From NCBI GenBank assembly GCA_947373605.1, contig CANBYM010000009.1:1-46301 (forward strand): a DNA stretch of 46,301 nucleotides, written 5' to 3'. The DNA is from Comamonadaceae bacterium (GTDB lineage: Bacteria > Pseudomonadota > Gammaproteobacteria > Burkholderiales > Burkholderiaceae_C). The notes beneath the pieces are model-generated. The model was not told where the DNA came from. It worked only from the letters and a program-made list of their open reading frames with translations, and did no database searches. Both the position numbers and the translations under genes were made by a program. Shown in pieces: positions 1-46,301 of this stretch (positions are counted from its first letter, which is position 1; every line of letters starts with the position of its first letter).

Positions 1-2591
1 ATCAGTTCCACCAAGCTGGCACTAATTGCCAATCCCAGGCCGGTGCCCCCATAACTTCGCGTTGTTGATGCATCAGCCTGTGAGAAGGCATCAAATATTG
101 ACTTCATTTTTTCAGGCGCGATACCAATGCCAGAATCCGCTACTGAAAAGATTGCCTCGACGACTTTCTCACTTACTGCAGAAAGTTGCAGCGCCACCCT
201 TACTTCTCCCGCGCTAGTAAATTTAATGGCGTTGTCGCACAGATTCGATAGCACCTGTCGAAGGCGACCGGGATCCCCAACCAGACGGGCGGGCAGATCC
301 TGTGGACTGTCAAAGCGCAAGACGAGGTGCTTTTCCTTGGCGCGAACCTGTATGCCTTGGAGCGTGTCACTTACCAATTGCCCTATGTCAAACGCAATAA
401 ATTCGAGTTCGATCTTGCCAGCCTCAATTTTAGAAAAATCAAGAATGCTGTTGAGAATTACCAAAAGCGATGCTGCCGAACTTTTCACTGCCTCCAGATA
501 GCTGCGCTGTGATGCAGTCAACGTCGTGTCGAGTGTCAAATCCGTCATGCCCATGATGCCATTCATGGGCGTTCGAATTTCGTGACTCATGTTAGCCAAA
601 AATTGCGATTTGGCCTGATTGGCACTAGCAGCACGCTGTTCGGCCTGTTTGCGCTGTTCTAGCGCCACATGCAAATCTGCGAGCCGCTGCTCCAAGCTGC
701 GCTGGGCCAGTTCAACTTGATTTCGTGCACCAATCAGCCCTTCGCGGGCGTCATCAATGCTGTGCGCTGCGCCGGCGATTTCCGCCTGTAAGTTATTGAA
801 GCTCTGGGCCATTTCGCCAAGTTCGTCGCGACTGTTTACTTTTACTGGGTGGCGGTCGACACGGGCGTGCGCCTCATCAAGGCGCCCTTCACCTAGAGCG
901 CGCATTGCTCGCGTGAAATCCGCTACCGTACCACTTGCCAGTCTTTGTGCAGCGGATGCCACTTCAACCGCAGAGTGCGCAATCATCCCTGGCAAAATCA
1001 GGCCCACGCTGATCGTGAGCATTGCAACAGCAACGAAAACGTCCTCCAATGCGCTGACCAATGCGCTGTTGCCTTTGGGCACGTTATCAACCGCCAGCAA
1101 ATATCCGGCACCGTCGAGCACGAGCACTAATAGCATCGCACCAGTGAGCTTGATATGCAGTGATGGTGGCACACCAGGCAAGCCAAGCTTGCGTCTGTCG
1201 GCAAACTTTCGAATGGCATAAAGGACAGCACCAGAGTAAGCGAACGCCAGACCGAAGAGGACCGTGGGCAAGCCAAACTGCTGGAACCCCAGAACACACG
1301 AGACACCCCATATTACGGCAGCCCAAAGTCCCAGCAGAATGGTTCCGCGCGGCGCTCTATAGGGGCGCACCATGTCCGGCTGGTCACGTCGGAGAAGCCA
1401 TACGGCTATGCTTGGCAATGCGATGCCGATGAGGTACGTAAAGTTGGCTGCAGCGACCAGCCAAATCGGGTCACCAATCAGCAAAAAGAAGATCGACATG
1501 GCCGCAGTAAGTAACGTGGCGGCCCATGGGGCATCATTAGGGGAACGCCGTGCCAGAAATGCGGGAACCAGTCCGTCTTCCGCCAGCTGTGAGAGGGTGC
1601 GCGATGCGCCCGCCAGCGGCTGGATGGTTCCATGAAACATATTGAGCATCATGAACCAGATGGCTGCAGCCTTGGCTCCGGAGCCCAACAGGGGCGCAAA
1701 TGTGGGCCCAAGCTCAAGCGCCAGATCTTTACCCAAAGGTTCAGCACCCAACGTGCCAAGCCAGACTACTGGCAACAAAATAAAATACACCGAGGCCATG
1801 ACTGCGGCGGCAAACATGGCGCGCGGTACGTTGCGTTGCGGGTCGCGCGTTTCGCCGACATGGCAAGCTGCGGCTTCGAACGCGGGTGCAGCAAAACCAA
1901 TTAGATACAGGCCGGCCATCAGGCTGGTGACATCTCCAAAAGAGCCAGGAAACGGCGTTGTCAAATGAAAGTCAAAAGCCCGATGCCAATCAACGGTACC
2001 TGAAAAGACAGGTACAACACCGGACAGGAACGCGAGAATGGCCGAGACAACTGCAATCGGTGTTGTCATGCGCGACACCCACTTCACACCCATCAAGTTA
2101 ACGCACATGAAGAACAGTACCAAGCCCGCTGCAAGCGCGTCTACCGACACGTCAGGCAGATACCAGCTTTTGATCGCCGCGGCAGACAATAGGGCCGTCA
2201 GACCGCAAGTAGGAACCCAACCCCACCAGTAGCAAGTGCCGGCAAGATTGGCCAGCACTGGAGCGTACGGCCGGAACGCTTCACTGCAAGTTGCAGCAAT
2301 ACCCCCAACTCGGTTGGGCCACATCAACACCAATTCGGTCCAGCCGGGCGCTGCAGCCCAACTCAGCAAAAGGCCTAAGGCCAGCAACGGAACGGCCGCA
2401 CTACCCTGACCAAGAATGTCCCCCTGTCCGGCAAAAAGTGCGGCAATAAGAAATAGGCTTTGGTTGCTGCCCCCCATTGCCAATGCAGCTGTCCCAATCC
2501 AGCCCAGTGTTCGTGGATGCTCCACCGTGGCAATAGGTACTTCAAGCGGTTGGAGCTGAAGTGGCGCTGCCGTTGATAAGGCGTCTGACAT
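1..2591 (-). CDS. APC-superfamily amino acid permease-like domain fused to HAMP + HisKA + HATPase_c sensor histidine kinase (3' end truncated by window)
   Basis: Manual reverse-strand translation from ATG at 2591-2589 stays open for 863 codons to the window edge. N-terminal part is hydrophobic and permease-like ([12 protein letters not shown]...[76 protein letters not shown]...). Then HAMP-like ...[13 protein letters not shown] (~800-835), His[21 protein letters not shown] (~545-600) and HATPase GTGLGLAIS (~20-47). Not in the ORF track because no stop lies in the window. Confidence 0.9.
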
Positions 2592-3089
2592 GGTACGTTT
2601 TCCTCCAGCGGACGCGTAAAACTTGCGTTTGTGCCAACCGATTTAAATGCTCCCTTGACAAAGTCAATTTAGCACGAAATAAAAGCCTGCAATGCTGCGA
2701 TTGCAGACATACGAAACCAATTTCGGCCTACTGGATATCAGTGAATTTGCACTCATTCATACATTGCATACTTTGTAAGCTATATCCAGTTGGAAAACAG
2801 TTACCGTGGTGTTTTCCTCACATGCATTTGATGGGAACACCATTTCGAGAATTGCGAAGATACCAGTTCATGACTAACGCTAAATACAAGACCTGCCGTT
2901 TTGATACTCATTTAACAAGAGGCCCGTGAATGTCAACACTACCGGCCAAGCGGAGAAAAGTAATGCGCAGTACCAATGTGATATTTTTTCTCTGTCGGCA
3001 ATTGTCCTCTTGGTTGTAGGGATCCGCGCCCAAAGCGAATCACCTTGCTTGGTGAATAACGGACACAAAAACTAAGGGAAAAAAGCAGG

Positions 3090-6000
3090 ATGCAGCTTAA
3101 AAACGTCCGATTTAGCGACGCAGGCATCGCATTTCCGGTGCTGCTATTCCTGTCGGGAGTTGCAGCTTTTGGAACAACAGCATATTTTCAACATCAGACC
3201 ATTGAAAAAAGCGCTCGTGCCGAGTTCGAGCGGATGTCCATACGTGCAGATGCTCAGATTGCAGACCGACTCGAAAAGGTTCTAACTGGCCTGAGAGGTG
3301 CTAGTGGTTTATTTGCGGCTAATCAACATATCGACCGTGGTGCGTTTCGCCGTTACGTCTTGGCGCGGGATATGGAGAAAGAGTTTGCAGGCGTACGTGG
3401 CTTTGGATTCATTCAACGCGTGGAACGCGCAGACCTGGCGTCGTTTGTAGCGGCAGAGCGAGCCGACGGTGCCCCTGAATTTTCTGTTCATCAGTTAAAC
3501 GATACGACCCAGCAAGATCTCTTTATCAGCAAATTTATTGAGCCAGCTATCAACAATGAAGGTGCGCAAGCGCTGGATATCGGTTCCGAGGCACTCAGAC
3601 GCGCTGGCCTCAGGCAAGCTATCAACACGGGCGCTGCCACTGTGACCGGTGTCATTTCGCTCGTGCAGGACGATAAGAAAAGACCCGCTGTGCTGCTCTA
3701 TCAACCCGTTTATAGAGCGGGAGCGCCGATGGAAAACTACACGCAACGCAATGCTGCATTGGTTGGAGTGCTTTACGCGCCCATCGTCATGGAGGAATTG
3801 CTTCAGGGCATGCCGGATGTGCAGTTGGGCCTACTGGATTTTGCAATTGTGGACGCACCCATCAACTCCAGTGGGGGGGGACTGATGTTCGACGCTGACA
3901 ATCACCTAAAACAATTGCCGGCAGGCTCAGATCCGGGAGTCGCGCAACGTTATTCCCTCAGTAAACCATTGCAGCTACCAGGACGCAGCGTGACTTTGAG
4001 CATGCGAAGCACACCGGCTTTTGATGCAACGATTAACCAGACTCAACCCTGGCTCATTTTGGGTGGCGGCAGCCTGATCAGTGCCTTGCTGGCGCTGATC
4101 TTGCACCAGCAAGCTACCGGGCGCCGTCGTGCTGAACACCTTGCCAGGATCAAAACGAATGATCTGAATATCGCCTTGCGCGATAACCGCACTATTCTTA
4201 CAGTGCTCAATCTGCACTCCATCGTTTCCGTGACGGATTTGGGTGGATACATCCTGGAAGCCAACGATGCTTTTTGCCAGATCAGTGGCTATTCCCGGAC
4301 AGAGTTGCTTGGCAGCAATCACAGCATTGTAAATTCCAGCATGCAATCCAAGGAATTCTGGGAGGACATGTGGATCACTATTTCCAGCGGTAAGCCCTGG
4401 CGCGCCGAGGTGTGCAATATGTCCAAAAGCGGACAGCCGTATTGGGTAGACACGCTCGTTACGGCCTTCGTTGGGGATGATGGAAAGATCGAGAAATACG
4501 TTTCCATACGCACGGATATTTCTGCACGGAAAAAGGCAGAGGAGGAGCTGCGATGGAGTCAGTCCCTAATGGAAAAAATGTCGAACTCATCGCCGCTGGC
4601 GCTTTTGGTGGTGGACAACCGCAGTGATGACATTTTGTATTTCAATGAGCGCTTTTGCCAACTCTGGGGCATCGACCATTTGGCTGCGCAAATGCATAGC
4701 CGTGCGCTTAAGAACAAAGACACCATGTCGGCTTGTACAAACGTGCTCGCAGATGCAACTGCGTATGCTGAATCCTGTAAGCCCTTGCAGGATGTGCGCA
4801 ACCGCGTCACATTGGAAGACGAGATTGCTTTCACGGGGCAGCGCACGGTACGCCGCTACACCACACAGATTCGGGACTCCGATGACCATTATTTCGGGCG
4901 CTTTTATATTTTTGAGGACATCACCGAACGCAAGACCGCTGAGCATGCGTTAACCAAGGCCATCGACGAAGCGCAAGCAGCGTCGCTAGCCAAGAGTCAG
5001 TTTCTGGCCAATATGAGCCACGAAATTCGAACGCCCATGCACGCAATTCTGGGAATGCTGATGCTTCTGGGTAAGACCGACCTTTCTGCACGCCAGGCGG
5101 ACTATGCAGCCAAGAGTGAGGGAGCTGCGCGCACCTTACTTAGCCTGCTCAATGAAATATTGGACTTCTCCAAGATTGAAGCCGGGAAAATGGAACTCGA
5201 CCCGCATCCCTTTGCGGTTGACAAATTGTTGCTTGACCTATCAGTGATTCTGTCTACCAGCGTTGGAATAAAGCCAATTGAAGTGCTGTTTGACATAGAT
5301 CCCAAGCTGCCGCGACAGCTGATGGGGGACGCGATGCGAATTCAGCAAGTCTTGTTGAATTTGGGTAGTAACGCCATCAAATTCACAGAGCGGGGCGAAG
5401 TAGTACTTTCCATTCAAGTGCTGCGTCAAAGTGAGGAGGCAGTCACATTGCAGTTTTGCATGCGTGACAGTGGCATCGGTATTGCCGCTGAAAATTTTGC
5501 GCGCATATTCTCCGGCTTTACACAGGCAGAGGCGTCCACTACGCGCCGCTTCGGAGGTACAGGGCTAGGTGTGGCGATCAGCCAGCGGTTTGTCGCCCTG
5601 ATGGGGGGCGAGTTGGAACTTCAAAGCGAGCTTGGCAAAGGAAGCCGCTTTTACTTCACGCTGACCCTGCCAGTACTGGCCGCAGTGGTGGAGGATAAAT
5701 CATTGCTTGAAGTTAGTCTTATTGATAGTCAATTCAGGCGGGTGCTGGTCATTGACGATAACCCGATAGCCCGTGAAGTCATGGAGCATATGTGCGGCTC
5801 ACTGGGATGGACCGTAGATCTGGCAGCCGGTGGCCAAAGTGGATTGGAGTTGTTGCAACAACGAAGCGCAGAAGGTGTTCAATACCAGGCGATATTTGTG
5901 GACTGGAACATGCCGGACATGGACGGTTGGCAGACCAGTCAGCATATTCGCGAAATTCTCTTGCACCGCAAACTGGTCGACGGCCACAAACAAGTGCCGG

Positions 6001-7262
6001 TTGTCGTGATGGTTACAGCTCATGGGCGTGAAATGATGACTCAGCGCACCGCAGAGGATCAGTTGCTTATTGATAGCGTTGTGATCAAGCCAGTTACGGC
6101 GTCCATGCTTTTAAATGCGGTGATTGATGCTCGCGACCATAACGATAATCGCCATCCGTCAGTCATCAATGGACCAAAATCACTCAGACGGCTCGATGGA
6201 ATGCGCTTGCTGTTAGTTGAAGACAACGTCAACAACCAGCAAGTAGCAAGAGAGTTATTGGAAGACGAAGGGGCATTGATGGAAGTGGCCCACAATGGCG
6301 TTGAAGCGCTTGAGGCCATCGCCAAAGCTACTCCAGGCAATGCATATGACGTAGTGTTGATGGACTTGCAAATGCCGGTGATGGATGGCTTCACAGCAAC
6401 GGAAAAAATCCGCAAGGAATTGGGGCTGACTACGTTGCCCGTCATTGCAATGACCGCTAACGCCATGTCCAGTGACCGTGATGCCTGTATTGCTGCAGGC
6501 ATGAATGATCATGTGGGAAAGCCCTTTGATTTAAATGAATTGGTTCGGGTCCTGCGCCACCACGCCAAGTGGGAAAGTATGGATAGTGCGTCAACCCAAT
6601 CCGAACCGTTGGTCAATCCGGCTATTCAAAAAATTGCCAGTGATACCGGTGTGGACTTGGTTACTGCATTGCACAGACTTGGGGGTAAGCAAGACGTGTA
6701 CATGCGCATGCTGCGGTCGTTTGTGAATGACTTGAAGGATATGCAGGATCAGTTGCTGGCGTTTCCATCTGAGGCCAGTCAGCCGTCCAAGCTGGACGAT
6801 ACAAAGCGTTTACTCCATACGCTCAAAGGTTTGGCGGCAACGCTGGGAGCGACCGCGTTGTCAAATGAAGCAGCAAGCGGTGGGAGAGCGCTAAGTGAGA
6901 GTTTGACGACGGAGAGGCACCTGCTGGCGGTCAGTCGCGTTGGTGATGCCACTACTTATGCCTTGCACGGTTTAAAGGCCCTACTGGCTGAATTACAACA
7001 AGTGCATTCGGCAACAGAACACGACAATCCACTTTGTAACGTCGACTCAATCGATAAGCCGATGCTGCAAGCGGCACTGCGTGCCTTGTCGTCGTCGTTG
7101 GAACAGCAGGACATGGAGTCTATGACGGCAATGGCCGAATTGCAGAAGCGGTTTGGCCAGAGCCTTGGTGAAGGCATTGCAGACTTGGAAGTAGCCATGG
7201 CAGACATGGATTTTGAAAAGGCATTGCCCTTTTGCAATGCGCTCCTTGAAAAATATTCTTGA
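3090..7262 (+). CDS. Hybrid sensor histidine kinase: TM-CHASE-PAS-PAS-HisKA-HATPase-REC-REC-Hpt
   Basis: 1390 aa. CHASE-like periplasmic region (FERMSIRADAQIADRLEKVLTGLRGASGLFAANQ), [26 protein letters not shown], two REC domains (VDWNMPDMDGW; LMDLQMPVMDG), Hpt HTLKGLAATLG. Confidence 0.95.
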   Translation: MQLKNVRFSDAGIAFPVLLFLSGVAAFGTTAYFQHQTIEKSARAEFERMSIRADAQIADRLEKVLTGLRGASGLFAANQHIDRGAFRRYVLARDMEKEFAGVRGFGFIQRVERADLASFVAAERADGAPEFSVHQLNDTTQQDLFISKFIEPAINNEGAQALDIGSEALRRAGLRQAINTGAATVTGVISLVQDDKKRPAVLLYQPVYRAGAPMENYTQRNAALVGVLYAPIVMEELLQGMPDVQLGLLDFAIVDAPINSSGGGLMFDADNHLKQLPAGSDPGVAQRYSLSKPLQLPGRSVTLSMRSTPAFDATINQTQPWLILGGGSLISALLALILHQQATGRRRAEHLARIKTNDLNIALRDNRTILTVLNLHSIVSVTDLGGYILEANDAFCQISGYSRTELLGSNHSIVNSSMQSKEFWEDMWITISSGKPWRAEVCNMSKSGQPYWVDTLVTAFVGDDGKIEKYVSIRTDISARKKAEEELRWSQSLMEKMSNSSPLALLVVDNRSDDILYFNERFCQLWGIDHLAAQMHSRALKNKDTMSACTNVLADATAYAESCKPLQDVRNRVTLEDEIAFTGQRTVRRYTTQIRDSDDHYFGRFYIFEDITERKTAEHALTKAIDEAQAASLAKSQFLANMSHEIRTPMHAILGMLMLLGKTDLSARQADYAAKSEGAARTLLSLLNEILDFSKIEAGKMELDPHPFAVDKLLLDLSVILSTSVGIKPIEVLFDIDPKLPRQLMGDAMRIQQVLLNLGSNAIKFTERGEVVLSIQVLRQSEEAVTLQFCMRDSGIGIAAENFARIFSGFTQAEASTTRRFGGTGLGVAISQRFVALMGGELELQSELGKGSRFYFTLTLPVLAAVVEDKSLLEVSLIDSQFRRVLVIDDNPIAREVMEHMCGSLGWTVDLAAGGQSGLELLQQRSAEGVQYQAIFVDWNMPDMDGWQTSQHIREILLHRKLVDGHKQVPVVVMVTAHGREMMTQRTAEDQLLIDSVVIKPVTASMLLNAVIDARDHNDNRHPSVINGPKSLRRLDGMRLLLVEDNVNNQQVARELLEDEGALMEVAHNGVEALEAIAKATPGNAYDVVLMDLQMPVMDGFTATEKIRKELGLTTLPVIAMTANAMSSDRDACIAAGMNDHVGKPFDLNELVRVLRHHAKWESMDSASTQSEPLVNPAIQKIASDTGVDLVTALHRLGGKQDVYMRMLRSFVNDLKDMQDQLLAFPSEASQPSKLDDTKRLLHTLKGLAATLGATALSNEAASGGRALSESLTTERHLLAVSRVGDATTYALHGLKALLAELQQVHSATEHDNPLCNVDSIDKPMLQAALRALSSSLEQQDMESMTAMAELQKRFGQSLGEGIADLEVAMADMDFEKALPFCNALLEKYS

Positions 7263-7324
7263 GGTTGCCGAGATCGGACCAGAACGGCTATATCCCCCAA
7301 AATCAGCCGCAAAAGCACCAAATA

Positions 7325-7975
7325 TCAACGAATACCGATTGAGCCCACGTATTGGGCTACGGCAAAAGCATCGGAGTCGGTAAGCTCGTGCGTGACTTGT
7401 TTCATTGGTGCACCGCGGGGCCTTGCATCGGTCAGCTGGAAAACTTTGATTTGCTCCAGCACATAGGCCGGATGTTGGCCTGCCAGCCTTGGGAACGCTG
7501 CATTGCCCTCCCCGGTGGGCCCGTGACAGGCCCAGCACTGCACGACGCCCTTATCCGGTACACCGCTCTCAAAAATGGCCTTGCCACGCGCCAGCACAGC
7601 ACCGTCTGAAAAATTGGCCCGCATGGGCTTTTGCGAAGAGAAATAGTCAGCCAATTCCTCGACTTGCTTCGTGGTGATATGCGTAAAACCCCACATGTAC
7701 TGCACCCCTTTGGAGTCGCTACGCTCATGCCCTTTGAAGTCTCCGAGCTGGGCCAGCAAGTAGTCGTGCTGCTGCCCGGCCAACTTGGGGAAGGCAGGCG
7801 ATGTGGATTCACCGGTCACGCCGTGGCAAGTCGAACAAACCTGAAGTGCCAGCGTCTGCCCGGCCACCTCCGGGTCGCTGACGTTGCGGCTTTTTAGCGG
7901 ATCCGCACAACCTGTGAGGGTCAGAAGTGCCGCTGTTATCAGTGCTAATGCGAATTTCGAATTTTTAGTGTTCAT
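7325..7975 (-). CDS. Diheme c-type cytochrome, putative lipoprotein (cytochrome c4-like)
   Basis: Two heme motifs CSTCH and CWACH, each followed by ...FPKLAGQ/FPRLAGQ; lipobox-like LLTLTGC. Start placed at MNTKNSKF (7975) rather than the upstream ATG at 8002. Confidence 0.88.
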   Translation of the reverse strand: MNTKNSKFALALITAALLTLTGCADPLKSRNVSDPEVAGQTLALQVCSTCHGVTGESTSPAFPKLAGQQHDYLLAQLGDFKGHERSDSKGVQYMWGFTHITTKQVEELADYFSSQKPMRANFSDGAVLARGKAIFESGVPDKGVVQCWACHGPTGEGNAAFPRLAGQHPAYVLEQIKVFQLTDARPRGAPMKQVTHELTDSDAFAVAQYVGSIGIR

Positions 7976-8017
7976 GATGTCCCCTTGAATAGGATGTGGC
8001 ATTTAACGTTACCGGCG

Positions 8018-9403
8018 TTAAAAGGCCGCCCAAAGATAGACGTAGGTGTTGTTGTTGTCGCTGGCATTACGCCCGGCTCCGTCGTAGTTGGAAGTCGCCC
8101 CGAGGTACTTTGTGAAAATGTTGAACTGCAGGCCCAGACGTACGTTTTGCCGTACCAGCCAGAAGAACTCCGGCGTCCAGACTTCTGAATCAGGCACCAG
8201 ACTGGTTCCGGCTGCGTAGGCGGTCGAATCTGAACTGCCCGTTACATTGCGGTAGGTCAGGCTGGCGCCATATTTCTCGCGATATACGTAACCGGCTTTC
8301 ACCAACAGTGTGTTGAGGCTCGCGGAACCGTCGGAATAAGTGAGTCCAGTCTGATCGTCAATGGTTTCAGAGACTACACGCACTTGCGCTGTAACCGTGT
8401 GCGGAGATTGCAGGTACTGGTACTGCGCGTCAATGCCGATGTCCTTAAAGTGGGTGCTTCCAACTCCCTCAATGGGTAAGTTAGAGCCGTCTAGCGGTAA
8501 CACACCTGCATCCAGCCCGAACGCCCCCACCATCACATTGCTGGCATCCCAGGCTTTGGTGTAAGCCACGCGCCAGTACAGAGCGTTGCCGTCCAAAAAT
8601 GTAAGCGGGTGATCTGGGTTACCCTTGTCATTGCCATAACTCAAGAAGGACAAAGCATTCTTGGCGGTTTGGTAACTCGTGATCTCCGCGTAAATGCTCT
8701 GGTTCCAGTAGGTGTAGGCCCCGATACCGGCAACCTGTTGTGCAAGCCCACCTTCGATCAGTGATGCTGCAGGCAATCCGTAAGTTTGCGATGGTGACAA
8801 ATAGGGGTGTGACCATGCAGGTGCACTGTTCCAGACATCCTGAACCGACGGATTGTTGTTAAGCGTTATGCCCCAGACAATATCTTTGTTGGCGTCCACC
8901 GTGCGATCGGCATATCGCAAATCGAAATTGTCTGCGGCCGTGTGGCCCAGCCAGTTCAGATTAGCATCCTGCGTATCATGAAAAGTGTGGGTGTACTGGG
9001 CAAATCCGCCCACGTTGTCCGTGACTTTGCCTGCCAGAAAGACACTCGCGACATCGACGATTGCACTGTTGTCAAGTTTCACCCCAGGGTCATTGGCATT
9101 TTGCGTGGAGGTGTAGTCCGCCACTACCATGACTGACAGAGGAGTGTTGCGTTCACCCATGGTGTACCCGGTAAGTTTGAACATTCGCCCGTAGGGAGTG
9201 AGTTCGGGGTACTGACCGCCAGCATGGCAGGCTACACAGCTCTGTCCGGTTTGTGCGGCAAATGCAGGTACGGCACGGGACTGTGTTGTAGCAAACAGCA
9301 ACATCCCACTCATAAAGGCCAGAACGTACCACTTCATAGAACGATAGGACGCTTTCCTGAAGCTACTTGAATTTGCACCTGCTTGGTCGATGGCTGTCTG
9401 CAT
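8018..9403 (-). CDS. Monoheme cytochrome / outer-membrane beta-barrel fusion protein, Cyc2-like
   Basis: Signal peptide, then a single N-terminal heme motif in context FAAQTGQSCVACHAGGQYPELTPYGRMFKLTGYT, then ~400 aa of porin-like alternating sequence ending in aromatic Phe (YLWAAF*). Good SD (GAGGAG) upstream. Confidence 0.72.
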   Translation of the reverse strand: MQTAIDQAGANSSSFRKASYRSMKWYVLAFMSGMLLFATTQSRAVPAFAAQTGQSCVACHAGGQYPELTPYGRMFKLTGYTMGERNTPLSVMVVADYTSTQNANDPGVKLDNSAIVDVASVFLAGKVTDNVGGFAQYTHTFHDTQDANLNWLGHTAADNFDLRYADRTVDANKDIVWGITLNNNPSVQDVWNSAPAWSHPYLSPSQTYGLPAASLIEGGLAQQVAGIGAYTYWNQSIYAEITSYQTAKNALSFLSYGNDKGNPDHPLTFLDGNALYWRVAYTKAWDASNVMVGAFGLDAGVLPLDGSNLPIEGVGSTHFKDIGIDAQYQYLQSPHTVTAQVRVVSETIDDQTGLTYSDGSASLNTLLVKAGYVYREKYGASLTYRNVTGSSDSTAYAAGTSLVPDSEVWTPEFFWLVRQNVRLGLQFNIFTKYLGATSNYDGAGRNASDNNNTYVYLWAAF

Positions 9404-9918
9404 TGCTGACTCCTCGTTATTCGCCGGAAGGGCCCTGGCGCCATGGCATTGTGTGAATAAAGGTGCGACTTTGTTTGTGCTGTATCCAACAAAGGTTCGT
9501 TACAAACAATTTCAAAAGCTACCAATCGCGTGACACCTAGAAATTGCTTACCTATCACCTCCGCCTGTTTAAGCAATGGGCGCTTTAGAGCAGGAACATC
9601 GGGTTTCCCTATTTCCGGTATCCGCGGCCAACTGCAGACATTCATGCATGTCCGCTTTGTGGTGTTTGAAATTTGTCTGGCGGGCCTTCCGGGGACCGGT
9701 CACTCAAACGCGCCGGTTGATGCCTTTAGCGGTCAGTCGTGAAAGTCTAGAACAGTTCGCCATGCCAATCAAAATAGAGCAGTCATGCTCTCGACGTAGT
9801 TCTTGGCCGAAGGCTACTGGGCTCTTGCGCCGCAATGGCGGTCTTTAGGATTTTGGCTAGAGAAGACTCCAGAAAACGCTGTTTGCGCCATCAGAATCAA
9901 CGTGTATCCTGTTCATGT

Positions 9919-10194
9919 ATGACCATTTGGGAAAAACTTATTTCCAGTCCTGATTGCGGCCCTAGGACTGGTTCGCCACTTGCGCGCGCAGCGCTGGGTC
10001 TGTGTGCTTTATTCTTTGCCCTTCACACGATCTTCACCGGCGCGATCCCCATGAACAAATCGCGTCCCATCTCCTACATGTATTTCGCAGATCACCCCAT
10101 CGTCGTTTCATTGATCTGCATTGCCGCACTGGTGTCTGCCGCTTGGGGTCTGGCAGACGCACGCTCACGGTATTGCATGCATACCAATATATGA
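9919..10194 (+). CDS. Hypothetical small membrane protein
   Basis: 91 aa from internal ATG (MTIWEKLISS...) with two hydrophobic segments; no family recognised. Confidence 0.4.
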   Translation: MTIWEKLISSPDCGPRTGSPLARAALGLCALFFALHTIFTGAIPMNKSRPISYMYFADHPIVVSLICIAALVSAAWGLADARSRYCMHTNI

Positions 10195-10684
10195 TCACAG
10201 TTCGCGAGACGGTCTGCTTGCGCTAAGGTTTGTAGGATGCCCGCCCGCAGTGGCGCGCTCATGACAACCCAATCACCTTGAAGGGCGGGCGCCGTGTAAA
10301 CCTTAGCGGTTGCAGTCATTGAGATTTGTGATCCGGCCGCTCCGAAGTCACCATTAGCGGTCAAGGATTGACCAGCTGCATTGTGGTGATCACTCCGTTC
10401 AATCAGACAACCGACACCAACAGCAGTCCTAAGAATTTTCGACCTTTCGATCGGTGATCGGTCTGATTCCCGGAATTTGCTCAGCAACCTTGTTGTGTTT
10501 CATTTGTGCAATTACTTAGCAAATTCCCTAGAAACATTTGTAATCCGTTCGGGTGACAAGTTTGAACCAGAGTGCGATAGAAAATATACAAATGATTATT
10601 TGGCGCTCCGATGCACATTCATTGCACCTGCCTAGGCAGTAACAAGTCGAATTACAGAAGCCCTGAGGCGTAAACTGAATTTCA

Positions 10685-10852
10685 ATGAACGTCAATTCTC
10701 TATTTGTATCAGGTATGGACGCCGTTGCCAATGAGCCAGATGGTGCGTATCCCGTCTCGAGTCTGCTCTAAGGTAGTAACGGCAATTTTTACGGTACGAC
10801 AGAAATGGGTAGCAGAAATTCCCAAGGAAAGCCTTTCAAGCTTGTGCCATAG
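10685..10852 (+). pseudogene. Relic of an extracellular GSDGNFYGTT/GTVFKLTP repeat-type protein
   Basis: In-frame reading MNVNSLFVSGMDAVANEPDGAYPVSSLL*GSNGNFYGTTEMGSRNSQGKPFKLVP*, with a TAA where CAA (Gln) is usual in this repeat. Confidence 0.6.
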
Positions 10853-11082
10853 TTGGAAAGAGTCTGCGGTAGAAAGTCGATGCTACCCTTGCACAATCAA
10901 GGCCGTTTAACTTTAGACTGTGTTGAAACACCAAATGGTGTACCTAATGTGACATGAAACAATTTCACTGTACAAGCCAAAATCCAGTTGCCAGTAAATG
11001 AATACGGCCTTTGGTACGATAGCAAACACATATTTAAGTATTGCGAATTTCCTGTGAGACGGTATTCAAGGGAGCGAGTAGA

Positions 11083-13155
11083 GTGAAGGTTCGTAAAAAT
11101 AATAACCTCTGTTCAAGGCTAAAAAGCATTACTGCTGCGCTGCTTCTGCCGTTGCAACTGACTCCTACGTTGGCAAGCGACGAGAACGATTTTCCACTGC
11201 GCGACCTCTCCATCAGTGACTTGATGAAGATTGAGGTCACTTCGGTCTCCCGTAAACCCGAGACGGTCGCCAATGCAGCAGCAGCGCTAACAGTCATAAC
11301 ACATGACGATATCGTGCGATCCGGCGCTACGAATCTGGCCGATGCCCTACGGTACGTTCCCGGCATTGAAGTAGCACAAAGTGGGGCTCATACGTGGGAG
11401 GTTACAGCCCGAGGTTTCAACGGTGGGTTTGCCGACAAGTTGCTGGTGCTGATCGATGGGCGCTCCATATACACGCCTATTTTTTCTGGCGTCTTCTGGG
11501 AACAGGCCACCATGCTGGAAGACGTTGAGCGCATCGAAGTCGTTCGTGGGCCTGGAGCTGCAATGTGGGGGGCGAACGCTGTAAATGGTGTGATCAACGT
11601 CATCACCAAGAAGGCTCGGGATACCCGAGGCGACTATGTGGCCGTAGGCGTTGGCAATAAAGAGCGGGATTCGGTTGAGTTTCGCCACGGAGATACATTT
11701 GCCGACAGTGATGGTAGCTACCGCGTTTATGGCCAAAATTTCAATCGTTCAGCTTCATTGAGCCCTGCGGGAAAAACCCAAGACGATGCATGGGTATCGA
11801 GCCAGGTAGGTTTTCGGGTTGATCGAGGCTTGGACTATGGTGACCGTTTGACCGTTCATGGCGACCTGTACGACATGACCAACGGAACCCCACTCACGTC
11901 TCACTCGGTATTGGTTCCGCCATATTCCAGCTTCCAGGCAAACAATGCGCCTACACACGGGGGTAATGTGCTGGTGCGTTGGGATCGAGCACAAGGAAGC
12001 GGCACCGAGACCAGTGTTCAGGCGTATTACGATCAAACACAATTTGATGCGCTATTTTCAGGCGCAAATACGCAAACAGTTGACCTTGATTTTCAGCAGC
12101 GCATTCACCCCAATGGGAGCCATGACGTGATCTGGGGTGCAAACTACCGCCACATCCAAAATGATGCAACTCGAACATCGGAAATTGCATTCAACCCTAC
12201 CGCAATTGGCTACAACAATCAGAGCGTTTTTCTTCAGGATGAGATTACAGCTGTACCTGAGCGGTTGCACTTTATCCTCGGTGCCAAGGAGGAGTACAGC
12301 TATTTCGGCGGATGGCAATTTCAGCCCAGTGTGAAGGCACTTTGGACACCAAGTGAGACCAATACGCTGTGGATTTCTGCAGCCACCGCTTCACGCACGC
12401 CTTCCTTGATCGAAAGTCAGTCGGCGTCTATTGCAGTTGCAGTAAGGCCCCCATTGCAATCTCCGTTTAGTTCTTTCAACCCACTAACGTACCCGACACA
12501 GGTATTGGTCAATGGCAACAAAGCGCTAAGTGCCGAAACCGTCACGGCCTATGAGGCCGGCTTTAGAAGGCAATGGAGCGAGGTTTTGTCAACAGACCTG
12601 TCTGTATACAGCAATACCTATCAGAACATAATTCAGTGGGCACCTGTATATCCTTACCCCTATGTTGCAGCGGCACCCGTCGCACAGCCGGTACCGCACT
12701 TGGTGGTTCCCTTGACCTACTCGAATGCCCAGGCAACTACGCAGGTTCAGGGCATCGAGGCTTCAGCCAATTGGTTTGTAAACGCAGGCGCACGCGTTCA
12801 AGCGGGCTACTCCTACACGAAGATTAGCGCACCACCTTGGGACGGGTTTAACTACAACTATGCCGAGTTGACGCCCTTGACGCAGGCGTTTGTACGGTAT
12901 CAGGTTGACACTGGAATGAAATCCAAGCTGGGCGTATCGGTTCGTTTTGTGGGCGAACTCACGGCAACAGGCTATGCAGTGCCAGCTTATACCACTGCAG
13001 ATGTTAACTACGACTACGCCATTGAGAAAGGTCTCAGGCTTGCAGTGTCAGGGCTGGGCTTGCTTCAGAGTCAGCACTCTGAATTCATCGTCCCGGGGCA
13101 GCCTGCAAGTGAAATACCCCGAAGTATTTATGCCAAGTTGATTTGGAGTAGATAA
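11083..13155 (+). CDS. TonB-dependent outer membrane receptor
   Basis: Plug domain TVANAAAALTVITHDDIVRSGATNLADALRYVPGIEVAQ...VLIDGRSIY...VERIEVVRGPGAAMWGANAVNGVINVITK. GTG start at 11083 preceded by AAGGGAG and followed by a signal peptide; the track start is a weaker TTG at 11041. Confidence 0.93.
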   Translation: MKVRKNNNLCSRLKSITAALLLPLQLTPTLASDENDFPLRDLSISDLMKIEVTSVSRKPETVANAAAALTVITHDDIVRSGATNLADALRYVPGIEVAQSGAHTWEVTARGFNGGFADKLLVLIDGRSIYTPIFSGVFWEQATMLEDVERIEVVRGPGAAMWGANAVNGVINVITKKARDTRGDYVAVGVGNKERDSVEFRHGDTFADSDGSYRVYGQNFNRSASLSPAGKTQDDAWVSSQVGFRVDRGLDYGDRLTVHGDLYDMTNGTPLTSHSVLVPPYSSFQANNAPTHGGNVLVRWDRAQGSGTETSVQAYYDQTQFDALFSGANTQTVDLDFQQRIHPNGSHDVIWGANYRHIQNDATRTSEIAFNPTAIGYNNQSVFLQDEITAVPERLHFILGAKEEYSYFGGWQFQPSVKALWTPSETNTLWISAATASRTPSLIESQSASIAVAVRPPLQSPFSSFNPLTYPTQVLVNGNKALSAETVTAYEAGFRRQWSEVLSTDLSVYSNTYQNIIQWAPVYPYPYVAAAPVAQPVPHLVVPLTYSNAQATTQVQGIEASANWFVNAGARVQAGYSYTKISAPPWDGFNYNYAELTPLTQAFVRYQVDTGMKSKLGVSVRFVGELTATGYAVPAYTTADVNYDYAIEKGLRLAVSGLGLLQSQHSEFIVPGQPASEIPRSIYAKLIWSR

Positions 13156-13179
13156 CTGCTGCAGATAACTTAAGTGGCA

Positions 13180-13923
13180 TTAGCCATGTAGAAAACCTTG
13201 AACGCGGGCTTCGTGAATTGCCTCAGCTCTCGATTTCACTTCAAGTTTTCCGTAAATCCTGCGAACAAATGTCTTAACAGTGTTGTGGGTGACGTCGAGC
13301 AGCTTTGCTATCTCTTCGTAATTGAAGCCCTTGGTAAGCAGGTTGAGCACCTCAAACTCACGTGCTGACAGGGTGCGGGCATCATCGACAGATCGCTCTT
13401 TAATGGGGTCGACTCGCGCTTGAGCAGACTGCTTACCGTCAAGGCGGAATCGATTTAGAACATGCCTGGCTATCAATGGGGATATTGGGCTGCCACCAGC
13501 ATGTATGCTGCGTATTTCTTCTGCAATTAGCTCAGGCTGAGTGTCCTTGAGCAAATAGCCGCTGGCACCAGCTTCAATCGACTGGATGACATGCAGTTCA
13601 TCGGCAAATGTGGTGCTGACAAGAACGGCGCAGTCTGGCCAATTTTGGTGGGCCGTTTTTATCAGTTCTATGCCCGATCCATCTGGCAAACCGAGATCTA
13701 CGATTAAGACATCAACTGCGTCTTGCGCCAATATGCGCTGACCTTCAGCCAGCGTAGTGGCCGCATGAACCAGTTTGATGTCTGAGGCATTGGTTAGCGC
13801 CCTAACAAAGCTGCCAAGGAAAAACTGGTCATCTTCAATAAGACTGACCCGAATGGTGGATGAAGTGTTTTGTGTTGAAGGTTGATAGGAGGGCATGATG
13901 TCTATCTGTGCTTGCCAAAGCAT
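13180..13923 (-). CDS. NarL/LuxR-family response regulator (REC + HTH)
   Basis: REC (VSLIEDDQFF...VDLGLPDGSG) and LuxR-type HTH (LSAREFEVLNLLTKGFNYEEIAKLLDVTHNTVKTFVRRIYGKL). Confidence 0.93.
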   Translation of the reverse strand: MLWQAQIDIMPSYQPSTQNTSSTIRVSLIEDDQFFLGSFVRALTNASDIKLVHAATTLAEGQRILAQDAVDVLIVDLGLPDGSGIELIKTAHQNWPDCAVLVSTTFADELHVIQSIEAGASGYLLKDTQPELIAEEIRSIHAGGSPISPLIARHVLNRFRLDGKQSAQARVDPIKERSVDDARTLSAREFEVLNLLTKGFNYEEIAKLLDVTHNTVKTFVRRIYGKLEVKSRAEAIHEARVQGFLHG

Positions 13924-14118
13924 GTTTACCTTTTTGCACTTTAACCCTAAGGTAAATCATGAATGTCACCATATTTGGCGACAGGAAACATCGTTCAGAA
14001 TACTACAATCTGCGACGAATTGCGGTTTTCAATGAGCGTTGAATGCAATCCGCCTATGGGAAGACAAAGCGCACGCGAGATCTCACCTGTGCAAATTACC
14101 CGCTTACCTAATGCATGC

Positions 14119-14646
14119 ATGCGTTTAGTATTCTCACTTTTGGTTGCCGCAGTGTTAATGCTCTCGCGCACCAGCGTTGCGTGGGCGGAAGTTTCTGCCG
14201 CACAAATCAAAGCCGCTTACGTACTTAGGCTCGTTGAGTTCGTCAAATGGCCTGATGAAGTTATAGCCAACCGAAAAATCACCTTATGCGTGGTTGGGGC
14301 CAATGCTCTGGGTGGTGCGTTGACGGACTACGACGGGGTCAATAACAATAACTTTAAGATTCGTGTCCTGCAGGTTTCTGAGTTGGATATTGGCGCAGGC
14401 AATTGTCAGATTGCCTTTATCGGTGCGTCTGAGCAGCGTCGCTTTGTGGCCCTGATCAAGACATTAGAAGTACGGCCCATACTGACGATCTCCGACATTG
14501 ATGATTTTGCCGAGCGAGGTGGCGCAATTGGTTTGCGTCAGCGCGATGGAAAAATTGTGTTTGAAGTTAACCTGTCTTCCCTTTCGCGTGCAGGTTTGAA
14601 ACTTCCAGCACAATTGTTGAACTTGGCTTACTACGTCTTTCACTGA
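14119..14646 (+). CDS. YfiR-family (DUF4154) periplasmic protein
   Basis: Signal peptide then AAQIKAAYVLRLVEFVKWPDE...ITLCVVGANALGGAL...ILTISDIDDFAERGGAIGLRQRDGKIVFEVNLSSLSRAGLKLPAQLLNLA. Track ORF begins at 13963; MRLVF (14119) fits a signal peptide better. Confidence 0.82.
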   Translation: MRLVFSLLVAAVLMLSRTSVAWAEVSAAQIKAAYVLRLVEFVKWPDEVIANRKITLCVVGANALGGALTDYDGVNNNNFKIRVLQVSELDIGAGNCQIAFIGASEQRRFVALIKTLEVRPILTISDIDDFAERGGAIGLRQRDGKIVFEVNLSSLSRAGLKLPAQLLNLAYYVFH

Positions 14647-14654
14647 GGTAAGCC

Positions 14655-16562
14655 ATGCTAAATATCCTCGGTTTCTCACAATGGTCACTGCGCTCCAAGT
14701 TGGTGGCAATCATTATGCTGTGCAGTGCGGTCACATTGATGGCAGGTTTATCGCTGCTGCTGACCAGCTTTGCCAATGATAGATATGAAAATTCCTTGCA
14801 CGAATTGACAAGCCTGGCGAATGTGTTGTCCGAGAATGGTCAGGCTGCGCTCGCATTCGGTGACTCCGCAGAGGCAGAGCGATTGTTGTCCTCGTTGAAA
14901 GGGCACCGCGAAATCGGTGCAGCGTGGCTAGTCACTGGCGAGAACAAAGTGCTTGCAGGCTGGCATCGCTCGCAAGAAACAGCCCAAATTCCCGTGGACT
15001 ACCAGGTGGATGCGCCCTTACTCAAATCGAGCTTCTGGAGTCAAACCGCCAGTCTGTCCACTCCCGTAATGCGTGGTGAACTTCATATCGGGTACGTGGT
15101 TTTATTGGCGGACTTTTCTGACCAATGGAGACAGCAGTTGTTGGGGCTTGCCAGAGGAGCTAGTGCCGCCTTTGCGGCTTTGGTTGTGATGTTTTTCTGG
15201 GTAAATCGGTTGCAGCGGGTAGTGTCTGAGCCGATTATTGAGTTGGCACAAACAGCGCGTGTGATTGCGCAGCAAAAGCAGTATGAATTACGTGTAAACC
15301 AAACCACCAATGACGAAGTCGGCGAACTAGTCTCGGCGTTTAACCTGATGATCTCGGAAATCATGAGGCGGGATTCCGATTTGACGCAGCAACGTGATCA
15401 ACTGGAATACCAGGTCCGATTGCGTACACAGGAACTTCGCAGCATTCTGGAAAACTCCCCGGACACGATTACACGCTATGACACGAATTGCCGTCGTATC
15501 TACTTGAACCCTGCATTTGCGGAAGTATCGGGAATTAATGCCAGGAGTCCTACACCTTCCGAGCATTCTGTTGGTGGTTTATCGGAGCTGTATGCAAGCA
15601 AGCTCAAGGATGTGATCGCGAGTGCTGAGGAGGCACAATTTGACGTTACTTGGACCACCGAGAGAGGTGCTCAAATGTGCATCCATCTTCGTTTAACGCC
15701 GGAGTTGGGCTCTGATGGAACCGTGCACTCCGTGTTGGTGGTTGGACGGGACATTACCGGGCACAAACAGGTTGAACGGCAATTGCAATTGGCCAATTCC
15801 AGGTCTGTAGCACTTAACGAGCAACTCTCAGAACAGAACGTCCTGCTGGAAAAAATGCTGTTGGAGCAGAAAGAACGTGAGCGTGAGCTTGAAGCCAGCC
15901 GCAGGCTTTTGCGTGACATCGAGCAGCGTGAGCTCCTCAACGCCGAGCGTCAGCGTTTGATGCAGGACATGCACGACGGGCTGGGCTCCTCACTCATCAG
16001 CGCACTTCAAGTTGTAGAGCACGGGGGATTGAAGGAGGCCGATATTGCCGACGTACTCAAGTCCTGTATTGACGATTTAAAACTCACCATTGATTCACTG
16101 GAAACTGCAGAAACAGATCTGCTTCTGCTATTGGCGACACTGCGATTTAGGTTAGGGCCACGGCTTAATGCAAGCGGCATACGGCTAATTTGGTCCGTGC
16201 AACCAGTGCCTGCCCTTGTCTGGCTGGATTCTGCTAATGCGTTGCACATATTACGCATATTGCAGGAGTGCATTACCAACGTCATCAAGCATGCATATGC
16301 AAATCAGATTGAGCTGTCGACTTTGGTAGATGGGAATTGGGTTCAGGTTTGCGTCGAAGACAATGGACGTGGATTCTCTGTCAAGGACGCTTACCAGCGA
16401 AGCAACATCGTCGGCGGCAGGGGATTGAACAATCAGCTTCGGCGTGCATCGTCAATTGGTGCAAAGCTCGACATTACTTCAAGGCCCGTCGGATCTAAAC
16501 TAGTTCTGTCATTGCCAGTGGTACGCAGTGCTTTGATCGAGCAAAGCAAGTCAGAGTTATAG
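14655..16562 (+). CDS. Sensor histidine kinase: CHASE8-like periplasmic module-HAMP-PAS-HisKA_3-like-HATPase
   Basis: Two TM segments flanking a YfiN-like periplasmic region (LANVLSENGQAALAFGDSAEAERLLSSLK), HAMP (NDEVGELVSAFNLMISEI), PAS, DMHDGLGSSLISAL phosphoacceptor region, EDNGRGFS and GGRGLNNQLRRA. Confidence 0.9.
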   Translation: MLNILGFSQWSLRSKLVAIIMLCSAVTLMAGLSLLLTSFANDRYENSLHELTSLANVLSENGQAALAFGDSAEAERLLSSLKGHREIGAAWLVTGENKVLAGWHRSQETAQIPVDYQVDAPLLKSSFWSQTASLSTPVMRGELHIGYVVLLADFSDQWRQQLLGLARGASAAFAALVVMFFWVNRLQRVVSEPIIELAQTARVIAQQKQYELRVNQTTNDEVGELVSAFNLMISEIMRRDSDLTQQRDQLEYQVRLRTQELRSILENSPDTITRYDTNCRRIYLNPAFAEVSGINARSPTPSEHSVGGLSELYASKLKDVIASAEEAQFDVTWTTERGAQMCIHLRLTPELGSDGTVHSVLVVGRDITGHKQVERQLQLANSRSVALNEQLSEQNVLLEKMLLEQKERERELEASRRLLRDIEQRELLNAERQRLMQDMHDGLGSSLISALQVVEHGGLKEADIADVLKSCIDDLKLTIDSLETAETDLLLLLATLRFRLGPRLNASGIRLIWSVQPVPALVWLDSANALHILRILQECITNVIKHAYANQIELSTLVDGNWVQVCVEDNGRGFSVKDAYQRSNIVGGRGLNNQLRRASSIGAKLDITSRPVGSKLVLSLPVVRSALIEQSKSEL

Positions 16563-16687
16563 AGTGTTAGAACTCGCAACTAGTTGTCCGCATGAAGGAC
16601 TTGTAGCGACCCAATATGTGTTCCTTTGCGGTGCATACCGCTTTGATTCGGGGAATGCAGCCTGCAGTTGAATGTACCGCCAGTAGC

Positions 16688-16705
16688 GGCGTGATGAGTC
16701 ACGCC
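16688..16705. terminator. Stem-loop, possible terminator
   Basis: GGCGTGA-TGAG-TCACGCC, perfect 7-bp stem, between the kinase 3' end and the convergent small ORF. No strong U-tract. Confidence 0.3.
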
Positions 16706-16829
16706 ATAATGGATCAGCGACAACTAAGCTGCAACCACTAACGCCATGTCTTCAAAGGCGTGCGCGTGTGCTCTTCGATCAGTCTGTTTGCCTCTCAGGT
16801 GCGGACATAACTACTCCGCGCCTAGACGG

Positions 16830-17000
16830 TTATGGATTGCAGGTCATTGCAGTGTCTAGCCATATGCAGGACTGCTCCCCATTGGTAGCGGCTGTAACGG
16901 GGCGACCAGACGCAGATGTTGATGTTGCAATAGAAGCGACGGCAAGTGCGAGTGCAGTCGCGCAACTAATCACACTGATACCAAAAAATATTGACTTCAT
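16830..17000 (-). CDS. Small secreted protein, 56 aa, signal peptide
   Basis: MKSIFFGISVISCATALALAVASIATSTSASGRPVTAATNGEQSCIWLDTAMTCNP*. ATG at 17000 preceded by GGGAGGA Shine-Dalgarno. Below the ORF track length cut-off. Confidence 0.6.
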   Translation of the reverse strand: MKSIFFGISVISCATALALAVASIATSTSASGRPVTAATNGEQSCIWLDTAMTCNP

Positions 17001-17373
17001 AAATCCTCCCTATTAATAAGAAGGAATGTTATGTGTATCTCGAAAATTTCGTTGTCACCCTAATGGGGGATTTACCCCGTCTTCTCAGCATTTCGACCTG
17101 CCATTGCGCGTTGATACCACAGAGAGAGATCAACAAATGTTGGAAAACGAAACCTATGCATGGCCGTGTCAATGTCCAACTGGGGCTCTGTCAATAGAGC
17201 TGACACGCTATATGGAACGTTGGGGGACGTTACAGAACGCAGGCAAGCTGTCTAAGGTTTCGCAGCGAACATCGCATAGCCCTTGTCTACTGAGCTGACG
17301 ATTCGTACATCCACTTTTCAATTGCCAAGGTGTCTTTGCATTGCCGCCTAGCTCAAATATGACTGTCGGCAAC

Positions 17374-17762
17374 GGGCCATTGTGTGAAGTTCTCAGTTAT
17401 GTGAAGAACCTTGACACCAACTCCTTGAAAGCCCGATGGGCCCTGGCATGCCGATGTTGGTTGGCCAATATAAGTGAACATAATTTCGGCGTCATCGCAT
17501 CGCTCACTTTCACTGACTGCAAAAAGTTTCAACTTCTTGGCGCAGTCCAATCCCACGCTAGAATTCAGTGTCTGAGTCGAAAGGTGTGGACTGGCTATGT
17601 TTCGGCATTCCCGAACAGGGTGTTCATGATCTCCATCTTCCGTTGCTCTGATGGCAAGTGATTATGTGAAGGTCGGTTCGCGTGTTTTTGATCACGGGCC
17701 AATGGCATAGAGCGGTTGTTCAGGTCAAACTTCTCATAACAACGCACTTCACATAATGGCCC
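17374..17762. mobile_element. Candidate non-autonomous element (389 bp) with 33-bp imperfect terminal inverted repeats
   Basis: Left end GGGCCATTGTGTGAAGTTCTCAGTTATGTGAAG (17374-17406). Reverse complement of right end (17730-17762) is GGGCCATTATGTGAAGTGCGTTGTTATGAGAAG. 27/33 identical. Confidence 0.5.
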
Positions 17763-18142
17763 CTGGAAAGATCTACATAAAGGCCAGTTGCGGGTACTCG
17801 CGAGCGACCGGTTTGGAGCTATGAAAGATTTCCGGGTAGCAAAGCCCGATACCCGAAATTGACCGTGGACTCTTTCGTGCCATGGCGGACATAAGCTCGT
17901 ACTTACCTGATTGCAGTAAGCAGCGTAACCAGCCTTCTACGAGCGGCCGGTTACTGGAAGTCCACCTGGGTGCCAGTCAGCTGCCGGTCGTAAACTGCAG
18001 TTTTTGCCGCTGAGCAGACTGTCGCGACGAGGCTCAGCATTGAGCTGAATTTCAGATAGCCGTCTTTGCAGTTGCCCGTCCCATTCGATCAACCCCGTAT
18101 GTTGAAACGCTTGATCCCTAACCACCCGCACGCAGAAAACGA

Positions 18143-18541
18143 TCAGGCAAAATTCAAAATAGCGCCCAGCAATGCAGGTGTAACGGCTTCCTTGGGGAAT
18201 GCACCAACCAGTTGGAGGCCCGACTCCACAGCGAACGTGCGGGCCACTTCCAATATCGACGCGTCACCGCTGCTGACCACGGTCAACTTGCTCCGGTAAT
18301 TTTGGCGAACCAAATAGTCCAGAAACTCGATGCCATCCATGTCGGGCATAAAGACGTCGCAAACAATGAGGTCGACACCTTCTACGCTGGCTTTTAATAG
18401 TCGACTGGCCAGATTCCCGTCGCCAGCTTCCTGAATATCGGTGATGCCCAGTCCTTCCAGCGCTTGACGCAAATAATTGCGATATATCGCATCGTCGTCA
18501 ACTAGCAGAACGCGAATTGAACCGGCTGCTTGAAGCGTCAT
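18143..18541 (-). CDS. Single-domain (CheY-like) response regulator
   Basis: 132 aa: IRVLLVDDDAIYRNYL...VDLIVCDVFMPDMDGIEFL...VSSGD...GAFPKEAV. Confidence 0.92.
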   Translation of the reverse strand: MTLQAAGSIRVLLVDDDAIYRNYLRQALEGLGITDIQEAGDGNLASRLLKASVEGVDLIVCDVFMPDMDGIEFLDYLVRQNYRSKLTVVSSGDASILEVARTFAVESGLQLVGAFPKEAVTPALLGAILNFA

Positions 18542-19551
18542 GCTGCCCCCCTTTTGTGAAGCGCGTCATGCGAATCCCAACGAGCTTTTTCTTGCAACAC
18601 GGCGGGCATGATTTCAATAAAAGCGCGCACCAAGCGCCCTTCCAGGTGTTGGTCCATGCCATGCAAGAGGTGCTCGGTCACTCGGTCAAGCGGCCAGATA
18701 TCTTTATAGGGGCGTTTCATACTCAATGCGTCAAACACATCGGCCACAGCCACAATTCGCGCCGCTTCAGGAATGGCATTACCGCGCAGCCCGCAGGGAT
18801 AGCCGCTACCGTCCCAACGCTCGTGGTGATTCTGAGCAATGACAGCCGCCAATTGAAATACTGGGCCATCTCCCTTATCGAGGATCTCCCTTCCGATGGT
18901 GGAGTGGGTGCGCATGGTGATCCACTCCTCGTTCGTCAGTGGGCCGGGTTTTTTCAGAATTCCATGGGGAATGCCCACCTTGCCCATATCGTGCATGGGC
19001 GCGGCCAGTTCCAGCAGTGCTGCTCGCTCAGGTGCCCAGCCAACGGCGCGTGCCAGTAATTTGGAGAACGCAGCCATGCGCCATATGTGGTGGCCGGTGT
19101 CGTTGTCGTTGTAGTGACCTGCCTCGCCCAGCATGTAGATGGCAGCACGGTAACTGGCTTCCAGCGCCGTGCTGCGCACCAGTGACAGGTGCGAGCGCAC
19201 ACGGGCACGCAAAATGGATGGCGAAATTGGTTTGGAAATATAGTCCACAGCACCTGCGGCAAAGCCGGCCTCTTCGTCCACTTCGCCATTGCGGGCAGTC
19301 ACAAATATAATTGGTGTATTTTCGAACTCTTTTCGTGCCTTGAGGGCGCGCGCAACCTGCAGACCATCCATGTCAGGCATCAGCACGTCCAGGAGGATTA
19401 GCGATGGCCGGTGGCGTTCACTGGCCTCAATAGCTGCAGCCCCACTGCGGGCAAAAGCCAACTGGAATTCGTCCTGAAGCACCGATCGCATTAGTCCAAG
19501 GTTGGCCGGGTCATCGTCCACACAAAGTATGGGGCCATAGTGCACTGTCAT
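18538..19551 (-). CDS. Response regulator with HD-GYP domain (putative c-di-GMP phosphodiesterase)
   Basis: REC (CVDDDPANL...LLDVLMPDMDGLQVA) followed by HDMGKVGIPHGILKKPG and HHERWDGSGYPCGLRG. Confidence 0.95.
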   Translation of the reverse strand: MTVHYGPILCVDDDPANLGLMRSVLQDEFQLAFARSGAAAIEASERHRPSLILLDVLMPDMDGLQVARALKARKEFENTPIIFVTARNGEVDEEAGFAAGAVDYISKPISPSILRARVRSHLSLVRSTALEASYRAAIYMLGEAGHYNDNDTGHHIWRMAAFSKLLARAVGWAPERAALLELAAPMHDMGKVGIPHGILKKPGPLTNEEWITMRTHSTIGREILDKGDGPVFQLAAVIAQNHHERWDGSGYPCGLRGNAIPEAARIVAVADVFDALSMKRPYKDIWPLDRVTEHLLHGMDQHLEGRLVRAFIEIMPAVLQEKARWDSHDALHKRGAA

Positions 19552-22500
19552 TTTTGTACCTCTAATCCAACTTCAGCAGTCTGTATCCACTTGCTGACAC
19601 CTTCGAAATCGAAACCATCTAACAATGCCTGCAGCCTTGCCAAGTCTGCGTGGGGCAACAACTGCTCCAAAGACGGTAAATGTTGCTCAACTTGGGACGG
19701 GTCATCGGTATCGACGGCGACCCGCATTTGTGCCAACAAGGCCCGCCGGGCACCGGCCTGATCAGATTTATTGGCGTGTACCAGTGGAATTCCTGCAGTC
19801 AGCACTTTTAATGTTGCATCCACCGCAGGCTGATGTGACTGCAAATAGTCTTCGACAACCCCTACCGTCGCCTGAAGCACGCCCTGCAATTCCTGAATCC
19901 GAACTGCAATTTGCTCCGGTGCGTTGTTTGATTGCGCCGACACTTCGATGGTGGCCGCCAATGCCATGCAGCGCTCCAGCGACAACGCTCCCGCAGCACC
20001 ACGCAGTTTGTGCGACACGTTGACCATTTCCCGTGTACTTCCCGCTGCCAGCAGTTCAAGCAACTGCGTTCCATCTGCGCCATGCTCTTGCAGAAAGGTA
20101 TTCAAATGGCGTATCAGTGTTTCGGTGCGACGCCATTTGCGTTGTGCTCCATCTACATCGAAAAGAAGTTTGTCGTCCCAGTGGTTACCGCCTTGTGCCA
20201 CCGAGGTCGCGGGCGGGGCACCAGCGAGAAGCATGCCGGACCTTTGCGGCGCTAGGGCGCCGGTCGCACGGTCCTGCACCAGTTGCACGATGGTGTCCAG
20301 CAATTGGTCCACGTCAAATGGCTTGGGCACAAAGGCGTCCATGCCACGCTGCAGCGCCATTTCGTGCTGGTTCTTGAGCGCGCCGGCGGTAAGTGCAATC
20401 ACTGGCAGGTGCTTGAGTGAGGGGTGCAGCCGGATCTGGCGCGTGGCTTCATAGCCGTCCATCACGGGCATCTGCACATCCATCAGCACGATGTCGTAGT
20501 TTGTGGATCCACTGCTGAGGCGAATAAGCGCTTCGGCGCCGTCACGGGCTATGTCCACCAACGCACCTTCACCCACCAAAATATCCAGCGCAACGTCGCG
20601 GTTGATCTCGCTGTCATCGACCACCATCACGCGGATACCGGCCAACCGCTGTCCCACACTTTGCGTATAAAGGCGCGGTGTCAGCAGACCATGGTGCGAT
20701 TTGGCCTCCACGACGGCATTGAACATTGAAGACGCCGTCATTGGCTTGGATGCCACCACGTCAGCAAAGCGGCTAAGGGGATCGTCCATTAGGTCGTCAC
20801 GATCGTATGAAGTTACCATCACTACTGCTGGCACGATAGCCCCCTGCAAAGAAGGAATCAGTTGCTCAAGCGTTTGCAAGCCATTGAGCCCAGGCATGCG
20901 CCAATCCACCAACAATGCGTCATAGCTGGGTTGCGGGCTACGGCGGTACAACTCCAGCGCCTGCTCGCCACTCTCCACCACGTCCACACTCCAACCCAGC
21001 GAGCGCCCGGCTTCCTGCAACACCATCCGGGCCGTTTCGTTGTCGTCCACCACCAGCACACACTGGTGCGACAGTTCGGGCGTGGCATTGCGGGTGGGTT
21101 CGCTCCCGGCAAACTCCAATATGAAGGAGAACTGGCTGCCCACGCCCGGTTCGCTTTGAACCTGCAGCGTGCCACCCATAAGTTGCACCAATTGGTTGCT
21201 GATGGTCAGACCTAGGCCGGTGCCACCAAAGGTGCGCGTGGTGGAGCTGTCTGCCTGCGAAAAGGGTTGGAAGATACGTTCCAGCTTGTCCGCAGGAATA
21301 CCTACGCCGGTGTCTCGGACCACAAAGCGCAGGCAATGCCGGTCTGCTGCGGTTGCTGGCATTTTTTCCATCGCCAGTACCACTTCGCCCTGATGGGTGA
21401 ACTTGACGGCATTGCTGGCCAGATTGAGCAGCACCTGTCCTAGACGCAGTGGGTCGCCTCGCAGGTAGTCGGCATCCACGGGCACGCTGGCAATCGCGAC
21501 CTCCAGGTTCTTCTTGCCCACTGCAGCCGACAGAATGCCGGCCAGGTTGTCCAGAATGTCCGAGAGCCGGAACGGCACTTCTTCAATCTGCAGATGCTTT
21601 GACTCGATTTTGGAGAAGTCCAGTATGTCGTTGATGATGCCCAAAAGCGACTTGCCCGAGCTGTTGATCTTGTGCGCCATGGCGCGCACGGTGGGGCTCA
21701 GGTCATGCTTATCCATCAGATAGGCCAAGCCCAAAATTCCGTTGAGCGGCGTGCGAATCTCATGGCTCATATTGGCCAGAAACTCCGACTTGGCGGTATT
21801 GGCATGCACAGCAATTTCCATAGCCCGGGTCAGGTCTATAGAGCGCTCCGCCACTTGCGACTCCAGGGTGGTGTTGAGCTGCTGCAACTCTGAGGTGCGC
21901 TCGGACACCTGTGCTTCCAGCGAGGCATTGGCTTGCAGCACACGCTCCTGGGCCAGTTTGATATCGGTGATATCGCGGTTGGTACCCACCATCTGAACCG
22001 CTTCACCCTTGTCGTTGTGCTCCAAAATGCCGGCGGCCTGTACGTACCGGATGTTGCCGTTGTCTTGAAGGATGCGGAACTCCACTTTGTATTCATCCGT
22101 TCCAGCAATATGACCGTGCAGCTTCGCAGTGGCAAGGGCCACATCGTCCGGGTGCACTCTGGATTTCCAGTAGTCGTAAAACAACTTGCTGTCGGCCAAA
22201 TCCTCGGGAGCGCCGTAGATTTCCAACATGCGCTTGTCCCACGTCAGACTATTGTTGGCAAGGTCCAGTACCCAGATGCCCAGGCCCGAGGATTCAAGTG
22301 CCATCTCCAGCCGAGCATAGGTGGAGTGCAGTTGGGTCTCGAGTTGGTGACGCTTGGAAATATCCACCACAGACGCCAGCGTAAACATGCCATCGGGTGT
22401 TTCTATAGGGTTGAGCGCGATTTCGATCAACACCTCGCTGCCGTTCTTGCGCACGCCGTGAAGCGTCTTACCCTCACCCATGGTCCGAATATTGGGTGCG

Positions 22501-24092
22501 GCACTGTAACCCTGGACCAGATCAGGGTGGTGAGCGCGAAATCGCAAGGGCACTAGACTGCTGATCGGTTTGCCTAACAGTTCTGCGCGCTCGTAGCCGA
22601 ATAACACCTCAGTCTGTTGATTGACTAGGGTAATCTGTTGCGCCTGATTGACTAGGAGCATGGCGCTGGGAGCAGCCTCCACGGCCAGCCTGAACAACTG
22701 CTCATTACGTTTTTGCTGGGTGATGTCGCGCAGCGTCTTGGCTGCACCAATAATCTGGCCCTTGTTATCGCGAATCGGTGACAAGGAGACAGAGACGTCT
22801 ATTTTTGCGCCAAGGCGGGTGTGGCGCACCGTAGAAAAGTGCGGCACCAGTTCGCCGCGCCCTATGCGGGTAAAAAAGTCACGGTCTTCCTGCGCCAGTT
22901 CCTCCGGCACGATCAAATCAATCAGGCTTCTGCCGAGAGCATCTTTTTCCCGGTAGCCGAAAATTGCTTCAGCGGCCTTGTTCCAACTGCTCACCTGCCC
23001 ATTCAGGTCAGCGCCGATGATGGCGTCAGTGGAGCTGTCAATAATGGCCGCCAGGCGGCTTTGCGAGATGGAGGAAATTTCGTGCCGCACGCGGTTGCGC
23101 ATCGCAAAATACACCACTGACGCAAGCAGGAAAAACAGAGTGGCTATGCCCATCGCCACCTGCTGAGGGGCCAATACGTTGCCGGGCAGAAACTGCGGTT
23201 TCGCTCTGGTTTCAATTAACCATTCGCGTTCAAAAACCGTTATGCGCATGGAACTCGACAGTGGATTTTTGTCCAAGCTGTTGAAGTCCGGGCCGCTGTA
23301 AATTTGCGCGGGTGCGCTGGCATCCGTAATGTCCGTCAGCTGGACCGATATTTCGGGCCCACCCAGGCCCAGGTACTTCAGCAAGTCCCTGATCACCAGC
23401 GGGTAATAGCACCAGCCAACATTCGCGCTGCTGCGCGGCGCGGCGGTGTCCAGTGGCATGCCCTTGCCAAACACCGGGAGCAGCAGCATGAAGGAGGGCA
23501 TGGGCTCTCCGGCGGAACCCACCATGATGATAGGCGCAGTCAGCGTGGCCTTGCCGGATTCAATAGCATGTTCGGCAGCCTTGCGTCGGTTAGGCTCTGA
23601 GGCCAGATCCAGTCCGATGGCGGAGTAATTGCTGTCCTGCGGCTCAATGTATTGAATCAGGTAGCGGTCACCGGGATGCGGGGCAAACTGCCGCACGGCA
23701 AAGTCAGGCACGCCGTCCCGACGTGCCGAATTGACGAATTCAGCCTCCTGGGCTGCAGCCACGCGCCTGACAAAACCTACCCCCGCAACACCCGGAAATT
23801 CGCGCTCGGTATCCCGTGAATTTGCATAGTCAGCAAAGCGCGCCCTGGTGGTCTGCGCCATGCCTGCGGCAGAAAATGCCCCACACGCGCCTAGTAACCC
23901 AAAGCGGTAGTTTTCAAACTTGGCTACAAAAGTGTTGCCGAAATCTTGGGTGAAATGCTCAAACCGGAGTTGCCGGGCCAGCGCATTTTCGTTTTGCTGC
24001 CAGGCGGCACCCATGCCCGCAGCCAGCAAACCCAAAGCCACAATGGCCAGACTCACCATGCGCGCCGAGCCGATTAAAAAAGAAGATTTCAC
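19548..24092 (-). CDS. Hybrid sensor histidine kinase: TM-CHASE-multiple PAS-HisKA-HATPase-REC-REC-Hpt
   Basis: 1514 aa. CHASE-like N-terminus ([13 protein letters not shown]), PAS repeats ([29 protein letters not shown]), [45 protein letters not shown], Hpt [11 protein letters not shown]. Confidence 0.95.
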
Positions 24093-24172
24093 GGATAAGC
24101 GTGCCAGCAGGCCCAGAATATTATTTGTAGCTACAAGTTTACTAAATCCATTAAATTTGGTTAGCCGCTATT

Positions 24173-24193
24173 AACCATAAATTGGTTATGGTT
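24173..24193. promoter_or_regulatory. Inverted repeat, candidate operator upstream of hybrid kinase operon
   Basis: AACCATAA-ATTGG-TTATGGTT, perfect 8-bp arms, about 80 bp upstream of the start codon at 24092. Confidence 0.35.
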
Positions 24194-24248
24194 TTGTGGG
24201 CGCTAAGATGATTTAGCAGTGTCAATCTGACACGGTCGATGTCAAATT

Positions 24249-24267
24249 TTCCTTCGACAGGAAGGAA
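24249..24267 (-). terminator. Stem-loop directly after the MarR gene stop
   Basis: TTCCTTC-CTGTC-GAAGGAA on the minus strand followed by AATTT, abutting the stop codon at 24268. Confidence 0.35.
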
Positions 24268-24723
24268 TCAGATTGAGCTGGTGTCTTGATGCGCGCGGAG
24301 CTTTATCAAGCAGGCATCCAACACGTGGTGCAATTCCTGCGCCAGGCCCTCACCGAGCGCTTCAGTCATACTTTGCTGGGCCACTAACCAATGCTCATGT
24401 GCTTGTTCCTGCGCCTTTTTCCCGCTTTCTGTGAGTGCCACCAAGTGCACCCGTGAATCCTGCCCCGCGGTCACAGTGATCCAGCCGCTAGCGAGCACCA
24501 CCCGCATGTTGCGGGTGAGCGTGGACGCATCCAGGCCAAGCAGGGCGGCCAATTCGCCGGTTGCAATGGGCCCCCGATTGAGCACGTGGGTCAGCAAAGA
24601 ATACTGTGTAGTTTTCATTCCTGCGCGGGCGAGCTTCTTGTCATACACGCGGGCGATGTGGCGCGCCAGTTGCTTGGTTCGAAAGCTGGTGCAGTTCTTT
24701 GAATCGGCCAATGGTCTTAACAT
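24268..24723 (-). CDS. MarR-family transcriptional regulator
   Basis: wHTH: AGMKTTQYSLLTHVLNRGPIATGELAALLGLDASTLTRNMRVVLASGWITVTAGQDSRVHLVALTESGKK. Start may be 24762 or 24723. Confidence 0.9.
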   Translation of the reverse strand: MLRPLADSKNCTSFRTKQLARHIARVYDKKLARAGMKTTQYSLLTHVLNRGPIATGELAALLGLDASTLTRNMRVVLASGWITVTAGQDSRVHLVALTESGKKAQEQAHEHWLVAQQSMTEALGEGLAQELHHVLDACLIKLRAHQDTSSI

Positions 24724-25172
24724 CGCGTAACTTACTTTGGTGTTTGTTATGTAAGGCTGCATGTATCACACGCAGCACGGTACAACTTCCCGACGGATTT
24801 GAGTAGCTTAACGGAGTTGTACTGGGCAACCAGGAAGTTGCTACTACTGTACAGCAGCACACAGCCTTAAAGCTGCCCGTCGGTCCCTGGTTCCAATGAA
24901 AGCTATGTGGCAAGTTGATCGTAAACCGCTGCACCTGCTTTCATCCTTTTGCTGCCAGCTAAATCTAAATACCGATTGACGGTTTCTGGTCGACAGCGGG
25001 TGCAGCGAATCACAATTGCACAGCCAGTTAACAGTCATTCAAACCGCCAAAACACAAATATGAATGTCTTCTTTAGGGCAGTCAAAAACCACGTTAGCCG
25101 GGCCCGCATCGACCAAAAGGCGACGGCCAAGGCAACTTGAACAAACGGTCAGCATCATTTCAGGGGGTTGAT

Positions 25173-25592
25173 ATGCCACAGGCATTCCAAAGATCACCCT
25201 ACTTGGCGGCGGCAGGCAAGATGGGAGTCATTACGCTAACTTTGGTGGTGGACTATGGAACCTTCATCAATTCGGGAGATACGACCAAGTTCAACGCGAA
25301 GATGGAGGTGGGATTTAACCTTGGTGTGACGGCTCAATCGGGCAATTTTTCTGACACAGCAACGCTCCTTGAATACTGGGGCCCGGACTCGGGCGGGTTC
25401 ACAGCGTTGGCGGTGGTAACCGCTCCGCTGGTGTCTGACATTGAATTTGGCAAGCTGGATAACGGCGGCAACGGCGAAGGCAATGTGTCGGTAAAGGCTG
25501 ACTCCGTGCAATTTGAAAAGGCTGCCGCAGAAGTAACCCAAGCAGCCAATGCAAAACTAATCGAAATATTCACCAGGTCTGCGTCGAATTGA
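25173..25592 (+). CDS. Hypothetical protein, no family recognised
   Basis: 139 aa from MPQAFQRSPYLAAAGKMGVITLTLVVDYG..., with strong SD (CAGGGGGTTGAT) upstream of ATG 25173. Confidence 0.6.
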   Translation: MPQAFQRSPYLAAAGKMGVITLTLVVDYGTFINSGDTTKFNAKMEVGFNLGVTAQSGNFSDTATLLEYWGPDSGGFTALAVVTAPLVSDIEFGKLDNGGNGEGNVSVKADSVQFEKAAAEVTQAANAKLIEIFTRSASN

Positions 25593-25643
25593 ATTGCGGA
25601 GCAAGTGGGTTCGCTGGATGCATGGGTACTTGGCATCCGAAAA

Positions 25644-27683
25644 TCAGCTGCGCTTGGCCACCAAAGTCAGGATGTCATAACTCGCCACCAGTTCACCCAA
25701 CTGATTGGTAACCTCCACATCCCACGCCACCACGCCCTGCCCGACGCCATTGGAATCTACCTTCTTGCGATCGATCTTGCGCTTGGCAGTAAGCCGCGCC
25801 TGAATCGTGTCACCGATGCCTACCGGCTTGACGAAGCGCAACGTATCCAAGCCATAGTTCGCCAATACCGGCCCCGGCGCCGGAGACACAAACAGACCAG
25901 CGGCGGCGGAGAGCACGAAATAGCCGTGCGCAATGCGTTTACCAAACGGTGAGTCTTTGGCCGCCACTTCGTCGAAGTGCATATAAAAGTAGTCGCCCGA
26001 AATGCCGCCGAAGGCCACGATGTCGGCCTCGCCCACTGTGCGGCGGTGCGTCAACAAAGAGTCGCCAATCTTCAGGTCTTCAAAATGGCTGCGAAAAGGA
26101 TGCACCACGGTGTTGTTGACCTTGGCACCGCGCACATGCTCGCCGGTGACGGCAGATAGCATGGTTGGGGAGCCTTGCAACGCGGCGCGTTGCAGGTAGT
26201 GTTTGACGGCGCGCAGGCCGCCGAGTTCTTCGCCGCCACCGGCGCGCCCCGGGCCGCCATGCTTGAGCGTGGGCAGCGGTGAGCCGTGGCCCGTGGACTC
26301 TACTGCGGACTCGCGGTCCAGAATGTGCAATCGGCCGTGCCATGCGGCCATGGTGGGAATGGCTTTGGCGGCGACGGCTGTGTCGTGCGTGACCAGTGTG
26401 GCAACCAGACTGCCCTGGCCGCGCGCGGCCAGGGCCAGCGCCTCATCCAGATCTTCATAGGCCATGACGGTGCTGACCGGGCCGAAGGCTTCAATGTTGT
26501 GCACCGAATCCACGTCCATCGGCTTGCGGCAGGCCAGCAACGTGGGCGCCACAAACGCGCCACCTTCAGTGCCGGCACCCGTCCAATCAGTCTTGCCGCT
26601 GAACGCCAACTCGGCGTCCTTGCACAAGAGCGCAATGCGCTCGACCACATCGGCCTGTTGCGCATGCGAAGCCAGCGGCCCCATGCGCACACCGTCCACA
26701 CCGGGGTCGCCCACCGTGGCCTTGGCCAGGCGCGCGGCGAGTAGCTCGCACACAGCGTCCATGTGTTTGGCGGGCACAATGGCGCGGCGAATGGCGGTGC
26801 ACTTCTGGCCGGCCTTGACCGTCATCTCGCGCGCCACTTCTTTCACAAACAGATCAAACTCTTCGTCGTCCGGGCTCACATCGGGCGCGAGGATGGCGCA
26901 ATTGAGCGAGTCCGCTTCGGCATTAAACGGCACCGAGTTCGCCACCAGATTAGGGTGCACGCGCAGGCGCGCTGCGGTGTCGGCCGAACCGGTGAAGGTA
27001 ACCACATCGGCACCATTCAAGCGGTCCAGCAAATCGCCGGTGCCGCCAATTACCAGTTGCAAACTGCCTTCGGGCAGGATGCCCGACTGCACGATGAGGC
27101 GCATGGCCGCTTCCGTCAGGTAGCTGGTGGCACTGGCCGGTTTACCGATGCAAGGCATGCCCGCCAGAAAGCTGGGCGCAAATTTTTCCAGCAAGCCCCA
27201 CACCGGGAAGTTGAAGGCGTTGATATGCACTGCCACACCACCGCGCGGCACGAGGACGTGGGTGCCCGCGAAACCGCCCTTTTTACCTAGCGGGAACGCC
27301 GGGCCTTCGTGCACCAAATTGCCCGAGGGCAACTCATTGCTGCCGATGGATGCATAGGCATACAAGGTGCCTGCGCCGCCATCAATGTCGATCCAACTGT
27401 CCACCTTGGTGGCGCCGGTATGCGCGGACACGGCGTACAACTGCTCTTTGTGTTCCAGCAGGTATTTGGCCAGTGCCTTAAGGCGCTGGGCACGCTCTTG
27501 AAAATCCATCGCCATGAGGGCGGGAAGCCCTTTGCGGCGCGCGTGCTCCACGGCCTCGCCGAAGTCCAAGCTTTCCGCATGGGTGTTAGCCACGGTGGCT
27601 CCGTTGACGGCGCTGCGCAATGCAGACGCAGCTTGCGTGCCTTGCCATCGTCCACCGATATAGCTTTGAAGTGTTTGTGCCAT
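25644..27683 (-). CDS. paaZ: PaaZ: bifunctional oxepin-CoA hydrolase / 3-oxo-5,6-dehydrosuberyl-CoA semialdehyde dehydrogenase
   Basis: ALDH domain (LQSYIGGRWQG...VTFTGSADTAARLR...GQKCTAIRRAIVP) fused to a C-terminal MaoC-like hydratase (HRRTVGEADIVAFGGISGDYFYMHFDE). Confidence 0.95.
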   Translation of the reverse strand: MAQTLQSYIGGRWQGTQAASALRSAVNGATVANTHAESLDFGEAVEHARRKGLPALMAMDFQERAQRLKALAKYLLEHKEQLYAVSAHTGATKVDSWIDIDGGAGTLYAYASIGSNELPSGNLVHEGPAFPLGKKGGFAGTHVLVPRGGVAVHINAFNFPVWGLLEKFAPSFLAGMPCIGKPASATSYLTEAAMRLIVQSGILPEGSLQLVIGGTGDLLDRLNGADVVTFTGSADTAARLRVHPNLVANSVPFNAEADSLNCAILAPDVSPDDEEFDLFVKEVAREMTVKAGQKCTAIRRAIVPAKHMDAVCELLAARLAKATVGDPGVDGVRMGPLASHAQQADVVERIALLCKDAELAFSGKTDWTGAGTEGGAFVAPTLLACRKPMDVDSVHNIEAFGPVSTVMAYEDLDEALALAARGQGSLVATLVTHDTAVAAKAIPTMAAWHGRLHILDRESAVESTGHGSPLPTLKHGGPGRAGGGEELGGLRAVKHYLQRAALQGSPTMLSAVTGEHVRGAKVNNTVVHPFRSHFEDLKIGDSLLTHRRTVGEADIVAFGGISGDYFYMHFDEVAAKDSPFGKRIAHGYFVLSAAAGLFVSPAPGPVLANYGLDTLRFVKPVGIGDTIQARLTAKRKIDRKKVDSNGVGQGVVAWDVEVTNQLGELVASYDILTLVAKRS

Positions 27684-27709
27684 AGAAGTTCTTAAAAAAG
27701 TGAATGGAT

Positions 27710-28813
27710 TTAGCGTTCGTCAAAGCTGATGGTCACATCTTCAGAGGTGGGACGCGACTGGCAGGAGAGCACAAAGCCCTTTTCAGTTTCCCAAGTTTCG
27801 AGGCCGAAGTTTTTGTCCATCGCCACAGTGCCGTTCATCACCTTGCAGCGGCAGGTGGCACATACGCCGCCCTTGCAGGAAAACGGCAGGTCCAGGCCCG
27901 CGGTCATGGCCACGTCGAGCACATGTTCATCGGGGTTCATGTGGAGTGCGTGGGCCTTGCCGTCCAGCACCACGGTCAACACAACTTGCCCGCCGGAGGG
28001 GAGTTTGAGCTTGGCCACAGAGGCCTTGCGCGCTTCGGGCGTGAGTGCTTCCAGCACTGGCGAAGTGAATCGCTCGGTGCGAATGTTGGCGGCGGGCAAA
28101 CCGGCTTCCAGCAAGGCTTTTTCGGTGACTTCAATCATCACCTCCGGGCCGCAGATGAACACCTCGCCCATGCTGGCTACGGGCAGCAAGGTGTCAATGA
28201 TGGAGCGCACTTTCTCCGCATCGATACGACCTTGCAGCAGGTCCACTTCCTGCGCCTGCCGCGAGAAGATGTGGATCAACGTGAGTCGGTCTGCAAAGCG
28301 GTCTTTGAGGTCTTGCAAGGCTTCATTGAACATGACCGAGTTCATGCTGCGGTTACCGTACACCAGTGTGAACTTGGACTCGGGCTGGTCTTCAAGCGTG
28401 CTGGCCATGATGGACAAAATGGGTGTGATGCCCGAGCCCGCTGCAAAGGCCACGCGGTGCAGCGCGCGCGGGCGCTTGGACACAAAGCGACCTTCAGGTG
28501 GCATAACTGCAAGCGTGTCGCCGGCCTTCAGGTTGGCCGCCGCCCAGTTGGAAAACACGCCACCCTCCATGGGACGGATTCCCACCACCAACTCGCGCCT
28601 GGCCTTGAGGTAACCATGGGTAGAACAGATAGAGTAGCTGCGCCGTACGTCGGCACCATCAATCTGGCTACGCAAGGTGAGATACTGGCCGGGCACGAAG
28701 TCAAAGCGCTCCAACAAAGTATCGGGCACGCTGAAGGCAATGGCCACCGATCCGGCAGCCTCGGGGCTGACCCGCGCAACGCGCAAATCATGGAAACGGG
28801 GAATTGCAGTCAT
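27710..28813 (-). CDS. paaE: PaaE: phenylacetyl-CoA epoxidase reductase component (FNR-like + 2Fe-2S)
   Basis: RRSYSICST, FAAGSGITPILSI, and plant-type ferredoxin motif LPFSCKGGVCATCRCKV. Start at MTAIPRFHDL. Confidence 0.93.
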   Translation of the reverse strand: MTAIPRFHDLRVARVSPEAAGSVAIAFSVPDTLLERFDFVPGQYLTLRSQIDGADVRRSYSICSTHGYLKARRELVVGIRPMEGGVFSNWAAANLKAGDTLAVMPPEGRFVSKRPRALHRVAFAAGSGITPILSIMASTLEDQPESKFTLVYGNRSMNSVMFNEALQDLKDRFADRLTLIHIFSRQAQEVDLLQGRIDAEKVRSIIDTLLPVASMGEVFICGPEVMIEVTEKALLEAGLPAANIRTERFTSPVLEALTPEARKASVAKLKLPSGGQVVLTVVLDGKAHALHMNPDEHVLDVAMTAGLDLPFSCKGGVCATCRCKVMNGTVAMDKNFGLETWETEKGFVLSCQSRPTSEDVTISFDER

Positions 28814-28826
28814 AGGGATACGTGAG

Positions 28827-29402
28827 TTAGTACGGCTTGAAGTAATCAAACGGCTCCATGCATTGCAGGCAGCGGTACAGTGCCTTGCAAGCGGTGGATC
28901 CGAAGTGGGAAATTTCGGTGGTGTTGGCAGAGCCGCATTGCGGGCAGTCCACGGTGTCGTGCACTGTCAGTCCGGACATTGTTGACCGGCGCGGCGCGAA
29001 GCGCACCACCTGTGCACCTCCTTGTGCACTGCCACTTGCAGTACAGGCGTTGCGCGCCGGCGGTGCAATACCATAGGCGCGCAGTTTTTCGTGGGCCTCC
29101 ACTGACATCCAGTCAGTGGTCCAGGCCGGTGCGAGTTGTATAACCACGGTTGCGGCAATGCCCACACTCTTGAGTGCATTGGCTACGTCGTCTTCCATCT
29201 GGCCCATGGCAGGACAGCCGCTATAGGTCGGTGTAATCACGACTTCCAACCCCCGTGCACCCTCGCGGACCTCACGCAGAATGCCCATCTCGCGCAGATT
29301 CACCGCCGGGATTTCCGGGTCGGTCACGGCCTCCAGCAAAGCCCAAATATCGGGTTGCTGTTGATGCGGCAATGGCGGCTGAATTTGCGCGGTCATGCTC
29401 AT
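28827..29402 (-). CDS. paaD: PaaD-like phenylacetate epoxidase assembly protein
   Basis: LLEAVTDPEIPAVNLREMGILREV...TPTYSGCPAM...DCPQCGSANTTEISHFGSTACKALYRCLQCMEPFDYFKPY. Confidence 0.93.
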   Translation of the reverse strand: MSMTAQIQPPLPHQQQPDIWALLEAVTDPEIPAVNLREMGILREVREGARGLEVVITPTYSGCPAMGQMEDDVANALKSVGIAATVVIQLAPAWTTDWMSVEAHEKLRAYGIAPPARNACTASGSAQGGAQVVRFAPRRSTMSGLTVHDTVDCPQCGSANTTEISHFGSTACKALYRCLQCMEPFDYFKPY

Positions 29403-29407
29403 GCCGA

Positions 29408-30193
29408 TTACCAGACGGCCTCAGGGTGCGCGCGCGCCAGGCTTTGCATTTCTGCCAGCACAAAGCCCAGGTGCTCGGAATGCACGCCCAGCTTGCCGGT
29501 GGTGAAAAAGCCTGCGCTGCTTGAGCGCTTAAGGGTTGCGGCTTGCAGAGTATCGCTAACCAAAGCGTCCCACTCGGCTTTGAACGCGCTGGCATCGACG
29601 CCCAGACCGGACTGCACTGCTGCCGACTCCATGGCGCTTGGCGTCCAGAACTCTTGCGTGAAGGGCATCAAGTAATCAAACGCGGCCTGAATGCGTGCGT
29701 GCGAATCGTCGGTGCCATCGCCCATGCGCAACACCCAGTCGTGCGCATGGCGCAGGTGGTACTGCACTTCTTTGAGCGACTTGGCAGCGATGGCAGCCAA
29801 TTGCGCATCGGTAGACGCCTGCAGCGCGGACCAGACCTGCTCCATGAGCGCGCTGTATAAAAAGTTGCGCGCAATAGTTACCGCATAGTCTCTGTCGCCG
29901 CGTGCGGTGGGCAATATGGCGGTGCTGTGCGGCAGCTCTAGAAGTGTGTAGTTTTTAAACTCAGGCACATCGCGGAAATAGGCCAGCAGGTCTTCGCTGC
30001 TCTTGCCGTCTTTGCGCAACACTGCCACATGCTGGTACAGCATGCGGGCCTGACCGATCAGGTCCAGACTATTGTTGGCCAGTGCAAGGTCTTCTTCCAG
30101 AATGGGTCCGTGGCCACACCACTCGGCATTGCGTTGCCCGAGGATCAGTGCGTTGTCGGCTAAAAGAAGCAGGTAGTCGTGGTTGGCAGCCAT
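29408..30193 (-). CDS. paaC: PaaC: phenylacetyl-CoA epoxidase subunit
   Basis: LADNALILGQRNAEWCGHGPILEEDLALANNSLDLIGQARMLYQH, located between paaB and paaD. Confidence 0.94.
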   Translation of the reverse strand: MAANHDYLLLLADNALILGQRNAEWCGHGPILEEDLALANNSLDLIGQARMLYQHVAVLRKDGKSSEDLLAYFRDVPEFKNYTLLELPHSTAILPTARGDRDYAVTIARNFLYSALMEQVWSALQASTDAQLAAIAAKSLKEVQYHLRHAHDWVLRMGDGTDDSHARIQAAFDYLMPFTQEFWTPSAMESAAVQSGLGVDASAFKAEWDALVSDTLQAATLKRSSSAGFFTTGKLGVHSEHLGFVLAEMQSLARAHPEAVW

Positions 30194-30489
30194 TACATGT
30201 GCCCCACTTCGTCGGGGATCTCATAAAACGTGGGGTGGCGGTAAATTTTGTCGGCTGCTGGTTCAAACATCGCGTCCTTGTCTTCCGGCGCGCTGGCTGT
30301 GATGAGCTTGGAGGGCACCACCCAGATGCTCACGCCTTCCTGGCGACGGGTGTACACATCGCGGGCCATTTGCAGGGCGTGCTGCGCGTCGGACGCATGC
30401 AGGCTGCCACAGTGCTTGTGTTCCAGTCCTTGCTTGCTGCGAACGAATACTTCCCAGAGGGGCCAGTCTTTCAGTGCAGGGGTACTCAT
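30193..30489 (-). CDS. paaB: PaaB: phenylacetyl-CoA epoxidase subunit
   Basis: [58 protein letters not shown]. Start at 30489 overlaps the paaA stop (ATGA). Confidence 0.94.
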
Positions 30490-31505
30490 GCTGCTTCCTT
30501 TTGCTTTTGGGGTTGGTGCTTTTGGGCGTAGGCCAGCGCGGCATCGCGCACCCATTGGCCGTCGTTGTGCGCTTTGACCCGGGTAGCCAGGCGCTCTTTG
30601 TTACAAGGGCCGTTACCGTTGACGGTGCTCCAGAACTCGTCCCAGTCGATCTGGCCGTAGTCGTTGTGCTGGCGCTCTTCGTTCCACTTCAGGTCAGGGT
30701 CGGGCAGTGTCACGCCCAGCACTTTGGCCTGCGGCACGGTGGCGTCAATAAACTTCTGGCGCAGGTCGTCATTGCTGATGCGCTTGATGCCCCAGCGCAT
30801 GGCCTGCTCGCTGTGCGGGCTATTGGTGTCGGGCGGCCCGAACATGGCCAGGCACTTCCACCAGAAGCGGTTGACTGCGTCCTGCACCATGGCCTTTTGT
30901 TCGGCCGTGCCTTGCATCATCACCAACAAGGCTTCATAGCCCTGGCGTTGGTGGAAAGATTCTTCTTTGCAGACGCGGATCATGGCGCGTGCATACGGGC
31001 CGTAAGAGCAGCGGCACAGCGGGATCTGGTTCATGATGGCCGCGCCATCGACCAGCCAGCCGATCACACCTACATCTGCCCAGTTGAGCGTGGGGTAGTT
31101 AAAGATCGAGCTGTACTTGGCCTTGCCACTGTGCAGGTCGGCCAGCATCTGGTCGCGCCCCTGGCCCAGGGTTTCGGCGGCGCTGTATAGGTACAAGCCG
31201 TGTCCGCCTTCGTCCTGCACCTTGGCAATCAGAATGGCCTTGCGCTTCAAGCTGGGCGCGCGGCTGATCCAGTTGCCCTCGGGCAGCATACCGACGATTT
31301 CGCTGTGGGCGTGCTGGCTGATCTGGCGAACCAATGTCTTGCGATAGGCCTCGGGCATCCAGTCCTGTGGCTCAATCTTGCCGTCTGCATCAATGCGAAC
31401 ATCAAAGCGCTTTTGCGCCTCAGCATTTTCAAGCGCCACTGGCTTAGGAGCGGACTTCTGGCCCAGCGTTTCCTGCACATTAAAAGATTGGGTGTACATC
31501 TGCAC
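30486..31505 (-). CDS. paaA: PaaA: phenylacetyl-CoA epoxidase catalytic subunit
   Basis: [66 protein letters not shown]...[15 protein letters not shown]. Confidence 0.95.
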
Positions 31506-31569
31506 GCACTCCTTGGGTTGTTATTGGGTTAGGCTTGGATCGAGCCGGGGCGCCGCATATCAAACATAG

Positions 31570-32715
31570 TTACTTCGACATCACCCAGTCGCCGTTCTTG
31601 ATTTCAAACATGCGAAAGGCCGACAGGTCCAGACCCATGTGATCGGTGGCCGACATGTTGAACACGCCGCCGGTGCCGACAAAGCCTTTGGTGGCTTCGA
31701 TGGCGTCGCGCACTTTGGCTTTGTCAGTCGAACCGGCACGCTTGATGGCATCCACAGCGAGCGCTAAGCCGTCGTAGGCGTAGCCACCGAAAGCGGACAC
31801 ATCCGTCTTGTACTTGGCCATGAAGGCCTTGGCGTAGCCTTCCGCCACGGGGCGCTGCGGGTCATTGGCAGCCAGTTTGTCCGGTGCCAGCAAAGCCGAT
31901 GTCGGCAGGCGCACACCCTCGGACGCGGGGCCTGCGAGCTTGATGAAGTCGTCCGACGCTACGCCGTGCGCGTGGTACAGCGGCAGCGTAATGCCGAGTT
32001 GTTTGTAACCCTTGGTCACCAATGCGGGACCCTGCCCCAGACCAAAGACGAACACTGCTTCTACGCCGGCAGTGTTGCGGATTTTGGTGAGCTGCGGGCC
32101 CATGTCGGTGTCTTTGGGTCCGTAGGTTTCATTGGCTACCAGCGTGATGCCGTATTTAGTGGCGACACCTTCAGTTTCCTTGCGGCCGCTTTGTCCGAAA
32201 CCACTGGTTTCCGACAGCAGGGCCACCTTGGTGATGCCGCGCTTCTTCATGTCGTCAAACACTTTTTCGGCGGCCATACGGTCGGTGTGCGGGGTCTTGA
32301 AAACAAACTTCTTGACCGGCTCAATTACAACCACAGCACCGGCCAGCGAGATGAACGGAATACCGGCCTTTTCGACCAGCGGCACCATGGACATGGTGGC
32401 GCCGGTGGTGGTACCACCTACGAGGATGTCAACCTTGTCGTCATCAATTAGGCGCTTGCCAAAGCCATTGGCCTTGCTGGCGTCGCTGCCATCGTCGTAA
32501 TGCACCAGCTCCAGCGGACGGCCCAGCACTCCGCCTTTTTTGTTGATGTCTTCCACCATCATTTGCAGGGTCTTGAGTTCGGGGTCACCGAGGTAACCGG
32601 CGGGGCCGGTGATCGAGAGCACCGAGCCGATCCTGATCGGGTCGGCAGCAAACGTCGTACCCATCGACACCAGCAGTGCACCTGCCACAGCTAGTTTTTT
32701 GAAGTTTGAAATCAT
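31570..32715 (-). CDS. Branched-chain amino acid-type ABC transporter substrate-binding protein
   Basis: Signal peptide then DPIRIGSVLSITGPAGYLGDPELKTLQMMVEDINKKGGVLGRPLELVHYDDGSDASKA (LivJ-type periplasmic binding protein). Start at MISNFKK. Confidence 0.92.
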   Translation of the reverse strand: MISNFKKLAVAGALLVSMGTTFAADPIRIGSVLSITGPAGYLGDPELKTLQMMVEDINKKGGVLGRPLELVHYDDGSDASKANGFGKRLIDDDKVDILVGGTTTGATMSMVPLVEKAGIPFISLAGAVVVIEPVKKFVFKTPHTDRMAAEKVFDDMKKRGITKVALLSETSGFGQSGRKETEGVATKYGITLVANETYGPKDTDMGPQLTKIRNTAGVEAVFVFGLGQGPALVTKGYKQLGITLPLYHAHGVASDDFIKLAGPASEGVRLPTSALLAPDKLAANDPQRPVAEGYAKAFMAKYKTDVSAFGGYAYDGLALAVDAIKRAGSTDKAKVRDAIEATKGFVGTGGVFNMSATDHMGLDLSAFRMFEIKNGDWVMSK

Positions 32716-32767
32716 GGAGAGTCTCCTTCTTGGTTTGTTGTAAATACAGTCAATCAATTGAGCTGAA

Positions 32768-33973
32768 TCAGACGCGTTCTATGACCAGCGCAATGCCCTG
32801 TCCCACACCGATGCACATGGTGCACAGCGCGTAGCGGCCATGGCGGCGGATCAGTTCATACATGGCGGTGGTAACCAGTCGCGCGCCGCTCATGCCAAGC
32901 GGGTGACCCAGTGCGATAGCACCGCCGTTTGGGTTGACGCGCGCATCGTCATCGGCCAGCCCCAGATCACGCATGACCGCCAGTCCTTGCGCGGCAAAGG
33001 CTTCGTTGAGTTCAATCACATCCATTTGCGCCAGCGTCAATCCGGTTTGCTGCAGCAGCTTTCGCACCGCAGGCGCGGGGCCTATGCCCATCACGCGCGG
33101 CGCCACTCCGGCGGTGGCCATACCGACCACACGGGCTTTGGGCGTGAGGCCAAAGCGGGCAGCCGCATCTTTGGACGCCAACAGCAAAGCACATGCGCCG
33201 TCGTTCACACCCGATGCGTTGCCCGCAGTCACCGACAAGTCGGGACCATTAACGCCCTTGAGTTTGGCCAGCATCTCCAGCGTGGTGTCAGGGCGGGGAT
33301 GTTCGTCGGTATCAAACACCACAGGGTCCCCTTTTTTGCGCGGCATGACCACCGGAACCAGCTCGTCGGCAAAGCGGCCTGCGGCATGGGCGGCGGCCCA
33401 TCGCTGCTGTGAGCGGATTGCAAAGGCGTCCTGATCGGCACGCGCAATTTTGAAGTCCGCTGCCACGTTGTCTGCGGTTTGCGGCATGGAGTCCACACCG
33501 TGCATGCTCTTCATGAGCGGATTGACAAAGCGCCAGCCTATGGTTGTGTCAAAAATCGCCGCGTTGCGCGAGAAGGCAGTGTCCGCCTTGCCCATCACAA
33601 ACGGGGCGCGAGACATGCTCTCCACGCCGCCCGCAATCATCAGTTGCGTCTCGCCCGATTTGATGGAGCGTGCAGCCATGCCGACGGCGTCCATACCGGA
33701 GCCGCAAAGGCGGTTGAGCGTGGTGCCCGGCACGTCGATGGGCAACCCGGCCAAGAGGCTCGACATGCGTGCCACATTGCGGTTGTCTTCACCGGCTTGG
33801 TTGGCGCAGCCATACAAAACATCGTCTACAGCAGCCCAGTCCACACCGACGTTGCGTTGCATCAGCGCTTTGATCGGCAAAGCGCCCAGATCATCGGGGC
33901 GCATGCCACTTAGGGCACCGCCATAGCGGCCTATGGGGGTACGGATGGCGTCACAAATAAAAGCTTCGGTCAT
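32768..33973 (-). CDS. paaJ: 3-oxoadipyl-CoA thiolase (PaaJ/PcaF type)
   Basis: MTEAFICDAIRTPIGRYGGALSGMRPDDLGALPIKAL...LNRLCGSGMDAV...NPNGGAIALGHPLGMSGARL...CIGVGQGIALVIERV. Confidence 0.93.
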   Translation of the reverse strand: MTEAFICDAIRTPIGRYGGALSGMRPDDLGALPIKALMQRNVGVDWAAVDDVLYGCANQAGEDNRNVARMSSLLAGLPIDVPGTTLNRLCGSGMDAVGMAARSIKSGETQLMIAGGVESMSRAPFVMGKADTAFSRNAAIFDTTIGWRFVNPLMKSMHGVDSMPQTADNVAADFKIARADQDAFAIRSQQRWAAAHAAGRFADELVPVVMPRKKGDPVVFDTDEHPRPDTTLEMLAKLKGVNGPDLSVTAGNASGVNDGACALLLASKDAAARFGLTPKARVVGMATAGVAPRVMGIGPAPAVRKLLQQTGLTLAQMDVIELNEAFAAQGLAVMRDLGLADDDARVNPNGGAIALGHPLGMSGARLVTTAMYELIRRHGRYALCTMCIGVGQGIALVIERV

Positions 33974-33985
33974 GGGTTTTCCTTT

Positions 33986-35311
33986 TCAGTTTTGTTTTGG
34001 GCGTTCATCAATCACGCGCTTGGCTTTGCCAACCAGCGTACGGGGAATGCCTTCGAAATGCAGCACAGTGACGTGCGTGGATACGCCCACAATGGTTTTG
34101 ATGTGGTGTTGTAGTTCTTTGGCAATTTCGCTGCTGACACCGGCACTCAATCCGGCAGAGAGCTCGCGCTGTATTTCGCAGCGCACTTCCAAGTTATCCA
34201 TATGGCCGTCGCGGGTGAGCACCAGCTGGTAGTTGCCGGAGAGGCGCTTGTCGCGCAGGATCTGCTCTTCAATCTGTGTGGGGAAGACGTTGACGCCGCG
34301 CACGATCAGCATGTCGTCGGAGCGCCCGGTGATCTTGCCCATGCGGCGAAACGCGCGCGAGGTGGGCGGCAGTAATCGCGTCAGGTCACGCGTGCGGTAG
34401 CGGATGACCGGGAAGGCCTGCTTCGTGAGCGAAGTGAACACCAGTTCGCCGTCATCGCCGTCGGCTACTACTTCGCCGGTTTCGGGGTTGATGACCTCGG
34501 GGTAGAAATGGTCTTCCCAGATGACAGGGCCGTCTTTGGATTCAATGCATTCACACGCCACGCCGGGGCCCATCACTTCGGTCAGGCCGTAAATGTCAAT
34601 GGCGTCGACGCCAAGCTTGCGCTCAATCTCCGCGCGCATACCCTCGCCCCAGGGCTCGGCACCGAAGATGCCGACTTTGAGCGATATGTCTTCGGGCTTG
34701 ACGCCGAGACGTTCAAACTCTTCGGCAATAACCAGTGAATACGAAGGCGTCACCATGATGATTTGCGGCTGGAAGTCCAGAATCTGCGCCACCTGTTTTT
34801 CGGTCTGGCCGCCCGACATGGGCACCACAGTGCAGCCCAGCCGCTCAGCCCCCGCATGGGCACCCAGGCCGCCGGTGAACATGCCGTAGCCGTAGGCGTT
34901 GTGAACCATGTCGCCCTTACGGCCGCCGGCGGCACGAATGGAGCGCGCCATCAAGTTCGCCCAGTTGTCCAGGTCCTGCACGGTGTAGCCCACCACAATC
35001 GATTTTCCAGTGGTGCCGCTCGATGCGTGCAGCCGCAGCACCTGCTCGCGTGGCACGGCAAACAGCCCGAAAGGGTAGTTATCGCGCAGCGCAATCTTGG
35101 TCATGAACGGAAACTTGGCCAGGTCGGCCAGCGTCTTGAGGTCGTCCGGATGCACGCCTTTTTCATCAAAGGATTTTTTGTGAAACGGCACGTTGTCATA
35201 TGCGTGACGCAGCGACCACTTCAGGCGCTCCAGTTGCAAGGCAGTAATCTCGTCGCGGCTGGCGGTCTCAATGGATTCAAGCTCACCGGCTTGGGGATGT
35301 CTGGCAGTCAT
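33986..35311 (-). CDS. paaK: Phenylacetate-CoA ligase
   Basis: LHASSGTTGKSIVVGYT, IYGLTEVMGPGVACECIESKDG, GRSDDMLIVRGVNVFPTQIE. Confidence 0.95.
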   Translation of the reverse strand: MTARHPQAGELESIETASRDEITALQLERLKWSLRHAYDNVPFHKKSFDEKGVHPDDLKTLADLAKFPFMTKIALRDNYPFGLFAVPREQVLRLHASSGTTGKSIVVGYTVQDLDNWANLMARSIRAAGGRKGDMVHNAYGYGMFTGGLGAHAGAERLGCTVVPMSGGQTEKQVAQILDFQPQIIMVTPSYSLVIAEEFERLGVKPEDISLKVGIFGAEPWGEGMRAEIERKLGVDAIDIYGLTEVMGPGVACECIESKDGPVIWEDHFYPEVINPETGEVVADGDDGELVFTSLTKQAFPVIRYRTRDLTRLLPPTSRAFRRMGKITGRSDDMLIVRGVNVFPTQIEEQILRDKRLSGNYQLVLTRDGHMDNLEVRCEIQRELSAGLSAGVSSEIAKELQHHIKTIVGVSTHVTVLHFEGIPRTLVGKAKRVIDERPKQN

Positions 35312-35787
35312 GGCGTCTCCTGCGGGGATATGTTTTTATGAATTTCAATGACTTCACCTTTGATGCGCGCGGACTTGCCGCGAAATAGCGCAACGGTCTT
35401 GCCGGCACTGGTGCTGACCGTGACGTCATACACACCACTGCGTCCGCCCAGCGCGCGCTCTGTGGCCTCGGCCGTCAGCGTGTCGCCCAGATGGGCGGGA
35501 GCCAGAAAGTCGATGCTGCAGGCTGACGCTACTGTGTTGAAGTTGTAGCTGTTGCAGGCGTAGGCAAAGGCGGTGTCCGCTAACGTAAATAGCATTCCAC
35601 CGTGGCAGATGGCGTGTCCGTTGACCATGTCTTGACGCACTTGCATGGTCAGGCGCGCGGTACCGGGCCGGACTTCGGCAAGCACCATGTCCAGGCCTTG
35701 CGCTACATGGTCACGCGACCACATGGCTTTGGCCGCGTCCTGCGCCAGTTGCAAGGCGTCGGCGGAATGAGAAGTGGCCAAAATCAT
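35308..35787 (-). CDS. paaI: PaaI hydroxyphenylacetyl-CoA-type thioesterase
   Basis: Hotdog fold: NGHAICHGGMLFTLADTAFAYACNSYN...IDFLAPAHLGDTLTAEATE. Start placed at MILATSHSAD (35787), 4 nt after the upstream gene; stop overlaps the paaK start. Confidence 0.92.
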   Translation of the reverse strand: MILATSHSADALQLAQDAAKAMWSRDHVAQGLDMVLAEVRPGTARLTMQVRQDMVNGHAICHGGMLFTLADTAFAYACNSYNFNTVASACSIDFLAPAHLGDTLTAEATERALGGRSGVYDVTVSTSAGKTVALFRGKSARIKGEVIEIHKNISPQETP

Positions 35788-35791
35788 CGCG

Positions 35792-36583
35792 TCAATCTCC
35801 GGTGAAGTGCGGAGGACGCTTTTCCATAAAGGCAGCCACCCCTTCAGCGTAATCGTGGCTCCAACCCAGTTCGCGCATGAAACCAGCTTCCATAGAAAGC
35901 TGCTGCTCCAGCGTGTGGTTTGGTGCGGCATGCATGGCCTGGCGCGTACGCACCAGCGCTTTGGTGGGCATGCCTGCGAGTTGTTTAGCCAGGGCATCCA
36001 CCGTTGCGGCCAGTGCATCGTCGTCCACCACCTGCCAGATCAATCCCCACTCGGCGGCCTTTTCTGCTGGCAATTTGTCGGCCAGCATGGCTAGCCCCAA
36101 GGCGCGTGCCATACCCACCCGTTGCGGCAAAAACCAGGTGGCGCCGGTATCCGGACTCAGGCCAATCTTGCTGAAGGCCTGCAGGAACGAAGCCGATTTA
36201 CCGGCGATTGCCAGGTCGCAAGCCAGCGCCAGACTGGCACCCGCGCCCGCCGCCACGCCGTTGACCATGGCCACCGTGGGAACCCGCAAGTTTTGCAAAC
36301 GCAAGACGAGCGGCTTGTAATACTTTTCCACTACATCGCCGATGTCCGGCGCGGTATCGCCCATCACCATCTCCGGGTCTGCCAGGTCTTGCCCCGCGCA
36401 GAAGCCCCGGCCTGCACCGTTGATCACCAACACGCGAATGCTTTTGTCGGACTGCACCTTAGCCAGCGCGTCGGCGACTTCGCCATGCATGGCTCCGGTA
36501 AAGCTGTTGAGCTTGTCAGGCCGGTTCAGCGTCAAACGGGCCACGCCCTGTGCGGCTGCGAAAAGTATGTTTTGGTAATTCAT
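35792..36583 (-). CDS. paaG: PaaG-type enoyl-CoA hydratase/isomerase
   Basis: LTLNRPDKLNSFTGAMHGEVADAL...GRGFCAGQDLADPEM...NGVAAGAGASLALACDLAIAGKSASFLQAFSKIGLSPDTGATWFLP. Confidence 0.9.
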   Translation of the reverse strand: MNYQNILFAAAQGVARLTLNRPDKLNSFTGAMHGEVADALAKVQSDKSIRVLVINGAGRGFCAGQDLADPEMVMGDTAPDIGDVVEKYYKPLVLRLQNLRVPTVAMVNGVAAGAGASLALACDLAIAGKSASFLQAFSKIGLSPDTGATWFLPQRVGMARALGLAMLADKLPAEKAAEWGLIWQVVDDDALAATVDALAKQLAGMPTKALVRTRQAMHAAPNHTLEQQLSMEAGFMRELGWSHDYAEGVAAFMEKRPPHFTGD

Positions 36584-36610
36584 AGTCTTGCCTTAGAAAG
36601 CTTGTGAGCG

Positions 36611-37354
36611 CTACATCCCAAGATACGCAGCGCGCACCTGTTCGTTGTGGATGAGTTCATCGCCTGTTCCGGTGAGCGTGAACGCGCCTGTCTCCAACAC
36701 ATAGCCACGGTCGGCCAGGGCCAGCGCAGCAATGGCGTTTTGCTCCACCAGCAGAATCGTCATGCCTTGCGCCTTGAGTGTTTTGATTACTTTAAAAACT
36801 TCTTCCACCAGAAGTGGCGCAAGACCCATCGACGGTTCGTCCAGCAACAGGAGTCGGGGACGGCCCATCAGCGCGCGGCCGATCGCCAGCATTTGTTGCT
36901 GTCCGCCGGACAAGGTGCCTGCGGGCAAGGCGCGCTTTTCTTTCAGGATGGGAAACATCGTGAAAATCTTTTCCATGTCAGCCGCAAGCTGTTGCTTGGG
37001 CTGCGTATAGGCGCCCAGGCACAGGTTGTCTTCAATCGACAAGGGACCGAAGACTTGGCGGCCTTCCGGACTTTGGCAAATACCGCGGCGCATGCGCTTG
37101 TCGGAGCGCAGGCTGCTGATGTCTTCGCCATCAAAAAATATGCTGCCTGCGCTGATGGATTGCACACCGGACACTGCGCGCAGGAACGTGGTTTTGCCGG
37201 CACCATTGGCGCCCACCAGCGCGACCGTTTCACCGCGGCGCACTTCCATGTCTATGCCCTTGAGTGCCTTGATGCGGCCATAGCAACTCTCCAAACCTTG
37301 CACCTTTAGCAATGCGGGAGCGTCCGCTGAATGTATAGCATTGGCCGCGTTCAT
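36611..37354 (-). CDS. livF: ABC transporter ATP-binding protein, LivF type
   Basis: Walker A GANGAGKTTFL, signature LSGGQQQMLAIGRALM, Walker B LLLLDEPSMGLAP. Confidence 0.92.
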   Translation of the reverse strand: MNAANAIHSADAPALLKVQGLESCYGRIKALKGIDMEVRRGETVALVGANGAGKTTFLRAVSGVQSISAGSIFFDGEDISSLRSDKRMRRGICQSPEGRQVFGPLSIEDNLCLGAYTQPKQQLAADMEKIFTMFPILKEKRALPAGTLSGGQQQMLAIGRALMGRPRLLLLDEPSMGLAPLLVEEVFKVIKTLKAQGMTILLVEQNAIAALALADRGYVLETGAFTLTGTGDELIHNEQVRAAYLGM

Positions 37355-38112
37355 GCGTGCGCCCCCAAGTAGGCGGCGATCACATCGGGGTTGCTGCGCA
37401 CCTCCGAGGCGTTACCCTCGGCAAGCTTGCGCCCATAGTCCAGCACCAGAATGCGGTCGGACAGGTTCATCACCATCTTCATGTCGTGCTCCACTAGCAC
37501 GACTGTCACGCCGGTTTCTGCGACCTTGCGAATGAGCGCGTCGACCTCCATCGTCTCCTTGGAATTCAGCCCCGCAGCAGGCTCGTCCAAAAACAGCAGG
37601 CGGGGCTTCATGGCCAATGCGCGCGCAATTTCAAGACGCTTCAAGGTACCGTACGACATGCTGTCTGCGCGCGCGGAAGTGTAGGCGTCCAAGCCGACGA
37701 AGCGCATGAGTTCCTGCGCCTCGGCACGCAAGGCGCGGTCACGCGACTGGATGGAGGGCCAGCGCAAGGCGGCCTTGAGCAAATTGCGATCCAGTTGCAA
37801 GTGCGCGCCCACCATGATGTTTTCCAATGCGCTCATGTTCATGCAGATTTGCAGGTTCTGAAACGTGCGCGCAACCCCTTGCCTGGCCAACACATCGGGC
37901 GATTTGCCCGCGATGGATTGACCATCGAGCAGGATGGAACCGGAGGTGGGCGTGTAGATGCCGGTAATCAAATTAAACAGCGTAGTCTTGCCAGCACCAT
38001 TAGGGCCGATGACCGCATACACGATGCCCGCATCAATGCTAAACGATACGTTTTGCACAGCCTTGACGCCGCCGAAGTGGATAGAGAGGTCTTGAACGTC
38101 GAGCAATGCCAT
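37351..38112 (-). CDS. livG: ABC transporter ATP-binding protein, LivG type
   Basis: MALLDVQDLSIHFGGVKAVQNVSFSI, GPNGAGKTTLFN, MSYGTLKRLEIARAL, LFLDEPAAGLN. Start at 38112 instead of the track start 38217. Confidence 0.92.
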   Translation of the reverse strand: MALLDVQDLSIHFGGVKAVQNVSFSIDAGIVYAVIGPNGAGKTTLFNLITGIYTPTSGSILLDGQSIAGKSPDVLARQGVARTFQNLQICMNMSALENIMVGAHLQLDRNLLKAALRWPSIQSRDRALRAEAQELMRFVGLDAYTSARADSMSYGTLKRLEIARALAMKPRLLFLDEPAAGLNSKETMEVDALIRKVAETGVTVVLVEHDMKMVMNLSDRILVLDYGRKLAEGNASEVRSNPDVIAAYLGAHA

Positions 38113-38114
38113 GG

Positions 38115-39047
38115 TCAGTCCCCTTTGCCAAAACGCGCGGCCAGCGTTGGGGCCAGCCCCTTGGGCATGAAGATCATGCAGAGCATGAGAATTGTCCCGA
38201 AGGCCACCGTCTCCCACCCCTCAAAAGTCGCCAGCGCCTGCGGCAAAGCGGTGAGCAAGACAGCGCCCAGCACTGAACCGTACACTGAACCCATGCCACC
38301 GATCACAACCATGGTGACCAACTCAATGGAGTGAAAGAAATCCGCTAGATTCGGCGTCACAAACCCCACATAGAGTGCCGTAATACTGCCCATGATGCTG
38401 GCAAACGTAGCGGACATAACAAACACGGTGACCTTGTAGCGCACCACATTGACACCCACTACTTTGGAGGCAACTTCGGAACCATGCAACGCGCGCAGCG
38501 CCCGACCGAACGGCGAGTCGATCAGGTTGATGGAGGCCCAGACGCTGAAGCACAACAAGAAGGCGACGATCCAGTACCAGGGCTTGTCGCCCGATACTTC
38601 GAAACTGCCGAAGGTCATCGGTGGCACGGCCATGCCGTCCGGGCCGCCGGTCCAGGCGGCCTCGTTACGTACCACAATGTTGATGATGATGCCCAGCCCC
38701 AGCGTCGCCATGGCCAGGTAGTGGCCCTTGAGCCTGAATATCGGGCGGGCCAGCACGGCGGCCAGCGCACCCGCAGCAACAGCGCCGGCGGCCAGGGCAA
38801 GCAAAGGGTGCCAGCCGAAGTGGGTCGGCAAGGCGGCAGAGGCATATGCGCCAATGCCCAAAAATCCGGCGTGGCCGAGACTGATCTGACCGGCAAAGCC
38901 GATCAGCAGATTCAAGCCCAGCACGATGACCGCGTTGATCGCCATACGGATTGCCAGATCAACATAGAAGCTGTTGGGCAAAAAGAATGGCAGCACCAGC
39001 GACACTGCGCCGATGATGTACAGCCCCCGGAAAGCATGTTTGTTCAT
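38115..39047 (-). CDS. livM: ABC transporter permease, LivM type
   Basis: Hydrophobic; LNLLIGFAGQISLGHAGFLGIGAYASA ... IGGMGSVYGSVLGAVLL. Confidence 0.92.
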   Translation of the reverse strand: MNKHAFRGLYIIGAVSLVLPFFLPNSFYVDLAIRMAINAVIVLGLNLLIGFAGQISLGHAGFLGIGAYASAALPTHFGWHPLLALAAGAVAAGALAAVLARPIFRLKGHYLAMATLGLGIIINIVVRNEAAWTGGPDGMAVPPMTFGSFEVSGDKPWYWIVAFLLCFSVWASINLIDSPFGRALRALHGSEVASKVVGVNVVRYKVTVFVMSATFASIMGSITALYVGFVTPNLADFFHSIELVTMVVIGGMGSVYGSVLGAVLLTALPQALATFEGWETVAFGTILMLCMIFMPKGLAPTLAARFGKGD

Positions 39048-39049
39048 TG

Positions 39050-39925
39050 TCAGACCCGGTCAGTGGCTTTGCCACCAAAGAGGCCGCTGGGCCTGAAAAA
39101 CAGAATCAGCAGGATCAGCACAAAGGGCATGGCGTCTTTGTAGGATGACGAGACGTAGCCCGCGCCCATCGCCTCCAGCAGGCCCACCAGCAAGCCACCC
39201 ACCACCGCACCCAGCCCATTACCCAGACCGCCCAGCACAGCGCCCACAAAACCCTTGAGGCCAAGCATGATGCCGGCGTCATAGGATGTCAGCGTGATCG
39301 GTGTGACCAGAATGCCCCCGAGCGCCCCGAGCGCTGCGGACATGGCAAAACTTAGAAACAGAACGCCGTCGGTGTTGATGCCAACCAAATCGGCTGCCAC
39401 ACGGTTGTAGGACGTGGCTAGCATCGCTTTTCCATGCAGCGTTCGGGCAAAAAAGTACCACAGCGCGCAGACCACCACAGCGGTTACGCCCAGCACCCAC
39501 AGGCTTTGCGGCATCAGGGTTGCGCCCAACACGTTGATAGGCTGTTCACCGGAAAAAGCGGGCAGGCCGAAGGTGCCTTTGCCGAGCCAGATTTGCACCA
39601 GCCCCCGAAGTACCAGTGATGCGCCGATGGTGATGATGATGAGCGTGACCGGCTCCGCACCTTTGACTGGCTCGATCAGCATTTTTTCCATGAGCAGACC
39701 TACAACCGCAGGCAGAACAATGGCCGCCACCAATGCCAGTGGCAAAGGCATGCCTGCATGGGTAAAGTACACGGCCAGCATGCCGCCGAGCATGATGAAT
39801 TCACCCTGCGCGAAATTAATCACGTGGCTGGAGTTGTAAATCAAGGTGAATCCCAGCGCCGCCAGCGCGTAGGTGGAGCCAACCGTAATTCCCGAAAAGA
39901 GGAACTGCAGAAATTCGGCTTGCAT
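39050..39925 (-). CDS. livH: ABC transporter permease, LivH type
   Basis: Hydrophobic; GSTYALAALGFTLIYNSSHVINFAQGEFIMLGG ... LGGLGNGLGAVVGGLLVGLLE. Confidence 0.93.
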   Translation of the reverse strand: MQAEFLQFLFSGITVGSTYALAALGFTLIYNSSHVINFAQGEFIMLGGMLAVYFTHAGMPLPLALVAAIVLPAVVGLLMEKMLIEPVKGAEPVTLIIITIGASLVLRGLVQIWLGKGTFGLPAFSGEQPINVLGATLMPQSLWVLGVTAVVVCALWYFFARTLHGKAMLATSYNRVAADLVGINTDGVLFLSFAMSAALGALGGILVTPITLTSYDAGIMLGLKGFVGAVLGGLGNGLGAVVGGLLVGLLEAMGAGYVSSSYKDAMPFVLILLILFFRPSGLFGGKATDRV

Positions 39926-39975
39926 CAGGCAGCTTCTCCGCGAGCAGGCAGCGTGAACTTGTGGGCCAGTAGCAC
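39925..39975 (-). CDS. Putative 16-aa leader ORF overlapping livH start
   Basis: AAGGAGACTCCG-GTG CTA CTG GCC CAC AAG TTC ACG CTG CCT GCT CGC GGA GAA GCT GCC TGA, with the stop overlapping the livH ATG as TGATG. Confidence 0.3.
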   Translation of the reverse strand: MLLAHKFTLPARGEAA

Positions 39976-40037
39976 CGGAGTCTCCTTGTGTTCACCCGAC
40001 AGCAGCGTTGGCAGGCGATTGTTGTTCTCAGTGCCTG

Positions 40038-40066
40038 AATTTTCTCATTCTGTTTGAGCTTCGTCA
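40038..40066 (-). promoter_or_regulatory. Candidate sigma70-like promoter for the liv/paa operon
   Basis: TTGACG (40066-40061), 17-nt spacer, GAAAAT (40043-40038), about 110 nt upstream of livH. Confidence 0.35.
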
Positions 40067-40073
40067 ATAAAAC

Positions 40074-40110
40074 AGATACACAAAAGTTATATTTATTGAA
40101 TTTTATGTAT
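40074..40110. promoter_or_regulatory. Inverted repeat, candidate PaaX (or other paa regulator) operator
   Basis: GATACACAAAA-N15-TTTTATGTATC, 11-bp arms with one mismatch, just upstream of the candidate -35. Confidence 0.45.
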
Positions 40111-40223
40111 CGTATTAGGGTAAACACTAATGAGCGATTTTCAGAAGTTTACAACCTGTTCCTTTGCTTAGAAAAGATACTTAATTTTCAAATTTCAGAT
40201 ATTTTTGAATCATTTAAGAAAGA

Positions 40224-41192
40224 TTATGGAAAATCGGTATTCAGATTCATGCCATATTTAAACCGGGTCGCGACTACGTTGGAGGCATGCGGCGCAAGGC
40301 CACTGGACAGTCGCACATGGGCATCCAAATGCCGCTCAGACAGCGGCAACAACTTGCGGTACAGGTCGCGACACAGTAAACGCGCCCGGCTGCCGGGCCA
40401 GGTGGCCGGAAGCAGGCTATCGGGCAACTGGGGGTCGCGCAGCAGCAAGCGGCGCACATCGTGAATGAGCAATGTGCGTATCAGGAAGGCGCTTTCTTCC
40501 GGTAAGTCCTTTTGCCCCTGAGACGCCAGCGCGTCGCTGATGGGTTCGTACTTTTGCAGAAAGCCTTCATACGAAGACGCCAGTTCACCCAGGTTCCAGG
40601 CTTTTTGCACCATGGTGCTGTCGGTGGCGCATTGCGCAGCCCTTGAATTGACCGCAACCATCGCAATGACGTGGCCCAGAACGTCGCCAAACCCTTCAGA
40701 CACCAGACTCTCCGTTACTTTTTCCAGGTCCGCTGTGGGGTGAACAAAGCAGCCACTGGTCGTCTCGCCAAAGCCATGCCAAAACAAGGCCCTACGCAGC
40801 TGCTCACGCATGCGGCCGTCCAGCTCGCCCACCACCATCAGGCGCCAACGTCGGTCCCAACCGGGAATGTCAGCGGCATAAATCTGCCGCGACGCGTCGT
40901 CAAACCGGCTGCGCCCGGAGGGCGTCAGCATGTAATCGGTCTTGCGCCCCAATGCCTCGGACTGAAGCCACTCTTCTTTGACCAGCCGGTAAACCGCAGT
41001 GCGAACCAGCCGCTCACTAACACCCAGCGGCTGCAGCAACTGGATCATGCTCCCCAGTGAGATCCGCCCGCCACGCGGCAAAATCGCGTCGCCAAACACC
41101 GTCGTAATGAGTGACCCGGCCTGGATGCGGTCATTCTGCCGGAATTGATCCAGCCGCGCCGCTATGGATTTGGAAACAGTGACTTTCACCAT
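40224..41192 (-). CDS. paaX: PaaX-family phenylacetate operon repressor
   Basis: GSLITTVFGDAILPRGGRISLGSMIQLLQPLGVSERLVRTAVYRLVKEEWLQSEALGRKTDYMLTPSGRSRF ... WDRRWRLMVV. Confidence 0.93.
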   Translation of the reverse strand: MVKVTVSKSIAARLDQFRQNDRIQAGSLITTVFGDAILPRGGRISLGSMIQLLQPLGVSERLVRTAVYRLVKEEWLQSEALGRKTDYMLTPSGRSRFDDASRQIYAADIPGWDRRWRLMVVGELDGRMREQLRRALFWHGFGETTSGCFVHPTADLEKVTESLVSEGFGDVLGHVIAMVAVNSRAAQCATDSTMVQKAWNLGELASSYEGFLQKYEPISDALASQGQKDLPEESAFLIRTLLIHDVRRLLLRDPQLPDSLLPATWPGSRARLLCRDLYRKLLPLSERHLDAHVRLSSGLAPHASNVVATRFKYGMNLNTDFP

Positions 41193-41228
41193 GGACGAAG
41201 TGTAGTCGGCACCGCGGATGTCGCCCCT

Positions 41229-42107
41229 TCAGCCTGAATGGGGGAAGTCGTATAAAAGTGCGGGGTTGACGACAAGCACTTGCTGGCGCAGCTCACATGT
41301 CGGCAGCCATTTGCAGATCGAATCTGTCAGTGAGTCAGAAGAGATATCGCGGTAACGACTCACATCATGCGCAGCCTTGCCGGGTTCGCGATTTGTGTGC
41401 GGCCAATCGCTACCCCAGAGAACACGTTGTGGATTAGCTTCAAGAAATACATGCGCCAACGCAACCGTCGAATTCACTGCGTCCGATTGCGAAACGCGAT
41501 AGGACGCTGATAACTTCACATACACGTTACCGGATGCGAGCAATGCAAGAATCGCCTGGCGCTGCGGGTCGTCACCATGACTTGCGGCGGGCACCATGGC
41601 AAAGTGGTCCAACACAACGGGGACCGCCAACGAAGCAAGCATCGGTGCCAACTGCGCAATAGTGCGATACGAGGCATAGATTTGCAGGTGCCAACCCAGT
41701 TCGGAAATTCTCGCTGCCCAATAACGCAACGGGGCGGCAACAGCCTCCATGTCGCACACACCGGCACTCTCGACGTTGATGCGCAGGCCTCTGACACCTG
41801 CTTCGTGCAGCAGCTTGAGTTGGCTTGGGTCCGCGCCATCCTCGACAACGGCTATTCCCCGACCTGCTCCCCCAAGCCGATTCAGACTGTCGATCATGCA
41901 GCGGTTATCGGTGCCGTAGAAGCTGGGCTGCACAATGACCACACGTCCCATGCCTGTGCGCTGCATGTGTTGCAGCAATGCTTTGTACGGTGCGGGTGCC
42001 GGGGTGTATTGACGCTCCGCCACCATTGGATAAAGCGACGAATCGTCCACCACATGGGTGTGGCAGTCGCATGCTCCGCGCCACAACTCAGCGCGCGAGG
42101 ATGTCAT
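41229..42107 (-). CDS. Amidohydrolase-2 family (TIM-barrel) hydrolase, 2-pyrone-4,6-dicarboxylate lactonase-like
   Basis: CDCHTHVVDDSSLYPMVAERQYTPAPAPYKALLQHMQRTGMGRVVIVQPSFYGTDN ... GVRGLRINVE ... VVLDHFAMVPA ... VLWGSDWPHTN. Confidence 0.88.
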   Translation of the reverse strand: MTSSRAELWRGACDCHTHVVDDSSLYPMVAERQYTPAPAPYKALLQHMQRTGMGRVVIVQPSFYGTDNRCMIDSLNRLGGAGRGIAVVEDGADPSQLKLLHEAGVRGLRINVESAGVCDMEAVAAPLRYWAARISELGWHLQIYASYRTIAQLAPMLASLAVPVVLDHFAMVPAASHGDDPQRQAILALLASGNVYVKLSASYRVSQSDAVNSTVALAHVFLEANPQRVLWGSDWPHTNREPGKAAHDVSRYRDISSDSLTDSICKWLPTCELRQQVLVVNPALLYDFPHSG

Positions 42108-43165
42108 TGCACGAGTAGCCGCTGGACAATAGCCTTTCCTGTCTCGGCGGTCCCGAGTCGACCGCCGACATCGCGCGTGGCATCACGGGCTTTAACGGCA
42201 TCTTCACAGGCACGTTCGATTGCCTGCGACGCGGAACTGAAGGATGGCAAGGCCTTGCGATGACCGTACCACGCCAGCAATTGGGAAGCAGACAAAATCA
42301 AAGAGAATGGGTTGGCAATGTTCTGTCCCGCAATATCGGGCGCCGATCCGTGCGCAGCCTGCCCCATGGCATGACCATGCCCCGCATTGAGTGAACCTCC
42401 CAAGCCAATGCTTCCTGAAAGTTCGGCAGTCAAGTCCGAAAGAATGTCGCCGAACATATTCGTCGTGACGATCACGTCAAAACGATTCGGTGCGCGAACA
42501 ACATGGGCCATCATGGCGTCGACAATGAAGTCATCCACCTGCACTTCGGGAAACGCTTTTGCCACTTGGTGGCATATGTCAATGAACATGCCGTCGCCAA
42601 TCTTCAGCACGTTGGCTTTGTGCACGATGCTCACATGCCTGCGGCGTGTCATGGCGAGTTCGAAGGCAGAGCGTGCAATGCGCTCGCAGCATTCGCGCGT
42701 GATCCTGCGCAGTGAGACCACAACATCAGGGGTGATAAGCATTTCACTACTACCGGAGGCAATGTTCCGGTCTGCATAAAAGCCTTCTGTGTTTTCGCGC
42801 ACCACGACTAGATCGAAATCGCCGACCTTGTTCATCAGTCCCGGATAGGTACGGGCCGGACGGATGTTGGCGTACAAATCCAGTTCCTTTCGGAAGAATT
42901 TCGACGGATTGATCTCGCCTTTGGACTCGTCTTTGAAATCGTAAGTGGCGGCCGGCCCAAGCATCAGGCCATCGGATACCTTAACCTTCGCAAGCAAAGC
43001 GGGCGTAACGGTAGCGCCGTGGCGACGCAGGCTCTCGTGGCCCGTGACGTCATGGTTCAGTTCTAATCCGAGGTTAAAGCGGCGGGACGCGGCCTCGAGC
43101 ACATCGACGGTGACGGCCATGGTTTCTGGACCAATGCCATCACCTGGTAGTACAACAATTTTCAT
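42104..43165 (-). CDS. Isocitrate/isopropylmalate/tartrate dehydrogenase-family protein
   Basis: MKIVVLPGDGIGPETMAVTVDVLEAA ... LDLYANIRPARTYPGL ... VVVRENTEGFYAD ... VHKANVLKIGDGMF ... TTNMFGDILSDLTAELSGSIGLGGSLN. Start at 43165. Confidence 0.92.
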   Translation of the reverse strand: MKIVVLPGDGIGPETMAVTVDVLEAASRRFNLGLELNHDVTGHESLRRHGATVTPALLAKVKVSDGLMLGPAATYDFKDESKGEINPSKFFRKELDLYANIRPARTYPGLMNKVGDFDLVVVRENTEGFYADRNIASGSSEMLITPDVVVSLRRITRECCERIARSAFELAMTRRRHVSIVHKANVLKIGDGMFIDICHQVAKAFPEVQVDDFIVDAMMAHVVRAPNRFDVIVTTNMFGDILSDLTAELSGSIGLGGSLNAGHGHAMGQAAHGSAPDIAGQNIANPFSLILSASQLLAWYGHRKALPSFSSASQAIERACEDAVKARDATRDVGGRLGTAETGKAIVQRLLVQ

Positions 43166-43193
43166 TTTCAGGGAGTTCTTTCTAGGAATCGGT

Positions 43194-44198
43194 TCACTCG
43201 GTTTGCGCGCCGGTGATGCGCACCAGTCGGGCGTATTTTTCAGTTTCTGCAACGACAAAGGTCTCGAAGCGCGCGGGCGATAGCGCTTCCACCGCACTGC
43301 CATCTTCTTCAAAGCGAGCCTTCAAATCGGGCTCAGCAAGAATCTTCGTAATTTCTACATTGAGTCGATTGACGATGGCGTCGGACGTCTCGCGGGGAGC
43401 AAAGAAACCGCCCCACAGACTGAATTCAAAACCCGGCGCAACGACTTCTGCGACGGTGGGTACGTTCGCAAGAGAGGCCATCCGGCGTGGCGATGACACC
43501 GCAAGCGCTTTGACCTTGCCACCTTTGAGGTGGCCCATGATGGCCGATGCACTGGAGAAAAAGAATTGCACCTGACCACTCATCAAGTCCGTGATGGCCT
43601 GCCCTGCCCCTTTGTAGGGAATGTGGTTCATTTCTGTTTTGGTGGCCAACGCCAATGCTGCAGCCGCAAGGTGACCGGGAGTCGCGGTACCTGAAGAGGC
43701 ATACGACACGCTACCCGGCTTATTGCGGGCCAATTGCAACAGTTCGTTGAGTGAATTGAAGGGTGCCGTTGCGGGCGCCGCCATGACCAATGGGGCGTTA
43801 CCCACAAGGGCCACCGCGCGGAAGTCGGCCAAGCTGTCATATCCGACGTTTTTCATGGCGGAACGATTGACCGCCATCTCGCCTGCTTGACCCAGGATCA
43901 GCGTATAGCCATCGCCACGCGCTTTGGCAACGAAGCGCGCACCTAGCGCGCCACTTGCGCCCGGTTTGTTGTCCACCAACACCGGTTGTTTCAACACGCG
44001 CGACAAACGCTCTCCCACTAGCCGTGCAAAAACATCACCTTGCCCCCCCGGCGCATACGGAACGATTACCGTAATGGGTTTGCTAGGGTAGTCGCTTTGA
44101 GCCCATGCTGAGTCGATGACTAAACCGCTTGCTGTTGCAGCTGCCGCCATCAGCAAATGCCGGCGGGTGGGTGAGTGGTCATTAGCGTTCACTGGCAA
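43194..44198 (-). CDS. Bug-family (tripartite tricarboxylate transporter) substrate-binding protein
   Basis: Signal peptide, YPSKPITVIVPYAPGGQGDVFARLVGERLSRVLKQPVLVDNKPGASGALGARFVAKARGDGYTLILG. Confidence 0.94.
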   Translation of the reverse strand: MPVNANDHSPTRRHLLMAAAATASGLVIDSAWAQSDYPSKPITVIVPYAPGGQGDVFARLVGERLSRVLKQPVLVDNKPGASGALGARFVAKARGDGYTLILGQAGEMAVNRSAMKNVGYDSLADFRAVALVGNAPLVMAAPATAPFNSLNELLQLARNKPGSVSYASSGTATPGHLAAAALALATKTEMNHIPYKGAGQAITDLMSGQVQFFFSSASAIMGHLKGGKVKALAVSSPRRMASLANVPTVAEVVAPGFEFSLWGGFFAPRETSDAIVNRLNVEITKILAEPDLKARFEEDGSAVEALSPARFETFVVAETEKYARLVRITGAQTE

Positions 44199-44222
44199 GG
44201 TTCCTTGAAATAGTTGATCAGT

Positions 44223-45218
44223 TCAATGCAGGTTCAGTTGCGCACTCTGGGCAATGTTTCGCCAGGTATCGAGTTCCTTGGACAAGAGCTTGCCGAACTC
44301 GGCAGGGGCCAGCTGCAGGGGCTCAGCGCCTTCACGAGACAATCGACTTTGGATTTGCTCCGAAGCGGCTGCCTCAAGGATGACAGCGTTGAGGCGTTCA
44401 ATCACGGCGGGCGGTGTTTTAGCGGGCGATAACACGCCCCACCACGTCGTGACTTCGAATCCATTAATGCCCGCCTGTGCCATGGTGGGCACATCCGGAA
44501 ATAGCGGGGAACGCTTGGCGCCTGTAACGGCCAGCACCGGCAGCTTGCCATCACTCACAAAAGATTGAATAGTAGGTACTGTGGCAACAAACAAATCAAC
44601 CCGCCCTGCCAGCAACTCGATCGTCGCCGGACCGCTGCCCTTGAATGGAACGTGGGTCATGTTCAAACCGGTTTTCTGCCTTAGCAACTCACCTGCCAAG
44701 TGGTTAATGCTTCCATCGCCCGCAGAGCAGTAGTTGAGCCCTTCCGGTTTGCTCTTGGCCACCGCCATCAATTCGGACCAGTTCTTAACGCCCAACTGGC
44801 GCGAAGCCACCACCAGCAACGGGCCGCGACCGATCATGGCGACCGGTGCAAAGTCTTTGAGCGCGTCATAGGACAGGTGGGCTGTAACTGCAGCATGGGT
44901 GACGAAGGTTGAGGTGGCAAACAGCAAGGTATGGCCGTCTGCCTTTGCCTTGGCGACGAAATCTGCTCCGAGTGCTCCGCCGGCACCGCCTCTGTTTTCA
45001 ACGATAACCGGTTGCCCCAATCGCTCTGACATCAGCCTAGCTATATCTCGGGCGATGCTATCGGTACCCCCTCCTGCAGCAAAGGGAACAACCAAAGTAA
45101 TTTGTCGCGACGGAAAAGTTTGCGCGCTGACCGATAGTGGTTGTACCAGTCCGGCTAAGGCCACTACGAACGCCGTTGCGAACTGCCGGAATTTTCGATT
45201 GGTCATTGTTGGGTTCAT
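44223..45218 (-). CDS. Bug-family (tripartite tricarboxylate transporter) substrate-binding protein
   Basis: Signal peptide, FPSRQITLVVPFAAGGGTDSIARDIARLMSERLGQPVIVENRGGAGGALGADFVAKAKADGHTLLFA. Confidence 0.94.
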   Translation of the reverse strand: MNPTMTNRKFRQFATAFVVALAGLVQPLSVSAQTFPSRQITLVVPFAAGGGTDSIARDIARLMSERLGQPVIVENRGGAGGALGADFVAKAKADGHTLLFATSTFVTHAAVTAHLSYDALKDFAPVAMIGRGPLLVVASRQLGVKNWSELMAVAKSKPEGLNYCSAGDGSINHLAGELLRQKTGLNMTHVPFKGSGPATIELLAGRVDLFVATVPTIQSFVSDGKLPVLAVTGAKRSPLFPDVPTMAQAGINGFEVTTWWGVLSPAKTPPAVIERLNAVILEAAASEQIQSRLSREGAEPLQLAPAEFGKLLSKELDTWRNIAQSAQLNLH

Positions 45219-45289
45219 GGGCTGACATCATCCATGGGGTCATTGGTCATGTAAAGTGCAAAAACTCTTTTGATTAATGCGCCAAACAA

Positions 45290-46237
45290 ATGAATTTCGA
45301 CTTGGCAGACCTTCGCGCGTTCATTGCGGTCGCTGATCTGGGCAGCTTCAGTGCCGCGGCGCAGTCCCTTCACTTGTCCCAACCAGCGCTCTCCAGACGC
45401 GTCGAAAAACTGGAACAGGCGCTGGGACGAAAGCTGTTCGAACGAACGACCCGTAAGGTCGAGCTCAATGCCATGGGACGCAGCTTTATGCCACGCGCAA
45501 GGCATGTCCTCAATGAGCTCGAAAATGCCTTGATTGGCATGACTGAACTATCCGACCGACTGCAGGGCCAGGTAACCGTTGCTTGCGTGCCGTCGGCGGT
45601 GGGGGCCTTTATTGCAAAGGGTTTAGGCGACTTTCATCGTCAGTTTCCACGCATCCGGGTGAACCTGATAGATGAGAGCGCGCCGAACGTTTTGCTGGCG
45701 GTGTCGCGCGCCGAAGCCGACTTCGGAATTAGTTATCTTGGCACGCAGGAGCCTGACCTTGAATTCGACCCGCTGATTGAAGAAGACTTTGTACTGGCCT
45801 GCAAGACCGACCATGCATTAGCAGGCAAGAGCAGCGTGACATGGACCGAAATGGCGCAGTACGAGTGCGTGATGCTGGCAACCGGCAGCGGCAACCGGAT
45901 GCTTATCGACCAGGCCTTGGCATTGAGGCACGCCTCGTCAGGACAGACCGCGTGGTCGTGTGAAGTGCGCCATGTGCCGGCACTCATCAGTTTGATCGAA
46001 GCCGGTGTCGGGATAGGTGCGGTCCCGCGCTTCGCGATACCTGCAGATGGAAAGACCGGCCTGATTACTGTTCCATTGATCGACCCGCCAGTGGTGCGCA
46101 TGATGGGTGTAATTCGAAGACGTGGACGCCCCCTTTCTCCCGCTGCCCAAGCCTTCAGAGATTCACTCACGCTTGCCTCGCCGCATGGCGGCCAGGCTTC
46201 GTGTCAAATCGGAAATTCCCGATTGCGTGTGCAATAA
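45290..46237 (+). CDS. LysR-family transcriptional regulator
   Basis: MNFDLADLRAFIAVADLGSFSAAAQSLHLSQPALSRRVEKLEQALGRKLFERTTRKVELNAMGRSF; divergent from the Bug gene. Confidence 0.94.
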   Translation: MNFDLADLRAFIAVADLGSFSAAAQSLHLSQPALSRRVEKLEQALGRKLFERTTRKVELNAMGRSFMPRARHVLNELENALIGMTELSDRLQGQVTVACVPSAVGAFIAKGLGDFHRQFPRIRVNLIDESAPNVLLAVSRAEADFGISYLGTQEPDLEFDPLIEEDFVLACKTDHALAGKSSVTWTEMAQYECVMLATGSGNRMLIDQALALRHASSGQTAWSCEVRHVPALISLIEAGVGIGAVPRFAIPADGKTGLITVPLIDPPVVRMMGVIRRRGRPLSPAAQAFRDSLTLASPHGGQASCQIGNSRLRVQ

Positions 46238-46301
46238 GGCTCCAACTCATATCGGGAAGCAACTTCTAAAGAAGAGAATTAGTGATCGGCTACCGGACTG
46301 A

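Follow-up and report, generated by a model that had tools for sequence, protein, structure and literature searches.

The window (the whole stretch of 46,301 nucleotides analysed here, from a Comamonadaceae bacterium) begins with a truncated gene on the minus strand, running from an ATG at position 2591 to base 3, that encodes an APC permease, two further transmembrane helices (TM13/14), HAMP, HisKA and HATPase_c (open frame and Pfam matches). The first-pass annotation had described an uninterrupted frame of 863 codons here, and there is indeed no stop between 2591 and 3, the frame simply running off the left edge. This edge is a true contig end (contig C9 begins at window base 1), so that the gene is cut inside HATPase_c and its 3' end is absent from the assembly, a draft of 331 contigs that is 90% complete.

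The permease domain (residues 25–460, positions 1212–2519, minus strand like all the features of this gene) has 12 TM helices in a LeuT fold, as seen by Pfam, an AlphaFold2 model and Foldseek. DSSP of the model places a break in TM1 at N43-Q44 (2460–2465) and another in TM6 at G232-F233 (1893–1898). Then comes an extra hairpin, TM13-TM14 (residues 478–536, 984–1160), formed by the model helices 478–502 and 509–567 with a loop of ca. 6 residues. HAMP follows at residues 557–605 (777–923; PF00672, E 3.6e-7), with a score barely over the Pfam cut-off (30.9 vs. 25 bits), and leads into a helical signalling linker (residues 606–659, 615–776; model helix 590–639, mean conservation 0.54) whose length and content differ with the output domain. 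The kinase consists of the HisKA dimerisation and phosphoacceptor domain (residues 660–725, 417–614; PF00512, E 1.7e-20) and HATPase_c (residues 772–862, 6–278; PF02518, E 8.2e-22, profile positions 1–85 of 111). Its motifs are intact, with the H-box SHEIRTP at 669, the N-box NLCDN at 783 and G-boxes at 819 and 849. By motif, the protein classes as a histidine kinase, having HisKA with an H-box and HATPase_c with N and G boxes, the ATPase profile being covered only to 85 of 111. Pfam found no PAS domain in it. The HAMP-HisKA-HATPase order proposed initially was thus confirmed. The reading of the first ca. 500 codons as permease stood as regards the APC family and had to be corrected in extent, since the permease proper takes up ca. 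430 residues (25–460) and is followed by the TM helices 478–502 and 509–536 before HAMP.

A pair of large CHASE-PAS-HisKA-HATPase hybrid kinases, each with two receivers, lies at 3090–7262 (plus strand) and 19548–24092 (minus strand), the first of them transcribed divergently from the permease-kinase gene. Between 13180 and 16562 there is a LuxR/NarL-looking response regulator (minus strand), and beside it a 227-residue protein, YfiR-like by eye, and a HAMP-containing kinase-like protein (plus strand). Further on, 25644–45218 holds an apparent phenylacetate-type cluster, with an ALDH-MaoC fusion (PaaZ-like), a PaaK-like ligase, a PaaX regulator, branched-chain-type ABC genes and a TctC receptor.

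Fold and profile both place the N-terminal half in the APC family. Pfam AA_permease_2 matched residues 29–436 (E 4.7e-33) and AA_permease matched as well, both profiles above their gathering scores (115.2 bits vs. 27 and 75.1 vs. 24.6). The best NCBIfam families were APC members, the TMAO permease ranking ahead of amino acid and L-type transporters and of ethanolamine permease. The TMAO permease model NF053774 was the best-scoring named subfamily (E 6e-39) and matched all four modules tested; however, its 134 bits for the window protein are far from the equivalog cut-off of 690, and we do not assign the protein to it. A profile of 80 modules, from the best 80 of the 143 relatives described below, matched SLC7 structures in the PDB (y+LAT1/2 and xCT). 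The AlphaFold2 model was built from the 80-sequence alignment (fairly uniform) as a monomer with no templates, and reached a mean pLDDT of 83.4 and a pTM of 0.80. It has 14 TM helices, the 12 of the permease up to residue 468, then the hairpin 478–502 and 509 onwards, where TM14 and the first HAMP helix form a single continuous helix (509–567). Foldseek against the PDB ranked BasC, AdiC, y+LAT1, LAT1 and GkApcT at the top, with target-normalised TM-scores of ca. 0.7–0.8 (up to 0.82 for AdiC and 0.79 for BasC) and roughly 15–21% identity in the structural alignments to the BasC/AdiC/LAT1/GkApcT class. The assignment to APC rather than SSF was thereby upheld by Pfam, NCBIfam, the SLC7 matches and the Foldseek search alike, and the model agrees with a 12-TM APC fold in which TM1 and TM6 are broken and whose closest structures are those of APC proteins. 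We rejected membership in the SSF/CbrA family, as the window protein had no SSF match in Pfam even at E ≤1 and matched AA_permease_2 instead.

Several known systems resemble this protein in part. In the SLC5-STAC kinases (CbrA, CrbS, MxtR and RpuS) the histidine kinase likewise has a LeuT-fold transporter fused to its N-terminus, with an additional receiver in CrbS and MxtR, and the SLC5-STAC unit has been reported with GGDEF outputs too (PMC5715377, PMC7918813). However, their transporter is of the SLC5/SSF type with 13 TM helices, whereas ours is APC/SLC7-like with 12, and they couple through the cytoplasmic four-helix STAC domain, whereas here a TM hairpin and HAMP appear to take over that role. 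Residues 437–556 gave no domain with the Pfam profiles, and in the model they hold two TM-length helices that lead to HAMP. The comparison with CbrA and CrbS that had been drawn at the outset is sound as an analogy, with two TM helices and HAMP apparently as the linker rather than STAC. Ks-Amt5 too derives its sensor from a transporter fold, to which the kinase is fused, and sensing with loss of transport has been shown for it (PMC5764959), but it is a trimeric protein of the Amt fold, a different transporter family, without HAMP; the window protein has HAMP and no match to an ammonium-transporter profile in Pfam, so that we do not class it with Ks-Amt5. The 5TMR/S-component kinases similarly combine one transporter-like membrane fold with histidine kinase, GGDEF, EAL and other outputs (PMC11109136), the fold being that of the S-component of ECF transporters and not LeuT/APC. 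The TMAO permease (NF053774), BasC, AdiC, LAT1 and GkApcT share fold and family, but are stand-alone proteins of about 430–520 residues without TM13-14, HAMP or any signalling domain. Amino acid permeases act as sensors in yeast, where the Gap1 transceptor is cited as an example (in PMC11109136), and in E. coli LysP-CadC (PMC5936718); unlike the window protein, Gap1 and LysP signal via separate partners and have no covalently fused kinase or cyclase. We found no description of an APC-kinase or APC-GGDEF fusion in the open-licence papers searched, and one may well exist elsewhere.

To find relatives, peptide patterns from within the permease were run against the contigs of 84,980 species, each represented by one genome, and 143 relatives were confirmed. 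Nearly all of the best 80 span query residues ca. 25 to ca. 625–640, at 62–92% identity. By the names of the records they come from Pseudomonadota, Verrucomicrobiota, Actinomycetota, Armatimonadota, Myxococcota, Chloroflexota and Omnitrophota (MAG bins may hold foreign contigs). Among these 80 the pairwise identity was on average 71% in the permease (minimum 57%) and 61% from TM13 to HAMP, and the C-terminal parts of the relatives align at just 17% mean column identity. Residues ca. 25–605 (permease, TM13-14 and HAMP) are a discrete module. The closest relative (L019, also a Comamonadaceae) has 92% identity over the module and agrees in 790 of the 863 residues encoded before the contig end. 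A stop or frameshift between the permease and kinase parts, which had been set as a check on the fusion, was not found, the frame being kept against L019 at this 92% identity. The DNA similarity between the two ends ca. 88 bases upstream of the start codon, so that the two genes lie in different surroundings. In other families of the order, too, relatives (L009, L010 and L016) show the fusion, which rules out an assembly joint. Both L019 and L016 end in a receiver domain, which supports the earlier suggestion of a receiver past the left edge; from these relatives, one is expected in the window protein beyond the contig end. We saw no unfused close copy in ca. 1760 genome look-ups (some repeated), fragments at contig ends such as L125 aside, and the next-best permeases in the searched genomes were only 26–28% identical. 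A more distant member (L017, ca. 38% identity), with a GGDEF-EAL output, is fused too, and thus the family is wider than the tight group.

The outputs carried by the module could be counted in 76 readable loci of the best 80, leaving out L077 (frameshifted), L051 and L088 (matching in one frame but interrupted by stops) and L084 (ending at its contig end). Pfam gave HATPase_c in 51, HisKA in 45, Response_reg in 39, GGDEF in 23, EAL in 21, HPt in 10, HisKA_2 in five and HD_5 in two. The kinase ATPase (51/76) and GGDEF (23/76, mostly with EAL) leave two loci in neither group, L055, cut at a contig end, and L047, interrupted after the start of a PAS-like stretch. One genome bin even has two copies with different kinase classes, HisKA (L037) and HisKA_2 (L081). 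On the module tree, with output classes assigned by motif (totals agree closely with Pfam), the class changed at least 12 times, and the well supported branches alone force at least six changes of the HisKA label and at least four of the GGDEF label. The tree itself mostly clusters by phylum (9 changes vs. the least possible 6). The first reading, of a single kinase fusion, had seen only part of the picture. What it could not show is that, in several phyla, the permease-TM13/14-HAMP unit also serves c-di-GMP enzymes and kinases of other types.

Presence of the module is patchy. Within the order, four of 398 further genomes had fused forms (three at 65–72% and one at 38%), and across the phylum none of 398 others did. 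They were present in 4/150 genomes of the family of a Methylotenera isolate and 4/149 of that of a Methylocapsa isolate, and among 289 genomes sampled from the phylum to which a Verrucomicrobia isolate belongs, only the centre genome itself had one. This patchiness, together with the 57–93% identity across phyla, suggests that the module has spread horizontally under strong constraint, with a tree that still follows phylum for the most part. A single plasmid match was found, in Paraburkholderia sp. PREW-6R.

The constraint can also be seen in the gene itself. In the comparison with L019, Ka/Ks was 0.044 for the permease, ca. 0.04 for TM13-14, ca. 0.06 for HAMP and linker and ca. 0.10 for HisKA-HATPase; at the sequence level this predominance of synonymous substitution shows purifying selection on the fused gene. 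Conservation over the 80 modules (best 80 of the 143 relatives) was 0.78–0.88 in the helices that form the APC pocket (TM1a/1b, 3, 6a/6b, 8 and 10) and highest at the helix breaks (0.99–1.00), where N43 is kept in 79/80 and Q44, G232 and F233 in 80/80. E239 likewise counts as a conserved residue of the pocket. TM4, TM5 and TM11 were low (0.62–0.71). TM2 (0.84) and TM13 (0.82) equal the pocket helices, so that conservation extends past the pocket. The TM13-TM14 loop is variable (mean conservation 0.34) and, being of only ca. 6 residues, leaves no room for a separate periplasmic sensor. With the pocket helices and breaks conserved and no such room outside, the signal is likely to enter at the pocket and to be transmitted by TM14-HAMP acting as a rod.

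The domains, the fold, the conservation of the module and its fusion to many signalling outputs can be read directly from the data, and we read the protein as a transceptor-type sensor, by analogy with the SLC5-STAC kinases but on another transporter family. In our judgement an APC-fold transporter domain probably forms the basis of a membrane sensor here, in which ligand binding in the pocket, or the outward/inward switch, is relayed through TM13-14 and HAMP to a dimeric output. The permease part would bind one conserved small organic ligand (amino-acid- or amine-like, going by family) between the broken TM1 and TM6. Binding, or the switch between outward and inward states, would shift the helix bundle, and the movement would pass through TM13-TM14 and the continuous TM14-HAMP helix. 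In the window protein the output, a putative hybrid histidine kinase, would then autophosphorylate at His670, and the phosphate would go to its own receiver and on to an HPt protein or a response regulator. In the relatives the equivalent sensor would drive other kinases or GGDEF/EAL/HD-GYP c-di-GMP enzymes. We infer ligand control of the output, dimerisation and the direction of the response.

An alternative is that the protein is a true bifunctional transceptor, in which the permease takes up its substrate and the kinase reads the transport flux, as in CbrA. CbrA is the nearest mechanistic analogue and transports histidine (PMC13022988, PMC7096432), and an APC fold that is complete with its 12 TM helices and both breaks, and whose core is strongly conserved, would fit such a role. 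However, kinase fusion can accompany loss of transport, as in Ks-Amt5, and the patchy presence is unlike that of a core uptake system. Proton coupling of the ApcT type uses a lysine in TM5 as the proton site. No lysine is found among the common residues of the TM5 membrane columns in the best 80 of the 143 relatives, which makes proton-coupled uptake doubtful (the K158A entry 3gi8 is among the Foldseek matches of the model). We consider flux reading unlikely, and the sequences lean towards sensing with altered or no proton-coupled transport.

Less probable still is a permease part that does no more than anchor the protein in the membrane or act as a scaffold for dimerisation, the real input being cytoplasmic (PAS) or the state of the membrane. 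Some relatives do have PAS between HAMP and output (PAS_3 in 18/76 loci), where it could provide a second or even the main signal, and the divergent member L017/L131 (ca. 38%) has lost several pocket motifs yet is still fused. But few parts of the protein are as well conserved as the pocket helices and breaks, the Ka/Ks of the permease is below that of the kinase, and the window protein has no PAS. Finally, the position of the gene at a contig end of a 331-contig draft might invite the idea that an assembly or frame artefact joined two adjacent genes, which we practically dismiss, given that the fusion recurs at 62–92% identity in about 80 genomes, including the complete-titled Verrucomicrobia bacterium IMCC26134 (L023) and the isolates L063, L064 (Glaciimonas immobilis, GGDEF type), L070, L087 and L098 (Roseiarcus fermentans, kinase type), and that low Ka/Ks against L019 and the permease-HAMP arrangement in about 80 independent genomes make the frame neither chance nor an assembly joint.

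Even for CbrA, whose trigger is unclear (PMC13022988), it is an open question how a transporter fold relays a signal through the membrane to the kinase. The sensor proposed here would couple another transporter family through HAMP, a well-studied bacterial signal converter, and its natural occurrence on kinases and c-di-GMP enzymes provides ready-made chimeras with which binding and transport can be tested as the signal. Genes easily annotated from one half, as "permease" or as "kinase", would become recognisable as one sensor family. The wider proposal could about equally well hold or fail: that APC-TM13/14-HAMP is an undescribed, horizontally spread sensory module that detects one widespread small molecule, is interchangeable on two-component and c-di-GMP signalling in about seven phyla, and couples the motion of a LeuT-fold bundle to HAMP.

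As to the ligand, the conserved pocket is offered for its discovery. TM1 of APC transporters usually has Gly-Ser-Gly. Here the motif reads AMGGSNQS, with the usual Gly-Ser-Gly not apparent, and going by this reading the ligand may be something other than a common alpha-amino acid. Among 122 adjacent genes, clustered and searched with Pfam, the only kind that recurred was signalling genes (Response_reg in 16/122). No metabolic gene recurred from which a ligand could be named, and we rejected an assignment from gene neighbourhood. The TMAO-permease match and several methylotroph hosts point to methylated amines, but carriage is only 4/150 and 4/149 in the families of the Methylotenera and Methylocapsa isolates, and we keep this ligand only as a lead. 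In four Verrucomicrobiota loci of the HisKA_2 type (L031, L044, L071 and L081) the next gene on the same strand overlaps the end of the sensor gene or directly adjoins it, suggesting a co-transcribed partner. The N-terminal half of the divergent homologue at L131:1386–1686 (end of contig C83 of G202) ends in RSEERRVGKEC, which looks like sequencing-adapter carry-over. At L018:1405–3848 an unfused APC permease (28% identity to the module) is followed by a gene resembling creatininase by eye, a possible substrate hint from what is only a distant cousin.
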